Positions 1 through 64,000 of a stretch of DNA of 64,000 nt are shown piece after piece. The notes under the pieces were generated by a model. That model was not told the origin of the DNA. It searched no databases and saw only the letters and a list, made by a program, of their open reading frames with translations. Within the stretch, counting starts at the first letter, position 1. Every line of letters starts with the position of its first letter. Source of the DNA: Variovorax paradoxus (GTDB lineage Bacteria > Pseudomonadota > Gammaproteobacteria > Burkholderiales > Burkholderiaceae_C); the NCBI RefSeq assembly GCF_030815855.1, contig NZ_JAUSXG010000001.1, positions 2,046,001-2,110,000 of the forward strand. Reading direction: 5' to 3'. A program made the translations under genes and the position numbers.

Positions 1-999
1 GCCGCCGTGACGCGCAGCGCCGACACTAGCCATAGAAGCCACGCCGGCACCAAGACGATTGCCTGCCAAGCGGCGGAACGAATCCCAGCGGCTACGCGGT
101 TCCCGCCGCAATCCGTCCAGCACGCCGCGACCGAATTCGTAGCTGGTGCGCTTGGCCCCGCCCATTGCCCACCGCGCCAGTCCGCTCGCGAGGCCGAATG
201 AACTGAGTGCGATGCCGCTCGCAAGCCCAGCCGCGATAGACATGATCTGGCGCATGACCAGCAGCACCAGCGAAGCACACAGCACCATGTTCAGTGCATC
301 CACAGTCACGATGGCTGCGCCGCGTGCGGCCGTCTGCGCGGCGTAAGAAGAAACGATCTGGAGCATGAGGCTCGCCACCAAAGAGGTTAGGACGGCGACC
401 AGTGCATAGTTGGCCAACTGGGCAATCCACGCCTCAAAAAATCGACGTGTGGCTTCGAAGAAAAGCAGACAGATGAAAACGGGCCCCAAGGCGAGGATCA
501 ATGCCAACGCGAGCCTGGACAAAACAAGCAGAAAGAGCGCGTAGACGGCCAAGCCTCCGATGATGAAGTAGACGATGGCTCCAGCCAAATAGAAGCCAAA
601 GTCGCCGTTCAATACACCGCCTTTGTTCCAAAGATTTGAAGCAACGGTCCCGCCTTTGTCCCATATCGCATCAATCACGGACACAGGGCTCGATGCACCT
701 GTGATCTCTGCCGCAAGTTGGACCGGTGCGTTGAAGAAAGTGTCCACGATGACTCCGTTGTAAAGCCAAAGTCTCAGACCTACGCCCAGTACGATCGCGA
801 TGAAGAAGATGCGCTTGACCCCCTCCCATATCGGTTCTTGAACTCTTCCGGTCAGGCTGAGGAATCCCCAAAGCATTACGTAGATCGTGGCGAGCGTTAC
901 CACTGCAGGCTCAATGACACCGGCCACAGTCGCCGTTTTGGCCGCGAGGTATTCGGTCAATTGCTCGTTGAGCCACGTCCAGAATTGCTGAAAGAACAT
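1..999 (-). CDS. virB6: VirB6/TrbL-family type IV secretion membrane protein (partial, runs off the left edge)
   Basis: The minus-strand frame is open from an ATG at 999 to base 1 (333 codons, no stop), so the C-terminus is missing. It starts MFFQQFWTWLNEQ and has several hydrophobic segments: one around residues 30-50, one near 65-80, a strong pair around 140-185, and more around 200-270. After these comes a basic Arg-rich tail. This is the layout of VirB6/TrbL, the polytopic inner-membrane component of the mating channel. It is the last visible gene of the leftward operon, 19 bp after the small membrane protein. Family assignment rests on topology and operon position. Confidence 0.85.
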   Translation of the reverse strand, partial: MFFQQFWTWLNEQLTEYLAAKTATVAGVIEPAVVTLATIYVMLWGFLSLTGRVQEPIWEGVKRIFFIAIVLGVGLRLWLYNGVIVDTFFNAPVQLAAEITGASSPVSVIDAIWDKGGTVASNLWNKGGVLNGDFGFYLAGAIVYFIIGGLAVYALFLLVLSRLALALILALGPVFICLLFFEATRRFFEAWIAQLANYALVAVLTSLVASLMLQIVSSYAAQTAARGAAIVTVDALNMVLCASLVLLVMRQIMSIAAGLASGIALSSFGLASGLARWAMGGAKRTSYEFGRGVLDGLRREPRSRWDSFRRLAGNRLGAGVASMASVGAARHGG

Positions 1000-1018
1000 T
1001 GCTCGCCTCGTCGAACTT

Positions 1019-1228
1019 TTATTTCCCGGAGCCACTAGGAGGCGGCATCGTCGGCTGAAATCGATTCTGGAAGTCCCCATGCTCGGCCCTTGATACTGCC
1101 GGCTCGGTTGTTTCGGACGCTCCGCTAGCGGGGGACGCGGCTGGAGTCGAGACCTGCCTCAGGAAGCGATAAACGCCTCCCACGGCAAGTACTGCAATCA
1201 CAACGATGACGATCGCTGATTTGGACAT
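1019..1228 (-). CDS. Small single-pass membrane protein between virB5 and virB6
   Basis: It is 69 residues long, with an N-terminal hydrophobic segment (about residues 4-22) followed by a short Ser/Pro/Ala-rich tail. There is no cysteine, so it is not a classical lipoprotein. The slot between the VirB5-like and VirB6-like genes is where RP4-type systems carry TrbK (entry exclusion, also about 69 residues) and where VirB systems carry VirB7 or Eex lipoproteins. The position suggests one of these roles, but the missing lipobox argues against a direct equivalence. It starts 6 bp after the virB5 stop and is clearly part of the operon. Confidence 0.6.
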   Translation of the reverse strand: MSKSAIVIVVIAVLAVGGVYRFLRQVSTPAASPASGASETTEPAVSRAEHGDFQNRFQPTMPPPSGSGK

Positions 1229-1234
1229 GACGAT

Positions 1235-1966
1235 TCACGAATTGGGAACAAACCGAGTGTTGAATCCGCCATGGCCTGAGATGACTTGCTCCCGAGTGCG
1301 CTGCTGCTGGGCCGCTTCCTCGGCTCTTGCAATCTGATAGAGACTCTGCAGTTTTGTCTGCTCATTGGTCAGCATGTTCTGCTCGGCCTGGATCCTTGCC
1401 TGCAGGTCCTGGATCGCCTTGGGGTCCTGTGCGGAAGCGATGCGACTGATCAGCAGTTGCAGCGCCGAGAAACGCTGGCTGGTGTTCTGGTATGCGCTTT
1501 GAGTCATCCCGTTGAGCAGTGCTGCCGACTGCCGCCCTTGCTCGACGATCAGCCGCAACTCCGGACTGAGCGCCTCCATCTGGGTTCCTGAGAGGATGCT
1601 GTTGGCATGCATGATCGATTGCACCCGGCTGGCTAGCCCCGCATAGCCGGCCGACGTGCCGTTGAGCGTGTTCATCAGCTCGCCATAGCTGGGCGGCAGG
1701 TAGTTGCGCGCGAGTTCCGAGGTGGGCAGCAACTGCTCCATGCCGCGACTTCCCGTCATCGCGTTGTGGGTCTGGGTCAGCTGGTCCTTCGATTCCTTCA
1801 GTTGGTCGTATTGCTTCTGCATCCCGGAGATCTGCTGCTGCCAGTACATGACCTGCTGAATCAGGTTGGCGACGGCCGTGACGTCGATCACCGGGATGCC
1901 GGCTTTCGCATGCAGCGGTGCGAGCGAAGCCGCCACGAGGAGGAGGGCAACAAGGAACTTACGCAT
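1235..1966 (-). CDS. virB5: VirB5/TrbJ-like minor pilus protein
   Basis: It has 243 residues. The start at 1966 is supported by an AGGAGA ribosome site directly upstream and by a clean signal peptide (MRKFLVALLLVAASLAPLHAKA). The mature protein is largely helical and Gln-rich, with two coiled-coil stretches (about residues 40-65 and 180-225), as in VirB5/TrbJ proteins found at the T-pilus tip. It overlaps the 3' end of virB4 by 8 bp, so translation is probably coupled. A longer upstream extension of the frame lies inside virB4 and was discarded. Confidence 0.8.
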   Translation of the reverse strand: MRKFLVALLLVAASLAPLHAKAGIPVIDVTAVANLIQQVMYWQQQISGMQKQYDQLKESKDQLTQTHNAMTGSRGMEQLLPTSELARNYLPPSYGELMNTLNGTSAGYAGLASRVQSIMHANSILSGTQMEALSPELRLIVEQGRQSAALLNGMTQSAYQNTSQRFSALQLLISRIASAQDPKAIQDLQARIQAEQNMLTNEQTKLQSLYQIARAEEAAQQQRTREQVISGHGGFNTRFVPNS

Positions 1967-4466
1967 GGGAGTTCTCCTGGTGTAAGAGCGAACGGGGAGG
2001 GCGGTCGGCCAACGCCTTGCGGAAGGGCGCAAGCCATTTGTCGGGATCCGGTCCGAAGGTCGCGATGCACTCGCGCATGAGGCGGACATTGCTCGTGCGC
2101 CCAGAGATGACGTGCAAGGCGTCATCGAAGCCGTGGAGATCGAGCTGTGCGACCACGCTGACATGGTTCTGCTTGATGAGAAATTGCCGAGAGCCAGGCT
2201 CGAGTTCCTGCTTGATGAGCGCGAACTCCCTGTCAGTCAGGTTGAAGCCCTGGGTGTACTCGTCGTAGTCCGCCTCCGGATTGGGGAACAGGATCTTCGT
2301 GGGCGTCTGTTCCACGATCGCACGCGCAATGCTGGAATCGAGCACATGGCTGGTGCTCTGGGTGAAGGTGGCGATGTTCGCGTTCTTCTTGCGCCAGGTC
2401 TCCAGGCCGTTCTTGGCGAACTTCGCGAAGGCCGGGTCGCTCAGGAGCTTGGCGAATTCGTCCATCCAGCACACCAGCGGGCGGCCATCCACCATCCGGT
2501 TGACCAGATGAAAGAGGTACATGGTCAGCGGCGCACGCACGGCTTCGTTGTCGAGGAAGTCGGTCACGTCGAAGCCGACCAAGGCGTGCCGGGCCAGCAG
2601 CGGAGCCACGTCGTCGCGATCGTTGTCGAAGACCCAGGCATAGTCGCCGCGCTCCGAGGCGCACCATCTGCGAAGGCGCGCGTGCATCCCCTCGGGGTCC
2701 GTGATGTCGAGGAAGGCCACCAGACGGGACAGGCGCCTGAACGAGCGTTCGAGCTTCAGGGTGCCATGCAACGCCTGGTCGAGGTCGTCCTCCTGACGGA
2801 CGCTCAAGGTATCGGTCGGCGTTCGCATGACGAGGCGCCTGAGCCAGTGCCGCATGAACTCGACGTTGTCGGTGACCGCATCGTCGAGCTGCAGCGGATT
2901 GCAGCCGGTCGGCACGCCGTTCTTGAGCGGGAGGTACTGGCCGCCCAGCGCTCGCACGAGGATGTGCAGTCCTTCGTCCTTATCGAAGATGACCTGCGTG
3001 GCATCGAGGCGATTGCAGATCGCCACCATGCAGAAGCCCAGCAGCGTGGTCTTGCCGGTACCGACCGGCCCGACTCCGGTAATGTGTCCGACGTCGCGGC
3101 GACTGCCGCCGTCTGGGCTGCGCGGGTCGCACGCATGCAGCGAGAAGTAATAGGGCGAGCCGGCACGGGTCATGAACATGGCCAGCGCATCGCCCCAGTA
3201 GTTGCCCGTCGCCCGGCCGGTCGGGAAATTGTGGAAGGGCGACATCGCGGCGAAGTTGCGGCTGGTCACGGGCGCCTTGCGGCTGCGGTAGCCGAAGTTT
3301 CCCGGCAGCTGCGCCCAGAACGCCGCCTCCAGCGCGAGGTCCTCGCGCGCCACGACCATTCCCGTGTCGCCCAGCAGGTAGCGGGCGCGGGCCACGTTGT
3401 CGTTGAGCTGCTTGAGGCGGGGCCGGCCTTCGGCCTCGCCGACGCCGTCGTAGGTGTCGGCCAGCACATGCAGGCTGAAGTGGTGGTCGCCCATCACGAA
3501 GCGGTTGCTCATCAGGTCGTCCAGCGCGTCCTTGAGCTCCTCGGCCTGCGAGACGGCCAGGTCGCCGGCGGCTGCCATCCGGTGATGCTGGCGGCTCATC
3601 ATGTCGGTCGCCGTGCCCTTGGCCAGGAAGGTGAAGCTTTGCGTGAACACGAAGGGGAAGGGGGCGGTCAGCAGCGCGCTGAACATGCCCGGCGCTGTCG
3701 GCGTGGGGTACTCCTTGATGCCGAGGAATGCCCCGATCCGCGTCTGGGTGCCCGTGCGGTATTCCATGGCTTCGTTGCCGAAGAAAGGCCGGGTGGTGGC
3801 CAGGACCTCGTTGAGGGGTGAGCGAGGCAGCGGCATGCGCTGCCATTCCCCGTTGACCAGCAGGCCGTGGAATTCCATCAGGGAGGAGAACAGCACATCC
3901 TCTTCGTGCGGCCGATAGATGCCCAGTGCTTCGGGGTCGTAGCGCTCCAGAGCCGCGAGCAGCTCCTGGCGCAGCTTGCCGCAGGCATCGAGGGCATCGC
4001 GCAGTTCCGCCTGCGCACCCTCCGGGTCCGCGCGCCTGAAGAGCCGCAATGCGGCGTTGCCTATGCGGGTCGGCTGCGGCCGGAAGACGACCGACAGGTA
4101 CAGCTCGTTGACCATCAGCCGCTCGCCGGCCATCTTGCGGCGGTACCGCTGCTCGATCTCCTCGGCGAACCCGGGAACCGTCCGCCCGGCCGGATAGGCT
4201 GTCTCGCGACGCCGGACCACGTGGGTCCACAGGGCAAGGTTGGGCGAGGCGATGTTGCGCAGCAGGACATTGAGGCGCTCGTGCCAGCCGTTGATGTCAT
4301 CGTCGTCCGCGCTTTCGAAGCTCGTGCCGGCCAAGCGCAGCGTCTGCACATAGTCGCCCGCGCGCGTCCGGGCCACATGCTCGTCCACATGCGACGACAG
4401 CGGGATCATGGTTGCGGCGCCGGCTTCGCGGCGCAGCGTGTGCTCGGAGCGTGACAGCAGCTTCAT
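1959..4466 (-). CDS. virB4: VirB4-family type IV secretion ATPase
   Basis: It has 835 residues, the usual size for VirB4/TrbE. A Walker A motif, GPVGTGKTT, sits at about residues 466-474, and a Walker B-like CWMDEFAKLL occurs near 660. Further family motifs follow (TFTQST around 690). The N-terminal third is the CagE/TrbE/VirB domain. This ATPase sits at the cytoplasmic base of the channel and powers pilus assembly and DNA transfer. It lies between virB3 (12 bp upstream) and virB5 (8-bp overlap). Confidence 0.93.
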   Translation of the reverse strand: MKLLSRSEHTLRREAGAATMIPLSSHVDEHVARTRAGDYVQTLRLAGTSFESADDDDINGWHERLNVLLRNIASPNLALWTHVVRRRETAYPAGRTVPGFAEEIEQRYRRKMAGERLMVNELYLSVVFRPQPTRIGNAALRLFRRADPEGAQAELRDALDACGKLRQELLAALERYDPEALGIYRPHEEDVLFSSLMEFHGLLVNGEWQRMPLPRSPLNEVLATTRPFFGNEAMEYRTGTQTRIGAFLGIKEYPTPTAPGMFSALLTAPFPFVFTQSFTFLAKGTATDMMSRQHHRMAAAGDLAVSQAEELKDALDDLMSNRFVMGDHHFSLHVLADTYDGVGEAEGRPRLKQLNDNVARARYLLGDTGMVVAREDLALEAAFWAQLPGNFGYRSRKAPVTSRNFAAMSPFHNFPTGRATGNYWGDALAMFMTRAGSPYYFSLHACDPRSPDGGSRRDVGHITGVGPVGTGKTTLLGFCMVAICNRLDATQVIFDKDEGLHILVRALGGQYLPLKNGVPTGCNPLQLDDAVTDNVEFMRHWLRRLVMRTPTDTLSVRQEDDLDQALHGTLKLERSFRRLSRLVAFLDITDPEGMHARLRRWCASERGDYAWVFDNDRDDVAPLLARHALVGFDVTDFLDNEAVRAPLTMYLFHLVNRMVDGRPLVCWMDEFAKLLSDPAFAKFAKNGLETWRKKNANIATFTQSTSHVLDSSIARAIVEQTPTKILFPNPEADYDEYTQGFNLTDREFALIKQELEPGSRQFLIKQNHVSVVAQLDLHGFDDALHVISGRTSNVRLMRECIATFGPDPDKWLAPFRKALADRPPRSLLHQENSHA

Positions 4467-4478
4467 GGCGATGCCCTG

Positions 4479-4847
4479 TCAGACCACCGCCACGGGCCAA
4501 GTCCGCATGCGGCGGCGCCCCCGCCAGTTGGGCATGTCCAGCGCCAGGGGGCTGTACGAGTTCGCACGCCAGAACCGCAGGTTGCCGCCGAGCATGGCGG
4601 GCAGGCGCGTGCGGCCCCACAGCTGCAGCAGGTCGAAGAAGCGCGGCTCGTACAGGCAGACCAGGTAGAGGACCCCGTGGATCGGCACGAAGGCCAGCAG
4701 CCACGCGAGGCTCTTGGTCACGATGAATGACTCGGTCGTGACGACGATGTTGAACATCATGGCCGAGTAGGTGACGCCCCAGACCATCGACGGCCGTGTC
4801 ATGCCGACGAACAGAGGATCCGCAGCGATGCCCTGGTTGCGACTCAC
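4479..4847 (-). CDS. virB3: VirB3-like type IV secretion protein
   Basis: It has 122 residues. The N-terminal region contains DPLFVGMTRPSM, the conserved VirB3/TrbD signature preceding two transmembrane helices (about residues 22-40 and 45-65). The rest is a short basic cytoplasmic tail. VirB3 is an inner-membrane partner of VirB4 in pilus assembly. It lies between virB2 (13 bp upstream) and virB4, the canonical B2-B3-B4 order. Confidence 0.85.
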   Translation of the reverse strand: MSRNQGIAADPLFVGMTRPSMVWGVTYSAMMFNIVVTTESFIVTKSLAWLLAFVPIHGVLYLVCLYEPRFFDLLQLWGRTRLPAMLGGNLRFWRANSYSPLALDMPNWRGRRRMRTWPVAVV

Positions 4848-4860
4848 GGTTCGCTCTCCC

Positions 4861-5193
4861 TTACACCCCGAACAGACCCCGGATCCAGGAGACGATCTGG
4901 GGGCCGCCGAAGACCAGCACGGTGCCGATCACGACGGCGACCATCCACCACCAGCTCAGGCGGCCGAACCAAGCCATGGCGCCGGAGACCATCACGGCGA
5001 CCGCCGCCAGCGGCGTCAGGATGGCAACGAGTTGCTGCTGGGTCGCGTTGGCGCCTGTCGCGAACGGGCTTCCGGCCCAGACGATGTCGGCAGGTGCGGC
5101 CGCGAGCACGGCGATGAGCAGGCATCCGATCCATCGGGTTCGGACGCCAAATCGCGCTGGGGGCCGGATGTGGTGGATCGAGCATGCGGTCAT
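4861..5193 (-). CDS. virB2: VirB2/TrbC-like conjugative pilin
   Basis: It has 110 residues. A hydrophobic export signal (about residues 20-38, ending near IVWAGSPF) is followed by two further hydrophobic helices separated by a short loop (WFGRLSWWW). This is the prepilin topology of VirB2/TrbC. The ATG overlaps the stop of the preceding gene in an ATGA arrangement, so the two are translationally coupled. The product is expected to be the main T-pilus subunit. Confidence 0.85.
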   Translation of the reverse strand: MTACSIHHIRPPARFGVRTRWIGCLLIAVLAAAPADIVWAGSPFATGANATQQQLVAILTPLAAVAVMVSGAMAWFGRLSWWWMVAVVIGTVLVFGGPQIVSWIRGLFGV

Positions 5194-5756
5194 GGCGTGA
5201 CTCCAGTGGCCGAGGAAGATCCCGCGGGCACTTGCCCGGACGGGGGCGTGAGAGAAACCGAAGCCGACGGGTCAATGCGCCGGCTGCCGCCGTAGACGTC
5301 CCACCAGGGCGTCGGCGCCGCGCGCTTGCCGGCGGGGGCAGGGCCCTTGGTGGCCTGAGCGGCCATGGGCTTGACCGCCGCGGTCTGGGCGGAGGTACGC
5401 GAGGTGGACGCGATCTCTCGCTGGATGGCCGCGATATCGCCGAGCGTGCGAACGCGCTGCGCCTCGGCTTCGGTCGCTGCCTGCATATCGGACGCGGCGA
5501 GCCGCTCAGCCCTACGGCGCGCGAGATCCTCCAATTGCGCTTGCGACTTCCCGAGCTCTTCGCGAAGGATCGCGATGCGGTCGTGGTCGCGCGCCGCCTG
5601 CTGCTGGGGACCGACGACTTGGGATGTGCCGGGCTCTGCCTGTGCCCACAGGGCGCAGGCGTGCGTCGTCAAGCCAGCGACAACAAGCACGGGAGGCCAG
5701 GCCGCATATCGGCCTTTGTCGGTCGCGTGCCTGCGTTGAACATCGGGTGCTTGCAT
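5190..5756 (-). CDS. Exported coiled-coil protein heading the virB operon, function unknown
   Basis: It has 188 residues from the ATG at 5756. A TTG at 5765 adds three residues and has the better spaced GGAGG upstream, so it may be the real start. A hydrophobic stretch (about residues 18-35, ending CALWAQAEPG) looks like a signal peptide. Next comes a charged heptad-like coiled coil (about 45-105) with Arg, Glu, Gln and Ala, then a Pro/Ala/Ser-rich tail. It is the first gene of the operon and overlaps virB2 by 4 bp. I do not recognise the family; it has no lysozyme-like motif, so it is not an evident VirB1. Confidence 0.7.
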   Translation of the reverse strand: MQAPDVQRRHATDKGRYAAWPPVLVVAGLTTHACALWAQAEPGTSQVVGPQQQAARDHDRIAILREELGKSQAQLEDLARRRAERLAASDMQAATEAEAQRVRTLGDIAAIQREIASTSRTSAQTAAVKPMAAQATKGPAPAGKRAAPTPWWDVYGGSRRIDPSASVSLTPPSGQVPAGSSSATGVTP

Positions 5757-5793
5757 GTGGCGCAATGTCCACCTCCGCGCATGCGTGTGTCGA

Positions 5794-5809
5794 CTATTGT
5801 TTTTGACAG
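5794..5809. promoter_or_regulatory. Candidate lux-box-type site in the virB/parA divergent promoter region
   Basis: The 16-mer CTATTGTTTTTGACAG fits the loose CT-N12-AG pattern of LuxR-family sites. It shares 11 of 16 positions with the dyad upstream of luxI (both keep CTGTCA and ATAG at the ends on one strand). It lies 38 bp before the ATG of the first virB-operon gene and 185 bp before parA, and includes a TTGACA at 5803-5808. Its left half is a weaker match than its right half, so binding is inferred. Confidence 0.45.
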
Positions 5810-5994
5810 TGGCATCGCAAAGCGTGGGGCGGCGATATTCGCGAGCGACGCGGCACGGCGATCCATCACGGACCAACGAGGCAGGGCCGCCCTGCGCCGG
5901 GATGGCCCTGTCGCAGGTTTCGGCGGCAGCCGCGCAGCGTGCCATGTGGTGTAGAGGACCCGCATGGTTCGCGTCGAGGCCTGAGGAGCAAGTC

Positions 5995-6783
5995 ATGGGC
6001 AACGTGGTCATCTTCGGCAACCAGAAAGGTGGCGTCGGCAAGTCGACCCTGGCGGTGCTGTACGCATGCTGGCTGGCCGAGATGCGACGCCAGTCGGTGT
6101 GTCTGATCGATCTCGACGCGCAGGCGAACAGCTCGAAATCGCTGCGCAGGTCCTCGGCGATCGTCGAGGCGGTGGAACTTTTCGGTGGGGACATGGGCGC
6201 GATCGTCCCGGCCCGCGCGCAGACCATTGCCCTGGTACCGGGCAGCAAGAAGCTGGCCGACGTCGAACTCGCGAGGGCGGAAGTCGTGATTCCCACATTT
6301 CGCAGGAACGTGATTCGCCTGGCGCAGGAATTCGACGCAGTCGTGATCGATACGCCGCCAGCACTGGGCTTGCGCATGAGCGCGGCGCTGATCGCCGGTC
6401 ATGCCGTGGCCTGCCCGATCGAGCTGGAGGAGTACAGCATCGATGGCGTCGCCGACATGCTCAGAACCATCTTTGGCGTCAGACAGCGCTACAACCCGCA
6501 ACTGCGGCTGGCGGCCATCGTTTTGAACCGGTTCAATCCGCATTCGTTGCGGCAGAAGGCCGCGATGCAGGATCTGGCCTTGAACTTCCGGGAGTTCGTG
6601 ATACCGGCACGGATCTCGACCCGCTCGGCCATTCCCGAGGCGCTGGCCGCGGGCGTGCCGGTGTGGCGATTGCCCAAGAGCGCGGCCCGCGAGGCGAGCC
6701 TCGAGGTGATGCAGGTGTTCGAGTTGCTGCAGCAACGCATCGACGCCTCGAGCATGCCGGTGCCTGCGGACGAGCAGCCATGA
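5995..6783 (+). CDS. parA: ParA-family partition ATPase
   Basis: It has 262 residues. The start follows a GAGGAGC ribosome site; longer upstream versions cross the intergenic region and were rejected. The deviant Walker A motif KGGVGKST is at residues 11-18, Walker A' (IDLDAQANSS) near 37, and Walker B (VVIDTPP) near 115. These mark a ParA/MinD-type ATPase that moves ParB-bound DNA. Its stop overlaps the parB start (ATGA). In an integrated element it probably stabilises the excised circular form. Confidence 0.93.
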   Translation: MGNVVIFGNQKGGVGKSTLAVLYACWLAEMRRQSVCLIDLDAQANSSKSLRRSSAIVEAVELFGGDMGAIVPARAQTIALVPGSKKLADVELARAEVVIPTFRRNVIRLAQEFDAVVIDTPPALGLRMSAALIAGHAVACPIELEEYSIDGVADMLRTIFGVRQRYNPQLRLAAIVLNRFNPHSLRQKAAMQDLALNFREFVIPARISTRSAIPEALAAGVPVWRLPKSAAREASLEVMQVFELLQQRIDASSMPVPADEQP

Positions 6784-7679
6784 ATGCGCCCGACGGGCTG
6801 GACCTGAGTGCGCTGTCGCAGTTCAGGGCGGCTGATCTGCTCACGGGCGAAGCGGCCTCTGCGGGCCTGGGCACACCGATGCAGGTGGCGCTCGACCGCA
6901 TCGACTTCGACCCTCGCCAGCCCCGCCGTCGCATCCGTAGCGAACGCATCGAGGAACTTGCCGCATCGATCCAAGAGCATGGCGTGCTGGAGCCGGTATC
7001 GTTGCGACGCCATCCCGAACATGCGGACCGATACATCGTCAACCGCGGCGAACGCAGGGTGCGCGCCGCGCGCCAGGCAGGGCTCGCCACAGTCCCGGCA
7101 TTCGTGGACGAGCGGGTCGACCCGTTCGCCCAGGCCGCGGAGAACCTGCACCGCGAGGACATGTCGCCATTTGATCTGACTTCCTTCATCGCCGACCGGG
7201 AAAAGGAGGGCCATTCGCGCGCCGAGATCGCGCGCCGCCTGGGCAAACCGCGTTCCTTCATCACCGAGGCCGCTCGGCTCAGCGACGCACCGCCGCAATT
7301 GCGGCAGGCGGTGGAGGACGGGCGGGTCGGCGGGGACGTGCGATTGCTCTACGAGCTGGTGGCCATCGCGAAAGATCGCCCGCATGAACTTGAGGAACTG
7401 CTGGCGCGGGGCGAGCCGATCGGACGTGCGCAGGCAAGACATCGCCCGCCGCCGTCCCAGTCCCTCCGCGGCTCGATGCCAGCGGCGCCCGGGAGCGGCC
7501 TTGCCAAGGTCATCAGCGCCGGCCGCACGGTGCTTGTGGTGGAGCACGGCGGACGGCGCGGATCGCTGCGCGTCAAGGCGAAGGACGGCGACGTCGGAGA
7601 GGTCCGCTTCGGCGACGGCACGCGTGCCTTGCTGCCGCTGGCGGACTTGCGGCTGGTGTGCTGGGCCACAGAAGATTAG
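6780..7679 (+). CDS. parB: ParB/KorB-family partition protein
   Basis: It has 299 residues, starting at the ATG that overlaps the parA stop. The N-terminal ParB domain contains GERRVRAARQAGL (about residues 83-95), the CTP-binding motif, and ENLHREDMSPFDL (about 120-132). A helix-turn-helix follows (SRAEIARRLGKPRSFI, about 150-165). The C-terminal 80 residues resemble a KorB-type SH3-like domain. Proteins of this group bind parS-like palindromes for segregation and may also repress element promoters. Confidence 0.92.
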   Translation: MNAPDGLDLSALSQFRAADLLTGEAASAGLGTPMQVALDRIDFDPRQPRRRIRSERIEELAASIQEHGVLEPVSLRRHPEHADRYIVNRGERRVRAARQAGLATVPAFVDERVDPFAQAAENLHREDMSPFDLTSFIADREKEGHSRAEIARRLGKPRSFITEAARLSDAPPQLRQAVEDGRVGGDVRLLYELVAIAKDRPHELEELLARGEPIGRAQARHRPPPSQSLRGSMPAAPGSGLAKVISAGRTVLVVEHGGRRGSLRVKAKDGDVGEVRFGDGTRALLPLADLRLVCWATED

Positions 7680-7787
7680 GGGTGCGGCGGCCGTCGGTTG
7701 ACGAGTTTTGGCGCCTGACGTGCGCGCGTCGTGGCGGGCGGTCCGGCGACGGGCAGTCGCTGTTGCGCCGGGAAAGGCCTACGCCTG

Positions 7788-8768
7788 CTAGGCCGCGCCT
7801 GCACTTTTCATCGTGGCGAGCCGCCGCCGGTATTCGCGCGGCGTCATCTGCAGGTCGCGAACGAAGGCTCTGCGCATCACCTCCTGGGACCCGTAGCCGC
7901 ATTGCCCAGCGATGGTCTTGAGGGGAAGTGGGCTTGTCTCGAGCAGGCGGCGGGCGGCGTCGAGGCGCATCTGCTGTACGCCACGCCCGGGCGACAGACC
8001 CGTCGCGCGTTCGTAGAAGCGTGCGAAGGAGCGTGCGGACATGTGGACCTCCTGCGCCAATCGGGCGACGCTGAGGTTCTCCTGCAGATGCGCCGCGATC
8101 CACTGATGCAGCGTGCCGATGCGCGCATCGATCGCGGGCGGCTCGGTTGACATCCGGCGACGGCGTGGCATGCCGTAGCGACGGCGGCGTGGTCCGGCAA
8201 GGCGCGTGGCGAGCATGTCCGCAAATGCAGCACCTCGGTCCTCCGTGATCCACGACAGCGCCAGGTCTTCCCCCTGGCCCGGTTCGATGACCCGCCAGCC
8301 ATGCGCTTTGGTGCAAGCCGCGGACAGGTCTGCGCCCTGCCCACGGCGCGGCGCCGGCGGTGCGGCGCGGCCTTGTCGCCGCACGGCGTGGACGTCTGGC
8401 GTACGCGGCAGCAAAGCTCGGGCACCCAGGACGGCGCAGCGGCTCAGCTGCCTCCGGTTCCAGGAGAGCCATTCGCGCAAACGCCGCCCGCCCGCCGGTC
8501 CAGCCGAGCCCGGATCGGGCTCGCCACTGATGAAGAGCGTGCTCGCCCGACCGACGAGCCGGTGCGGCAATGCACGCGTCGAGAGTGCCACACCACTTGA
8601 ACTCAGGGCCTGGCCGCCCGTCGCCGAGGCCAATCGAACGTCGTAGCCGGCGAGCTTGCCGCGCGCCCTGCGCAAGGCGGCATTGGCGGCCTTGAAGACC
8701 GCGAGCATGCGGATGATGTCGAGAAGAAGGAATCCGGGAAGTAGCAGGAACCAGACCTTGTGCATCAT
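7788..8768 (-). CDS. AraC/GlxA-family transcriptional regulator with a degraded N-terminal domain
   Basis: It has 326 residues. The C-terminal 110 residues carry a typical AraC double helix-turn-helix (ARLAQEVHMSARSFARFYER and the second at TIAGQCGYGSQEVMRRAF). The N-terminus (WFLLLPGFLLLDIIRM) looks like the start of a DJ-1/PfpI-type GlxA sensor domain. The middle (about residues 110-165) is an Arg/Pro/Ala-rich stretch that does not resemble the family, so the sensor domain may be decayed. It diverges from luxR. Its target is unknown. Confidence 0.75.
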   Translation of the reverse strand: MMHKVWFLLLPGFLLLDIIRMLAVFKAANAALRRARGKLAGYDVRLASATGGQALSSSGVALSTRALPHRLVGRASTLFISGEPDPGSAGPAGGRRLREWLSWNRRQLSRCAVLGARALLPRTPDVHAVRRQGRAAPPAPRRGQGADLSAACTKAHGWRVIEPGQGEDLALSWITEDRGAAFADMLATRLAGPRRRRYGMPRRRRMSTEPPAIDARIGTLHQWIAAHLQENLSVARLAQEVHMSARSFARFYERATGLSPGRGVQQMRLDAARRLLETSPLPLKTIAGQCGYGSQEVMRRAFVRDLQMTPREYRRRLATMKSAGAA

Positions 8769-9088
8769 GAGGAGCCACCGTAGGGAGGATCAATCCGGAA
8801 TCTCACGACGCTGCGCCGCACCGCGCCAGTGCACGAAGGGGAGCTCGCGAGATTGGCAGAAATGGTGGTGAATTTTGCCTCCGGGCTCGGCCATGCGCTC
8901 CTAGACTGTCGCACCCTTGCCTCCATCACATGCTGAGTGGCCGCCGGGGGCGAGCAGCAGGCCGGCCCGGCGCGGGTCGGTTCAAAGGCTGAAGCCGCTG
9001 GTCTTCTCTTCCTGGCGGACTCCACACCGGGAGCCTCGACGGTACTCGCGAAAAGGGCGGGGTTGCCGACGACACAGGAAGCGCACCT
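8769..9088. promoter_or_regulatory. Intergenic region between the AraC-type regulator and luxR
   Basis: This 320-bp gap must hold the divergent promoters of the AraC-type gene and luxR. The only structure I can point to is an imperfect dyad with half-sites TTGGCA (8853-8858) and TTTTGCC (8873-8879), which could be an operator for the AraC/GlxA-type protein. I see no lux-box-like sequence and no convincing sigma-70 hexamer pair. Confidence 0.3.
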
Positions 9089-9799
9089 ATGAACGATTGG
9101 ACTCAGGATGTTCTTGGTCGGTTGAGCCAGGCCAGCGAGCCTTCGGAGGTGCTCGCGCAGATCAGCGTGGCAACCAGGCACCTCGGCTTCGAGCACTGCG
9201 CCTACGGGCTGCGCACGCTCGTGCCCTTCACCCGACAGAAGACCTTGATGTTCAGCACGTACGACGAGCGGTGGAACCGCCGTTACATCGATGCCGGATA
9301 CCTCCAGATCGATCCCACGGTCGCTCACGGCGTGCACAGCGGCACGCCCGTGGTCTGGAACAACGAAGTCTTCCGGAACGCCCCACAGATGTGGGACGAG
9401 GCGCGCTCGTTCGGCCTGCGCTTTGGCTGGGCGCAATCGGTCTTCGAGCCCGATGCGCGGGTCGGCATGCTGACGCTTGCCAGGTCGGGCGAACCACTGA
9501 CGGCCGCGGAGATGCTCGCCAAGGACCCCTTGCTGCAGTGGCTGGTGCATACCGCCCACCGCGCGTTCTGCCGCCTTCTGGGAGGCAGCCCGCTCGAGAG
9601 GATCGAGCCGCTGAGCGGACGACAGGTCGAGGTGCTGCGCTGGACGGGTGATGGCAAGACGAGCGATGCGATCGCATCCATTCTTGGCATCTCGAAACCC
9701 ACGGTCGAATTTCATCTGCAGAACGCCATGGCCAGATTGGGTGCGCCCACCAAGAGTTCGGCCGCGGCGTTCGCTTCACGGCTCGGGCTCCTGAACTGA
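9089..9799 (+). CDS. luxR: LuxR-family quorum-sensing regulator
   Basis: It has 236 residues with both domains. The N-terminal autoinducer-binding domain keeps the conserved pocket pattern: Trp and Tyr in DERWNRRYIDAGYLQIDP, then Asp-Pro, then Trp in TPVVWN. The C-terminal LuxR helix-turn-helix runs LSGRQVEVLRWTGDGKTSDAIA to KPTVEFHLQNAMARL. The start follows an AGGAAGC site. It is convergent with luxI across a 42-bp gap. It is expected to bind an acyl-homoserine lactone and then DNA sites such as the dyad at 10495-10510. Confidence 0.93.
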   Translation: MNDWTQDVLGRLSQASEPSEVLAQISVATRHLGFEHCAYGLRTLVPFTRQKTLMFSTYDERWNRRYIDAGYLQIDPTVAHGVHSGTPVVWNNEVFRNAPQMWDEARSFGLRFGWAQSVFEPDARVGMLTLARSGEPLTAAEMLAKDPLLQWLVHTAHRAFCRLLGGSPLERIEPLSGRQVEVLRWTGDGKTSDAIASILGISKPTVEFHLQNAMARLGAPTKSSAAAFASRLGLLN

Positions 9800-9841
9800 T
9801 TGGAGGGCCGCAGGGGGCGCGCCAGCCCGGCTGCAGGGGAC

Positions 9842-10438
9842 TCAACCGACCGCGTCGGCGTGCCGGTGTTGGCGCGGATGCCAGTTCGTGTCCACGTCGA
9901 TGAAACAGGCAAAGAGATGCTGGCCCTCGATCAGCACCGGCGGCGCCGCGCGGTGCACGGACAGGCCCGCGCGGCGCAGGATGCGCTCGATGCCCAGTGG
10001 CGAGGCGCTGATGAGCCGCCGTCCTCCCTGCTTGGCAACAGTCCGCATCGCGACGCTCAGCATGTCGAGCGCGAGCGACCAGCCGTGTGGACTCTCGCCC
10101 GCGCTGAGCCGCATCCAATCGGCAGCGGCGAATCGCGACAGTTCCCAGACGTCAGGCGAGCACGGCGCGGGCGTGTCGCCGAGCAGTTGAGGAAAGACAC
10201 TGGCGAGCAGATAGGGCCGGTGCGTGGGCAAGAGGCGGCTCGTGCCGACAATCTCCCCGTCCGTATTGCGCGCGATCAGATAGATGGTGTCCTTCCGGTC
10301 AAATTCGTCCAGCTCCAGCCGGCCGCGCGTATCGAGCTTCCAGCCCAGCTTCTCGACGAAAATCTCGTGCCGGTAGCGTGCCATGTCGAACAGCACGTCT
10401 GCCGTGAAAGAGTCGATCGTTCCCGCAATGATCTCCAT
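9842..10438 (-). CDS. luxI: LuxI-family acyl-homoserine lactone synthase
   Basis: It has 198 residues from the ATG at 10438, which has a GAGGTGA ribosome site. The invariant LuxI residues are present: Arg, Phe and Trp in RYRHEIFVEKLGW, the Asp pair in DEFDRKD, Arg in GTSRLLPT, and Glu and Arg in WELSRF. The enzyme makes an N-acyl-homoserine lactone from S-adenosylmethionine and an acyl donor; chain length cannot be read from the sequence. A lux-box-like dyad 57 bp upstream suggests autoinduction. The upstream extension of the frame crosses that promoter and was rejected. Confidence 0.93.
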   Translation of the reverse strand: MEIIAGTIDSFTADVLFDMARYRHEIFVEKLGWKLDTRGRLELDEFDRKDTIYLIARNTDGEIVGTSRLLPTHRPYLLASVFPQLLGDTPAPCSPDVWELSRFAAADWMRLSAGESPHGWSLALDMLSVAMRTVAKQGGRRLISASPLGIERILRRAGLSVHRAAPPVLIEGQHLFACFIDVDTNWHPRQHRHADAVG

Positions 10439-10494
10439 GAGGTCACCTCGTTGAATGAGGCCCGCATTACAGCGTGATGACAGACGCGGGGACA

Positions 10495-10510
10495 CTGTCA
10501 GAGTTGATAG
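10495..10510. promoter_or_regulatory. Lux-box-type dyad upstream of luxI
   Basis: The 16-mer CTGTCAGAGTTGATAG is an inverted repeat: CTGTCA against CTATCA, with 5 of 6 positions pairing around a 4-base centre. It matches the general LuxR-family pattern CTGTNAG...CAG closely. It lies 57 bp upstream of the luxI ATG, between the 3' end of the exporter gene and luxI. This is the expected place for LuxR-mediated positive feedback. Confidence 0.7.
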
Positions 10511-10585
10511 GGCGGCGAACGCCGCGACGAGCGCTTCATCGACCGCCTGCGACACCATGGCACGGGGACAGTGGGGACTTCTTAC

Positions 10586-11441
10586 CTACGGACGCCGCGC
10601 GGTCCAGACAGTGAAGACGCCGGCCGCGACGATCAGCAGCACGCCGACGGCGGCCTGGGGCCGAGGCATGTCGCCCCAGATCGCGTATCCCAGCAGCAGG
10701 GCCCAGACGATCAGGCTGTAGCGGAAAGGTGTGACGACCGAGAGATCGACGCCGCGGCAGGCGACGATGAGCGCGTAGTTGCCCAGCGCCGCGCAACCCG
10801 CAGCCGCCGCGAGCATGCTGAGCTCGTACCGCGTGAGCGTCGTCCAGCGTTCCACGAGACCCAGCAGCAGGCCCGCCAGGCACACGGCCAGCGTGGTCGC
10901 GACCGCGATGGTCGACGAAGGGATCGTGGCGGGGATGCGTCGCGTCACCAGGTCGCGGGCCGCCAACGAGGCGGCACATAACAGCGCACAGGCAAGACCG
11001 GCCGCGGGGACATCCGGCCGCGCAGCCGGCTGGATGACCAGCAGGACGCCACCAAATCCCGCGGCAGCAGCCAACAGACGCCCACCACGCCAGGGCTCCC
11101 ACCGCAGCGCCATCGCCGTGGCGGCGATCATCAGTGGTGCGGTCATCATGAGCGTGCTCACAGTGGCAAGCGGCGCCAGCGACAGGGCGACCACGGAGGT
11201 GAGGGCCGTCGTGACCTCGAGTCCGCAGCGCACCCCCACGAGCGGGCGCAGTGCCATTCGCCAGCTACCGCGCGTGCCCCGCGCGATGGCCAGGACGAAG
11301 ATGGTCGCGAACGCACCGCGCACGGCAAGAACCTGCCCGGGCGGCAGGCTTTGCGCGACCAGCTTCACGAAGACATCGTTGAGGACGTAGCAGCCCATGG
11401 CCACCAGCATGAGCAGGATCCCCCGGCGATTGGCCTGCGCG

Positions 11442-11449
<8 letters not shown>
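10586..11449 (-). CDS. EamA/DMT-family membrane exporter
   Basis: It has 287 residues from the ATG at 11449, overlapping the 3' end of the aminodeoxychorismate synthase gene by 8 bp. There are ten hydrophobic segments in two homologous five-helix halves, as in EamA/RhaT transporters. The first helix begins GILLMLVAMGCYVLNDVFVK and the last is VGVLLIVAAGVFTVW. The family exports amino acids, metabolites or drugs; the substrate here cannot be read from sequence. Coupling to pabAB suggests export of a chorismate-derived product or a folate-pathway compound. Confidence 0.85.
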
Positions 11450-13625
<2,176 letters not shown>

Positions 13626-14669
13626 GGGATGCTCCTTGGCGGTAAGCGGAGCTGTGCATCGTTGAAGATCCGTGTCCGCGTCGCAACTGCGCAATGTGCT
13701 AGTTGCTCGGCGTGGGCAGCTTGCCGAAGGGGACGCTGCAGGTCCCTGGTAGATCAGGGTTCACTCATCTTTTGCCCTGAACCGATCGCGGTGGAAGGAG
13801 CGTTGCCCATGCGGTCTCACTGCGCAACGCTTCTCATCTCATGGCCGGTGCGCGAACCCAATACTGCTGTCTGTTCCGGCGCTCGCCGTCGGTCTGCGGC
13901 CAAGACGGATTCGATCGACAAGGCCGCAGCCAGTACACGGGCACCTCGCCAATGCGCGGTGACGACTGCGACCGGTGCGAGGAGAAAAGTTGCGCCTCGA
14001 TCTGCCCACCACACGGCGGTGTCAATCGAGGTCATGCCGAGCGATGCCTGCTCGAACGAGATGAAACACGCCGGCGAAAGGCGCGCTCTTCCCGCGACCT
14101 CGAGTCACTCGCGCCGGTGATGTTCCATGGGCCGTTGCCTGAGCGAGAAAGTGCGTCGCAGGCGGAACGAGCCGCCTTCGCACGAGTCCACTCCGGCTTC
14201 CTCGAAGACGCGTCCTGTGGACTTGGACTTGTGCTGGGATGGCTTCTGTCACTGCACGCCGGCGCGTGTGGAGGGCGCAGGGACGGTCCTTCCATGCCCG
14301 CGTCGGGACGCACAGCCAAGCTGGGTTCCGGGCCAGCACAGGTCTGATGCAGCGATGAGGAGTTTTTGGAAGTGAGACGCCGCGCGCCATCAGGCCGGCC
14401 ATCCCGTGAGTTTTCAGAGGCCTCTCACAACTCATAGTTGTCTAAGGTGGCACCTCGTCGCACGCTAGAAGAAAATCCATGCGGAAGACGATGCTTGAGA
14501 GAGAGGCTGCCGCTGGGTTGGACAGCGATTGTCGAGCCAGGCGCAGTGTGGCGCTGTCGCTCTGGCTTGGGCACCAGTTCTACTTCTCTCCGGGCTCTTC
14601 AAGCGAGGAAATGCTCCGTTGAAACGCACAACCGCAACTTGAAAGCACTGCACCCATGAAGGATCTGTC
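13626..14669. other. 1-kb region without a convincing gene
   Basis: No frame here has a good ribosome site, family motif or sensible protein character. Open frames of 70-170 codons occur on both strands but have irregular composition (Arg/Cys-rich or cut by the next frame). The region looks less GC-biased than its neighbours. The start of the gap must hold the pabAB promoter and the end the alpA promoter. A 15-bp dyad at 14427-14441 is listed separately. It may be decayed cargo. Confidence 0.5.
14427..14441. promoter_or_regulatory. Perfect 6+3+6 dyad, possible operator
   Basis: ACAACT-CAT-AGTTGT is a perfect inverted repeat in an otherwise featureless stretch, 229 bp upstream of the AlpA-like gene. 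Its size suits a small repressor dimer. There is no direct evidence for the binding protein. Confidence 0.35.
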
Positions 14670-14936
14670 ATGCATCTCGAACACCGTGTCAATCATCGCG
14701 AACTTGGTCCACAGACTGTCGGTGCTCCCGCGTTCTTTCGCATGGCCGATGTGGTACGCATCACCGCACTGAGTCGCACCACCGTGTACCGAAGAATTGC
14801 TGGAGGAAAGTTTCCCCCTCCCGTGCACCTGGGCGGCCGCGCTTGTGGTTGGCCGCGTGCGGCGATTCAGCGCTGGATCGATGATCCGGAGGGTTACGGG
14901 GATGCCTCGCTCACGCACACGCGTCGAGTGAGTTGA
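14670..14936 (+). CDS. alpA: AlpA-family DNA-binding regulator or excisionase-like protein
   Basis: It has 88 residues, with a GAAGGA site 6 bp before the ATG. The core FFRMADVVRITALSRTTVYRRIAGGKFPPPVHLGGR is a typical AlpA/MerR-like winged helix-turn-helix: recognition helix SRTTVYRRI, then FPxPVxLGGRxxGW and a final helix that begins with Ala-Ala-Ile-Gln. AlpA proteins activate P4-type integrases or act as recombination directionality factors. The gene faces the integrase, 137 bp away, which fits control of excision. Confidence 0.85.
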   Translation: MHLEHRVNHRELGPQTVGAPAFFRMADVVRITALSRTTVYRRIAGGKFPPPVHLGGRACGWPRAAIQRWIDDPEGYGDASLTHTRRVS

Positions 14937-15073
14937 CTGTACGGACGCGATCCGGTGCCGCGCGTTGCGCGTCAGGGGGGCTGTCGCCCAAATTGCCTGC
15001 ATCAAGGCATCGGTGTATCGCTCCGGAAGCCTCGACGTCGTTCGTAAGAAATGAACGCCTTGCCGAGGCGCAA

Positions 15074-16312
15074 CTAGGCCGCCTTGAGTGCCAGGATTTG
15101 CGCGCTTGCGGCAAGTTGGCCCAGGTAGTCCGCCCAGCGCTGCATCATGTGCTTGCGCTTGTCCATGAACTCCGCGCGGTCGTAGGCCGTGCCCAGCGGC
15201 CCGCTCTTGCCATGGGCAAGCTGTGCCTCGATGACGTCGGGCGAAATGCCGTGCAATTGCTCCGCCATGACCGTGCGGGCCATTGCACGAAAACCGTGGG
15301 CGGTCATCTCGTCGTTGGTGTACCCCAGCCTTCGCAATGCGGCGTTCACGGTGTTTTCGCTCATGGGGCGTTCTCCCGTGCGGATGCTGGGGAATACGTA
15401 TCGGCCATGTCCGGTCAATGGCTCAATTTCCTCCAGTGTCTGCAGCGCCTGCTTCGCCAGCGGCACAAAGTGGGGCCGGCCGTTGAGCTTTTCATGGAGC
15501 CTGCGCTTCATGTCCTGCGCCGGGATGGTCAGCATCGCTTTTTCGAAGTCGATCCAGGCCCATTCCATCGCACGGATGTTGCCCGGGCGCTGAAAGAGCA
15601 GGGCGGACAGGAGGAGGGCGGCACGGGTGATCGGCTGCCCGCTGTAGCCGTAGATGGCGCGCATCAATTCGCCCACTTTCTGGGGCTCCAGAACGGCGGC
15701 CATGCTCTTTGTGAGCACAGGCCGGAGCGCGCCGTGCAGGTCCGGGGCCGGATTGCTCGCGCACCGGCCTGTCTGCACACCGTAGCGGAACACCTGTCCG
15801 GCGCACTGGCGCAGGGTGTGGGCTGTCTCGATCACGCCCCGGCCCTCGATGCGCTTGAGCGCGTGCAGAAGGTCCTTGGCTTGGATCGAGGCGATGGGCA
15901 GCTTGCCGATGTAGGGGAACAGGTCCTTGTCCATGATGCGCAGCCAGCGCTCCGAATAGGACGCGCTCCAACTGCTGGCCTTGGTCGCATGGAATTCCCG
16001 CGCCAAGGCCTCGAAGGTATTGGCTGCTTCCACCGCCCGGGACAGTTTCTCTGCGCGCTTCGCCAGGCCGGGATCGACGTTGTCTGCAAGCAGCTCGCGA
16101 GCCTTGTCGCGTCGCTGCCGGGCCTTCGCGAGCGATACCGCAGGGTAGACGCCCAAGGCCAGCGTCTTCGCCTTGCCGTTGAACCGATAGTCCATGCGCC
16201 AGTACTTGCTTGCGGCTTTGACGCGCAGGTACATGCCGCCACCGTCCGCGTAGCGCTCGCCGATCTCGGTGCCCTTGTGCTTCACTTGCCTCACGAAAGT
16301 GTCTGTCAGCAT
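15074..16312 (-). CDS. int: P4-type tyrosine recombinase (integrase)
   Basis: It has 412 residues from the ATG at 16312, which has a GGAAGGAG ribosome site; the longer frame to 16381 includes repeat-rich DNA. The N-terminal DUF4102-like arm-binding domain (YADGGGMYLRVKAASKYW) is followed by a SAM-like core-binding domain and the catalytic domain. Catalytic residues are visible at Arg247 (RPGNIRAME), His339 and Arg342 (HGFR), His367 (AQLAHGKS) and Tyr377 (AYDR). It lies 182 bp from the 3' end of tRNA-Arg on the same strand. It should catalyse site-specific integration and excision there. Confidence 0.95.
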   Translation of the reverse strand: MLTDTFVRQVKHKGTEIGERYADGGGMYLRVKAASKYWRMDYRFNGKAKTLALGVYPAVSLAKARQRRDKARELLADNVDPGLAKRAEKLSRAVEAANTFEALAREFHATKASSWSASYSERWLRIMDKDLFPYIGKLPIASIQAKDLLHALKRIEGRGVIETAHTLRQCAGQVFRYGVQTGRCASNPAPDLHGALRPVLTKSMAAVLEPQKVGELMRAIYGYSGQPITRAALLLSALLFQRPGNIRAMEWAWIDFEKAMLTIPAQDMKRRLHEKLNGRPHFVPLAKQALQTLEEIEPLTGHGRYVFPSIRTGERPMSENTVNAALRRLGYTNDEMTAHGFRAMARTVMAEQLHGISPDVIEAQLAHGKSGPLGTAYDRAEFMDKRKHMMQRWADYLGQLAASAQILALKAA

Positions 16313-16329
16313 TGGGTTTTTCTCCTTCC

Positions 16330-16391
16330 TGTCGGTACCTGGTTTCGGCAGCAGGGCAGATACCTGCAAAAGTACCGACAAAATACCGACA
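16330..16391. repeat. Short repeats between integrase and tRNA, candidate recombinase arm sites
   Basis: TACCGACA occurs at 16373-16380 and again at 16384-16391. Its complement TGTCGGTA occurs at 16330-16337, so three copies sit within 62 bp. Such clusters near an att core are typical arm-type integrase or excisionase binding sites. Alternatively they are operators for autoregulation of the integrase promoter, which must lie here. Confidence 0.45.
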
Positions 16392-16422
16392 AGACATGCT
16401 ATGCCCCGATCTGTCGTGGAGC

Positions 16423-16460
16423 AAAGAAAAACCCGCTTCTCCTCGAAGGAGAGCGGGTTT
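16423..16460 (-). terminator. Rho-independent terminator downstream of tRNA-Arg
   Basis: On the minus strand the sequence forms a 13-14-bp stem (AACCCGCTCTCCT against AGGAGAAGCGGGTT, one bulge) with a 3-base loop, followed by TTTTTCTTT. It lies 33 bp beyond the tRNA 3' end, on the element side. It ends tRNA transcription before the integrase gene. Confidence 0.85.
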
Positions 16461-16493
16461 CAGGATGACTTGGAGCGGTTCGGGACTGGAAAT

Positions 16494-16520
16494 TGGCCTG
16501 CCCGGAGGGGATCGAACCCC
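16494..16520 (-). other. Probable element attachment site (3' end of tRNA-Arg)
   Basis: P4-type integrases recombine within the T-arm and acceptor end of tRNA genes, and the integrase lies directly beyond this end. The core is expected to include GGTTCGATCCCC and the CCA end. The matching copy must be at the far left end of the element, outside the window, so the exact limits cannot be set here. Confidence 0.55.
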
Positions 16521-16570
16521 CGACAACCTGCTTAGAAGGCAGGTGCTCTATCCAACTGAGCTACGGGCAG
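16494..16570 (-). tRNA. tRNA-Arg (anticodon UCU)
   Basis: The minus strand gives a 77-nt cloverleaf. The acceptor CTGCCCG pairs with CGGGCAG, the D-arm is GCTCAGTTGGATAGAGC, the anticodon arm is CCTGC-CTTCTAA-GCAGG with TCT in the loop, the T-arm is GGGGG-TTCGATC-CCCTC, and CCA is encoded. It reads AGA codons. It is the integration target of the neighbouring element. Confidence 0.97.
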
Positions 16571-16708
16571 ATTGCGAGCCGGACAGAAGCAAAGGCTCGG
16601 CGGCGGGTCGCGCACATAAATGCTGACCTTCGGATTATCGCCTCAGTCCCGACGCCATTTGCCCGCCGCAGGCGAGGAGGGCGGCGACGAGGCGCTTCAA
16701 CGCTTTGT

Positions 16709-17551
16709 CTACGAGCGAACGCGGGCCGAGGGCGAGCCGAGCCGGCTTGAGATTTCCGCTGCGGCATCGCGAACGGCTTGCGCAGCGCTGGAATTCCAGT
16801 CCGCCGAAAAACCATCCTGATGCCCGAGCGCCGTGATGACGACGGCGGCGTTTCCTTCGTGATCGAGGGCGGGGGCACTGAAAGCGTTCACGCCGGGGAT
16901 CGGTTTCCCCTCGGCGCGCGTGACGCCATGCTCGCGAAGCTCTTCGGCCGCGTCTCGCAGTTCCTTGGCCTTCAGCTTCAGCAGCGGGACCTTCTGATTT
17001 TCCGGGTCTCCCAGCGCTGACGCCATGGCTTTCTCGATGCGATCGCCGGACATGACGCCCGCGAAAGCGCGGCCGGTGGCCGTGCCGAGGATGGACATCA
17101 CGGTTCCGGCGCGCATCGACACGTGAAGCGGTTCGCGGGCATCGATCATTCGAATGATGGTGGGTCCGAAGTTGCCCCAGATGGCAACCGCTACCGCATG
17201 CCCCGTCGATGCGGCAAGCCGCTCGGCGACGGGCAGGGCAACGCGGACGGGGTCCAGTTGATGCAGGCATGTCAGCCCTAGTTGCAATGCCGCGGGCCCC
17301 AGCGCGTACCGGCCTGTTTCGGACTCCTGCTCAATCAGCCCGAGCTTGCCAAAACTCACCAGGTACGGGTGCGCACGCGAGGCCGGCAGCCCGGAGCGAC
17401 TGGAGAGATCTCTGAGCGTCAAGGGGCTCTGGCTGCCAGCCAGGGCGAGCAACAGGCGCCCGCCAACCTCGATTGCCTGAACGGCGCGCTGCGCCTTGTC
17501 TTCCTTCACTGCTGCTCCTCCTTCGGGTTCGGTCTCTCGCGTCTCTCGCAT
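16709..17551 (-). CDS. IclR-family transcriptional regulator
   Basis: It has 280 residues from the ATG at 17551, which has a GAAGGA site. The N-terminal winged helix (VQAIEVGGRLLLALAGSQ, then LTLRDLSSRSGLPASRAHPYLVSF) and the C-terminal ligand domain (RMIDAREPLHVSMRAGTVMSILGTATGRAF) are typical of IclR regulators of aromatic-acid or organic-acid catabolism. It is divergent from the hydrolase, hydroxylase and Bug operon. The dyads in the 183-bp gap are its likely operators. Confidence 0.88.
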   Translation of the reverse strand: MRETRETEPEGGAAVKEDKAQRAVQAIEVGGRLLLALAGSQSPLTLRDLSSRSGLPASRAHPYLVSFGKLGLIEQESETGRYALGPAALQLGLTCLHQLDPVRVALPVAERLAASTGHAVAVAIWGNFGPTIIRMIDAREPLHVSMRAGTVMSILGTATGRAFAGVMSGDRIEKAMASALGDPENQKVPLLKLKAKELRDAAEELREHGVTRAEGKPIPGVNAFSAPALDHEGNAAVVITALGHQDGFSADWNSSAAQAVRDAAAEISSRLGSPSARVRS

Positions 17552-17650
17552 AGGGTCCTTCAAGTTTGCGCGTCTAGTTTGCCTACCGATTGGCTGCCGA
17601 GCAGCGGTCACCGGGTCGCAAACCTAGGGAAAACACCAGATTCTTCTTAC

Positions 17651-17702
17651 GCAAATCAGTTTGCCATAAACAAATCTACGTCGCATACTGCAAACGCGTT
17701 TG
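17651..17702 (+). promoter_or_regulatory. Promoter and palindromic operators of the IclR-controlled operon
   Basis: A sigma-70-like pair TTGCCA (17661-17666) and CATACT (17684-17689) with a 17-bp spacer faces the hydrolase gene. GCAAA-TCAG-TTTGC (17651-17664) overlaps the -35 box. The perfect palindrome CAAACGCGTTTG (17691-17702) sits just after the -10 box, at the probable transcription start. Both share the GCAAA/TTTGC half-site. The arrangement fits repression by the divergent IclR protein. Confidence 0.6.
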
Positions 17703-17734
17703 TTTTAGACAAATATTGATTTCGGAGCCCCCAC

Positions 17735-18694
17735 ATGAACACCGTCAAGAAATTCGCCTCTCAGGCCGACCTCGAAGAGAAGAAGATCAGCTTCACAAAG
17801 CTCTCGGAACACGCTTGGGCGTACACGGCAGAGGGCGACCCGAACACCGGCATCATCGTGGGCGACGACGCGGTGCTCGTCGCCGACACCCAGGCCACGC
17901 CGGCCATGGCGCAAGACGTGGTCAGGCGCATTCGCGAGGTGACCGACAAGCCGATCAAGTACGTGGTTCTGACCCACTATCACGCGGTGCGTGTGCTGGG
18001 CGCGAGCGGCTTCAATCCGCAGCAGATCATTTCGAGCCAGGACACCCGCGACCTGATCGTCGAACGCGGAGAACAGGACAAGGCGAGTGAGATCGGCCGC
18101 TTCCCGCGCCTGTTTCAGAACGTCGAGACGGTGCCACCGGGGCTGACGTGGCCCACCATGACCTTCACCGGCAAGATGACGCTCTGGCTGGGCAAGCTCG
18201 AGGTGCAACTGCTGCAGCTCGGCCGCGGCCATACCAAGGGCGACACGGTGGTCTGGCTGCCGCAAGATCGCGTGCTGCTCAGCGGCGACCTGGTCGAGTT
18301 CGATGCCACGCCGTATGCGGGCGATGCCTATTTCAAGGATTGGCCGCAGACGCTCGAGAACATCGCAGCGCTGAAGCCTGCCGCGCTGGTTCCGGGCCGC
18401 GGCCCCGCACTGCTGGGCGAAGCACAGGTCGCAGAAGGCCTCCAGGCCACCGGCGGTTTCATTGCCGACGTACGCGCCTCGGTCGAAGCCGGCGTGGCCG
18501 CCGGCAAGGACCTCCACGCGGTCTACCAGGACACCTTCGCCGCCCTCAAGCCCAAGTACGGCCACTGGGTCATCTTCGACCACTGCATGCCGTTCGATGT
18601 GACGCGCTGCTACGACGAAGTCACCCAGTACCCGGACCCGCGCATCTGGACAGCCGAGCGCGACATCGAGATGTGGAAGACGCTGGAGGGCTGA
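17735..18694 (+). CDS. Metallo-beta-lactamase-fold hydrolase with an altered metal motif
   Basis: It has 319 residues. The fold is indicated by GIIVGDDAVLVADTQATPAM, THYHAVRVLGA, GHTKGDTVVWLP and LLSGDLVEF. The canonical HxHxDH metal motif reads HYHAVR here, so the usual Asp and second His of that motif are replaced; the later His (GHTKGD) and Asp (SGDLVEF) are kept. It is the first gene of the operon, 28 bp before an aromatic FAD hydroxylase. A ring-cleavage, lactone or ester hydrolase role is an inference from context. Confidence 0.85.
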   Translation: MNTVKKFASQADLEEKKISFTKLSEHAWAYTAEGDPNTGIIVGDDAVLVADTQATPAMAQDVVRRIREVTDKPIKYVVLTHYHAVRVLGASGFNPQQIISSQDTRDLIVERGEQDKASEIGRFPRLFQNVETVPPGLTWPTMTFTGKMTLWLGKLEVQLLQLGRGHTKGDTVVWLPQDRVLLSGDLVEFDATPYAGDAYFKDWPQTLENIAALKPAALVPGRGPALLGEAQVAEGLQATGGFIADVRASVEAGVAAGKDLHAVYQDTFAALKPKYGHWVIFDHCMPFDVTRCYDEVTQYPDPRIWTAERDIEMWKTLEG

Positions 18695-18722
18695 ACTGCC
18701 CCACGCCGCAGGAGACAAGACC

Positions 18723-20393
18723 ATGCAACTGAACGAACTTGCGGTTCGCAAGGGGGAAGCGGTCGACTACCAGAAGCTGGTGTTCGACTATGCCCGCCAT
18801 CCCGACCAGGATGCGCCGGCGCCGGTGCGCCGTCCGGTGGTGGTCGTTGGCGCAGGCCCCGTGGGTTTGGCGCTGGCCATCGATCTGGCGCAGCGCAAGA
18901 TTCCCGTGGTTCTTCTGGACAACGACAACACGCTGTCCACCGGCTCCCGCGCCATCTGTTTTGCGAAGCGCACGCTTGAGATTTTCGATCGCCTCGGATG
19001 CGGCGACCGCATGGTCGAGAAGGGCGTGTCCTGGAACGTCGGCCGTGTGTTCTTCAAGAACGAGGAGATCTACAGCTTCGACCTGTTGCCGGAGACGGGG
19101 CATGCGCGTCCCGCCTTCATCAATCTGCAGCAGTACTACGTGGAAGGTTTCCTGGCCGAGCGCGCGTCCGAGTTGCCGCTGATCGACCTGCGCTGGAAGA
19201 ACAAGCTCACGGGCGTGGTGCAGCACGCGGACCATGTCGAGTTGACGATCGAGACGCCCGATGGTTCGTACCGGCTCGAGGCCGACCATGTCGCGGCCTG
19301 CGATGGAAGCCGCTCGAGCATGCGCGGCCTGTTGGGCCTCGAAAGCAAGGGACGCCAGTTCAAGGACCGCTTCCTGATCGCCGACGTGAAGATGAAGCTC
19401 GACCGGCAGGCCGAACGCTGGTTCTGGTTCGATCCCGAATTTCATCGCAACCAGAGCGTGCTGCTGCACATGCAGCCCGACAACGTCTGGCGCATCGACT
19501 TCCAGCTCGGCTGGGATGCCGATCCCGAAGAAGAAAAGAAGCCCGAGAAGATCATTCCCCGCGTCAAGGCGCTGCTGGGCGAAGACGCACAGTTCGATCT
19601 CGAATGGGCCAGCGTCTACACCTTCTCCTGCCTGCGGATGGACCGGTTCCGGCAGGGCCGCGTGTTCTTCGCCGGGGATTCGGCGCATGGTGTTTCGCCG
19701 TTCGGCGCGCGCGGCGCCAACTCGGGCGTGCAGGACGCGGAGAACCTGGCGTGGAAGCTTGCCGCGGTTCTGCAGCATCAGGCGCCCGACGCACTGCTCG
19801 ACAGCTATGGCCACGAACGCGAATACGCGGCCGACGAAAACATCCTCAACTCGACGCGCGCCACCGATTTCATCACGCCCAAGAGCGAGATCAGCAGGCT
19901 GTTCCGGGACGCAGTGCTGGAGCTTGCAAAGTTCCACGCCTTTGCGCGCACCCTGGTCAACAGCGGCCGGCTGTCCCTGCCGGCCACGCTGCGCACGTCG
20001 GCCTTGAACACGCCGGACAGCGACCTGTTCGAAGGGGGCATGGTGCCGGGCGCCGTGGCCGCGGACGCGCCGGTGATCCGCGCCGATGGCAAGGCGGGCT
20101 GGCTGCTGCAGGAAGCAGCCAGCGGTGCGTTCACCGCGCTGGTGTTTGGCGAAGGCGAGATGGCGGACCTCGCGGCACGCGCTGCGGCTGAAGCGGGTGC
20201 AGCGGCTGGAGTGCCCGTTGCGACGGTGCGCATCCCCATCGACGAAGCCCATGCGCTGGCAACCCGGCGCTATGACGCGAGAGCAGGCACGGTCTACCTG
20301 CTGCGCCCCGACCAGCACGTATGCGGACGCTGGCGCAGTGCCGACGCAGGCATCGTGCGTGCGGCGCTGCATCGCGCGCTTTGCGCCGCCTGA
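18723..20393 (+). CDS. FAD-dependent aromatic hydroxylase (MhpA/PheA-like)
   Basis: It has 556 residues, preceded by a GGAGACAAG site. An N-terminal Rossmann motif GAGPVGLALAIDLA lies near residue 42, the DG motif is AACDGSRSSMRGLLG, and the FAD ribityl motif is GRVFFAGDSAHGVSPFGARGANSGVQDA (shown in parts). These are the three signatures of group A flavoprotein monooxygenases such as 3-(3-hydroxyphenyl)propionate hydroxylase. A C-terminal thioredoxin-like domain follows, as in phenol hydroxylase relatives. The substrate is probably a hydroxylated aromatic acid. Confidence 0.9.
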   Translation: MQLNELAVRKGEAVDYQKLVFDYARHPDQDAPAPVRRPVVVVGAGPVGLALAIDLAQRKIPVVLLDNDNTLSTGSRAICFAKRTLEIFDRLGCGDRMVEKGVSWNVGRVFFKNEEIYSFDLLPETGHARPAFINLQQYYVEGFLAERASELPLIDLRWKNKLTGVVQHADHVELTIETPDGSYRLEADHVAACDGSRSSMRGLLGLESKGRQFKDRFLIADVKMKLDRQAERWFWFDPEFHRNQSVLLHMQPDNVWRIDFQLGWDADPEEEKKPEKIIPRVKALLGEDAQFDLEWASVYTFSCLRMDRFRQGRVFFAGDSAHGVSPFGARGANSGVQDAENLAWKLAAVLQHQAPDALLDSYGHEREYAADENILNSTRATDFITPKSEISRLFRDAVLELAKFHAFARTLVNSGRLSLPATLRTSALNTPDSDLFEGGMVPGAVAADAPVIRADGKAGWLLQEAASGAFTALVFGEGEMADLAARAAAEAGAAAGVPVATVRIPIDEAHALATRRYDARAGTVYLLRPDQHVCGRWRSADAGIVRAALHRALCAA

Positions 20394-20480
20394 AGAGATC
20401 GTTGCCCCTGCTGTACGAGGCGTTCGCTACCGCAACGCGCCGCTGAAATTCCAGTCACAACAACCCACGGAGACACAACC

Positions 20481-21437
20481 ATGATTCGCCTTTTCCTCAC
20501 CGGCCTGGCCCTGGCGGCAACCACTCATCTCGCCGTCGCGCAGGACAGCAAGCCCATCGAATGGGTGGTCGGCTACGCCGCGGGCGGCGGCTCCGACTCC
20601 GTCGCGCGTGCCGCGGCCGAAACGATGTCCAAGAGCCTGGCCCGGCCCATCGTGATCAACAACAAGCCTGGCGCGGCGACCAACATCGCCGCGGACTATG
20701 TCGCCCGCTCGAAGGACTACGGCAATGTCATGCTGACGGCCGACTTCGCCACCCTTGCAGCCAACCCCTTCCTGTTCTCCAAGCTCAGCTACAACGCCGA
20801 GAAAGATCTCACGCCGGTCGGCATGCTGGCGCGCTTCCCGCTCGTGCTGGTGGTCGGGCCCCAAGTGCCGGTGAAGAATTTCAAGGAGTTCGTCGCCTGG
20901 GCCAAGGCGCAACCCGGCGGTGTGAACTACGCTTCGGCGGGTGCCGGCAGTCCGCACCATCTGGCGGCTGAACTGCTGCGCGAAAAAACCGGTGTCACGA
21001 TGGCGCACGTGGCGTACCGCGGTGCGGCACCCGCAATGCTGGACATCCTGGGCGGCCAGGTTCCTTTCATGATGGTCGACACCGCCAGCGGCAATCAGTT
21101 CGTGTTGGCCGGCAAGGTCAAGGCGATCGGCGTCGCGAGCTCGAAGCGCATTGCCACGCTGCCCGATGTGCCGACCCTTGCCGAGCAAGGACTGAGCGAC
21201 TTCGAAGCCTATGCGTGGCAGGGACTCGCCGTGCCGAGTGGCACGCCTCCCGAAACGGTGGCGAAGCTCAACAAGGCGTTGGTCGACGCGTTGAATTCGA
21301 CTGCGGTGCAAGCACGCTTTCTCGCCCTGGGCGTCGAAGGGCTGCCGGGCACACCGAACGACATGGCCAGGTATGTCAAGGACGAGCGCGAGCGTTGGGG
21401 CCGCCTCATCAAGGCGAACAACATCAAGGTCGATTGA
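20481..21437 (+). CDS. Bug-family (TctC-like) periplasmic solute receptor
   Basis: It has 318 residues with a signal peptide (MIRLFLTGLALAATTHLAVAQ). The Bug fold signatures are VVGYAAGGGSDSVARAAAE, RPIVINNKPGAATNIAADYV, YASAGAGSPHHLAAELL and VAYRGAAPAMLDILGGQV. These receptors capture carboxylated substrates in the periplasm, for TctAB-type transport or sensing. No TctA or TctB gene is adjacent, which is common for this expanded family in Burkholderiales. It ends the operon and probably recognises the aromatic or carboxylic substrate of the two enzymes. Confidence 0.92.
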   Translation: MIRLFLTGLALAATTHLAVAQDSKPIEWVVGYAAGGGSDSVARAAAETMSKSLARPIVINNKPGAATNIAADYVARSKDYGNVMLTADFATLAANPFLFSKLSYNAEKDLTPVGMLARFPLVLVVGPQVPVKNFKEFVAWAKAQPGGVNYASAGAGSPHHLAAELLREKTGVTMAHVAYRGAAPAMLDILGGQVPFMMVDTASGNQFVLAGKVKAIGVASSKRIATLPDVPTLAEQGLSDFEAYAWQGLAVPSGTPPETVAKLNKALVDALNSTAVQARFLALGVEGLPGTPNDMARYVKDERERWGRLIKANNIKVD

Positions 21438-21639
21438 TCCGGGACGGAATCATTTCGCGGCAGACGCGCGATGGACGCACGGTGGACGTTGTGCGCTCGC
21501 CCTTGCGCTGGCAGCCCTTGCGGCGTTTAGTTCTATGTCCACTGGCCAGTTGGGCTTGCGAATACTTAACGATACATTCAAGTCCCGAAGACGAGCCGGC
21601 CTCTTTGGCAGCGTAAATGCCGGCAATGGGGAGAAGTGA

Positions 21640-21915
21640 ATGCCGCTTTTGTTCTTGATGAGGCTGCAGCATGTGCAGCTTCCGGTTCGAGTTTCCTGCC
21701 CGGAGGAAATCCGGCACGTCTCAGTACTTCTGTCTACCGGTTTGATCGAGGCCGAGATCGCTACGCTCGAGCCGAACACGCCCTACGCTTCGTCGCGTTT
21801 GGCGACGGTCGTTCGCATCACTGCGGCCGGCGTTGCCGAGCTGGCGAAGATGAGCGATATGCCTGCGCTCAGGCGAACCGCATTGCAATTTGGCCGCGGA
21901 TTGCGGTTGATGTGA
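21640..21915 (+). CDS. Small hypothetical protein
   Basis: It has 91 residues with a strong GGGGAGAAGTGA ribosome site just before the ATG. A sigma-70-like pair TTGGGC (21550-21555) and TACATT (21573-21578), 17 bp apart, lies upstream, so it is probably its own transcript. The protein has an N-terminal hydrophobic/basic stretch, then a region with RLATVVRITAAGVAELAKM. There are no catalytic or metal-binding motifs and no signal peptide. Family and function are not recognised. Confidence 0.55.
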   Translation: MPLLFLMRLQHVQLPVRVSCPEEIRHVSVLLSTGLIEAEIATLEPNTPYASSRLATVVRITAAGVAELAKMSDMPALRRTALQFGRGLRLM

Positions 21916-21929
21916 ACCGCCCCTGGATC

Positions 21930-21973
21930 TGAACTGCCCCCCGGAAGTTGGACGAAATTCTGGAGGCAGTTCA
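21930..21973. repeat. Short inverted repeat TGAACTGCC/GGCAGTTCA
   Basis: TGAACTGCC at 21930-21938 and GGCAGTTCA at 21965-21973 flank 26 bp, and a partial third copy (CAGTTCGG) follows near 21987. The sequence resembles the termini of IS3-type elements but no transposase is present. It also lies between two convergent genes, so it could be a weak terminator stem. Remnant status is a guess. Confidence 0.3.
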
Positions 21974-22019
21974 ATTTCGAGGAGATCAGTTCGGGCGTGC
22001 GTGAAGGGTTGACAACCGA

Positions 22020-25000
22020 TCAGAACGTCCAGTTCAGGTTGACCTTGAAGCCATGGTCCTTGAGCCCGTCGCCGAACTGACCCGAATACGAGGCACTCAG
22101 CGCCAGGTTCGGGCGCAGCTGCGTCTCGGCCCCGGCTTCGAGCACCGCGACGTTCTTGGCCAGCGGCACGCCGGTGATGGTGAACGGCAGGCTGCCGCCG
22201 AAGGCATGGGTGCTCGTGGGTGCCGCATCGCCGAACGCATGGCGCCAGCCCAGCATGCCGCGCAGTTTGATGCTGTCGCTGGCCTGCATGCTTGCACGCA
22301 CACCCAAGGTCGAGAGGGTCGCATCGGTGCTGCCGCCATAGCCGTACAGCGCGGCAAGCCCGCCGCGCTCCATGAAGGCGTCGCTCTTCAGCGTCACGTG
22401 GGCAAGGCCGACGAAGGGTTCGAGGGCCGCGCGGCCCATCTCGAGGCGGTGGCCGAGCTCGCCGAACAGCTGGCGCGTCGTGCTGTCGTACTTGCCGGCC
22501 AGGCTGTCGGTAAAGCCCGCAAAGGTGGCGGAGCGGCCGGTCTCCGTCTTGTTCCAGCTGCGGCTCGCGCCCAGGCGCAGGGCCGTGGCGCCCCATTGCG
22601 TGCCGCCATAGACGCCCACGTGGTAGCTGTCGGTCTTGGCGCTGCTGTTGCGCGCGCTGGTGTCCGCGCTGGCACGGCTGTAGCCGCCCAGTGCGCCCAC
22701 GCGCCAACCCGAGCCCACGCCGGTGTCCGCGCCGACGAAGAACCCGCCGATGTCGCGCTTGAGCTTGGCCGCGTTGCCGTCGGTGTCGATGCTGCCCCAG
22801 GAGCCGAACACCTGGCCCCAGCTTGAACGCGCCTGGCCGTCCTCGGGCGTGCAGGCCGTACCGGCCTGCTGCGGTGTCTGCGCCGCACTGCCGGGCGCGC
22901 ACGCCGCACTGCGCAGGCGGTCGGTCGCAGCCTCGCGCACGAAGCGGCCGTCTTCCAGCAGCGCCGTTTTGGAGGAGGCGTGGATGTCTGCCGACAGCTG
23001 GTTCAAGGCATCGCGCGCCGCAAAGTCGTTGGGCAGCCACGCCACGGCCGTGGCCAGGCCGTTGGTTCCGGGCAGGCTTTCCAGCGCCACGCCGACCGCG
23101 GCCTGATTGGGCGTGGTGGCGGGTTCGACGAAGCTGCGGGTTTTCTCGGCCAGCAAATAGACATGGTTCGCGTCGTAGCTGTCGGTCACGCGCACGAAGG
23201 CGCTCTGGGTATCGCCCGTCAGGGTGTAGGTGCCGACGATGCCACCGTCGGCGCTCAGCACCGTGTACCGGGTGCCCGGGCCGAAGCTGCCGTTGCCCGT
23301 GCGAACGACATTGAGACGCGAGCCGCTCGCGAGGTTGGCGCTGCCGCTCACACGCAAGAGGTCGGACGCGGTGGAGGCCGGATCGACCTCGGCTTGGTAG
23401 GTCGAGCCCGACAGCTGCGTGAAGTTGCCGTTGACGCTGAGCGTGCCGATGGAATTGCCCGGCGAGACGGTGCCGGCGACGCTCGTGCTGCCGACCGAGC
23501 CGGCGCCTTGCAGTCGCCCGGCCGCCAGCACGTTCACCGTGCCGCCGAGCGCGCCGTTGACGGCGAGCGTGCCGCCTTCGACCGAAGTCGAGCCGGTGAA
23601 CGCCGCGCCGTTGCCCGTGAGGTTGGTCATGCCGGCGCCGACCTGCCGGAGGGCGCCGCTGCCGGAGATATTGCCGGCGAGATCGAGCCGGTTCGAGCGA
23701 TTGAAGACCAGCGTGCCGTCGTTCGCCACATTGCCGGCGATCGAGCCCGAAGTGCCGCCACTGCCGAGCTGAAGGGTGCCCGCACTGCCGATGGTCGTTC
23801 CACCCGTATAGGTGTTGGTGCCCGTCAGCACCTGCGTGCCGGCCGCGAGCACGAGGCTGCCCGTGCCTGCGATGGCGCCGCTGAAGGTGTCGGCGGCCGC
23901 GGTCAGCGTAAGGGCCTTGTCGCCGAGCGCGACGGCGCCGCTGCCCGACAGGCGCTGCACACTGGTGCCGGCCGCGCTCACGCCAGAAATATCGAAGGTG
24001 CCATTGGCGACCACCTGGCTGGAGCTTGCGATGTTGCCGGCGCCTGCAAGCGCGAGCGTGCCGGAGGCGATCGTTGTTGCGCCGGTATAGCCGTTCGCCG
24101 CCGTGAGCACCGTCGTGCCCGTGCCCGCGTTCGTGACCGCACCGGCGCCGGAGACCAGGCCGCCGAAGGTCGCGACATCCGATCGATTGAAGATCAGCGT
24201 TCCGTTGTTGGTGACGTCGCCGGCGATCGAGCCCGAGGTGCCGCCGTTGCCAAGCTGCAAGGCGCCTCCACTGATCGTGGTGCCGCCCGTGTAGCTGTTG
24301 GCGCCGGTGAGCACCAGGGTGCCGGCGTTCACGGCGAGTGCCGCGTTGCCGCTGATCGTGCTGTCGAGCTGCGCAGTGCCCGAGTTCAAGGTGACGCTGT
24401 TCATGCCGCTGATGGCATAGGCTGCGCCGTGCGTGAAGCTGTTCGCGCCGAGGTTGAAGTTCAGCGCGTCGGCGCCGTCGCCGGTGATGCTGCCGTTGAT
24501 TGCGCCGCCGGTGACGGTCACGCTGTCGGTGCCGCCGCCGAGCAGCACGGAGCCGTTGATGGTCCCAGCCGTGGTGATAGTGGCATTGCCGCCGGTCTCG
24601 TCCGTGCCGTCGCGGTCAATGTCGCCGTCCCGGATGGCGATACCGGATCCGCCGGCGTTGATCGTGGCGCCGCCGCCGATGTTCAGCGTGCCGCCTGCGG
24701 CCGCGCCAGTGCGGATACCAGCGCCGAAGCCGGTGCCTCCCGTGACCGTTCCACCGGTCACATCAACGGCGTAGGTTCCGTTGCTAAACGCACGAATACC
24801 ATCGGCATTGTTCATGAGGGCATCAACAGTGCCGCCACTCATCTGGACGATGGCTCGGCCGGTGCCATTAGCCTGGCTAGCGAGCCCGATACCGTTGGCC
24901 CCCTGCGCAGTTGCCGAGCCGCCCTGCATCACGACCGTGGCATCGGCCGGGGATAAGCCAGCAGCGAGAACAGCAGATAGTGCATTGCCGTTGCGAGCCA

Positions 25001-25835
25001 GAACCGTTCCGCCAGTCATGGTCGTGGTTGCTGCGCCGTTACCGGCGTTGATGGCTTGCAGACCATGCCCGCCAGAGTCGACCGAGCCGCCTGTCATTGT
25101 GACGCTCGCGGCCGACGAGGAGGGGAAAATGCTCACCTGTGCGCGAACACCAATCGAACTGGCGCCGCTTGTTTGGATGGAACCGCCCGACACCGTCACG
25201 CTGGCGTCTCCGGTTGCACTCCCGCCGATCGATGCTGAAAGTCCGACGGCCCCAAAACCGTTCGACGTATTGGCGACTTGTCCCCCGGCCATCGTGATAT
25301 TCACGCTGCCGCTGCCGAATGTATTGGTCGCGAGCACTGTAGTGAGCGCATTGGAGCTGATCGAGCCACCGCCAATCGTGATGTTCCCGGGCCCGTTGCG
25401 CGGGTTGTTGATCGTGATCGCACCGCGGCCGACGCCGGTGATCGAGGTCACGCTGTTGACATTGATTGCGAGTTCCCTCGCGTTGACTGCTGCACCCTGA
25501 AGAAACACGGCCGCACCGCCTATGGTCCCCTGGATCACCATGGCCGGATTGTTCAGATTGAGCGTCAGGCCGTCGCTGCCTGTGTATTGAAGGCCGGTGG
25601 GATAGCTGGTCCCCAGGCAGGTGATCGAATCGGCACCGCCACCTTCGGCACCGCACTCGTTAGCCGCGCGCGCCAACTGGGGGGTGCCGGCGAGAAATGC
25701 GACGGCGAGTGCGATGGCTGAAACCGTAAACCCGGAAGCGCTGTTCGCGGCGGACCTGCCTGGCGCAGCCACCGAGTGGGCGTTCTTGCTGGACCTGTGG
25801 CGCGTGAGCCGTGTGTTGCCTGCGGGCGATTTCAT
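22020..25835 (-). CDS. Large autotransporter adhesin-type protein
   Basis: It has 1271 residues from the ATG at 25835 (AGGGAG site). A long basic N-terminus precedes the hydrophobic signal core (about residues 35-58, ending LARAANECG), like an extended signal peptide. The passenger is a Gly/Ser/Thr/Asn-rich beta-helix with autotransporter-associated beta-strand repeats (SYTGGTTISGGALQLGN, TYTGGTTIGSAGTLQLGS). The last 270 residues form an autotransporter barrel ending in aromatic alternation and Phe (FKVNLNWTF). It should be secreted through its own barrel and displayed on the surface. No protease triad is visible. Confidence 0.92.
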   Translation of the reverse strand: MKSPAGNTRLTRHRSSKNAHSVAAPGRSAANSASGFTVSAIALAVAFLAGTPQLARAANECGAEGGGADSITCLGTSYPTGLQYTGSDGLTLNLNNPAMVIQGTIGGAAVFLQGAAVNARELAINVNSVTSITGVGRGAITINNPRNGPGNITIGGGSISSNALTTVLATNTFGSGSVNITMAGGQVANTSNGFGAVGLSASIGGSATGDASVTVSGGSIQTSGASSIGVRAQVSIFPSSSAASVTMTGGSVDSGGHGLQAINAGNGAATTTMTGGTVLARNGNALSAVLAAGLSPADATVVMQGGSATAQGANGIGLASQANGTGRAIVQMSGGTVDALMNNADGIRAFSNGTYAVDVTGGTVTGGTGFGAGIRTGAAAGGTLNIGGGATINAGGSGIAIRDGDIDRDGTDETGGNATITTAGTINGSVLLGGGTDSVTVTGGAINGSITGDGADALNFNLGANSFTHGAAYAISGMNSVTLNSGTAQLDSTISGNAALAVNAGTLVLTGANSYTGGTTISGGALQLGNGGTSGSIAGDVTNNGTLIFNRSDVATFGGLVSGAGAVTNAGTGTTVLTAANGYTGATTIASGTLALAGAGNIASSSQVVANGTFDISGVSAAGTSVQRLSGSGAVALGDKALTLTAAADTFSGAIAGTGSLVLAAGTQVLTGTNTYTGGTTIGSAGTLQLGSGGTSGSIAGNVANDGTLVFNRSNRLDLAGNISGSGALRQVGAGMTNLTGNGAAFTGSTSVEGGTLAVNGALGGTVNVLAAGRLQGAGSVGSTSVAGTVSPGNSIGTLSVNGNFTQLSGSTYQAEVDPASTASDLLRVSGSANLASGSRLNVVRTGNGSFGPGTRYTVLSADGGIVGTYTLTGDTQSAFVRVTDSYDANHVYLLAEKTRSFVEPATTPNQAAVGVALESLPGTNGLATAVAWLPNDFAARDALNQLSADIHASSKTALLEDGRFVREAATDRLRSAACAPGSAAQTPQQAGTACTPEDGQARSSWGQVFGSWGSIDTDGNAAKLKRDIGGFFVGADTGVGSGWRVGALGGYSRASADTSARNSSAKTDSYHVGVYGGTQWGATALRLGASRSWNKTETGRSATFAGFTDSLAGKYDSTTRQLFGELGHRLEMGRAALEPFVGLAHVTLKSDAFMERGGLAALYGYGGSTDATLSTLGVRASMQASDSIKLRGMLGWRHAFGDAAPTSTHAFGGSLPFTITGVPLAKNVAVLEAGAETQLRPNLALSASYSGQFGDGLKDHGFKVNLNWTF
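23698..24266. repeat. Internal direct repeats in the autotransporter passenger
   Basis: Two segments of about 83 bp, at 23698-23780 and 24184-24266, are near-identical and 486 bp (162 codons) apart. They encode the repeated LQLGxGGTSGSIAGxVxNxGTLxFNRS motif of the beta-helix. Such repeats are hot spots for length change by recombination. Confidence 0.7.
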
Positions 25836-25874
25836 CTGGGAAGGTCTCCCTGAATTGGTCAGCTGATCATCAGG

Positions 25875-25893
25875 TTGTGAGAAATTTTTACAA
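25875..25893. promoter_or_regulatory. Dyad upstream of the autotransporter gene
   Basis: TTGTGAGAAATTTTTACAA is a nearly perfect 19-bp inverted repeat lying 40-58 bp before the autotransporter ATG. It is AT-rich in GC-rich surroundings. It suits an operator for a dimeric regulator; the regulator is unknown. Confidence 0.4.
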
Positions 25894-25997
25894 CTAGTCA
25901 CGTAAGCCTTAAGGGCTCATCCAAGGAGATTTTTTGCGCGGGTGTGGGTTGGTGGAGACAGGCGGACGCGACCCTACGCACGCATCCGCGGAAAATG

Positions 25998-26015
25998 ATA
26001 TGGTAGGCATCATGC
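25998..26015. promoter_or_regulatory. Candidate TetR operator overlapping the tetR start
   Basis: ATATG-N5-CATCATGC occurs here and again at 26645-26662, upstream of the oxidoreductase gene. The copy here overlaps the start codon region of the TetR gene, with ATGAT and ATCAT as dyad arms. Two copies of a 13-base pattern with fixed spacing, one in front of each gene, suggest TetR autorepression and control of the operon. Confidence 0.5.
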
Positions 26016-26605
26016 GAATCGCGAAAACCACCCCCAGAGCAGCGGCCAAGGAAGCCACGCACGAACGCATCGTGTCCGTGGCGGCCCGCGCAATCCGTCG
26101 CACGGGCTATGAGGGGACGGGCGTCGCAGACATCATGAAAGAAGCCGGCCTGACGCATGGCGCCTTCTATGCCCACTTCGCGTCGCGCGAGGCCATGCTG
26201 GCCGAAGCGGCGGGGAGGGCGTGCGCGGAAGCCGCTGCCGCCGCGGCCGAAGTCGTGGCCCGCACGCCTGCCGACCAGGTGCTTGCCTCCATGCTGGGCG
26301 CCTATTTGTCGAAGGAACACGTCGAACGCGCCGACGTGGGATGCCCTCTGGCAGCACTCGGCTGCGAAACCTCGCGCCAGGTACCCGAAGTGCGCCGGGT
26401 GACCACCCGGCACATCAAGGAAATGATCGACTTGCTGGCCCGCCAGCTGCCGGACTGGGGGCAACCAGGTGCCCACGAGCGGGCGCTGGTGACCCTCTCC
26501 ACGATGGTGGGCGCCTTGCTGCTGGCGCGCGCAGTCGATGAGCCTGCGCTGTCCGACGGCCTTCGCCAGGCAGCGCTCAATCACCTGAGCCCCGTGGGCA
26601 GCTGA
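26012..26605 (+). CDS. TetR/AcrR-family repressor
   Basis: It has 197 residues from the ATG at 26012; an in-frame ATG at 26000 adds four residues and cannot be excluded. The N-terminal helix-turn-helix is clear: THERIVSVAARAIRRTGYEGTGVADIMKEAGLTHGAFYAHF (parts). The C-terminal ligand domain contains GCPLAALGCETSRQ, seen in TetR regulators next to dehydrogenases. It lies 106 bp upstream of, and in the same direction as, an oxidoreductase and a short-chain dehydrogenase, which are its likely targets. Confidence 0.88.
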   Translation: MRIAKTTPRAAAKEATHERIVSVAARAIRRTGYEGTGVADIMKEAGLTHGAFYAHFASREAMLAEAAGRACAEAAAAAAEVVARTPADQVLASMLGAYLSKEHVERADVGCPLAALGCETSRQVPEVRRVTTRHIKEMIDLLARQLPDWGQPGAHERALVTLSTMVGALLLARAVDEPALSDGLRQAALNHLSPVGS

Positions 26606-26644
26606 ATCCGCCAATGGACCTGCTGCCCTTTTCTTTGCCTTTTA

Positions 26645-26662
26645 ATATGACGAACATCATGC
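26645..26662. promoter_or_regulatory. Second copy of the candidate TetR operator
   Basis: ATATG-ACGAA-CATCATGC repeats the pattern seen at the tetR start. It lies 50 bp before the oxidoreductase ATG, a position suited to promoter occlusion. A TTGCCT hexamer (26635-26640) just upstream could be the -35 box. Confidence 0.5.
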
Positions 26663-26711
26663 AAAATAGATCGATCGACAACACCCGGCACGCCGGGAAC
26701 AAGGAAGCCTC

Positions 26712-27713
26712 ATGAAAGCATTCGTGCTCGAGCGCTATGGAAAAAAGCGCGCATTGCGATCGACGGATATGCCGACACCCGAGCTGCGCGATGACGAGGT
26801 CCTGGTCGAGGTCCATGCCGCGGGCGTGAACCTGCTGGACGCCAAGATCAGGGGCGGCGAGTTCAAGCTCATCCTGCCTTATCAGTTGCCGCTGGTGCTG
26901 GGCCACGACGTGGCCGGCGTCGTGGTGCAGGTGGGCCGGCGCGTGCAGCACTTCAGGCCGGGCGACGAGGTGTATGCGCGGCCGGACGATTTCCGCATCG
27001 GCACTTTTGCCGAGTTCGTCGCGGTCAAGGAGGCATCGCTGGCGCCCAAGCCCAAGGGCCTCACGATGGCCGAGGCCGCTTCCATTCCGCTGGTGGGCCT
27101 GACGGCATGGCAGGCATTGGTCGAGAAGGCAAAGCTGAAGAAGGGGCAGAAGGTCTTCATCCAGGCCGGCTCCGGCGGCGTCGGCACCTTTGCCATCCAG
27201 CTGGCCAGGCACCTGGGCGCCACCGTCGCCACGACGACGAGCACGGCCAACGCCGAGTGGGTGAAGAGCCTGGGCGCCGACGTCGTCATCGACTACAAGA
27301 CGCAGGACTTCGAAGAGGTGCTGCGCGACTACGACGTGGTCCTGAACAGCCAGGACGGCAAGACGCTCGAGAAGTCGCTTCGCGTGCTCAAGCGCGGCGG
27401 AAAGCTCATCTCCATCTCGGGTCCGCCCGACCCTGCATTCGGCAGCGACATCGGCGCTTCGGGTTTCGTGACACTCGTCATGCGGCTGCTGAGCTCGGGC
27501 GTGCGCCGGAAGGCGCGGGGCCGGAGTATCGACTACTCGTTCCTCTTCATGACGGCGAACGGCAGCCAGTTGCGGGAGATCACCCGGCTCATCGAGGCCG
27601 GGGCCATCCGACCGGTGATCGACCGGGTCTTTCCGTTCGACTCGACCAACGAGGCCCTGGCCTATGTCGAAGCGGGCCGTGCCAAGGGCAAGGTCGTCAT
27701 CCAGGTCAAGTGA
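26712..27713 (+). CDS. NADP-dependent quinone-oxidoreductase-type MDR alcohol dehydrogenase
   Basis: It has 333 residues. The medium-chain dehydrogenase signatures are LVLGHDVAGVVVQVG, the nucleotide motif QAGSGGVGTFAIQLARHLGA and VFPFDSTNEALAYVEAGRAKGKVVIQ. The catalytic-zinc cysteines of classical alcohol dehydrogenases are absent, so it belongs to the zinc-independent quinone oxidoreductase/enone reductase group. Such enzymes reduce alpha,beta-unsaturated carbonyls or quinones. It precedes the short-chain dehydrogenase by 40 bp and probably shares its transcript. Confidence 0.9.
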   Translation: MKAFVLERYGKKRALRSTDMPTPELRDDEVLVEVHAAGVNLLDAKIRGGEFKLILPYQLPLVLGHDVAGVVVQVGRRVQHFRPGDEVYARPDDFRIGTFAEFVAVKEASLAPKPKGLTMAEAASIPLVGLTAWQALVEKAKLKKGQKVFIQAGSGGVGTFAIQLARHLGATVATTTSTANAEWVKSLGADVVIDYKTQDFEEVLRDYDVVLNSQDGKTLEKSLRVLKRGGKLISISGPPDPAFGSDIGASGFVTLVMRLLSSGVRRKARGRSIDYSFLFMTANGSQLREITRLIEAGAIRPVIDRVFPFDSTNEALAYVEAGRAKGKVVIQVK

Positions 27714-27753
27714 ATCTCACGCTCAACCACCATCCACTTTTTTGGAGCCTCTC

Positions 27754-28458
27754 ATAAAGATTGAAAACGCTGTCGCCCTCGTCACGGGGGCCAACCGCGG
27801 CATCGGCCTGGCTTTTGCGCGCGAGCTGCTCGCCCGAGGCGCCCGCAAGGTCTATGCGGCTGCGCGCGACCCGGCCACCGTCACGCAAGCCGGTGTGACG
27901 CCCTTGCGGCTCGACGTCAACAAGCCCGAAGACGTGGCCGCCGCCACGGAGCTGGCGTCGGACGTGACGCTTGTGATCAACAACGCCGGCATCGCGCAAC
28001 CCGGAGGCTTTCTTGCCGCGGACAGCGAAGAAGTCGCACGACGCATCTTCGAGACCAACTTCTTCGCCGTGCTGCGCATGAGCAAGGCCTTTGCGCCGGC
28101 GCTCAAGGCCAGCGGCGGCGGCGCGTTGCTCAATGTGCTCTCGGTCGCCTCGTGGGTGAACGGTGGCGAACTGGCCGCCTACTCGGCGAGCAAGTCCGCA
28201 GCCTGGTCGCTCACCAATGCCTTGCGCAATGAACTGGCGGCGCAGAAGACACAGGTGCTTGGCTTGCACATGGCCTATGTCGACACCGACCTGACGCGCG
28301 GGTTCGAGGTGCCGAAGTCCAGCCCCGAGGAGATCGTGCGGCGCGCTCTCGACGGACTCGAAGCGGGCCTCGACGAGGTGCTGGCCGACGATCTCACGCT
28401 GCAAGTGAAGCAGGGGATGACGGCAGCGCGGCCGAGCTACCTGCCGCAACTGCGCTGA
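27754..28458 (+). CDS. Short-chain dehydrogenase, apparently with an ATA start codon
   Basis: It has 234 residues if translation starts at ATA (27754). Motifs are the TGANRGIG cofactor loop, NNAG, catalytic Ser in LNVLSVAS and YSASK. The first coding residues after the start would be KIENAVALVTGANRGIG, a normal N-terminus for the family. A GGAG ribosome site lies 6 bp before the ATA, ideal spacing, while no ATG, GTG or TTG is in frame there. The nearest in-frame ATG (27664) lies inside the previous gene. The start codon therefore seems mutated from ATG to ATA, or the isolate uses this rare start. Confidence 0.85.
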   Translation: MKIENAVALVTGANRGIGLAFARELLARGARKVYAAARDPATVTQAGVTPLRLDVNKPEDVAAATELASDVTLVINNAGIAQPGGFLAADSEEVARRIFETNFFAVLRMSKAFAPALKASGGGALLNVLSVASWVNGGELAAYSASKSAAWSLTNALRNELAAQKTQVLGLHMAYVDTDLTRGFEVPKSSPEEIVRRALDGLEAGLDEVLADDLTLQVKQGMTAARPSYLPQLR

Positions 28459-28634
28459 GCCGGAGCCCTCGGGTTTGGCTTCTGGTGCCGCCGTACTCAC
28501 CGGAGTTCGCGCAAAAAGGGCATTCGGCCTGCCGGCCATGGCGGGCAGTACCGCCGGAGCCAGTCCGATAGAAACCTGCCCCGCAAAGCAAAACGGTGAC
28601 AGGGGCAGAAGCCACTGTCACCGTTCACATTTTT

Positions 28635-28711
<77 letters not shown>

Positions 28712-28745
28712 ACAAGCCTTCTATTCTAGCCCGAATATGGAGCTC

Positions 28746-29450
28746 TCAGCGTTTCTCGTACTGGGTCTTGCCGAAAAGAATCTCGCGCTCCTTGTCGCCG
28801 GTGATCGGCTGGCGCAGATCGGCCAGCACTTTCACGCCACGCTGTACGGCGGGCCTTGCGGCAATGGCGTCGAACCAGGCTTTCAGGTGCGGGTAGTCGG
28901 TGAGGATGATGCCCTGGTTTTCCCAGCTGCGCAGCCACGGGAAGATGGCGATGTCGGCAATCGAATAGGTCTTGCCCGCAATGAACTTGTTCTTCGACAG
29001 CTGCTTGTCGATCACGCCGTAGAGGCGCTTGGCCTCGTTGCTGTAGCGATCGATGGCATAGCCGATCTTTTCGGGCGCATACATGCGGAAGTGATGCGCC
29101 TGCCCGAGCATGGGGCCGACACCGCCCATCTGGAACATGAGCCACTGCAGCACGTCGTAGCGTTCGCGGTCGCTCGTGGGCAGCAGCTGGCCGGTCTTGC
29201 CCGCCAGGTAGACGAGGATGGCGCCCGACTCGAAGAGCGAGATCGGTTGGCCGTCCGGACCGTCCGGGTCGGTGATCGCGGGAATCTTGTTGTTCGGGCT
29301 GATCTGCAGGAAGTCGGGGGCGAACTGGTCGCCCTTGCCGATGTTGATCGGCCGCGCGTTGTAAGGCAGGCCGCACTCCTCCAGCATGATGTGAATCTTG
29401 TGGCCGTTGGGCGTGGGCCAGGAATAGACCTCGATGGGCGATGCGGGCAT
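28746..29450 (-). CDS. Glutathione S-transferase-like protein (YghU/Nu class)
   Basis: It has 234 residues from the ATG at 29450 (GGAG 8 bp upstream). The thioredoxin-like N-terminal domain contains SWPTPNGHKIHIMLEECGLPY and the glutathione-binding NNKIPAITDPDG and LFESGAILVYLA. The helical C-terminal domain contains TYSIADIAIFPWLR. The TPN motif is typical of the YghU/YfcG disulfide-bond oxidoreductases, which use glutathione without a catalytic Ser or Cys. It is a stand-alone gene just after tRNA-Pro. Confidence 0.9.
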   Translation of the reverse strand: MPASPIEVYSWPTPNGHKIHIMLEECGLPYNARPINIGKGDQFAPDFLQISPNNKIPAITDPDGPDGQPISLFESGAILVYLAGKTGQLLPTSDRERYDVLQWLMFQMGGVGPMLGQAHHFRMYAPEKIGYAIDRYSNEAKRLYGVIDKQLSKNKFIAGKTYSIADIAIFPWLRSWENQGIILTDYPHLKAWFDAIAARPAVQRGVKVLADLRQPITGDKEREILFGKTQYEKR

Positions 29451-29567
29451 GTCGCGGGCTCCGATGTGCGGGTGGTTGTGATTCGAGGAAGGCAGCATAT
29501 ACGCGGCCGTTCAAATGCGCGCCGGGCCGGGAATTGCGCCACCGGCCCTGCCGTGCCGAAGGGCCGG

Positions 29568-31247
29568 TCAGGCGACGGCCGAGCTGGACGACAGGTGCTG
29601 GTGAATCAACGCGACCACCGCGGCGCCTTCGCCGATGGCGCCGCCCACGCGCTTGACCGAGCCCGACCGCACATCGCCCACCGCAAAGACGCCGTGCACG
29701 CTGGATTCGAGGGCCGTGGCGGGCCGTGCCGGAAATCCGCTGCTCGCCGCGTCGCCTGTCAGCACGAAGCCATGCTTGTCGACCGAAACGGCGCAGCCCT
29801 CGAGCCAGCTGGTTTCGGGTTCGGCCCCAACGAACAGGAAGATATTGCGAGCCGCGCAGTCGTGCTCGTTGCCCGTCGCCTCGCAGCGCCATGTGGCGCC
29901 GGTCAGGCCTTCGTCGGAGCCGCCGTTCAGCTTCACCAACTGGGTGTGGGGATGCAGTTCGATGTTGGGCGTGGCCTCGATGCGGTCGATCAGGTAGCGC
30001 GACATGCTGGCCGCGAGCGAAGGACCTCGCACCAGCACATTGACCTTGGCCGCATGGCGCGACAGGAACACCGCGGCCTGGCCCGCCGAGTTGCCGCCGC
30101 CGACCAGCGCGACCTCTTGCTGCGAGCAAAGCTTCGCTTCGATGGCCGACGCCCAGTACCAGATGCCGCGGCCTTCGAACTCGGACAGCCGCGGCACGTC
30201 GGGCCGCCGGTAGCGCGCCCCGCTGGCAATGACCACCGTGCGTGCGTTGATGGTGCGGCCGTCGGCCAGGGCGATGCGCAGGCTGCCCGCCGCGTTGTCG
30301 CGCGTGCAGTCCAGTGAGGTGACCTTCACGGGAATCAGCATCTCGACGCCGAATTTCTGGGCCTGCACGAACGCCCGGCCTGCGAGCGCCTGCCCCGAGA
30401 TGCCGGTGGGAAAGCCCAGGTAGTTCTCGATGCGCGCGCTGGCGCCGGCCTGGCCACCGAAGGCGCGGCAGTCGAGCACGATCACGCGCAGGCCTTCGGA
30501 GGCCGCATACACGGCCGTGGCCAGGCCGGCCGGACCGGCGCCGACCACGGCCACGTCGAACAGCTCGTCGCGCTCGGCGGTGTCCAGCATGCCGAGGCAG
30601 CGCGCCAGGGCATCCTCGGCCGGGTTGACCAGCACCGAGCCGTCGGGGCACACCGCAAGCAGCTTGCAGGTGCCGTACTGCTCCAGCAGCGCCGCGGCAT
30701 CCGGGTCTTCCGCCGCATCGACCAGGTGATAGGGGTGGCCGTTGCGGCGCAGAAAGTTTTCGAGCCTTGCCATGTCGGGCGACTGGGGCTTGCCGATCAG
30801 CACCGGCCCGCTGGCGCCGGATTCGATCAGCGCCACGCGGCGCAGGATCAGCGCGCGGGTGATGCGTTCGCCAAGGTCCGCTTCGGCCACGAGCAGTGCG
30901 CGCAGTTGCGCGGGCGGCACGACCAGCGCTTCGACTTCTTCGTCGGCATGGCCGTCGACCAGGGCAGGGCGGCCGCTCAGCTGGCCCACCTCGGCAAGGA
31001 ACTCGCCCGGCCCCTGGCGCACGATCGGCACCACGTGGCCGAGGCCGTCGCGCTGCGTGATGGCGACCACGCCCTTGAGCAGGACGAACATGCCGGGGCC
31101 TGTTTCTCCGGCGGTAAACAGCCGCTCCCCGCGCGCAAAGCGCTGCACCGTTCCGAACCGCGCGATGCGCGCGATCTCGGTATCGCTGAGAACGGGAAAG
31201 GTCTGGTGAAGGCGGTTGTCGAAATTGCTGCTTGCGTCGGTGGCCAT
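29568..31247 (-). CDS. Cyclic-nucleotide-domain / thioredoxin-reductase-like flavoprotein
   Basis: It has 559 residues. Residues about 15-130 form a cyclic-nucleotide-binding-like beta-roll (RLFTAGETGPGMFVLLKGVV). A short thioredoxin-like spacer follows, and residues about 230-555 form a thioredoxin-reductase fold (FDVAVVGAGPAGLATAVYAASEG, VALVGGGNSAGQAAVFLSRHA, GVFAVGDVRSGSVKRVGGAIGEG in parts). The redox-active CxxC of true thioredoxin reductases is missing: no cysteine pair lies in the NADPH domain. It may be a regulated ferredoxin/flavodoxin-type or other pyridine nucleotide oxidoreductase. Confidence 0.85.
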   Translation of the reverse strand: MATDASSNFDNRLHQTFPVLSDTEIARIARFGTVQRFARGERLFTAGETGPGMFVLLKGVVAITQRDGLGHVVPIVRQGPGEFLAEVGQLSGRPALVDGHADEEVEALVVPPAQLRALLVAEADLGERITRALILRRVALIESGASGPVLIGKPQSPDMARLENFLRRNGHPYHLVDAAEDPDAAALLEQYGTCKLLAVCPDGSVLVNPAEDALARCLGMLDTAERDELFDVAVVGAGPAGLATAVYAASEGLRVIVLDCRAFGGQAGASARIENYLGFPTGISGQALAGRAFVQAQKFGVEMLIPVKVTSLDCTRDNAAGSLRIALADGRTINARTVVIASGARYRRPDVPRLSEFEGRGIWYWASAIEAKLCSQQEVALVGGGNSAGQAAVFLSRHAAKVNVLVRGPSLAASMSRYLIDRIEATPNIELHPHTQLVKLNGGSDEGLTGATWRCEATGNEHDCAARNIFLFVGAEPETSWLEGCAVSVDKHGFVLTGDAASSGFPARPATALESSVHGVFAVGDVRSGSVKRVGGAIGEGAAVVALIHQHLSSSSAVA

Positions 31248-31341
31248 TTAAAAAAACTCCATGTCGCGGATCCACCGCATTAGACAACCTGGCGGCGCCG
31301 GATGCAGCGCCCGAACGCGAAGCCCCGAGCGCGCGGTAACA

Positions 31342-31370
31342 CCGTCATGCAAATGCAATGCCGCTGACAT
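31342..31370 (+). promoter_or_regulatory. Pho-box-like repeats upstream of olsB
   Basis: CCGTCAT (31342-31348) and CTGACAT (31364-31370) each match the PhoB half-site CTGTCAT at 6 of 7 positions and are 22 bp apart, two turns of the helix; a weaker ATGCAAT sits 11 bp from each. They lie 48-77 bp before the olsB start. Ornithine lipid synthesis is induced by phosphate starvation in several bacteria, which makes PhoB control plausible. Confidence 0.45.
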
Positions 31371-31418
31371 GCGGCTTTCACCGCAGGTGCAGAGACTCCG
31401 TCGGCAGAAAGGGTCCCC

Positions 31419-32291
31419 ATGAAAGAACTGCCCAACCCGACGTTTCCGCTGTCGCAGATCGGCCTGCGCGCCGCCCTGTGGCCCGCTCCTGCCCTGGCAA
31501 GTGCGCGCACGTCTCTGCCCGAGGCGCCGGCTGCGGTTCTCGTGCCACCGGTCGTCGATGCCAAGCAGGGCATTACCGTGAGCTGGGCGCGCCACCTGGA
31601 CGAGGTGCGCGCCGCGCAGCGCCTGCGCCATGCCGTGTTCGTCGGCGAAATGGGCGCACGCGTGAGCACGCCGCTGGTAGGCCACGACATCGACCTGTTC
31701 GACGACTTCTGCGAGCACCTGCTGGTGCGCGACGAACTCACGCAGCAGGTGATCGGCACCTACCGCGTGCTCACGCCAGCCCAGGCCCGGCGCGTGGGCA
31801 GCACCTACAGCGACACCGAATTCGACCTGACCCGGCTGCGCGATTTGCGCGAGCGCATGGTCGAACTGGGCCGCAGCTGCGTGCATCCGGCGCATCGGCA
31901 GGGCGGGGTGATCCTAGCCTTGTGGGGCGCGCTGGCCGGCTTCATGCACCGCAACAAGCTCGACACCATGATCGGCTGCGCGAGCATTCCCATGTCGCAC
32001 AACGGCGTGACCAGCGGTGATGCCGCAGCCAGCATTTGGCGGCAACTGTCGGCCAGCCACATGGCGCCGATCCAGTATCAGGTGCAGCCGCGGCTGCCGC
32101 TGCCGGTCGAGCGGCTCGACAGCGCACTCGACGTCGAGCCGCCGGCGCTCATCAAGGGTTACCTGCGCCTGGGCGCGAAGGTGCTGGGCGCACCGGCATG
32201 GGACCCGGACTTCAACACCGCGGACCTCCCGATGCTGATGCGCATCGACGACTTGCCGGCGCGCTACCGCAAGCACTTTCTGGGCGCATGA
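31419..32291 (+). CDS. olsB: OlsB-like L-ornithine N-alpha-acyltransferase
   Basis: It has 290 residues with an 'Acetyltransf_5' GNAT domain over about residues 55-200 (ARHLDEVRAAQRLRHAVFVGEMG, DIDLFDDFCEHLLVRD, ELGRSCVHPAHRQGGVI in parts). This is the hemolysin/OlsB group, which adds a 3-hydroxyacyl chain to ornithine to form lyso-ornithine lipid. No olsA acyltransferase lies adjacent. Its position directly before ppk and the Pho-like repeats fits a phosphate-free membrane lipid made during phosphate limitation. Confidence 0.8.
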   Translation: MKELPNPTFPLSQIGLRAALWPAPALASARTSLPEAPAAVLVPPVVDAKQGITVSWARHLDEVRAAQRLRHAVFVGEMGARVSTPLVGHDIDLFDDFCEHLLVRDELTQQVIGTYRVLTPAQARRVGSTYSDTEFDLTRLRDLRERMVELGRSCVHPAHRQGGVILALWGALAGFMHRNKLDTMIGCASIPMSHNGVTSGDAAASIWRQLSASHMAPIQYQVQPRLPLPVERLDSALDVEPPALIKGYLRLGAKVLGAPAWDPDFNTADLPMLMRIDDLPARYRKHFLGA

Positions 32292-32368
32292 AACCAGCGG
32301 TTGCCCGGTCCGGTGCCGTGCCATCCGTTTCCTTGCCCGGTTCGGGAGAGCCGGACGTTGGCCAGCCG

Positions 32369-32418
32369 GCGTCACGGGAGCGTCACGGAAACGTCATAAA
32401 CAAGGACGAAACTGTCAT
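32369..32418 (+). promoter_or_regulatory. Tandem Pho-box repeats upstream of ppk
   Basis: GCGTCAC (32369), GCGTCAC (32380) and ACGTCAT (32391) repeat every 11 bp with short spacers, and CTGTCAT (32412-32418) follows, an exact PhoB half-site. The array ends 49 bp before the ppk ATG. Two or more PhoB dimers could bind. Confidence 0.7.
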
Positions 32419-32467
32419 ATTTCCGCCTACGTGTGCTCCCGTGCCCCTTGCCCCAGAATCAGTGCCC

Positions 32468-34606
32468 ATGCAATCTGCTCCCGTTGACCGGACGCTGGCG
32501 GTCGCGGCATCGGCGCTCCCGCTGCTCGATCGCGATCACAGCATCCTGTCTTTCAACGAGCGCGTGCTCGATTGGGCCCACCGGCCCGAAGTGCCGCTCA
32601 TCGAGCGCCTTCGCTACCTGTGCATCGTCTCGTCGAACCTTGACGAATTCTTCGAAGTTCGTGCAGCGCCGCACCTGATTGCGAATAGCGCCAGCGACCA
32701 GAAGGGCACCTACACCATCGAATCGTTCGTGCGCCTTTCCGAGGCTGCCCACACGCTGGTGGGCCGCCAGTACGCGCTGTACAACGACGAGTTGATGCCG
32801 ACCTTTGCCAAACACGGCATCCACATCATTTCGCACGGCGAGCGCAATGCGGCGCAGCGCAAATGGGTCAGCGAGTATTTCGAGCGCGAAGTGCGCCCCT
32901 TGCTGATTCCGGTGGGGCTCGATCCGGCACATCCGTTTCCGCAGGTAGCCAACAAGTCGCTCAACTTCATCGTGCGGCTCGGCGGCAAGGACGCGTTCGG
33001 GCGCGAAAACCCGATCCAGATCGTCAAGGTGCCGCGCGTGCTGCCGCGCGTCATTCGCATGCCGGCCAAGGTGTCGGACGGCAAGACGCTGTTCGTGGCG
33101 CTGTCGAGCGTAGTGCGCGCGCATTTGTCGAGCATGTTCCCGGGCCGCGAAGTGGGCGACTTTTCGCAGTTCCGAGTCACGCGGCATTCCGATCTTGCGG
33201 TCGACGAGGAAGACGTCAAGAACCTGCGCACCGCCTTGCGCCAGGGGCTGCAGCACCGCCACTACGGGCAGGCCGTGCGGCTCGAGGTGTCGGCCAGTTG
33301 CGCCGAGTCGCTCGCGAGCTTTCTGCTGGCGCAGTTCAACCTGCCGCCTCAGGCGCTGTACCGGGTGCACGGGCCGGTCAACCTGGCCCGGCTGACCCAG
33401 CTGATCGATTTGCTGGACGAGCCGCAGCTGCGCTTTCCGCCGTACCCCGCGTCTTATCCCATCACGCTGTCTCCCGCGCAGTCGTTCTTCGAGCGGCTGC
33501 AGCGCGGCGACGTGCTGATCCACCAGCCCTTCGAAAGCTTCGACGGCGTGCTCGCCTTTCTGCGCGAAGCCGTGCTCGACCCGCAGGTGCTGGCCATCAA
33601 GCAGACCATCTATCGCACCGGCGCCGATTCGGAGTTGATGGACCTGCTGCGCGAAGCCGTGCGCCGCGGCAAGGAAGTGACGGTGGTGGTGGAGCTCAAG
33701 GCCCGCTTCGACGAAGAGGCCAACATCAACTGGGCGGAAATGCTCGAGTCGATCGGCGCGCAGGTGGTGTACGGCGTGGTGGGCCTGAAGACCCACGCCA
33801 AGATGCTGCTGGTGACGCGCCGCGAGGGCAAGCAGATGCGCCGCTATGGCCATCTTTCCACCGGCAACTACAACCCGCGCACCGCCAAGCTCTACACGGA
33901 CATCAGCCACCTGACGGCCGATCCGCTGCTCACGGCCGACATGGAAGCGGTGTTCGTCCACCTGGCAAGCCAGAGCCGCCTGCCCAAGCTCAACCGCATG
34001 TGGCTGGCGCCGTTCGACCTGCACAAGAACCTCATTGCGCAGATCGACGTCTTGGGTCTCGCCGCCGCGGCCGGCGAGCCCACGCGGATCGTCGCGAAGA
34101 TGAATGCGCTGACCGACGAGCAACTGGTCGCCGCTCTGATGCGCGCAGGGCAGAAGGGCGTGAAGATCGACCTCATCGTGCGCGGTGCGTGCACCCTGCC
34201 GGCGCAGGTGCCGGGGCTGACCGACAACATTCGCGTGCGCTCCGTCATCGGGCGTTTTCTCGAGCATTCGCGGGTCTTCTACTTCCGCAGCGGCGAGGAT
34301 GAGTCGCTCTACCTCTCGAGCGCCGACTGGATGAACCGCAACATGCTGCGGCGCGTCGAGCTGGCCTGGCCGGTGACCGACCCCAACCTTCGCCAGCGCC
34401 TGATCGACGAATGCCTGGTGGCCTATCTGCATGACGGCCGCGATGCCTGGGACCTGGGAGGCGACGGCATCTATACGCGCGTCGACCGCGACACCCATCC
34501 GGGCGAGGCGGGTGCGTCGCGCGCGGTCGAGGCGCACGGCGCGCAGACGGCACTCATGAACCGATATGCATCGCGAGGACATGGCTTCGATGTATCCAGC
34601 AACTGA
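32468..34606 (+). CDS. ppk1: Polyphosphate kinase 1
   Basis: It has 712 residues from the ATG at 32468; the longer frame overlaps olsB and was rejected. Domains follow PPK1: N-terminal SILSFNERVLDWAHRPEVPLIERLRYL, then SNLDEFFEVRA, and C-terminal phospholipase-D-like domains. The autophosphorylated histidine is in GLKTHAKMLLVTRR, and RYGHLSTGNYNPRTAKLYTD holds the second conserved histidine. It polymerises phosphate from ATP into polyphosphate. It is followed after 22 bp by sixA and is convergent with ppx further on. Confidence 0.97.
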   Translation: MQSAPVDRTLAVAASALPLLDRDHSILSFNERVLDWAHRPEVPLIERLRYLCIVSSNLDEFFEVRAAPHLIANSASDQKGTYTIESFVRLSEAAHTLVGRQYALYNDELMPTFAKHGIHIISHGERNAAQRKWVSEYFEREVRPLLIPVGLDPAHPFPQVANKSLNFIVRLGGKDAFGRENPIQIVKVPRVLPRVIRMPAKVSDGKTLFVALSSVVRAHLSSMFPGREVGDFSQFRVTRHSDLAVDEEDVKNLRTALRQGLQHRHYGQAVRLEVSASCAESLASFLLAQFNLPPQALYRVHGPVNLARLTQLIDLLDEPQLRFPPYPASYPITLSPAQSFFERLQRGDVLIHQPFESFDGVLAFLREAVLDPQVLAIKQTIYRTGADSELMDLLREAVRRGKEVTVVVELKARFDEEANINWAEMLESIGAQVVYGVVGLKTHAKMLLVTRREGKQMRRYGHLSTGNYNPRTAKLYTDISHLTADPLLTADMEAVFVHLASQSRLPKLNRMWLAPFDLHKNLIAQIDVLGLAAAAGEPTRIVAKMNALTDEQLVAALMRAGQKGVKIDLIVRGACTLPAQVPGLTDNIRVRSVIGRFLEHSRVFYFRSGEDESLYLSSADWMNRNMLRRVELAWPVTDPNLRQRLIDECLVAYLHDGRDAWDLGGDGIYTRVDRDTHPGEAGASRAVEAHGAQTALMNRYASRGHGFDVSSN

Positions 34607-34628
34607 CGATCATCGAAAGACGACGAGC

Positions 34629-35090
34629 ATGGACTTGATCTTCTGGCGCCATGCCGAAGCCGAGGACTGGACCGAGGGTTGCGACGACCTGCAGCGCTCG
34701 CTCACCTCGCGCGGCGAGAAGCAGGCCAAGCGCATGGCCGGTTGGCTCGACCGGCAACTGCCCGACGGCACCCGCATCATCTGCAGCCCCGCGCGGCGCT
34801 GCGAGCAGACCGCGCTCGCGCTCGGCCGCAAATACAAGCTGCGCTCCGAGCTCGCGCCCGACACCACGGCCGAGGCGATGCTGGGCGCGGCGGGCTGGCC
34901 CAACGGCAAGTCGGTGGTGTTGATGATCGGCCACCAGCCTTCGGTGGGGCAGGCCATTTCACTTCTTCTCGGGCTGAAACATGACAGCTGCCCCGTGCGC
35001 AAGGGATCGCTCTGGTGGATTCGAACGCGCGAACGCGATGGCGACGTGCAGACCGTGGTGGTTACGGTGCAGTCGCCCGAACTTCTCTGA
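34629..35090 (+). CDS. sixA: SixA-like phosphohistidine phosphatase
   Basis: It has 153 residues from the ATG at 34629. The phosphoglycerate-mutase-like RHG motif reads WRHAEAED, with catalytic histidine, and the second histidine is in VVLMIGHQPSVG. Short RHG proteins like this remove phosphate from histidine on phosphocarrier proteins. It probably shares the ppk transcript. A longer version from 34566 overlaps ppk and has no better ribosome site. Confidence 0.88.
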   Translation: MDLIFWRHAEAEDWTEGCDDLQRSLTSRGEKQAKRMAGWLDRQLPDGTRIICSPARRCEQTALALGRKYKLRSELAPDTTAEAMLGAAGWPNGKSVVLMIGHQPSVGQAISLLLGLKHDSCPVRKGSLWWIRTRERDGDVQTVVVTVQSPELL

Positions 35091-35320
35091 AAGCGCGATT
35101 CAGGCTGAAAATTCGCCCAAGTTTGTAAACTAATTGACGTATTCGAGGGGCGCAAGCGGGGTTATGTAGGCACAATGGCTGTGCCAGATGCATTTGGTCA
35201 CAAATAGCATCGATAACTTACAACCACAAGGCGATTGCACAGCAAGCGCCTTGTGTGCCGCGGATTTCCGGGCGCCGGGTGGCGAAGGCTGTTGCAGCCG
35301 TCTTCCACCGCGGATGCTCA

Positions 35321-36109
35321 ATGAAAGCGCTCGTTTCCCTGCTGGCTGCTGCAGCCCTCCTGGCCGGATGCGCCACGAACACCATGCCCGAACCCGCGCC
35401 AGAGGTTCGGCGCGACGCCACCCGTTCGGTCACGAAGATTGAACTCGTCTACAACGAGCACGATCAGCTGACGGTCATGGATGGCGGCGGGTCCGCGATC
35501 ATCGGATGGGCCGGGGTTTTCGGGCCTGTAGGCACGCTGGTGGCCATCGGCGTCGAGGTCGGCACGAGGGTGACGAAGGCCAGCCGCCTGGAACGGCGCA
35601 CCAGGGAGTTCACGGCCGCCGTGAAGAACAGCGGTGCGGCCTCACTCAACCGTCAATTCGCGGAGCAACTGGCAGCGCGACTGCGCACAGGGGGCCGCGA
35701 AGTGAAGCTGACGCCGGCTCCGCGTGTGGACGGCGAACTGGCACAGCTGCAGGCCGCTGGATTCCAGTCCACCCCCGGCTACAGCACGTTGGTCGTTCGG
35801 GTCACCACGATCTATTCGGCGCCAGACATGACATCGAGCTTCAAGCCCTTCGTGGCGATCGAGCAGTCGCTCAAGGACGAACAACAGGCCGTTCTCTATC
35901 AGACGACCCACACCTCCGACCTGGAGGAGCCGACCTTCCTGGCGTACGACGGTCTGCTGCAGGACACGGCCAAGGCCGAGGATGGCCTGCGGCAGGGGCT
36001 TTCGCGAATTCTCCAACCGGCCTATGCGGGCATGTTCGGCGGGGACGAATCGCCGCCCCGACTCGCCCACGCAAAAACCGCGCAGACGGCCGGTTTCGCT
36101 CCGAAGTGA
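35321..36109 (+). CDS. Lipoprotein of unknown function
   Basis: It has 262 residues from the ATG at 35321. A lipoprotein signal ends with LLAGC (lipidated Cys at residue 17). A glycine-rich hydrophobic hairpin (about residues 58-85: SAIIGWAGVFGPVGTLVAIG) is followed by a soluble domain with alternating helix and strand, and no enzyme motif. It is likely anchored to a membrane facing the periplasm. It converges on ppx with a 9-bp gap. The 230 bp upstream hold no feature I can name. Confidence 0.75.
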   Translation: MKALVSLLAAAALLAGCATNTMPEPAPEVRRDATRSVTKIELVYNEHDQLTVMDGGGSAIIGWAGVFGPVGTLVAIGVEVGTRVTKASRLERRTREFTAAVKNSGAASLNRQFAEQLAARLRTGGREVKLTPAPRVDGELAQLQAAGFQSTPGYSTLVVRVTTIYSAPDMTSSFKPFVAIEQSLKDEQQAVLYQTTHTSDLEEPTFLAYDGLLQDTAKAEDGLRQGLSRILQPAYAGMFGGDESPPRLAHAKTAQTAGFAPK

Positions 36110-36118
36110 ATCGGCGGC

Positions 36119-37639
36119 TCAGCAGCCGCTGAGTTCCACCCGCCAGTTGCTGGTCTTCTGCCAGGCCAGCACTTCTTCGCGCAGCAGGTGCGCGGACTGG
36201 GGATAGGCATCGGCCCAGTCGGGCGCACAGGCAATCGTGAAAGCCCTGGCACCCAGCGCCGCGAGATGCAGCGCCTGCGGATCGGGATCGCGGCGCGCGT
36301 GGCACAAGATGACCGCGAGACGCAGCGAGAGCAGCTGCATCACGAAGGTTTCGTCGTCGAGCGCGGCCTCGAGCTTGCGTAGCTTGCCGCGCTGCCCCAG
36401 AACCAGTTGGCCGAGCGCGTGCAGCTCGTTCACGGCAAAGCCGGGCGCGTCGGTGTTGTCCAGAATGTAGGCGCCGTGCTTGTGATAGTCGCTGTGCGAA
36501 ACCAGCGTGCCGATTTCATGCAACTGCGCCGCCCAGCCGAGCTTGCGCAGCGCCCGCCCGGCGCGACTGCCCGAGCTGCCGCCACGTGCCGCGGGCGTGA
36601 GCTGCACGAACAATGCCGCGGCGGTTTCGCCCACGCGCCGGGCTTGGGCCGCATCGACCGAGAAACGGCTGGCCAGCCGCGCCACGGTGGCGGTGCGCAA
36701 ATCGGCCACGCCCTCGTCGCGTTCGAGCAATTCGTAGAGCACCCCGTGGCGAAGCGCACCCTGGGCGACTTTCATTTCTTCGATGCCGAGCAGGTCGAAC
36801 ACCGCCCGCAGCACGCTCACGCCGCCGCCGATGACGGCCTTGCGGTCTTCGCGCATGCCGTCGATGCGCAGCTTGTCGGCGCTCCCGGCCTTGAGCAGGC
36901 GCTCGACCAGCCAGTCGAGTCCGTCGCGGGTGATCAGCCCGGGTTCGCCGCCGGCCGCGGCCAGCACGTCGCCCACCGCGCCGATGGTGCCGGAGGCGCC
37001 GTACGCCACGTCCCACTGGTCGCGGGTGTAGCTCGACAAGGCATCGTCCAGCACCGCCTTGGCCGCCACCTCGGCGGCACGGAATGCGGCCGGGGTGAAG
37101 AGGCCTTCTGCAAAGTGCTTCATCGACCACGCGACGCTGCCGACGCGGTAAGACTCCATCAGCTCGGCGTCGAGCGCGCGGCCGATGATCATTTCGGTGG
37201 AGCGCCCGCCGATGTCCACCACCAGCCGGCGCTCGCGGTCGGAGGCGTCGGTGTGCGGCAGCATGTGCGCCACGCCCTGGTAGATGAGGCGGGCTTCCTC
37301 GCGCCCCGGGATCACGTCGATGCCGAAACCCAGGATGGTGCGCGCGCGCAGCAGGAATTCTTCGCGGTTGCGGGCTTCACGCAGCGTCTGGGTGGCGACG
37401 GCGCGCACCTGCGAGCGCTTGAAGCCGGCCAGCCGTTCGCCAAACCGGGCGAGCGCGTCCCAGCCGCGCTGCATGGCCTCGGGCGTGAGGTTCCGGGCGC
37501 TGTCCAGGCCGTTGCCCTGGCGCACGGTTTCCTTGAGGTATTCGGTACGGTGAATCTGGCCGTGGTCGACCTGTCCGATTTCGAGCCGGAAGCTGTTCGA
37601 ACCGAGATCGACGGCGGCGAGGCGGGTGCCGTTTTGCAT
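36119..37639 (-). CDS. ppx: Exopolyphosphatase / guanosine pentaphosphatase
   Basis: It has 506 residues from the ATG at 37639, where the family N-terminus LAAVDLGSNSFRLEIGQV begins; the longer frame to 37864 was rejected. The actin-like ASKHA phosphate loops are DLGSNS (near residue 11) and VVDIGGRSTEMIIG (near 145). The C-terminal HD-like domain follows (LGWAAQLHEIGTLVSHSDYHKHGAYIL in parts). It degrades polyphosphate from the ends, opposing PPK. It diverges from pstS, and a minus-strand Pho box lies in the gap. Confidence 0.95.
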   Translation of the reverse strand: MQNGTRLAAVDLGSNSFRLEIGQVDHGQIHRTEYLKETVRQGNGLDSARNLTPEAMQRGWDALARFGERLAGFKRSQVRAVATQTLREARNREEFLLRARTILGFGIDVIPGREEARLIYQGVAHMLPHTDASDRERRLVVDIGGRSTEMIIGRALDAELMESYRVGSVAWSMKHFAEGLFTPAAFRAAEVAAKAVLDDALSSYTRDQWDVAYGASGTIGAVGDVLAAAGGEPGLITRDGLDWLVERLLKAGSADKLRIDGMREDRKAVIGGGVSVLRAVFDLLGIEEMKVAQGALRHGVLYELLERDEGVADLRTATVARLASRFSVDAAQARRVGETAAALFVQLTPAARGGSSGSRAGRALRKLGWAAQLHEIGTLVSHSDYHKHGAYILDNTDAPGFAVNELHALGQLVLGQRGKLRKLEAALDDETFVMQLLSLRLAVILCHARRDPDPQALHLAALGARAFTIACAPDWADAYPQSAHLLREEVLAWQKTSNWRVELSGC

Positions 37640-37755
37640 GTAGTTGTAGTGAGAAGAGGGGCGGTGGATCTGATCGTAGCGCCGTGACAGGCCGTGGACA
37701 GGTGCGCCGCCTCCCGAATCGCCGGTAGCGAGGTTCGGAAGGCTAGGCGCGGCAA

Positions 37756-37773
37756 ATGACGGTTGTGTGACAG
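37756..37773 (-). promoter_or_regulatory. Pho box facing ppx
   Basis: On the minus strand CTGTCAC-ACAA-CCGTCAT is a good Pho box: two 7-base half-sites separated by 4 bases. It lies 117-134 bp before the ppx ATG. It also forms half of a dyad GTGTGAC-AGC-GTCACAC (37765-37781). Confidence 0.6.
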
Positions 37774-37822
37774 CGTCACACAAGCCGCGGAGCCGCAGCG
37801 GCATTTTCCCTCGACGAGGGGG

Positions 37823-37840
37823 TGTCACACCGATGTCACA
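37823..37840 (+). promoter_or_regulatory. Pho box of the pst operon
   Basis: TGTCACA-CCGA-TGTCACA is a perfect direct repeat with 11-bp period, the core of a PhoB site. It sits 65-82 bp upstream of the pstS ATG, and TAGAGT (37850-37855) lies about 10 bp downstream as a possible -10 box. This is the classical arrangement at PhoB-activated promoters. Confidence 0.8.
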
Positions 37841-37904
37841 CAAGCTTTCTAGAGTCCGTTCCAAGCCCGAAAGGGACTACTTCTTACTTCTAAAGGAAGC
37901 CTTG

Positions 37905-38942
37905 ATGAAAACGACTTTCAAATTTGCAGCCGCCGGCCTCGTGGCCGCGGTCTTCGCCCAAGTTCCCGCTTTTGCACAAGACGTGACCGGCGCCGGCGCC
38001 AGCTTCCCGGCACCGCTGTATGCCAAGTGGGCTTCCGATTTCAACAAGGCCACCGGCGTCAAGATCAACTACCAGTCGGTCGGCTCGGGTGCCGGCCTGA
38101 AGCAGATCGAAGCCAAGACGGTCGATTTCGGCGCTTCCGACGCGCCCCTGAAGGACGACGAACTCCAGGCCAAGGGCCTGATCCAGTTCCCCACCGTCAT
38201 CGGCGGCGTGATTCCCGTGGTGAACATTCCCGGCATCAAGCCAGGCGAGCTGAAGCTCAACGGCCAGGTGCTGGGCGACATCTACCTGGGCAAGATCACC
38301 AAGTGGAACGACCCGGCCATCAAGGCGCTGAACGGTTCGCTGGCCCTGCCGGACGCCGCCATTGCGCCGGTCCGCCGCGCCGATGGCTCGGGCACCAGCT
38401 TTCTGTTCACCAACTACCTGAGCAAGGTCAACGCCGAGTGGAAGACCAAGGTGGGCGAGGGCACGGCCGTGAACTGGCCGACCGGCGCGGGCGGCAAGGG
38501 CAATGAAGGCGTCGCTGCCTTCGTGAACCGCCTGCCCAATTCGATCGGCTATGTCGAGTACGCCTACGTCAAGCAGAACAAGATGAACTACGCCCAGTTG
38601 CAGAACGCCGCCGGCAACTTTGTCTCGCCGGAAGACACGGCCTTCAAGGCCGCGGCCGCCGGCGCCGACTGGAACAAGAGCTTCTACCAGGTGCTGACCA
38701 ACCAGGCCGGCAAGGATGCATGGCCCATCACCGGCGCCACCTTCATCCTGCTGCACAAGGTGCAGGACAAGCCCGCCAACGCGACCACCGTGCTCAAGTT
38801 CTTCGACTGGGCCTACAAGGGCGGCGACAAGACGGCCGACGATCTCGACTACGTGCCGATGCCCGATGCCGTGAAGGCCACCATCGCCAAGGCGTGGGGT
38901 GAAGTGAAGGACGCGTCGGGCAAGCCTGTCGCGTTCAAGTAA
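37905..38942 (+). CDS. pstS: Periplasmic phosphate-binding protein
   Basis: It has 345 residues from the ATG at 37905 (AAAGGAAG site). A signal peptide ends PAFAQ. PstS signatures are [37 protein letters not shown] and [15 protein letters not shown], which supply the phosphate-binding serines, aspartate and arginine. It delivers phosphate to PstC-PstA and heads the pstSCAB-phoU-phoBR cluster. Confidence 0.97.
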
Positions 38943-38973
38943 ATCCACCCACCCACTCCAGAACGGCGCGACC

Positions 38974-40056
38974 ATGAGCAGCACTTCGCTCGAGGACGCG
39001 CCGCTTTCGTCTTTGCCGGAGCGACCCGTGTCATCCACTTTTCCTGCTTCTGCCGCCACGTACGACCTTGCGGCCGAACGCGGCCGCACCGCTGCGTCCC
39101 CACCGCCGGCCAAGGCGCCGCGTTCCGGTCCCATGGCCGACCGGCTGTTCGGTTGGGCCGCCAAGGGCGCTGCGCTGCTGACGCTCGCGATGCTGATCGG
39201 CATTCTGCTGTCGCTGATTGCCGGCGCATGGCCCGCCATTTCGAAGTACGGCCTCGGCTTTCTCACCAGCAGCGTGTGGGATCCGGTGCAGAACGAGTAC
39301 GGCGGCCTGGTCATGATCTACGGCACGCTGGCCACGTCGGCCATCGCGCTGGTGATCGCGGTGCCGGTGAGCTTCGGCATCGCGCTGTTCCTGACCGAGC
39401 TCTCGCCCAGCTGGCTCAAGCGCCCGCTGGGCACGGCCATCGAATTGCTCGCCGCCGTGCCGTCGATCGTGTACGGCATGTGGGGTTTGCTGGTGTTCGG
39501 TCCGATTCTTTCCACCTGGGTGCAGCAGCCGCTGCAGAAGCTGCTCGCCGGCGTGCCGTACCTCGGCGCGCTGGTGTCGGGCCCGCCCGTGGGCATCGGC
39601 ATTCTCTCGGCCGGCATCATCCTCGCGATCATGATCATTCCGTTCATCGCCTCGGTGATGCGCGACGTGTTCGAAGTGACGCCGCCGCTGCTCAAGGAGT
39701 CGGCCTACGGGCTGGGGTCCACGACGTGGGAAGTGGTCTCGAAGGTCGTGCTGCCCTACACCAAGGCCGGCGTGATCGGCGGCATCATGCTCGGCCTCGG
39801 CCGGGCGCTCGGTGAAACGATGGCGGTCACCTTCGTGATCGGCAACATGAACCAGCTCAACTCGCTGTCGGTGTTCGAGGCGGCCAACAGCATTACCTCG
39901 GCGCTGGCCAACGAATTTGCCGAAGCCGGCGCGGGCCTGCACCAGGCCGCGCTGATGTACCTGGGCCTGGTGCTGTTCTTCATTACCTTTGTGGTGTTGA
40001 CGCTCTCCAAGGTGCTGCTTGCCCAGATGAAGAAGAGCGAAGGGACCAAGTCATGA
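38974..40056 (+). CDS. pstC: Phosphate ABC transporter permease PstC
   Basis: It has 360 residues. A cytoplasmic Pro/Ala-rich N-terminal extension of about 55 residues precedes six membrane segments, longer than in E. coli. The EAA-type loop ([30 protein letters not shown] in parts) lies near residue 245. It forms the inner-membrane phosphate channel with PstA. The last codons overlap pstA by 4 bp. Confidence 0.96.
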
Positions 40057-40943
40057 ATACGAGCACGGCTCAAAACCTGCTGAACGCCAAGGCTCTCGCC
40101 GAAACGCGCCAGGCCAAGTTTGCCTCGCGCAACCGGGTCAACAAGATCGCGCTCACGCTGTCGCTCGCCGCAATGGTGTTCGGCGTGTTCTGGCTCGTCT
40201 GGATCCTTTGGGAAACGCTGCGCCTGGGCCTGGGCGGCCTGGCGCTCGCCACCTTCACCGAAATGACGCCGCCGCCGAACGAAGCGGGCGGCATTGCCAA
40301 CGCGATCTTCGGCTCGTTCGTGATGGTGGCGCTGGCCACTTTCGTGGGCACGCCGATCGGCATCATGGCCGGCATCTACCTCGCCGAATACAACCCGAAG
40401 GGCTGGCTTGCATCGGTCACGCGCTTCGTGAACGACATCCTGCTGTCGGCGCCGTCGATCGTGATCGGCCTCTTCGTGTATGCCGTGGTGGTGGCCTATT
40501 TCAAGACCTTCTCCGGCCTGGCGGGCGCGCTGTCGCTGGCGCTGATCGTGATTCCGGTGGTGATCCGCACTACCGAGAACATGTTGCAGCTGGTGCCGCC
40601 GGGCCTCCGTGAAGCAGCCTACGCACTGGGCGCGCCGAAGTGGAAGGTCATCCTGAGCATCACGCTGCGCGCCGCGCGTGCGGGCGTGGTCACGGGTGTG
40701 CTGCTGGCTGTGGCGCGCATCGCCGGCGAAACCGCGCCGCTGCTCTTCACCGCGTTGAACAACCAGTTCTGGACCGCCGACGTGAGCCAGCCGATGGCCA
40801 GCTTGCCGGTAACGATCTTCAAGTTCGCGATGAGCCCGTACGAAAACTGGCAACAGCTGGCCTGGGCCGGCGTGTTCCTGATCACCGTGGCCGTGCTCGC
40901 CCTCAACATCCTGGCGCGCGTGCTGACGCGCAACAAACTCTGA
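40053..40943 (+). CDS. pstA: Phosphate ABC transporter permease PstA
   Basis: It has 296 residues, starting in an ATGA overlap with pstC. Six hydrophobic helices are visible, and the ABC permease loop is [30 protein letters not shown] (parts). The motif [15 protein letters not shown] is characteristic of PstA. It forms the channel with PstC. Confidence 0.96.
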
Positions 40944-40963
40944 TTCAAGAAGAAGTAGCAACC

Positions 40964-41743
40964 ATGCCAAACACCGTCGCACAACCGTCGCGCTCGAAGA
41001 TCTCGGTCAAGGACCTGAACTTCTACTACGGCAAGTTCCACGCGCTCAAGGGCATCAATCTCGAGATCCCCGAGAACAAGGTCACGGCCTTCATCGGCCC
41101 GTCGGGCTGCGGCAAGTCGACCCTGCTGCGCACCTTCAACCGCATGTTCGAGCTCTACCCCGAGCAGCGCGCCGAGGGCACCATTGCGCTCGACGGCGAG
41201 AACCTGCTCACGTCCAAGCAGGACGTGGCGCTGATTCGCGCAAAGATCGGCATGGTGTTCCAGAAGCCCACGCCGTTCCCGATGTCGATCTACGACAACA
41301 TCGCCTTCGGCGTGAAGCTGTTCGAGAACCTGAGCGCGAGCGAAATGGACGACCGCGTCGAGTGGGCCCTGAAGAAGGCCGCGCTCTGGACCGAGGTGCG
41401 CGACAAGCTGCAGCAAAGCGGCTCGGGCCTTTCCGGCGGGCAGCAGCAGCGCCTGTGCATTGCGCGCGGCATTGCCATCAAGCCCGAGGTGCTGCTGCTC
41501 GACGAGCCCTGCTCGGCGCTCGACCCGATCTCGACCGCGAAGATCGAAGAGTTGATTGCCGAACTGAAGAACGAGTACACCGTGGTCATCGTCACGCACA
41601 ACATGCAGCAGGCGGCACGCTGCAGCGACTACACCGCGTACATGTACCTGGGCGACCTGATCGAGTTCGGCGCGACGGAACAGATGTTCTTCAAGCCGCA
41701 GCGCAAGGAGACCGAGGACTACATCACCGGCCGTTTCGGCTGA
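40964..41743 (+). CDS. pstB: Phosphate ABC transporter ATPase PstB
   Basis: It has 259 residues from the ATG at 40964. Walker A is GPSGCGKST, the signature is LSGGQQQRL, Walker B is [13 protein letters not shown] and the switch His is in VTHNM. Substitutions such as [14 protein letters not shown] match PstB. It powers phosphate uptake and, with PhoU, signals phosphate sufficiency to PhoR. Confidence 0.97.
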
Positions 41744-41759
41744 TGCCAAGGAGGCACAC

Positions 41760-42461
41760 ATGACTGAAAAACATCTCTCCAGCCAGTTCGACAGCGAACT
41801 CAACGGCGTTTCGTCGCGCGTGATGGAGCTCGGCGGCATGGTCGAGGCGCAGATTCACCAGGCGGTGTATGCGCTGCTGCAGTTCGACCCCGATGCGGCC
41901 GACCGCGTGATGGAAACCGAGCACCGCGTCAATGCGATGGAAATCGAGATCGACCGCGAGCTGTCGTCGATCATTGCGCGGCGCCAGCCGACGGCGCGCG
42001 ACCTGCGTTTGCTGATCGCCATTTCCAAGACCACGGCCAACCTCGAGCGCGTGGGCGACGAGGCCAACAAGATTGCGCGCATGGTCAAGTCGATCATCGA
42101 GAGCGGCTCGGCCCGCGCGCTGCCTTCGAACGAGCTGCGCATTGCCGCCGACCTGGCTTCGGGCCTCTTGCGTACCGCGCTCGACGCGTTCGCGCGCCTG
42201 GACACGGCCGCCGCGCTGTCGATCCTCAAGGACGACGACCTGATCGACAAGGAGTTCGACGGCTTCGTGCGCAAGCTGGTCACCTACATGATGGAAGACC
42301 CGCGCACGATCTCGGCCAGCCTCGACCTGCTGTTCCTGGCCAAGGCCATCGAGCGCATCGGCGACCACGCCAAGAACATCGCCGAATTCATCATCTACAT
42401 CGTCAAGGGCGCCGATGTGCGGCACACTTCGATGCAGGAAATCGAGTCGGCGCTGAAGTAA
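41760..42461 (+). CDS. phoU: Phosphate signalling protein PhoU
   Basis: It has 233 residues and forms two PhoU three-helix repeats. The metal-binding motifs are NLERVGDEANKIA (about residues 94-106) and AIERIGDHAKNIAEF (about 198-212). PhoU links PstB to PhoR and prevents Pho activation when phosphate is plentiful. It follows pstB by 16 bp. Confidence 0.96.
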   Translation: MTEKHLSSQFDSELNGVSSRVMELGGMVEAQIHQAVYALLQFDPDAADRVMETEHRVNAMEIEIDRELSSIIARRQPTARDLRLLIAISKTTANLERVGDEANKIARMVKSIIESGSARALPSNELRIAADLASGLLRTALDAFARLDTAAALSILKDDDLIDKEFDGFVRKLVTYMMEDPRTISASLDLLFLAKAIERIGDHAKNIAEFIIYIVKGADVRHTSMQEIESALK

Positions 42462-42489
42462 GAACCACGGCAAGATCCCCGAAGAAAGC

Positions 42490-43182
42490 ATGAAGAAACC
42501 CAGAGTCCTGATCGTCGAAGACGAGTCGTCGATCGCCGAGCTGATCGCCGTCAACCTGCGCCACAACGGCTTCGAGCCGATCTGGTCGGAAGACGGCGCG
42601 GCGGCGCAACGCGAAATCGACGCCTTCCTGCCGGACCTGATCCTGCTCGACTGGATGCTGCCCGGCCAGAGCGGCCTGCAGCTCGCGCGCCAATGGCGCA
42701 AGGACGCACGCACCAAGGCGGTCCCGATCCTGATGCTGACCGCGCGCGGCGACGAGCCCGACAAGGTGGCCGGCCTCGACGCGGGTGCCGACGACTACAT
42801 CACCAAGCCGTTCTCCACGCAGGAAATGCTCGCGCGCATCCGCGCCGTGCTGCGCCGCCGCGCGCCTGAGGTGGTGGCCGAGCGCGTGGAGATCGGCGAG
42901 CTTGCGCTCGACACCGCCACGCACCGCGTCACCTGGCAGGGCAATGCGCTCAAGGTGGGACCGACCGAGTTCAAGCTGCTGGCCTACCTGATGCAGCACG
43001 CCGAGCGCGTGCACAGCCGCGCGCAGTTGCTCGACAAGGTGTGGGGCGACCACGTCTACATCGAGGAGCGCACGGTCGACGTCCACGTCAAGCGCCTGCG
43101 CGAATCGCTGGGCGCTGCGGCGCCCATGGTCGAAACCGTGCGTGGTGCCGGCTATCGCCTGACGGTCCAAGTCACGGTTTGA
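42490..43182 (+). CDS. phoB: Phosphate response regulator PhoB
   Basis: It has 230 residues. The receiver domain has the acidic pocket E10-D11, phosphoacceptor Asp54 (LILLDWMLPG), the Thr in MLTARGD and Lys in ITKPFS. The C-terminal winged helix contains VGPTEFKLLAYLMQHAERVHSRAQLLDKVWG and the RTVDVHVKRLRESL recognition region. It should bind the Pho boxes seen upstream of olsB, ppk, ppx and pstS. Confidence 0.97.
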   Translation: MKKPRVLIVEDESSIAELIAVNLRHNGFEPIWSEDGAAAQREIDAFLPDLILLDWMLPGQSGLQLARQWRKDARTKAVPILMLTARGDEPDKVAGLDAGADDYITKPFSTQEMLARIRAVLRRRAPEVVAERVEIGELALDTATHRVTWQGNALKVGPTEFKLLAYLMQHAERVHSRAQLLDKVWGDHVYIEERTVDVHVKRLRESLGAAAPMVETVRGAGYRLTVQVTV

Positions 43183-43226
43183 ACCGCGCCGTGTCCATCG
43201 GCCGCGGGCGCGGATAATCGCCCGCC

Positions 43227-44564
43227 ATGCCTGTCCGTATCGCTACTTTTCTCATAGCGTCGCTCGTGATGGGAGCGGGCGCCGCAGCCGTTTTTGGTTG
43301 GAAGTTCGGATGGCTCGGCGCCTGGTTGGGCGCGGTACTCTGGCTCGCACTGGACGCGTGGCGGGCCCAGCGCCTGCTGCAGGTGCTGCGCAACAATGCG
43401 GCGGGCCTGCCGACACGCGGAGCCGGCATGTGGGGCGAACTCTCGGAACGCATCCGCAAGCTGCTGCGCGATCGCGAGCAGCAGACCCGGCAGGCCGAAG
43501 ACCGTCTCCAGGAATTCCTGGCCGCCATCCAGGCGTCTCCCAACGGCGTGATCCTGCTCGACGAGCAGGGCCGCATCGAATGGTGCAACCAGACGGCGGC
43601 GAGCCAATTCGGAATCAACAGCGAACGCGACCTCTTGCAGCACCTCGCGAACCTGGTGCGCGATCCGGCTTTCGTGGCCTACCTGGCTTCGTGGAACTAC
43701 AGCCGCGACGTCGTCATCGACGCCTCCGGGCCCGGCCAAGCGCAGCAGCGCAGCCATCCGGTGCGGCTCTCGGTGCAAGTGCATCCTTATGCCGGCAACC
43801 GCCGCATGCTGCTCACGCGCGACATCACCGCGGTGGAGCAGGCAGAAGCCATGCGGCGCGATTTCGTCGCCAACGTGTCGCATGAGATCCGCACGCCGCT
43901 CACGGTGCTAGCCGGCTTTGTCGAAACCCTGCAGAACCTGCCGCTCGACGCGGAAGAGCGCGCGCGCTACCTGTCGCTGATGAGCCAGCAGTCGCACCGC
44001 ATGGAAACGCTGGTGAACGACCTGCTGACGCTCTCGCGTCTCGAAGGCAGCGCGCCGCCTTCGGGCAACCAGTGGATCCGCATTCGGGCGCTGCTTGCGC
44101 AGTGCGAAGACGAGGGGCGCGGACTGTCGGGCCGGCTTGCGCCGCAGGGCCATCGCCTGTCCTTCACCATCGAGGCCGAATCCGAAATCTCGGGTGCGCC
44201 GACCGAGTTGCAAAGCGCCATGTCGAACCTGCTGACCAACGCCATCCGCTACACGCCCGGCGGCGGCGAGGTGGCGGTGACCTGGCGCCTGCTGCCCGAC
44301 GGGCGCGGTGAATACGCGGTGCGCGATACCGGCCCGGGCATTGCCGCCGAGCACATTCCCCGCCTGACCGAGCGCTTCTACCGCATCGACCGCAGCCGCT
44401 CCCGGGAGACCGGCGGCACCGGGCTGGGCCTGGCGATCGTGAAGCACATCGCGCAGCGGCACGGGGCCGAACTGCGCATCGAGAGCACGGTAGGGAAGGG
44501 CTCCCGCTTTGCGCTGGTGTTTCCGGTGAACCGGGTGCGGGAAGCGCGGCTGCTAGCGAAGTGA
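43227..44564 (+). CDS. phoR: Phosphate sensor histidine kinase PhoR
   Basis: It has 445 residues. Two N-terminal hydrophobic helices (about residues 5-45) anchor it, followed by a PAS domain (LLDEQGRIEWCNQTAASQFGI). The H-box is RDFVANVSHEIRTPLTVLAGF and the ATPase motifs are AMSNLLTNAIRYTPGGG, DTGPGI and GGTGLGLAIVKHI. It phosphorylates PhoB at low phosphate. Its 3' end overlaps the convergent MATE gene by 12 bp. Confidence 0.97.
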   Translation: MPVRIATFLIASLVMGAGAAAVFGWKFGWLGAWLGAVLWLALDAWRAQRLLQVLRNNAAGLPTRGAGMWGELSERIRKLLRDREQQTRQAEDRLQEFLAAIQASPNGVILLDEQGRIEWCNQTAASQFGINSERDLLQHLANLVRDPAFVAYLASWNYSRDVVIDASGPGQAQQRSHPVRLSVQVHPYAGNRRMLLTRDITAVEQAEAMRRDFVANVSHEIRTPLTVLAGFVETLQNLPLDAEERARYLSLMSQQSHRMETLVNDLLTLSRLEGSAPPSGNQWIRIRALLAQCEDEGRGLSGRLAPQGHRLSFTIEAESEISGAPTELQSAMSNLLTNAIRYTPGGGEVAVTWRLLPDGRGEYAVRDTGPGIAAEHIPRLTERFYRIDRSRSRETGGTGLGLAIVKHIAQRHGAELRIESTVGKGSRFALVFPVNRVREARLLAK

Positions 44565-45896
44565 CCGCTGCATCGTCCAGCGCAGCAGCGCGCCGAACAG
44601 CAAGGCCGTGACCGCCAGGGCGCCCGCGCCCATGAGCCAGAACGCCAGCGGCGACTGCATTGCGGGCCAGGGCCCCAGGCCGCGATAGGCCAGCAGATAA
44701 CTCCCGCCGAGCCCGGCACCCCAGAGCAGGGTGCAGTAGATGACGAGCGGTGCCAGCGTGACGCGATAGCAGCGCAACACGAACACGCACAGCGTCTGCA
44801 GGGCATCGGCAAAGTGATAGACCGCCACCACCAGCAGCAACGCCGCGGCGACTGTCACCACGGCCGGGTTGTCGGAGTACACGTGGGCCAGCTTGAAGCG
44901 CAGCGCCACCATCGCGCCCGCGAAGAACAGGGCGCACAGAGCCGTGAGCTCGAAGCCCATGCGGCAGGCGCGGCGGGCCCTTGCGGCATGGCCGGCGCCG
45001 AGCCAGAAGCTCACGCGCGCGCTGGTGGCAATGGACAGCGAAAGCGGCACCATGTAGGCCACCGCGAGCAGGTTGGAGGCAATCTGGTGCGCGGCGGCCG
45101 CGGCCGTGCCGAGCCGCGCGATGAACAGCGCCATCAGGGTGAACGAGGTCACTTCCACCAGCACTGCGAGACCGCCGGGAACGCCCAGGCTCGCGAACTG
45201 GCGGATCTGCCGCCAGTCGGGTGCTTCGATGCGTTCCCAGAGCCGGTAGTCCTTGTAGAAGGAACTGCTGCGCAAAAGCCATGCGGCGCACGCCAGCATG
45301 GCCCAGTTCACGCACAGCGTGGCCCAGGCGCAGCCCACCAGGCCCATGGCCGGCAAACCGGCGCCGCCGAAGGTGAACCAGATCGACAGCGGCAGCTTCA
45401 GGAACAGCGAGCCCAGTTGCAGCCATGTCACGACCTGCGGCTTGCCGAGGCTCTGATTGAGCGTGCTGAACAAGCGGAAGAGCAGGGCGGGCGGCAGCGC
45501 AAAGGCGAGCACCGCCAGGTACGCTTCGACGCCGGCGCGCATCTCGGGCGGCACCTGCGTCCATCGCAATGCGGCGCCGGGGAACAGCAGCACGACCATG
45601 CCGACGGCGATGGCGATGCCGCTGAGATAAAGCGACTGCCGCACCGAGCGGCCCACTTCGCTTCGGCGGTCGGCGCCGTGCAGCTCGGCCCACACCGGCA
45701 GCAGTGCCTGCAGCACGCCCATCAGCGAGACAAACACGCTGATGAAGATGGCCGCGCCCACCGACAGCGCAGCCAGCGCGCTCTCGGCGTAGCGGCCGGC
45801 CACGATGGTGTCGGTCACGCCGAATGCCATCACGGCCAGTTGGCCGACCAGCACCGTGCCGGCGTGCCGCGCGATCAGACCTCGTTCGCCAGTCAC
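44553..45896 (-). CDS. MATE-family multidrug/toxin efflux transporter
   Basis: It has 447 residues and 12 predicted membrane helices in two halves (VLVGQLAVMAFGVTDTIVAGRY in the first; FASLGVPGGLAVLVEVTSFTLMALFIA in the second, both shown in part). These are typical of the NorM/DinF group, which exports cationic compounds in exchange for Na+ or H+. It lies directly after the glycosyltransferase gene with a 3-bp gap, so the two are co-transcribed. Confidence 0.9.
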   Translation of the reverse strand: MTGERGLIARHAGTVLVGQLAVMAFGVTDTIVAGRYAESALAALSVGAAIFISVFVSLMGVLQALLPVWAELHGADRRSEVGRSVRQSLYLSGIAIAVGMVVLLFPGAALRWTQVPPEMRAGVEAYLAVLAFALPPALLFRLFSTLNQSLGKPQVVTWLQLGSLFLKLPLSIWFTFGGAGLPAMGLVGCAWATLCVNWAMLACAAWLLRSSSFYKDYRLWERIEAPDWRQIRQFASLGVPGGLAVLVEVTSFTLMALFIARLGTAAAAAHQIASNLLAVAYMVPLSLSIATSARVSFWLGAGHAARARRACRMGFELTALCALFFAGAMVALRFKLAHVYSDNPAVVTVAAALLLVVAVYHFADALQTLCVFVLRCYRVTLAPLVIYCTLLWGAGLGGSYLLAYRGLGPWPAMQSPLAFWLMGAGALAVTALLFGALLRWTMQRSLR

Positions 45897-45899
45897 TTG

Positions 45900-47639
45900 C
45901 TACGGTGCGATCTTTTGATAGAGCAGCAGGTCGTCGGTCGCGCTGCTGGGCCGGCGCAGGGTGCCGCTGAAACGCCATTGCTCCAGGGGAATGATGGTGT
46001 GCAGCCGTTCGATCGTCTCGGGGCTCACGAGCAGCCAGGGGCAATTGGTGCCGAGCAGCAGCGGCTGCAGGTTGAAATGGCCGTGATGCTGCAGGGCTGC
46101 GATATGCGCGCGGCTGAGTGCCAGTTCGGCGACGCAGCTCGGCTGCCCCACGCGCTCGGCCACTGCGCGAACTTGCGGCACGTAGCTGCGCGCGTAGTCG
46201 ATGGAAGGCAGCCAAAGCGTCATCAGCAGCATCCAGCACAGCGCGGTGCCGCCGGCCGGGAGCACCAGCGTTTTCCAGAGCGCGGCCCGGTGGCGCCCGG
46301 TGCGCCAGCGCACCAGCCAGCACCAGGCGATGGTGGCGGCCAGCGCCAGAACGAACACAATGGGCGAGAACTCGGGCACGAAGCCGGGCACCAGCCGCGC
46401 GACGCTGGCGGCGGGCTTGGGCGGCACGCCGGTTTGCATGGCGATCCAGTAGATCCAGCCCAGCACGGCCAGGCCGCTGAAGAACAGCACGTTGAACCAG
46501 TCGATCAGCGCCGCCGCGCTGCGCCGGAAGGTCGGCAGCGCGAAGGCCGCGAGCGTGGCGAAGGCCGGCAAGGTCAGCAGCAGCGAACGGTCGGAATAGT
46601 CGGTGGTCCAGGTGGCGGCCAGCGGCACCAGCGCAAACCAGAACGGCAAAGCCACGTGGCGCGCGGTGAGCTGGCGGCGCCAGCGCCAGAGCGTCCAGAC
46701 CGCGAGCGGCCACACCGGCCAGGTGAACCACACCAGCAGCTTGGCCTGGCTGCGCACATCGCCCAGCACGGAGGTGCTGCTCGGATGGCGGCCCGGCAGC
46801 TGGATTTTCCATTCGAGCAAACCCAGCCCGATGGCCAGCGCCGCGGCCACGAGCGCGACTGCGCTCATCGTCGCGAGCGCGCCTCGGGTGTAGCCCGGGC
46901 TTTCATCCGTCGCCGTGTCGGCATTGAGGCGGGCGGTGCGCCGCTCGTAGGCCATGAAGAGCGCACTGCCGATCGCCAGCGCCAGGCCCACCGTGGGACC
47001 GCCGCTCAGCGTCATGCCGATGGTGCCGACCATCAGCGCGATGACCGGGCCGGCCCGGCGATACGGCAGCGCGGCCACGCCATAGAACAGGTGCGACGCG
47101 AAATACAGCTGCGCGAGTGCCGGCGTGGTTTCATGGCCGAGTTGGGCCAGGCCCAGGCAGGCGATCAACGCGAGCAGGCCGCCGTCGGCGATTGCGCGGG
47201 CGTAGTCGGTCGGCCGGGCCTCGCCGCCGAAGGCAAAGGCCACCGGCTGCGCCCGCGCAGTGCGGGCGAGGTAGTAAACGGCGTACCAGGTGGCGGTGAA
47301 CGTGCCCCAGAGCATCAGCGCGAAGACGATGCGCACGGCCAGGTCGGGGTGCAGCCACGAAGGCGCGATCTTGATGGCCCAGGCACCGATCCAGTACGGA
47401 ATGAGCGCCGGCGTTTCGGGGCGCAGGCCCAGGAGCATGGGGTCGAACCAGCGCGCAATGCCTTCGGTGGTGCGCGCCAGCTCGGCCATGTAGCCGAACG
47501 ATGTGATGTCCGCGCTTTTCCACGGGCCGCGGCCCACGAGGCCCGGCAGCAGGTAGGCGGCGCATAACAACAGCAGTGCAATGCGCGGCAACCGGCGCAC
47601 GGCGCTCTGGGCAACGATCGCGGGAGTGGGTTGATTCAC
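45900..47639 (-). CDS. ArnT/PMT-like membrane glycosyltransferase
   Basis: It has 579 residues. An N-terminal helix is followed by a short periplasmic loop with GRGPWKSADITSFGYM and a set of about ten further membrane helices. The arrangement of an acidic loop after the first helix and the ARTTEGIARWFDPMLLG segment resembles family GT39/GT83 (ArnT-type) enzymes that use polyprenyl-linked sugars. The C-terminal 120 residues form a periplasmic domain. The acceptor is unknown. It overlaps nothing and precedes the MATE gene. Confidence 0.7.
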   Translation of the reverse strand: MNQPTPAIVAQSAVRRLPRIALLLLCAAYLLPGLVGRGPWKSADITSFGYMAELARTTEGIARWFDPMLLGLRPETPALIPYWIGAWAIKIAPSWLHPDLAVRIVFALMLWGTFTATWYAVYYLARTARAQPVAFAFGGEARPTDYARAIADGGLLALIACLGLAQLGHETTPALAQLYFASHLFYGVAALPYRRAGPVIALMVGTIGMTLSGGPTVGLALAIGSALFMAYERRTARLNADTATDESPGYTRGALATMSAVALVAAALAIGLGLLEWKIQLPGRHPSSTSVLGDVRSQAKLLVWFTWPVWPLAVWTLWRWRRQLTARHVALPFWFALVPLAATWTTDYSDRSLLLTLPAFATLAAFALPTFRRSAAALIDWFNVLFFSGLAVLGWIYWIAMQTGVPPKPAASVARLVPGFVPEFSPIVFVLALAATIAWCWLVRWRTGRHRAALWKTLVLPAGGTALCWMLLMTLWLPSIDYARSYVPQVRAVAERVGQPSCVAELALSRAHIAALQHHGHFNLQPLLLGTNCPWLLVSPETIERLHTIIPLEQWRFSGTLRRPSSATDDLLLYQKIAP

Positions 47640-47665
47640 AAAGATGAGCGAACGGCGGTTTTGGG

Positions 47666-47701
47666 AAAGAAAAAGGGCAGCGCGGTAAACCGGGCTGCCC
47701 T
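47666..47701 (-). terminator. Rho-independent terminator of rpmE
   Basis: On the minus strand GGGCAGC-C-CGG-TTTA-CCG-C-GCTGCCC is followed by TTTTTCTTT. It is 20 bp beyond the rpmE stop. Confidence 0.88.
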
Positions 47702-47720
47702 CGATGCGAAAGCGCGTGCT

Positions 47721-47990
47721 TTACTTGGAAGCAGCGCCGGTCGTCTTGCCGAAGCGGTTGCGGAACTTCTCGACGCGACCGCCCATGTTGTCGACCGACT
47801 TTTGCGTGCCGGTGTAGAACGGGTGCGATTCGCTCGTGGTGTCGAGCTTGAACAGGGGCAGTTCGCGGCCGTCGTCGGTCTTGCCCATTTCCTTGGTGTT
47901 CGCGCACGAACGGGTCACGAACTTGAAACCGTTCGACATGTCGACGAACAGGATTTCGCGGTAATTCGGGTGAATGCCTTCTTTTGCCAT
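47721..47990 (-). CDS. rpmE2: 50S ribosomal protein L31 type B
   Basis: It has 89 residues from the ATG at 47990 (GGAAAGATC site). Motifs are [22 protein letters not shown] and [27 protein letters not shown], as in L31 type B proteins. It has only one Cys, so it lacks the CxxC zinc ribbon of type A. It is a component of the large subunit; bacteria with two L31 forms use the zinc-free one when zinc is low. A longer frame to 48113 was rejected. Confidence 0.95.
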   Translation of the reverse strand: [89 protein letters not shown]

Positions 47991-48130
47991 GATCTTTCCT
48001 TTTGCGCTGTTGGAATCAATGCGCGGTCGATGCGAGAGCCACCAGCGTGCCAGGAGTCTGACGCGCTGCCCCAGGGGAGACCTGGGAAGCCGGGCGACGC
48101 TGCCCAGCCGCACTTTTCGCGGAGCCCATG

Positions 48131-48160
48131 ATTATCGCATACTGCCCCTTTTCCGAGCAA
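48131..48160 (-). promoter_or_regulatory. Promoter of rpmE
   Basis: On the minus strand TTGCTC (48155-48160) and GATAAT (48131-48136) are 18 bp apart, and TGC before GATAAT forms an extended -10. It faces rpmE with a leader of about 130 bp. Confidence 0.6.
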
Positions 48161-48172
48161 ACCCACCCTCCC

Positions 48173-49240
48173 ATGACCTCTAAACCCCTGCGCGCCGGCC
48201 TCGTCGGCTACGGTTTTGCCGGCCAGACCTTCCATGCGCCCGTGCTTTCGGCTGTTCCGGGGCTCGAACTGGCGGCTGTGGCAAGTTCGCAGCCGCACAA
48301 GGTTCATGCGGACTGGCCTGGCGTGGCCGTGGTGCCCGATGTGGCCGCACTCGTGGCCCGCGCGGACATCGACCTCGTCGTGGTGGCGACGCCCAATGCC
48401 CAGCACCATCCGGTCGCCAAGGCGGCGCTCGAGGCCGGGAAACACGTGGTGGTGGACAAGCCTTTCACCCTCGATGTCGCCGAAGCCAAGGAGCTCGAAT
48501 TGTTGGCCAGGCGCCACAATCGCGTCCTGGCGGTCTATCAGAACCGGCGTTTCGATGCCGACTACCTGACGTTGAAAGACGTGCTGGCGAGCGGCGATTT
48601 GGGCCGGCCGGTGTACCTGGAGTCGCATTTCGACCGTTTCCGGCCCGAAGTGCGCGAGCGCTGGCGTGAACAGCCGGTGCCGGGTTCGGGCCTGTGGGTG
48701 GACCTGGGCGCTCATCTGGTCGACCAGGCGGTGCAGCTGTTCGGCCGGCCCGACACGCTCCAGCTCGACACGGCAGTCTTGCGCGACGGCGCGCTGGTCG
48801 AAGACTATTTTCACGCCGTGCTGCGCTACGAAAGCGGCCCCCATGCGCCGCTGCGCGTGGTGCTGCACGCCACGACACTCGCGGCCCAGCCCGCGCCGCG
48901 CTACATCGTGCACGGCACGCGCGGCAGCTACGTCAAGCACGGTGTCGACCCGCAGGAAGATGCCTTGCGCGCCGGGCAGCGGCCGCCAGCCGCAGGGTGG
49001 GGCGCCGATCCGCTCGACGGCGAGCTCACGGTGCACGGCAGCGACGGCGTGCCGCAATACCGCTCCGTGCCGACGCGGGCCGGCAACTACGTCGACTACT
49101 ACGCCGCGGTCCGCGACGCGATCCTCGGCCACGGCCCGAACCCGGTGCCGCCAGAGCAGGCGGTCGCGCTGATGGAACTGCTCGACATCGGCCGCCAGAG
49201 TGCCGTGGAGGGGCGCGCCGTCCGGATCGAACGCCCATGA
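48173..49240 (+). CDS. Gfo/Idh/MocA-family NAD(P)-dependent oxidoreductase
   Basis: It has 355 residues from the ATG at 48173; the ATG at 48128 adds 15 residues and has a nearby GGAG, so it is possible. The Rossmann motif is RAGLVGYGFAGQTFHAPVL, followed by VVVATPNAQHHPVAKAALEAGKHVVVDKPF (parts), where EKP is replaced by DKP, normal for the YdgJ subgroup. It oxidises or reduces sugar-like or cyclitol substrates. It diverges from rpmE and shares a terminator with rho. Confidence 0.9.
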   Translation: MTSKPLRAGLVGYGFAGQTFHAPVLSAVPGLELAAVASSQPHKVHADWPGVAVVPDVAALVARADIDLVVVATPNAQHHPVAKAALEAGKHVVVDKPFTLDVAEAKELELLARRHNRVLAVYQNRRFDADYLTLKDVLASGDLGRPVYLESHFDRFRPEVRERWREQPVPGSGLWVDLGAHLVDQAVQLFGRPDTLQLDTAVLRDGALVEDYFHAVLRYESGPHAPLRVVLHATTLAAQPAPRYIVHGTRGSYVKHGVDPQEDALRAGQRPPAAGWGADPLDGELTVHGSDGVPQYRSVPTRAGNYVDYYAAVRDAILGHGPNPVPPEQAVALMELLDIGRQSAVEGRAVRIERP

Positions 49241-49277
49241 AAAAAGCGCGTCGGCCCGTGGGGGCCGACGCGCTTTT
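49239..49277. terminator. Bidirectional terminator between the oxidoreductase and rho genes
   Basis: AAAAAAGCGCGTCGGCCC-GTGG-GGGCCGACGCGCTTTT forms a 14-bp stem with A-runs on one side and T-runs on the other. It works on both strands and ends both convergent transcripts. Confidence 0.92.
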
Positions 49278-49294
49278 GCGGTTGAGCGTGGTGC

Positions 49295-50560
49295 TCAGCC
49301 GCCGCGACGCATCATGTCGAAAAATTCGACATTGGTCTTGGTCGCCTTCATGTTCTTGAGCATCAGCTCCATCGACTCGATCTCGTCCATGTTGTACATG
49401 AGCTGGCGAAGAATGCGGGTCTTCTGAAGGATTTCGGGAGCCAGCAGCAACTCTTCGCGGCGCGTGCCGCTGCGGTTGAGCTGGATCGACGGGAACACGC
49501 GCTTTTCGTACAGGCGGCGGTCCAGGTGGATTTCGGAGTTGCCGGTACCCTTGAACTCTTCGAAGATCACTTCGTCCATGCGGCTGCCGGTGTCGATCAG
49601 CGCGGTGCCGATGATGGTCAGCGAACCGCCTTCTTCCACATTGCGCGCGGCGCCCAGGAAGCGCTTGGGGCGCTGCAGCGCATTGGAGTCGACGCCGCCG
49701 GTCAGCACCTTGCCCGACGAGGGCACGACGTTGTTGTAGGCGCGGGCGAGGCGGGTGATCGAGTCGAGCAGGATCACCACATCCTTCTTGAGTTCGACCA
49801 GGCGCTTGGCGCGCTCGATCACCATTTCGGCCACGTGCACGTGGCGCGCGGCGGGCTCGTCGAAGGTCGAGGCAATGACCTCGCCCTTCACGGTGCGCTG
49901 CATTTCGGTCACTTCTTCAGGCCGCTCGTCCACCAGCAGCACCATCATGTGCACTTCGGGGTAGTTGGCGCTGATGGCGTGGGCGATGTGCTGCATCATC
50001 ACCGTCTTGCCGCTCTTGGGCGGCGCCACCAGCAGGGCGCGCTGGCCCTTGCCGATGGGGGCGATGATGTCGATGATGCGGCCCGTGATGTTCTCGTCGC
50101 TCTTGACGCCGTCGCGTTCCAGCTTCATCTGTTCCTTGGGGAACAGAGGCGTCAGGTTCTCGAACATCACCTTGTGCTTGTTCTGCTCGGGCGGACCGTC
50201 GTTGACCTTGTCGAGCTTGGTCAGCGCGAAGTAGCGCTCGCCGTCCTTGGGCGTGCGCACTTCGCCTTCGATCATGTCGCCGGTGTGCAGGTTGAAGCGG
50301 CGCACCTGGCTCGGCGAGATGTAGATGTCGTCCGTGCTGGCCGTGAAGCTGGTGTCGGGGCTGCGCAGAAAGCCGAAGCCGTCGGGCAGGATTTCGAGCA
50401 CGCCGTCGGCGAAGACCTGTTCGCCGGCCTTGGCGCGCTTCTTGATGATCGCGAACATCAGCTCCTGCTTGCGCATGCGGCCGACGTTTTCGATCTCAAG
50501 CGCTTCAGCCTGCTTGAGGACTTCAGACACGTGGAGTGCCTTGAGTTCGTTTAAGTGCAT
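49295..50560 (-). CDS. rho: Transcription termination factor Rho
   Basis: It has 421 residues. Motifs are the RNP1-like GFGFLRS near residue 62, Walker A in APPKSGKT (near 180), Walker B in [16 protein letters not shown] (near 262), Q-loop [17 protein letters not shown], and R-loop [23 protein letters not shown] (parts). It forms the hexameric RNA helicase that ends transcription. It is downstream of trxA on the same strand, a conserved Burkholderiales pairing, with a 180-bp leader between. Confidence 0.98.
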
Positions 50561-50740
50561 GGAATGACCCCTCGCGGGGTAATCGATCGGAAAACGGGGG
50601 GAGGTTAAACGTGAAGCGAGAACTGCTTCACTAACCGGGGAACTCGAACCGGTTGCCTGAAAGGGCCGGTGAACTGTGGGAGATTATGACAGCAAAAAAT
50701 CGCGCGGCCAACGCATTGCGCGTCAGCCGGTTGAAATGAC

Positions 50741-51073
50741 TCAGGCGAGCTGCTGGTCGATGAACGCCGTGAGTTGCGCCTTGCTCATGGCGCCGACCTT
50801 GGTGGCGGCCAGCTGGCCGTCCTTGAACAGCATGAGCGTGGGGATGCCGCGAATGCCGAACTTGGCCGGAATGTCGCGGTTTTCGTCGACGTTGAGCTTG
50901 GCGATTTGCAGTTTGCCTTCGTAGGCGGTCGACACTTCGTCCAGAATGGGCGCAATCATCTTGCAGGGACCGCACCATTCGGCCCAGTAGTCGACCAGCA
51001 CCGGCTGGCTGGACTTGAGCACGTCGGCTTCGAAGGAAGAATCAGAGATGTGTTTGATCAGGTCGCTGGCCAT
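50741..51073 (-). CDS. trxA: Thioredoxin 1
   Basis: It has 110 residues. The active site is [10 protein letters not shown] and the cis-Pro loop is [11 protein letters not shown]. It is the cytoplasmic disulfide reductase that serves ribonucleotide reductase and other partners. It diverges from addB by 157 bp and precedes rho. Confidence 0.98.
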
Positions 51074-51230
51074 GTGATGTGTCCTTGTGCGCGGAGAGTT
51101 TCGGTGCAGCTAAAGTGCTGGTCATTGTGACAGAAACCAAGGGGTGGGGTGCCATGCGGGAACGCTATGGCGCCGATAGCAAAATCCCTTTGCGCGTCGC
51201 GCTTCCACGCTCCCGAACCCCCTATAGAAC

Positions 51231-53831
51231 ATGAACGAAGGCCACCCCGTCCAGGCCCTGTGGTGCGACCCCGCCGCCGGCGTGGTGGCGCGCATTGCCG
51301 GCGCCATTGCAGAGCGCCAGCTTCACGCGGCGCGCACCGTGGTGCTGGTGCCCTATGCGCAGTTGATGGGCGTGGCGCGCGGCATGTGGGCACGCTGCGG
51401 CACGCCGGGCTTCGTGCCGCGCTTCGAAACCACGCGCAACTGGGCGCGCAGCGCGGGCGGCTTCCTGCCCACAGGCTACGACATCGCATTCGACATGGCG
51501 CGCGATCTCGTCACGGCCCAGGCGCTGCTGTCGCAGGCTGGCTTTGCCGCCGAGCGCTTTGCGCTGGCCGGGCGCGTGGTCGAACTGGCCTACCAGCTGG
51601 CCCCGCTCGCGGCCGCGGCGCTGCCTGAGGTGCGCGGCACCGAATGGGCGCAGCGGGCTGCCCATGTGGCCGAAGCCGGCAGCGAGTCGGAATGGTTTCG
51701 CATCGAAAGCGCGCTGATACGCGTTGCGGTGGCCTGGGCCGCCAACTCGGGTTATGCCACCGATGTGCTGCTGCGCGACAACGTGCGCACGCAGGTCGAC
51801 GCGCTCATCGTGCTCGAAGGCTTCCAGACCGATCCGCTCACGCAGACGCTCTGCACGCTGTGGCGCGAGCGCGCCATTCATCTCTCGCTGGTGCCCACGA
51901 CCCCGCCGGCCGCCGCGGCAAGCGCGCATGTCGCCGCCGACCCCGAAGACGAAGCCGAGCTTGCCGCTGCCTGCGTGCTGCAGCACCTGGCCGAGGGCCG
52001 TGCGCCGGTCGCGTTGGTCGCGACCGACCGCGCGCTCACGCGGCGCATCGGTGCGCAGCTCCAGGCGCAGGGCGTCACGGCGCACGACGAAACCGGCTGG
52101 AAGCTTTCCACCACGCGCGCCGCCGCCACCGTGATGGGCGCGCTGCGTGCCTGCGCCCACGACGCCGGCAGCGACCAGGTGCTCGGATGGCTCAAGAGCG
52201 GGGCCGACGGCGATGCGCTTGCCGTGCAGGCGCTCGAAGCCCGGCTGCGGCGCGAAGGCGTGCGCGAATGGTCGGCCTGGTGCGGGCAGGCCGCGCGCAG
52301 CGAGAAACCGCAGGACATCGCGCTGCTGCCGTTCACCGAAGGCGTCGAAGGTCGGCGCATGGCCATGGCCCGCTCGAGGCCGCTGGTCGACTGGCTGCGG
52401 GCGCTGCGCGAGCTGCTGGAGGCCTGCGAGCAATGGGCGCCACTCGCAGCCGACATGGCCGGCGGCAAGGTGATCGCCGCGTTGTGGCTCGATGCCGATG
52501 CCCATGGCGACGACGACGACTTCCCGGGCGGGCGCCACACGCTGGCCGAGTTCACGGCCTGGGTCCGCGACGTGCTCGAAGACGCCAGCTTCGTGCCGCC
52601 CGCCGGCAGTGACGTGCCGCAGGTCGTGGTGTTGCCGCTGCACCAGCTGCTGGGCCGCGCATTCGGCGCGGTGGTCATTCCCGGTTGCGACGATCGGCGC
52701 CTGCCCGCGTCGCCCGAGCCGCCCGGCAACTGGAGCGCGGCCCAGCGCGCCGAACTGGGCCTGCCGGCGCGTGAAACGCTCGAGGCCGCGCAGCGCTCGG
52801 CCTGGGCCGCGGCCTTGTGCAATCCCAGCTGCGAATTGCTGTGGCGCCAATCCGATGCCAGTGGCGAGCCGGTCCGGCCGAGCCCGCTGGTGCAGGCGCT
52901 GCAGCTCGACCATGCGTTGCAAATGACTGCGGACCCGCGCACCCTGCGCGAAGTCGCGGTGCAGCCGACGCTGTACCCAACTCCCTCCGGGGCGCTGCTT
53001 CCGCTGCGGAACATTTCGACCAGCGTCTACGAAGACCTGCGCCGCTGTCCCTACCGCTTCTTCGCGCTGCGGCAACTCGGGCTGCGCAGCGCCGACGAGC
53101 TCGATGCCGAGGTCGACAAGCGCGACTTCGGCAACTGGCTGCACGCCGTGCTGGGCCATTTCCATGAGGCACTGACGGCGCGACCGACCAGCGAAGCGGC
53201 CGAACGCGTGGCGTACATCACCGCGGCGGCCGAACGCGCGACGCGCGAGTTCGGCTTGTCGGACAGCGAGTTCCTGCCGTTCGCGGCAGCTTGGCCGGCC
53301 GTGTGCGACGGCTACCTTCAATGGCTTGCCGGCCACGAGGCGAGCGGCGCCGTCTTCGTCGAATCGGAGCCCTGGAAAGAGCAGCCGCTGGGCAATCTGC
53401 AACTGGTCGGCCGGCTGGACCGCATCGACCGCATGCCCGACGGCCAGGCCTTCGTGATCGACTACAAGACGGAATCGGCCGCGGTCACCAAGGAGCGCGT
53501 GAAGGATCCGACCGAGGACACGCAGCTGGCCTTCTATGCCGCGCTGGTGGCCGACGACACCTTGCGCGCGGCCTATGTCAATGTCGGCGAGAAGTCGTCC
53601 GGAACGCAGACGGTCGAGCAGCCCGTGGTGGTGGAGGCGCGCGACGCACTGGTCGCGGGCATCCTCGATGACTTCACCCGCATCGCCCAGGGCGCGGCGC
53701 TGCCTCCATTGGGAGAGGGCGCGATCTGCGACTACTGCGCGGCGCGCGGGCTTTGCCGCAAGGACTTCTGGGAGGTCGAGCAGCCCCCGCTTTCGCCCAC
53801 TGAGGCTCTGGCCGGAGGGTCTGCCCAATGA
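51231..53831 (+). CDS. addB: AddB-like exonuclease subunit (RecB-family nuclease with Fe-S cluster)
   Basis: It has 866 residues. The N-terminal 600 residues are a degenerate helicase-like region with no Walker A. The C-terminal PD-(D/E)xK nuclease has GRLDRIDRMPDGQAFVIDYKTE near residues 725-750. Four cysteines (RRCPYRFF and CDYCAARGLC) flank the nuclease in the spacing of the AddB iron-sulfur staple. With AddA it processes double-strand breaks to load RecA. It overlaps addA by 4 bp (ATGA). Confidence 0.9.
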   Translation: MNEGHPVQALWCDPAAGVVARIAGAIAERQLHAARTVVLVPYAQLMGVARGMWARCGTPGFVPRFETTRNWARSAGGFLPTGYDIAFDMARDLVTAQALLSQAGFAAERFALAGRVVELAYQLAPLAAAALPEVRGTEWAQRAAHVAEAGSESEWFRIESALIRVAVAWAANSGYATDVLLRDNVRTQVDALIVLEGFQTDPLTQTLCTLWRERAIHLSLVPTTPPAAAASAHVAADPEDEAELAAACVLQHLAEGRAPVALVATDRALTRRIGAQLQAQGVTAHDETGWKLSTTRAAATVMGALRACAHDAGSDQVLGWLKSGADGDALAVQALEARLRREGVREWSAWCGQAARSEKPQDIALLPFTEGVEGRRMAMARSRPLVDWLRALRELLEACEQWAPLAADMAGGKVIAALWLDADAHGDDDDFPGGRHTLAEFTAWVRDVLEDASFVPPAGSDVPQVVVLPLHQLLGRAFGAVVIPGCDDRRLPASPEPPGNWSAAQRAELGLPARETLEAAQRSAWAAALCNPSCELLWRQSDASGEPVRPSPLVQALQLDHALQMTADPRTLREVAVQPTLYPTPSGALLPLRNISTSVYEDLRRCPYRFFALRQLGLRSADELDAEVDKRDFGNWLHAVLGHFHEALTARPTSEAAERVAYITAAAERATREFGLSDSEFLPFAAAWPAVCDGYLQWLAGHEASGAVFVESEPWKEQPLGNLQLVGRLDRIDRMPDGQAFVIDYKTESAAVTKERVKDPTEDTQLAFYAALVADDTLRAAYVNVGEKSSGTQTVEQPVVVEARDALVAGILDDFTRIAQGAALPPLGEGAICDYCAARGLCRKDFWEVEQPPLSPTEALAGGSAQ

Positions 53832-56800
53832 ACGGCGCCGCCTACGAACACAACGGCCGGCACGTCGCGCGCGAGGCCTTCTACACCGTGGCCTGCGACC
53901 CGCGGCGCTCCGTTGCCGTCGAGGCCTGCGCCGGCGCGGGCAAGACCTGGATGCTGGTGTCGCGCATCTTGCGCGCGCTGCTCGAAGAAGGCGAATCGGC
54001 CTGCGAGCCGCACGAAATTCTGGCGATTACCTTCACCAAGAAAGCCGCCGGCGAGATGCGCGAGCGTCTGGACCAATGGCTCGAGCAGTTCGCCGAGCGC
54101 GGCCCCGACGAACTGGTGCGCGAACTCGTGATGCGAGGCGTCGAGCCTTCTGCCGCACTGGCCGCCGTACCGCGCTTGCAGGGCCTCTACAGGCGTTTGC
54201 TCGAAGGCGGCCGGCCGGTGCAGTTCCGTACCTTTCACGCCTGGTTTGCGGGCCTGTTGCGCAACGCGCCGCTCGCGGTACTGCGCGAGCTCGGCCTGCC
54301 CGCCAACTATGAACTGCTCGAAGACGATGCCGAGGCGCGCGTGCGTACCTGGCGTCCGTTCTTCGAGGCGGTGACCGCCGACAAGGAGGCACTGGCCGAC
54401 TACTACGCTGTCGTCGCCACGTACGGCCGGTCGCAGACCGCCAAGGCTCTCGGAGAAGCGCTCACGCGCCGGGTCGAGTTCTCGCTGTCCGATCCGGTGT
54501 CGGCGGTGCAGCACTTCAGCGCCATGCATCCCTCGCTCCAAGGCCTGGACGAGCCGACCGATGCCTTGCAGGGAGAGCAGGTCAGGCGCCGCTGGCTCGA
54601 CCGTGCCGCCGCGCTCGGCCGCGAAGCCAACAAGACGCCGCAGAAGGCTGCCGAGGCGATCATCGACGTGTTCGGCACCGGCGAGCCGGCAGCGGCATCG
54701 CGCACGGCCGCACTGGCGCACCTGCGCAAGAATTTCTTTGTCGCCTCCGAAGACCGGCTCACCAAGAACCTGCAGAAATACCCCGCCGCGCAGGAAGCCG
54801 AAGCCGAGCTCCAGACACTGTGCGTCGCGCAGGCCCAGCACGCCGCCTGGCTCTACCAGCAGCGCATGACGCGGCTCACGCGCATCCTCATCTCCGCCTT
54901 TGCCGAAGTGAAGCGCGCCCATGGCTGGGTCGACATGAACGACGTCGAACAGGCTGCGCAATTGCTGCTGGGCCAGTCGGCGCTGTCGGGCTGGGTGCAG
55001 GAGCGGCTCGATGCGCGCATCGCCCATCTGCTGATCGACGAATTCCAGGACACCAATCCGCTGCAGTGGCAGGCGCTCTACGGCTGGCTCAGCGCCTACA
55101 CCGGTGCGGGGGGCAAGGCACCGCGCGTCTTCATCGTGGGCGACCCGAAGCAGAGCATCTACCGCTTTCGCCGCGCCGAGCCGCAGGTGTTCATCGCCGC
55201 GAAGAAGTTCGTGCGCGAAGGCCTGGGCGGCGAGCTGCTCAACTGCGATCACACCCACCGCAATGCGCGCGCGGTGGTCGGCCTGGTCAACCAGGCGATG
55301 CTGGCTGCGCAGGAGGCCGGGGAGTTCGACGGCTACCGCGCCCACACCACCGAGCGCAACGACGAGGGTGAACTGCTCAAGCTGCCGCCCATCGACCGCG
55401 ACGCGCTAGGTACCGCCGAAGCGGCTCCGGCCGACGACGGCATGCTGCATTGGCGCGACAGCCTCGTCACGCCGCGCGTGCTGCCCGAAGAACAATTGCT
55501 GCAAAAAGAATGCGAGCAGGCCGCGCGCTGGGTCGCGCAGCGCATTGCCGACGGCACGCCGCCGCGGCAGATCATGGTGCTGGCGCGCCGCCGCAACCGG
55601 CTGGCCGCGATGCAGGACGCGCTGCGCCAGCGCCACATTCCCGTGCAGCAGCCTGAAAAGAACGAGCTGCACGACGCACCCGAGGTGCAGGACGTAGTGG
55701 CGCTGATCGATGCGCTGGTGTCGCCCGCGCACGATCTTTCGCTGGCGCGTGCACTCAAGTCGCCGCTGTTCGGCATCGGCGACGATGCGCTGGTGCGGTT
55801 GGCGCTGCGCCAGCGCGAGCAGCCTTCGTCGAGCTGGTTCGCGTTGATTCAGAAGGGCGAGGGCCTGCCCGCGGAACTGGCCGAAGCCGGCGTCAAGCTC
55901 AAGCAATGGCAGCGCTGGCTCGCCGCATGGCCGCCGCACGATGCGCTCGACGCGATCTTTCACGATGGCGATGTGCTGGCCAGGTTCGGCGCCGCCGTGC
56001 CTTCCGCCATGCGCCAGAGCGCGCTGGCCAATTTGCGCGGATTGTTGGCGGCGTCGCTCGAGATCGAAGGCGCCCGCTTTGCCACGCCTTATGCGCTGGT
56101 ACGTGCATTGCGCGCAGGTGGCGTGCGCGCGCCGTCCGTCGCGGTGCCCGATGCGGTGCAGCTCCTGACCGTGCACGGCGCCAAGGGCCTCGAGGCCGAC
56201 ACCGTGCTCATGCTCGACTGCGATGCACCGTCGCCGCGCGCCCAGACCATGGGCGTGCTGGTCGAATGGAAGGGCAGCGACAGTGCGCCCACGCGCTTCG
56301 TGTTCATGGCCAGCGAGAAAACGCCGCCGGGCTGCGCCACTGCATTGCTCGAGGAAGAGCAGCGGGCGCGCCACCGCGAAGAACTGAACGGCCTCTACGT
56401 CGCAACCACGCGGGCGCGCGAGCGCCTTGTGCTGTCGTCGGTACAGCCGGCCCGCGCCAACGAGGGCAGCTGGTGGTCGCGGCTCGAATCGATGTGCGAA
56501 CCCGTGGAAGCCGACGAGCCATTGATCGTGTCAACGGCGGAATCCGTGGCCGGCAGTTTTTCGATGAAGAAGATGCCGGTCCTGACGCCCGCGGCCAAGC
56601 AACCTGTGGCCGTCAAGAAAACCGCTGACAACACCACCGTCGATGCGCGCGCTGCCGCGTTCGGCCAGGCAATGCACCGCCTGCTCGAATGGGCCGTGCC
56701 GGGCGAGGCGCTGCCGCCGGCACACGTGCGCGCCGCGGCCCGCGAGTTCATGCTCGACGCGCAGCAGGCACGCGGCGCCGCCGTGTTGGCCGAGCGCATT

Positions 56801-57091
56801 CGCGCGGGTGCCGGCGCGTGGGCGTGGGACGAGCGCATGATCGACTGGCACGGCAACGAAGTGACGCTGGTCCATGAAGGCGAAACGCTGCGCATCGACC
56901 GCCTGGTGCGCGAGCGCGGCACCGGTGACTGGTGGATCCTCGACTACAAATCTGCCGCGCGCCCAGAGCGCGACGCGGCACTCATCGCACAGATGCAGCG
57001 CTACCGCGCGGCCGTGCAACATGCCTACCTCGGTGCCACGGTCCGCGTCGCGTTCCTCACCGGGCAGGGCGAACTGGTAAATCTCGAATGA
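53828..57091 (+). CDS. addA: AddA-like UvrD-type helicase-nuclease
   Basis: It has 1087 residues. Helicase motif I is EACAGAGKTWML (about residue 35), motif Ia is AITFTKKAAGEM, motif II LLIDEFQDTNPLQW, motif III VGDPKQSIYRFRRAEP, motif V LLTVHGAKGLEADTVL and motif VI YVATTRARERLVLS. A RecB-type nuclease motif WWILDYKSA closes the protein near residue 1040. It is the motor subunit of the AddAB recombinational repair complex, coupled to addB. Confidence 0.95.
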   Translation: MNGAAYEHNGRHVAREAFYTVACDPRRSVAVEACAGAGKTWMLVSRILRALLEEGESACEPHEILAITFTKKAAGEMRERLDQWLEQFAERGPDELVRELVMRGVEPSAALAAVPRLQGLYRRLLEGGRPVQFRTFHAWFAGLLRNAPLAVLRELGLPANYELLEDDAEARVRTWRPFFEAVTADKEALADYYAVVATYGRSQTAKALGEALTRRVEFSLSDPVSAVQHFSAMHPSLQGLDEPTDALQGEQVRRRWLDRAAALGREANKTPQKAAEAIIDVFGTGEPAAASRTAALAHLRKNFFVASEDRLTKNLQKYPAAQEAEAELQTLCVAQAQHAAWLYQQRMTRLTRILISAFAEVKRAHGWVDMNDVEQAAQLLLGQSALSGWVQERLDARIAHLLIDEFQDTNPLQWQALYGWLSAYTGAGGKAPRVFIVGDPKQSIYRFRRAEPQVFIAAKKFVREGLGGELLNCDHTHRNARAVVGLVNQAMLAAQEAGEFDGYRAHTTERNDEGELLKLPPIDRDALGTAEAAPADDGMLHWRDSLVTPRVLPEEQLLQKECEQAARWVAQRIADGTPPRQIMVLARRRNRLAAMQDALRQRHIPVQQPEKNELHDAPEVQDVVALIDALVSPAHDLSLARALKSPLFGIGDDALVRLALRQREQPSSSWFALIQKGEGLPAELAEAGVKLKQWQRWLAAWPPHDALDAIFHDGDVLARFGAAVPSAMRQSALANLRGLLAASLEIEGARFATPYALVRALRAGGVRAPSVAVPDAVQLLTVHGAKGLEADTVLMLDCDAPSPRAQTMGVLVEWKGSDSAPTRFVFMASEKTPPGCATALLEEEQRARHREELNGLYVATTRARERLVLSSVQPARANEGSWWSRLESMCEPVEADEPLIVSTAESVAGSFSMKKMPVLTPAAKQPVAVKKTADNTTVDARAAAFGQAMHRLLEWAVPGEALPPAHVRAAAREFMLDAQQARGAAVLAERIRAGAGAWAWDERMIDWHGNEVTLVHEGETLRIDRLVRERGTGDWWILDYKSAARPERDAALIAQMQRYRAAVQHAYLGATVRVAFLTGQGELVNLE

Positions 57092-58332
57092 CCCTTTCCC
57101 ATACCGTCGCCGTGATCGGCGGCGGACCCGCCGGCCTCATGGCAGCCGAAGTCCTGAGCCAGTCCGGCGTGCAGGTGCACGTGTACGACGCCATGCCCTC
57201 GGTGGGCCGCAAGTTCCTGCTGGCCGGCCGCGGCGGACTGAACCTCACGCATTCCGAGCCCTTCGACATCTTCATGAGCCGCTTCGGTGACCGCCGTGCG
57301 CAGCTCGAACCCTTGCTCGCGCGGTTCGGCCCGGAGCAGGTGCGCGGGTGGGCGGCCGGCCTCGGCATCGAGACTTTCGTGGGCACCTCGGGCCGCGTGT
57401 TTCCAACGGACATGAAGGCCGCGCCGCTGCTGCGTGCGTGGCTGCACCGGCTGCGCGCGGCCGGCGTGCAGTTCCACATGCGCCATCGCTGGCTGGGCGA
57501 CGGAGACGCGCCCATCGATCCGGCTTCGCTGCGGTTCGCGACGCCGGCCGGCGAGATCGCGGCGAAGGCCGATGCCGTGGTGCTCGCGCTGGGTGGCGCG
57601 AGCTGGGCGCGGCTCGGCTCCGACGGCGCATGGGCGCCATGGCTGCAGGCGCGGGGTATCGACATCGCGCCTCTGCAACCCGCCAACTGCGGCTTCGACG
57701 GGGCAGGGTGGAGCGAGCATTTCGCGAGCCGTTTCGCGGGCCAGCCCTTCAAGTCGGTCGCAATTTCGTTCACCGACAGCCAGGGGCGGCGCTTTGCACG
57801 CAAGGGCGAGTTCGTTGCAACGGCCACCGGCATCGAGGGCAGCCTGATCTATGCGGCCTCGGCCTTGCTGCGCGACGAGATCGCCGTGCACGGCAGCGCG
57901 ACGCTGCTGCTCGATCTGTTGCCTGACCGCAGCGCCGAACAGGTGCTGGCCGCAGTGAAGCATCCGCGCGGCGCCCGCTCGCTCAGCAGCCATCTGAAGA
58001 GCCGGCTGAGCCTGGAGGGCATCAAGGCCGGCGTGCTGCACGAGGTGCTGGGCCGCGAGGCGATGCAAGACCCCGCGCAGCTGGCAGCGACCATCAAGGC
58101 CGTGCCGCTGCGGCTGGTGGCAACCCGGCCCATCGACGAAGCCATCAGCACCGCGGGCGGCGTGCGCTTCGAAGCGCTCGACGAAGGGCTCATGGCCGGT
58201 GCGGTGCCGGGCGTGTTCGTGGCGGGAGAAATGCTCGACTGGGAGGCGCCGACCGGCGGCTACCTGCTGACGGCATCCATGGCCAGCGGGGCTGCCGCGG
58301 CGCGCGGAGCGATCAAGCAGTTGGGCCTTTGA
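57088..58332 (+). CDS. HI0933/YhiN-type flavoprotein
   Basis: It has 414 residues, starting at the ATG that overlaps the addA stop (ATGA). The FAD motif is AVIGGGPAGLMAAEVLSQSG and the family motifs are GRKFLLAGRGGLNLTHSE, SGRVFPTDMKAAPLL and VFVAGEMLDWEAPTGGYLLTASMASGAAAA (shown in parts). This group binds FAD and is thought to act on NAD(P)H or bacillithiol-like compounds, but its role is not settled. The overlap places it in the addBA operon. Confidence 0.92.
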   Translation: MTLSHTVAVIGGGPAGLMAAEVLSQSGVQVHVYDAMPSVGRKFLLAGRGGLNLTHSEPFDIFMSRFGDRRAQLEPLLARFGPEQVRGWAAGLGIETFVGTSGRVFPTDMKAAPLLRAWLHRLRAAGVQFHMRHRWLGDGDAPIDPASLRFATPAGEIAAKADAVVLALGGASWARLGSDGAWAPWLQARGIDIAPLQPANCGFDGAGWSEHFASRFAGQPFKSVAISFTDSQGRRFARKGEFVATATGIEGSLIYAASALLRDEIAVHGSATLLLDLLPDRSAEQVLAAVKHPRGARSLSSHLKSRLSLEGIKAGVLHEVLGREAMQDPAQLAATIKAVPLRLVATRPIDEAISTAGGVRFEALDEGLMAGAVPGVFVAGEMLDWEAPTGGYLLTASMASGAAAARGAIKQLGL

Positions 58333-58355
58333 GGGCATGATTGAATACTTTTGTA

Positions 58356-58384
58356 TTGATTGTTGCGCGCGCAAGGAATAAGCT
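58356..58384 (+). promoter_or_regulatory. Promoter with palindromic spacer before the copper radical oxidase
   Basis: TTGATT (58356-58361) and TAAGCT (58379-58384) are 17 bp apart. The spacer holds the perfect 12-bp palindrome TTGCGCGCGCAA (58363-58374), which could be an operator between the hexamers. The regulator is unknown. Confidence 0.4.
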
Positions 58385-58412
58385 GCGATCAGACAAAAAT
58401 AAAGGGGCAGCG

Positions 58413-60326
58413 ATGACCAGCGTTCCATCGCCGCGCGCCGCGCGCGGGCTTGCTTATGCATCCCTGGTGTTCCTGGTTTGGTCCGGCGGTGACGCAGGAG
58501 GCGGCGCCCGCGCGCAGGGCGCAAATCCGACGCTGGCGGGCACGTCCGCATCGGCAAACAAGCCGGCGCCAACAGACGGACAGCCGGCGACCCTCACCAG
58601 TCCGTCCCCCGGCACCAAGTTCGCCAGCCGCAGCGCGACCTTCATCTGGAACAACACGGGTGCCAACCAGTACGGCTTGACGATCCTGTCGGCCTCTTCG
58701 GCGACGCCTGTGGTGGACGCCTCGACAAGTGCGACAACGCTGACGGTAACGAACCTTCCCATAGACGGCGCGGGGCTCGTGGTCCGGCTGCGCTCCCGAT
58801 TCAAGGGGAAGTGGCTGCCGGCCAACGAGTACCTGTTTACGGCAGCCGGGTACACCGCGGCGCAATCGACCGCAGCGGTGAAGCCCTGGTCCGATCCGAT
58901 CGTGCTGCCACTCGTGCCCGCATCGGCCGCCAACCTCCCCGACGGCAAGCTGCTGCTGTGGGCAGCCCGCTCGCCCACCAGCTTCAGCACGAGCAGCAGC
59001 GAGGCGTACACCTACACCTCGGTGTTCGACCCCGTCACGCGAAGCGCCAGCACACTGGTCGTCACGGCCACCGGCCACCAGATGTTCTGCCCCGGCCTGA
59101 GCATGCTGGCCGATGGCAGCGTGCTGGTCAGCGGCGGCAGCGATGCGACGAAGACCTCGATCTACGACCCGGCGCTGGGCGGCTGGGTGACGGGCGCGCA
59201 ACTCGGCATTGCACGTGCCTACCAGGCGAGCACGACGATGTCCGACGGCTCCGTGTTCACGGTCGGCGGGTCGTGGAACGGCGGGCAGGGCGGCAAGTAC
59301 GGCGAGGTGTGGTCGGCCGACACCAAGACCTGGCGCACGCTGTCCGGCGTACCGGCCTACATGCCCGATGCGAGTAATGTCTCGAACCCGCCGCTGGCCG
59401 GCCCGGACGCGGCCGGGGTCTACCGGGGCGACAACCACATGTGGCTGTTCGGCGCCGCCAACGGCTGGGTATTCCACGCCGGGCCTGCGGCCGCAATGCA
59501 TTGGATCGACACGCGCGGCAGCGGCGCCATCCTGCAGGCCGGGCTGCGCAGCGACGATCCCTATGCCATGACCGCCAGCGCCGTGATGTACGACATCGGC
59601 AAGATCCTCAAGCTCGGCGGCGCGCCCAACCACGACAGCGGCAACGCCTTCAAGACCGCCTACATCATCGACATCAGCGCGGGCGCGCCGACGCCGCCCA
59701 CGGTGCGCAAGCTTTCGCCGATGGCCTATGGCCGAACCTTTGTCAACAGCGTGGTGCTGCCCAACGGCGAGGTGTTCGTGATAGGCGGGCAGACGCAGCC
59801 CGTTCCGTTTTCCGACTCCTACAGTGTGCTGGCGGCCGAGCTGTGGAGCCCGGAGCTGGAGAGTTTCATCACGGTGCCGCCGATGCAGAAACCGCGCAAC
59901 TATCACAGCGTGGCCCTGCTGCTGCCGGACGGACGCGTGCTGTCGGGCGGCGGCGGGCTGTGCGACTGTGCGGGCGACCACCCGGATGCGGAGATCTACA
60001 CGCCACCGTACCTGCTGGCGAGCGACGGTTCGCCGGCGCCCCGCCCGGCCATCACGGCCGCGCCGGCCAGCGCCACATGGGGGAGCCAGATCGCCGTCGC
60101 GACCGACCGCGCGGCGGCCCGCTTTGCGCTGGTGCGCATGGCATCGGCCACTCACTCGGTCAACACCGATCAGCGCCGCATCCCGCTGTCATTCACGGGC
60201 ACGGCAGGCAACTACCAGTTGGGCATTCCGGCCGATCGCGGGACGGTGCTGCCGGGCAACTACATGCTGTTTGCACTCGACAGCAGCGGCGTGCCGAGCG
60301 TGGCGCGCACCATCAACATCCGGTAG
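58413..60326 (+). CDS. Galactose-oxidase-like copper radical oxidase
   Basis: It has 637 residues from the ATG at 58413 (AAAGGGG site). An N-terminal export segment (about residues 12-35) is followed by a kelch beta-propeller and a C-terminal DUF1929 domain. Active-site elements of galactose oxidase are visible: the crosslinking Cys in GHQMFCPGLSML, Tyr in ARAYQASTTMSDG, Trp in GGSWNGG, Tyr-His in NYHSVALLLPDG and His in ATHSVNTDQRR. A Cu(II)-tyrosyl-radical enzyme oxidising an alcohol to an aldehyde with O2 is predicted. It is followed by a cytochrome and a SCO-type chaperone. Confidence 0.88.
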   Translation: MTSVPSPRAARGLAYASLVFLVWSGGDAGGGARAQGANPTLAGTSASANKPAPTDGQPATLTSPSPGTKFASRSATFIWNNTGANQYGLTILSASSATPVVDASTSATTLTVTNLPIDGAGLVVRLRSRFKGKWLPANEYLFTAAGYTAAQSTAAVKPWSDPIVLPLVPASAANLPDGKLLLWAARSPTSFSTSSSEAYTYTSVFDPVTRSASTLVVTATGHQMFCPGLSMLADGSVLVSGGSDATKTSIYDPALGGWVTGAQLGIARAYQASTTMSDGSVFTVGGSWNGGQGGKYGEVWSADTKTWRTLSGVPAYMPDASNVSNPPLAGPDAAGVYRGDNHMWLFGAANGWVFHAGPAAAMHWIDTRGSGAILQAGLRSDDPYAMTASAVMYDIGKILKLGGAPNHDSGNAFKTAYIIDISAGAPTPPTVRKLSPMAYGRTFVNSVVLPNGEVFVIGGQTQPVPFSDSYSVLAAELWSPELESFITVPPMQKPRNYHSVALLLPDGRVLSGGGGLCDCAGDHPDAEIYTPPYLLASDGSPAPRPAITAAPASATWGSQIAVATDRAAARFALVRMASATHSVNTDQRRIPLSFTGTAGNYQLGIPADRGTVLPGNYMLFALDSSGVPSVARTINIR

Positions 60327-60359
60327 CGGCCGGCGCGCTTCGCGAAGCCGAGGCTTTCA

Positions 60360-60806
60360 ATGATGATGCTGGCGCTGGCGCTCGGAACCGCACTGGCCGT
60401 TGGACCGGCGTGGTCCGGAAAGCCTGAAGCCGCCGTGCCTTTCTCGGTGGCGCGCGGCGCGCGCCTGTTCGATGGCACCGAGCCGCTCGCCGGCACGTTG
60501 TCCGGCCACAGCGCGCCGCTGCCGGGCGCTGCGACGCGCTGCATCCAGTGCCACGCGGGCCCCGGCAAGTCCGCTGCCGCTGTCTCCGGTTTCGCGCCGC
60601 CGCTCGACCGGCGTCAATTGCGCGAAGTTCTCCCGCGCCGCGGCGGCCCGCCTGTCGGGTACGAGCGCGCATCCTTCTGCCGCACCCTGCGCACCGGCAT
60701 CGACCCGGCCCATGTCCTGCTGCCCCGAGCCATGCCGCGCTTCGATGCCGACGAAGGCCAGTGCGCGGCGTTGTGGGACTACCTGACGCAAGCCCTTTCT
60801 CAATGA
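60360..60806 (+). CDS. Periplasmic c-type cytochrome
   Basis: It has 148 residues. A short signal peptide precedes a c-type heme site CIQCH (residues 61-65), and the probable axial Met is in LPRAMPRFDADEG. A further Cys pair (FCRT and QCAALWDYL) may form a disulfide. It starts 33 bp after the oxidase gene with GAGG 7 bp upstream, and its stop overlaps the SCO gene. It may pass electrons from, or to, the copper oxidase. Confidence 0.82.
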   Translation: MMMLALALGTALAVGPAWSGKPEAAVPFSVARGARLFDGTEPLAGTLSGHSAPLPGAATRCIQCHAGPGKSAAAVSGFAPPLDRRQLREVLPRRGGPPVGYERASFCRTLRTGIDPAHVLLPRAMPRFDADEGQCAALWDYLTQALSQ

Positions 60807-61420
60807 ACTCAATGAACCCAATGAACGCGCGGCGCCTCTTCATACCCTCGCGGGTGGCATCCCGCGGGCGCCGGCGCCTGCTTGCCGCCGGTGCACTGGC
60901 GTGGCTGGGCGTGCCTTCGGCCCGCGCAAACACCAGCATCGGCCCGGTGCTGCCGGCGGTGTCGGCCCCGGCCCTGCCGCTGCGGCGCCACGACGGCGCC
61001 ACACGGATGCTCGCGGCGCAGCTGCGAGGCGCCCCAACTGCCGTTCAATTGATGTTTACCGGATGCAGTACGGTCTGCCCGATCCAGGGGGCCTTGTTCT
61101 CGACGCTGCAGGCGGCATTGCTGTCGGAGCGCAACACGGCGGTGCGCCTGCTGTCGCTGAGCATCGATCCGCTGTCCGACGACCCTGTTGCACTGAGCGC
61201 CTGGTTGCGGCGCTTCGGCGCAAGGCCAACGTGGAGCGCGGCGGCGCCAACCCCCGAGGCACTTGAGTCGATGCTCTCGCTGTTCACGGGAGGCGCGGCA
61301 GCGGGTGACCGCCATACCGGCCAGGTTTATCTGTTCGATCGTCACGCCCGGCTGGTCTGGCGAACCAGCGAGTTGCCGCCGACCGAAGAGGTCATGGCCG
61401 GACTACGACAGATTGGTTAG
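60803..61420 (+). CDS. SCO1/SenC-like copper chaperone
   Basis: It has 205 residues from the ATG at 60803 (ATGA overlap with the cytochrome). An Arg-rich signal peptide (RGRRRLLAAGALAWLGVPSARA) resembles a TAT signal. The copper-binding motif is FTGCSTVCPIQG (CxxxC), with the conserved distal His in DRHTGQVYLFD. SCO proteins deliver copper or reduce thiols at copper sites. Here it probably matures the radical oxidase encoded two genes upstream. Confidence 0.85.
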   Translation: MNSMNPMNARRLFIPSRVASRGRRRLLAAGALAWLGVPSARANTSIGPVLPAVSAPALPLRRHDGATRMLAAQLRGAPTAVQLMFTGCSTVCPIQGALFSTLQAALLSERNTAVRLLSLSIDPLSDDPVALSAWLRRFGARPTWSAAAPTPEALESMLSLFTGGAAAGDRHTGQVYLFDRHARLVWRTSELPPTEEVMAGLRQIG

Positions 61421-61493
61421 TTGGATGCAGAGGCTGCGGAACCAGCCCCGTGAGGAGGCTTGCTTGCCATGCCTCGTCTTTTCGATGTTAGGT

Positions 61494-61590
61494 TGACGAG
61501 CCTTACCCCTGGCACTGACTACGCAGTTAGGGCTGCTTGGTTCCCCACCTGACCCGGTTGGCCACTTCACCATGCAGGGAGGCCCGTCAG
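61494..61590 (-). ncRNA. ffs: 4.5S signal recognition particle RNA
   Basis: The minus strand has the SRP domain IV core, GTCAGGT-GG-GGAA-CC-AAGCAGCC, with the GGAA tetraloop and the conserved internal loops. Ends TGACGGGCCT and AGGCTCGTCA pair over 10 bp with one G-U. The RNA is about 97 nt. It lies beside dnaX, its usual neighbour in betaproteobacteria. A TACAAT -10-like box lies just upstream on the minus strand (about 61596-61601). Confidence 0.88.
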
Positions 61591-61711
61591 CTTGCATTGT
61601 AACCCGGCGGCCGGGCAAAGCCGGGGCTCCGGCGTCCCTCGAAAAGACAGGTCTTTTTTGATTTGCGGGATGGGGCGGAGGACCACAGCCGCGCCTTTTA
61701 GAATGCCCGCA

Positions 61712-63577
61712 ATGTCTTATCTCGTGCTCGCTCGCAAGTTCCGTCCGAAAACCTTCGGTGAGATGGTTGGCCAGGGGCACGTGGTGCAGGCGCTCGAGAA
61801 CGCGTTGACCACGCAGCGCCTGCATCACGCCTATCTTTTTACCGGTACGCGGGGTGTGGGCAAGACCACGGTTTCGCGCATTCTGGCCAAGTCGCTCAAC
61901 TGCCAGGGCCCGGACGGGCAGGGCGGCATCACGGCCACACCGTGCGGGGTGTGCCAGGCCTGCAAGGACATCGATTCGGGCCGTTTCGTCGACTACACCG
62001 AGCTGGACGCGGCCTCGAACCGCGGCGTGGACGAGGTGCAGTCGCTGCTCGAACAGGCGGTGTACAAGCCGGTGCAGGGGCGCTTCAAGGTCTTCATGAT
62101 CGACGAAGTGCACATGCTCACCAACACCGCGTTCAACGCGATGCTGAAGACGCTCGAAGAGCCGCCGGAATACCTCAAGTTCGTTCTGGCGACCACCGAT
62201 CCGCAGAAGGTGCCGGTCACGGTGCTGTCGCGCTGCCTGCAGTTCAACTTGCGGCCGATGGCGCCCGAGACGATCCTCGAACACCTGACGGGTGTGCTGC
62301 AGACCGAAGAGGTGCCGGCCGAGCCGCAGGCGCTGCGTCTGCTCGCACGCGCCGCGCGCGGTTCGATGCGCGATGCGCTGTCGCTCACCGACCAGGCCAT
62401 CGCATTCGGCAACGGCGAACTGCTCGAGACCGGCGTGCGCCAGATGCTCGGCAGCGTGGACCGCGGCCATGTATTCAAGCTCATCGAGGCGCTGGCGCAG
62501 GGCGACGGCAAGACGGTGGTCGACACCTCCGAGGCGCTGCGCCGCGACGGCATGTCCGCCGCGTCCACGCTGGAAGAAATGACGGCCGTGCTGCAGGCCA
62601 TGGCCGTGCTGCAGGCGGTGCCTTCGCGGGCGGAATCGGCCGATTCGGCGACCGATCCCGATGCGGCCGACACGGCGCGTCTCGCGTCGCTGATGCCGGC
62701 GGACGAAACCCAGTTGCTCTACAGCCTGTGCCTGCACGGGCGCGGTGAGCTGGGTCTGGCGCCCGACGAGTATGCGGCGCTGACGATGGTGCTGTTGCGG
62801 CTGCTGGCCTTCAAGCCTTCCAGTACGGCAACGTCTTCATCGGCTTCTTCGGCCTCCCCGGAAAAAAAAACTCTGAATGAAGCCCCGGGGGCGGTTTCGG
62901 CCCCCGCGGCCGCACCGCCGCCCCGGGTTGCGCCGGTTGCCGAAGCGCCGGCTCCAGTTGCCGCGCCGGTGCCCCGGCAGGCCCCTCCGGCGCCCGCGGG
63001 CCAGCGTCTTGCCGTGGTCAGCGAGCCCGTGCGGCGGAGCGAACCCAGGCCATCCGCGCCGTCAGAGGGGCCGCCGTGGGAGGAAGAGGGCGCCAAGGTG
63101 CTTGCAGTTCCGATGCGCGTCCAGCCGCCGCCGGGCCAGCGGGACGTGCCGCGCCCCGACGAGCAGCGCGCCCCTGCGCCGCCCATTCCGCCCAGCGAGG
63201 ACGGTGATTTCTGGCACGCCACGGTCACGCAGATGATCGCGGCCGAGAGCATCAACGCCCTGGCGCGCGAACTCGCGCTGCAGTCGCAGCTGGTGGCGCG
63301 CGATGTCGACCAGTGGATACTTCGCGTGGAGCGGGAGCTGCTCAACCAGCCTTCTGCCCGCGAGAAGCTCACCGATGCCCTGGCCGCGCTGGGCCACGGT
63401 GTGAAGCTCGCCATTGAAATCGGCGGCGTGGTCGACAGCCCCGCACGGCGCAACAAGCAGGCCGCCGACGAACGCCAGCGCGTGGCCGAAGAAGCCATTC
63501 GCAGCGACCCCGAGGTGCAGATGCTGATGCGTGATTTCGATGCGAAGATCGTGCCTGGAACGCTCAAACCCGCCTGA
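61712..63577 (+). CDS. dnaX: DNA polymerase III subunits tau (and gamma)
   Basis: It has 621 residues from the ATG at 61712 (alternative ATG at 61703). The AAA+ domain has Walker [10 protein letters not shown], a zinc finger with CxxCxxC (PCGVCQAC), Walker [10 protein letters not shown] and sensor LATTDPQK. A collar domain and a Pro/Ala-rich linker (about residues 375-500) follow, then the tau-specific polymerase-binding region. An A9 run at codon 384-387 could yield a 389-residue gamma form. It loads the beta clamp. It is followed by ybaB and recR. Confidence 0.97.
62862..62880 (+). promoter_or_regulatory. A9 slippery run in dnaX with stops in both alternate frames
   Basis: Nine A residues (62862-62870) lie in frame as GAA-AAA-AAA-ACT. 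A shift to the -1 frame meets TGA at 62878-62880, and to the +1 frame TGA at 62874-62876. A strong 7-bp stem, CGGGGGC/GCCCCCG (62886-62906), follows. The arrangement should produce a short gamma form by transcriptional slippage or ribosomal frameshifting. Confidence 0.65.
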
Positions 63578-63627
63578 GCGCCATCTCTTATCCTTCCCCA
63601 TTTTTCACCAACCAATCAGGACCAACG

Positions 63628-63960
63628 ATGTTCAACAAAGGACAACTGGCCGGCCTCATGAAGCAGGCGCAGGCAATGCAGGACAACCTCAAGAAGGCCC
63701 AGGAAGAGCTGGCCACCATCGAGGTCGAAGGTGAATCGGGCGCCGGCCTGGTCAAGGTCGTGATGACCTGCAAGCACGACGTGAAGCGCATCACCATCGA
63801 CCCGAGCCTGTTGGCCGACGACAAGGACATGCTCGAAGACCTCGTGGCCGCAGCCTTCAACGCCGCGGTGCGCAAGGCCGAGGAAACCAGCGAGCAGAAG
63901 ATGGGCAAGCTCACGGCCGGCATGCCGGGCCTCCCGCCCGGCATGAAGCTGCCGTTCTGA
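63628..63960 (+). CDS. ybaB: YbaB/EbfC nucleoid-associated protein
   Basis: It has 110 residues. The family signatures are [25 protein letters not shown] and [22 protein letters not shown] (parts), with a Pro-rich Met-Pro-Gly-Leu-Pro-Pro-Gly-Met tail. It forms dimers that bind DNA. It sits between dnaX and recR, its classic place. Confidence 0.95.
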
Positions 63961-63967
63961 GCCGTTG

Positions 63968-64000
63968 ATGGCCGACGCCAGTTCGCTCGACGCGTTGGTC
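63968..64000 (+). CDS. recR: Start of recR (partial, runs off the right edge)
   Basis: Only 11 codons are visible (MADASSLDALV). The N-terminal SLDALV sequence and the position 7 bp after ybaB, in the conserved dnaX-ybaB-recR order, identify it as the recombination mediator RecR. Confidence 0.75.
   Translation, partial: MADASSLDALV

Follow-up and report, generated by a model that had tools for sequence, protein, structure and literature searches.

Analysing a 64,000-nt window of a 5.95-Mb Variovorax paradoxus genome (hereafter G000), we consider its luxR-luxI pair likely to serve a Variovorax conjugation and partition locus as its built-in quorum circuit, in which a second putative lux box between the divergent virB and parA operons would activate parAB and probably virB (Table 1). 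The genes, the boxes, their conservation, their spacing and the association of the second box with luxRI are what we observe.

Table 1. Features of the virB/parAB/luxRI locus, with positions counted in the window.
Feature	Position	Strand	Basis or remark
virB6 homologue, cut by window edge	1..1000	-	virB8-11, VirD4, LPD7 and TraX genes further left
virB5 homologue	1235..1966	-	synteny with annotated records
virB4 ATPase	1959..4466	-	PF03135
virB3 homologue	4479..4847	-	synteny with annotated records
virB2 homologue (TrbC/VirB2)	4861..5193	-	synteny with annotated plasmid records
first virB-operon gene, hypothetical (VirB1 position)	5190..5756	-	no Pfam match; synteny
virB -10-like GACATT (predicted)	5764..5769	-	7 nt before ATG; leaderless mRNA predicted
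virB -35-like TCGACA (predicted)	5788..5793	-	directly adjoins second lux box
second lux box (predicted)	5794..5809	+ in parA direction	CTATTGTTTTTGACAG; minus-strand reading CTGTCAAAAACAATAG; between virB and parA
parAB -10-like GATATT (predicted)	5834..5839	+	24 nt from box; spacing 24 best of 8-59
parA	5995..6783	+	PF13614
parB (ParB_N and KorB domains)	6780..7679	+	PF02195, PF08535
AraC-family regulator, divergent from luxR	7788..8768	-	PF12833/PF00165
conserved block, araC/luxR gap	8847..8879	+	alignment A3, 8 genomes
luxR, autoinducer-binding regulator, RhlR/QscR/SdiA-like	9089..9799	+	PF03472 (Autoind_bind), PF00196 (GerE)
luxI, acyl-homoserine lactone synthase	9842..10438	-	PF00765 (Autoind_synth; match on longer ORF form)
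luxI -10 element TGTAAT (predicted)	10466..10471	-	ATTACA columns invariant, alignment A2, 8 genomes
lux box of luxI (predicted)	10495..10510	-	CTGTCAGAGTTGATAG; luxI direction CTATCAACTCTGACAG
EamA-family transporter, conserved partner	10586..11449	-	PF00892 and synteny
GATase and chorismate-binding fusion, aminodeoxychorismate-synthase-like (PabAB)	11442..13694	-	PF00117, PF00425
tyrosine integrase of element	15074..16381	-	PF00589, PF22022, PF13356
tRNA-Arg (TCT), right end of element	16494..16570	-	partial 3'-end copy at genome 1929953-1929976, outside window

The first-pass annotation had described a complete luxR-luxI pair, and the locus bears this out, as both reading frames are intact and convergent and a regulator with autoinducer-binding and GerE helix-turn-helix domains stands beside an Autoind_synth protein, with Pfam scores above cut-off. 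Among solved structures, LuxR matched an RhlR-variant chain (7r3g, E 4.6e-52) and 3szt (E 8.6e-41), and the best relative of LuxI was the AHL synthase 3p2f (E 4.9e-44). By its domains the pair is of the AHL type, and AHL production and response are predicted. The description of a textbook-like dyad fits the luxI box, in which 10/16 positions are symmetric (counted by eye), and does not fit the second box as it stands here, which is degenerate in its virB-proximal half. The luxI box stands 23 nt from its -10 element here and 23-24 nt in 16/16 luxRI-linked genomes (22-24 nt tried). The conserved block in the araC/luxR gap may be where an AraC-type protein binds to control luxR; the AraC-type regulator would probably set luxR expression, and LuxR with autoinducer would then bind the luxI box and switch luxI on, a positive feedback. 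The PabAB-like product scored 367.8 bits against TIGR00553 (cut-off 328.4).

Seeing the second box described as an 11/16 match to the luxI box, we recounted the identical bases on the sequence and obtained the same number; taken alone the resemblance is weak, since 6-7% of random gap-length pieces equal it (169/3000 random 238-bp pieces, the length of the virB/parA gap in this genome, AT 0.34; 383/5364 pieces with AT at least 0.36). Matches of at least 11/16 occur at 19 places in the window on both strands, the luxI box and second box included. The proposed scan for CTGTCA-N6-ATAG, a pattern taken from the very match it tests, recovered both sites, with 2 occurrences in the window vs 0 in 100 shuffles and 3 in the whole genome. 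A matrix trained on luxI-promoter boxes only (8 distinct boxes, 16 genomes) ranked the two sites first and second across 184 kb of this genome, at 24.3 and 16.1, and gave no further box in the element (third-best site 13.7).

To place the box among relatives, we scored the virB/parA gap, with a p value for each gap comparing its best matrix score with shuffles, in 16 Variovorax genomes with linked luxRI (G000 included), in 9 with luxRI absent or unlinked, and in the plasmid records CP138516, CP070344 and CP138497; G094 (VirB4 fragment, contig cut) was excluded from every gap count, and for G060 we read 211 nt of the gap, up to the contig end. The site might have been missing from related elements, which the annotation had named as evidence against its own reading, and instead it was present in 16/16 luxRI-linked genomes, this one included (p<=0.008 each). 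No site was found in 6/9 genomes with luxRI absent or unlinked (p>=0.22); the other three were G005 (p=0.002), whose luxRI lies 85 kb off on the same plasmid, and the weak cases G014 (p=0.010) and G022 (p=0.014). Both luxRI and the box occur on CP138516 (p=0.002) and CP070344 (p=0.010), and CP138497 (V. boronicumulans EBFNA2) possesses a perfect-looking box (p=0.002), yet luxI was not found on that record. In G003, G082, G005 and CP138497 the corresponding box is palindromic, perfectly or nearly so, and in this genome it is of the weaker, half-degenerate kind; conservation within the gap is highest at the virB start rather than at the box. Because of these comparative and matrix tests the second site stands well above chance; we reject a chance match on the relatives, and give it almost no credence, though 11/16 alone could not exclude it. 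The second box is most likely a LuxR site.

How independently the box and luxRI vary together was evaluated on a ParA+ParB tree, with G014 and G022 scored as ambiguous. Presence of luxRI and presence of the box need only 3 changes each, 2 of the luxRI changes being forced by starred branches, which leaves the association resting on a small number of events; an independent-pairs test, with 2-3 events only, had no power.

The site lies within the parAB promoter and contains TTGACA, which favours reading it as a ParB/ParA operator, a parS or an ordinary parA -35 that merely resembles a lux box. We regard this as very unlikely, given that ParB is retained (53-66%) in the 8 luxRI-less relatives besides G005 and the site is missing in 6/8, and that an independent, luxI-trained matrix found it. 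As an ordinary -35 it is rejected, TTGACA to GATATT being 25 nt and not 17. The best parA promoter pair in luxRI-less G015, G064, G096 and G002 is a -35/-10 close before parA, and such a pair is among the three best in G056 (no shuffle control in either case); no ordinary parA -35 was found in G014 or G022, and in G068 a by-eye pair fell outside the three best. Plasmid 4 of WDL1 (NZ_LR594692, Variovorax without luxRI), on which no luxI was found, has the same virB2-11, VirD4, LPD7, TraX and parAB order, and differs in its parA promoter, where a -35-like hexamer stands 17 nt from TACTCT beside a CTATAG..CTATAG palindrome and there is no lux box.

Evaluating promoter geometry, we scanned -10 spacings of 8-59 nt in 11 representatives; distances from the box to the virB start are counted to start codons rather than to BLAST match edges. 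On the parA side a spacing of 24 nt was best (mean 0.98 vs -7.48, sd 2.31), as it was on the virB side (-0.27 vs -6.93, sd 2.36), and the luxI control also gave 22-24 nt (9 genomes). Box and parA -10-like hexamer stand 22-24 nt apart, although this hexamer is only -10-like (GATATT) and is poor in G086 (scores 0.3 and -1.2). The placement of the boxes at luxI, parA and virB suggests activation, and because the second box sits at the -35 position of the parAB promoter it should activate parAB.

Whether virB is served as well is where the main alternative enters, namely that LuxR acts on parAB alone and virB runs from its own constitutive sigma-70 promoter outside quorum control, a reading that we find quite possible while leaning somewhat against it. 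In its favour, the box of G082 and G003 lies ~208 and ~217 nt from the conserved-motif virB start, yet 23 nt from the parA -10-like TATATC, and in CP138497 it lies 154-187 nt from the virB start with the parA -10 again at 23 nt; a virB promoter-like motif (TTGACA/TCGACA-18-GACATT) is also kept in 5/9 luxRI-less gaps. Against it, the box adjoins the virB -35 in 14/16 linked genomes (13 by script, and G047 by eye since the script chose another pair), where that hexamer reads TCGACA or TAGACC, without the second T of TTGACA, and the box stands 22-24 nt from the virB -10 in 8 representatives, as at luxI (3-wide spacing profile, G003, G005 and CP138497 omitted). The virB hexamer reads TTGACA/C/T in 5/7 luxRI-less gaps scored (exceptions G064 and G014), with none scored in G022 or CP138497. 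G005, whose virB -35 reads TTGACC, fits neither reading cleanly, its box lying 47 nt from the virB ATG and ~10 nt past the -35 (gap by eye). Separately, G082 has in-frame virB ATGs 64 and 88 nt from the box, and starting the first virB gene at a TTG (GGAGGT upstream; in G000 and its near relatives this codon is in frame, at 28 nt from the box) was rejected, the frame being lost in G056.

Contact between the box and the virB -35 hexamer (5788-5793) would also suit LuxR acting as a roadblock that represses virB and at the same time activates parAB, so that dense populations would favour vertical maintenance rather than transfer; the spacing, however, is the activating geometry seen at luxI, with 22-24 nt between box and -10, and the core promoter is not overlapped, such that we hold repression to be unlikely. 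The annotation's claim that one LuxR governs the synthase, secretion and partition operons therefore holds in part: placement fits parAB and, in this lineage, virB, which has its own promoter-like motif. With the box far from virB in G082 and G003 and 23 nt from the parA -10-like hexamer, parAB is the better-supported target, and quorum control of virB is only probable because its own promoter-like motif persists in luxRI-less gaps.

In the circuit that we favour, activating parAB and probably virB, LuxR with autoinducer would bind, besides the luxI box, the single further box between virB and parA, which would occupy the -35 position of the parAB promoter and activate parAB; in this lineage the box, 24 nt from the virB -10 and beside a weakened -35, would probably activate the virB operon too. 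At high carrier density, partition proteins and probably mating-pair machinery would then rise together. We infer the binding, the direction of regulation, the signal and the effect on transfer or segregation from sequence, and the conjugation switch named in the first-pass annotation is a hypothetical consequence.

The element itself fits a predicted integrative and conjugative element by gene content in this genome, where a tyrosine integrase lies beside tRNA-Arg, VirD4, VirB11, VirB10 and VirB8 are found along with VirB9 (by reading the ORF), and a MobA/VirD2-like relaxase lies ~40 kb left, so that relaxase, coupling protein and mating-pair genes are all present. The tRNA 3'-end copy 132.5 kb left is imperfect, being exact over 16 nt, and has an integrase remnant alongside; an 80-kb leftward search gave 13-mers only, and 120 kb gave this candidate second att site. 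The annotation's tRNA-Arg integrative element fits G000 and G072, the two genomes in which this form was seen. In G047 only an integrase fragment remains beside luxRI, G060, G105 and G020 carry the locus on a second contig (1.1-1.35 Mb), in G066 it is on the genome's single contig and far from tRNA-Arg (the left neighbour of that tRNA-Arg gave only scattered matches elsewhere in G000), and two further copies are megaplasmids. On the second contig of G060, G105 and G020 (1.12-1.35 Mb), this parAB supplies the only ParB-like genes detected with this query.

The closest functional parallel is the Agrobacterium Ti plasmid, for which two papers describe repAB as partition genes and repABC as TraR-activated (PMC3907764, PMC7856919), and the first describes class II tra boxes ~45 nt upstream of the start and partly over the -35, with one class II promoter region serving two divergent tra operons (PMC3907764). 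As in the Ti system, LuxR and LuxI are element-borne and boxes stand at synthase, mating-pair and partition promoters, in Variovorax by sequence prediction. Unlike TraR, the Variovorax LuxR is RhlR/QscR/SdiA-like (44.9 bits against the TraR model, cut-off 250), and LuxI scores 83.6 and 75.6 bits against TraI models (cut-offs 250 and 292); the mating genes are VirB-type, the gene after parB encodes the AraC regulator and no rep gene stands beside parAB, only one extra box was found (184 kb scanned), and the host belongs to the Betaproteobacteria. The predicted Variovorax circuit works like the Ti TraR circuit and is not a member of the TraR/TraI system.

Another parallel is Mesorhizobium ICEMlSym, a conjugative element that resembles the G000 copy in being integrated, in targeting a tRNA and in carrying a LuxRI pair (TraR/TraI), and in which quorum sensing acts on excision; the Variovorax element differs in having no lux box detected near the integrase (matrix scan, 184 kb of G000).

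That quorum sensing controls conjugation and plasmid maintenance is well established for the plasmids of Agrobacterium and rhizobia. For Variovorax or a Burkholderiales parAB/virB locus, we found no report of such control in the portions consulted of the open-access literature. More tentatively, one box may be a two-way quorum switch that turns on the transfer operon as well as the partition operon on a secondary replicon of Variovorax (a chromid or a megaplasmid, in some cases integrated), with density setting segregation and sharing of a megabase-scale replicon, in a layout independent of Agrobacterium TraR/repABC and with another parAB operator in some luxRI-less lineages; we would not yet put this broader proposal above its alternatives. 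If the circuit is true, a single density signal governs both transfer and partition in two distant groups. The presence or absence of luxRI among close relatives offers a natural comparison and a ready promoter set.

The first-pass annotation had proposed that a LuxR protein acts on luxI, virB and parA through two related 16-mers, and both were found where it had placed them, one upstream of luxI and one in the 238-bp virB/parA gap (site 2). Scanning for their shared pattern, CTGTCA-N6-ATAG, returned these two sites only in the window and 1 further copy in the genome, which is weak evidence because the pattern was derived from the match itself; the window holds 19 matches at 11 or more of 16 positions, and 11/16 was also reached by 169 of 3000 random 238-bp pieces. 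We built a lux-box matrix from luxI-promoter boxes only (8 distinct boxes, 16 genomes) and then scored the virB/parA gaps with it. Across 184 kb of the genome holding the window (G000, a single contig of 5.95 Mb), the luxI box and site 2 were the two top scorers, and no lux box was found upstream of luxR.

Coordinates of features at the locus and its surroundings
Feature	Window	Elsewhere
VirB6 and small gene between virB5 and virB6	1-1235	
Site 2 (second lux box)	5794-5809	
33-nt block, araC/luxR gap	8847-8879	
luxI box	10495-10510	
EamA transporter and PabAB-like enzyme	10586-13694	
~12-kb stretch beyond tRNA-Arg	16571-28634	
Integrase N-terminal remnant and partial tRNA-Arg 3' end		G000:C1:1929642-1929976 (locus L061, 3642-3976)

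From left to right, the window carries virB6-5-4-3-2 and a small first gene (all minus), then the plus-strand pair parA-parB, a minus-strand gene for an AraC-type regulator, luxR on the plus strand and, all on the minus strand, luxI and the genes for an EamA transporter, a PabAB-like enzyme and an integrase, with tRNA-Arg coming last; to the left of the window lie genes for VirB8, VirB10, VirB11, VirD4, an LPD7 protein and TraX, a VirB9 recognised by reading the ORF, and, about 40 kb left, a MobA/VirD2-like relaxase. The EamA and PabAB genes go with luxRI, being adjacent to it in many of the loci fetched, and by-eye comparison placed luxI in 29 of the 31 genomes (of 101 Variovorax) with this PabAB. 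The 33-nt block between araC and luxR is strongly kept in 8 aligned genomes, making it a candidate AraC-type site for luxR control.

Searching the 101 Variovorax genomes with VirB4 gave 26 with a match of at least 72% identity, and excluding G094 (contig cut) left 25, of which 16 have luxRI beside the virB/parAB locus (linked) and 9 do not. The luxRI pair lies downstream of parAB in 15 of the 16 linked genomes; in G018, luxRI-pabAB lies on the opposite side of virB. Site 2, whose absence from related elements the annotation had named as speaking against its idea, is present in all 16 linked genomes, each with a matrix match in the gap at shuffle p<=0.008. Six of the 9 genomes without linked luxRI gave p of at least 0.22; G005 gave p=0.002 for a perfect palindrome, with its luxRI 85 kb off on the same 429-kb plasmid, near a rep gene. 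Box status is ambiguous in G014 (p=0.010, luxI at 48% identity on the same contig) and G022 (p=0.014). Plasmid records CP138516 and CP070344, near kin of genomes already counted, have both luxRI and box, and one record is a clear exception to the association: CP138497 (V. boronicumulans EBFNA2) has a perfect-looking box, yet luxI is absent from that record. Mean column conservation over the 14 main gaps was 0.87 for the box, 0.72 for the spacer, 0.61 for the rest and 0.92 for the virB start. A ParA+ParB tree (28 rows) calls for 3 changes in luxRI presence, 2 of them forced by well-supported branches, and 3 in the box, which puts significance out of reach of an independent-pairs test.

We then considered predicted promoter geometry. 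All 16 luxI promoters have TGTAAT 23 or 24 nt beyond the box end (scan of 22-24), a spacing also found in 9 genomes scanned without that limit. On the parA side, the -10-like hexamer had its optimum at 24 nt (range 8-59; 11 representatives; mean 0.98 vs -7.48 over all spacings, sd 2.31), G086 being poor; on the virB side the optimum was also 24 nt (-0.27 vs -6.93, sd 2.36; 11 representatives), with G005 scoring badly and G003 and CP138497 well, and since virB starts are distant in the latter two, their hexamer does not belong to virB. The box CTGTCAAAGATGACAG, carried by G082, G003 and CP138497, is separated by 23 nt from TATATC at parA and by ~208, ~217 and 154-187 nt, respectively, from the virB start matching a conserved motif (other in-frame starts exist); the partner that stays constant is therefore parA. 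A virB ATG lies 36 or 37 nt from the box in the remaining 14 linked genomes, where the box abuts a virB -35-like TCGACA or TAGACC (in G047, TCGACA was read by eye, the script choosing a different hexamer pair). This hexamer is TTGACA/C/T in 5 luxRI-less genomes and neither form in G064 and G014; the scan returned no virB promoter in G022 and CP138497, and G005 has TTGACC, with its box 47 nt from the ATG.

At parA in luxRI-less relatives, a putative promoter pair, its -35-like and -10-like hexamers 17-18 nt apart, has the top raw score in G015, G064, G096 and G002, ranks among the best three in G056 and was seen by eye, not among the best-scoring, in G068; G014 and G022 have no such pair at parA. 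On these sequences, the simplest reading would be an exchange of operator and promoter, the lux box replacing the parA -35 where luxRI is present. Separately, a CTATAG..CTATAG palindrome lies upstream of parA in G015, G056, G096 and G002 (loci L159, L162, L166, L170).

In G060, G105 and G020 the locus sits on a second contig of 1.12-1.35 Mb, where its ParB was the only ParB-like protein detected with this query (10 hand-chosen genomes searched); the G005 plasmid carries a second ParB. CP138516 and CP070344 are plasmid records of 1.24-1.30 Mb, and strain VAI-C has a chromid of 2,479,635 bp with putative conjugal transfer genes near its replication locus (PMC8142574). G066 has the locus on its sole contig, not at tRNA-Arg; the G000 copy is at tRNA-Arg with an integrase alongside, as in G072. 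G000 also has, 132.5 kb leftward, an integrase remnant next to an imperfect copy of the tRNA-Arg 3' end in which 16 nt are exact; we read the two as the trace of an older element at the same hot spot. Relatives of the RA8 plasmid Rep, of widely varied identity, occur in 22 of 25 genomes searched, with none in G000, G047 and G072. We infer that the locus exists in both replicating and integrated forms. The ~12-kb stretch, which includes an autotransporter, separates tRNA-Arg from the tRNA-Pro region; it is absent, and the two are adjacent, in G066, G004 and G059.

VirB6 and its small neighbour seem to switch jointly. Among the window and nine compared loci, type 1 (window, L022, L024, L203) combines VirB6 at 61-84% with a 69-aa protein bearing HGDFQNR[FY][QR]PTM, and type 2 (L023, L027, L028, L202) combines VirB6 at 32-35% with another protein, of 74-82 aa, while VirB4 remains at 85-97%; L026 is intermediate (42%, 69 aa), and in L201 (42%) the script found no small ORF. 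These types may mark exclusion groups, the small gene's placement presumably matching that of pKM101 eex.

PMC3907764 describes TraR activation of traI-trb, tra and repABC on the Ti plasmid, with tra boxes ~45 nt upstream at class II promoters. The Variovorax circuit appears to parallel this arrangement, with LuxR-type boxes at synthase, partition and probably mating operons. It is not a member of the TraR/TraI family: its LuxR and LuxI fall below the TraR and TraI model cut-offs, LuxR is nearest RhlR, QscR and SdiA, and, unlike repABC, parAB has no rep gene alongside. We propose that the LuxRI pair would be autoinducing, that the sole other box in the element would serve parAB and probably virB as well, and that the conserved 33-nt block beside the AraC regulator suggests a second input on luxR, comparable to that of opine regulators on traR. 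Site 2 is real and the originally proposed idea largely stands, with its emphasis shifted towards partition and away from a possible effect on conjugation.
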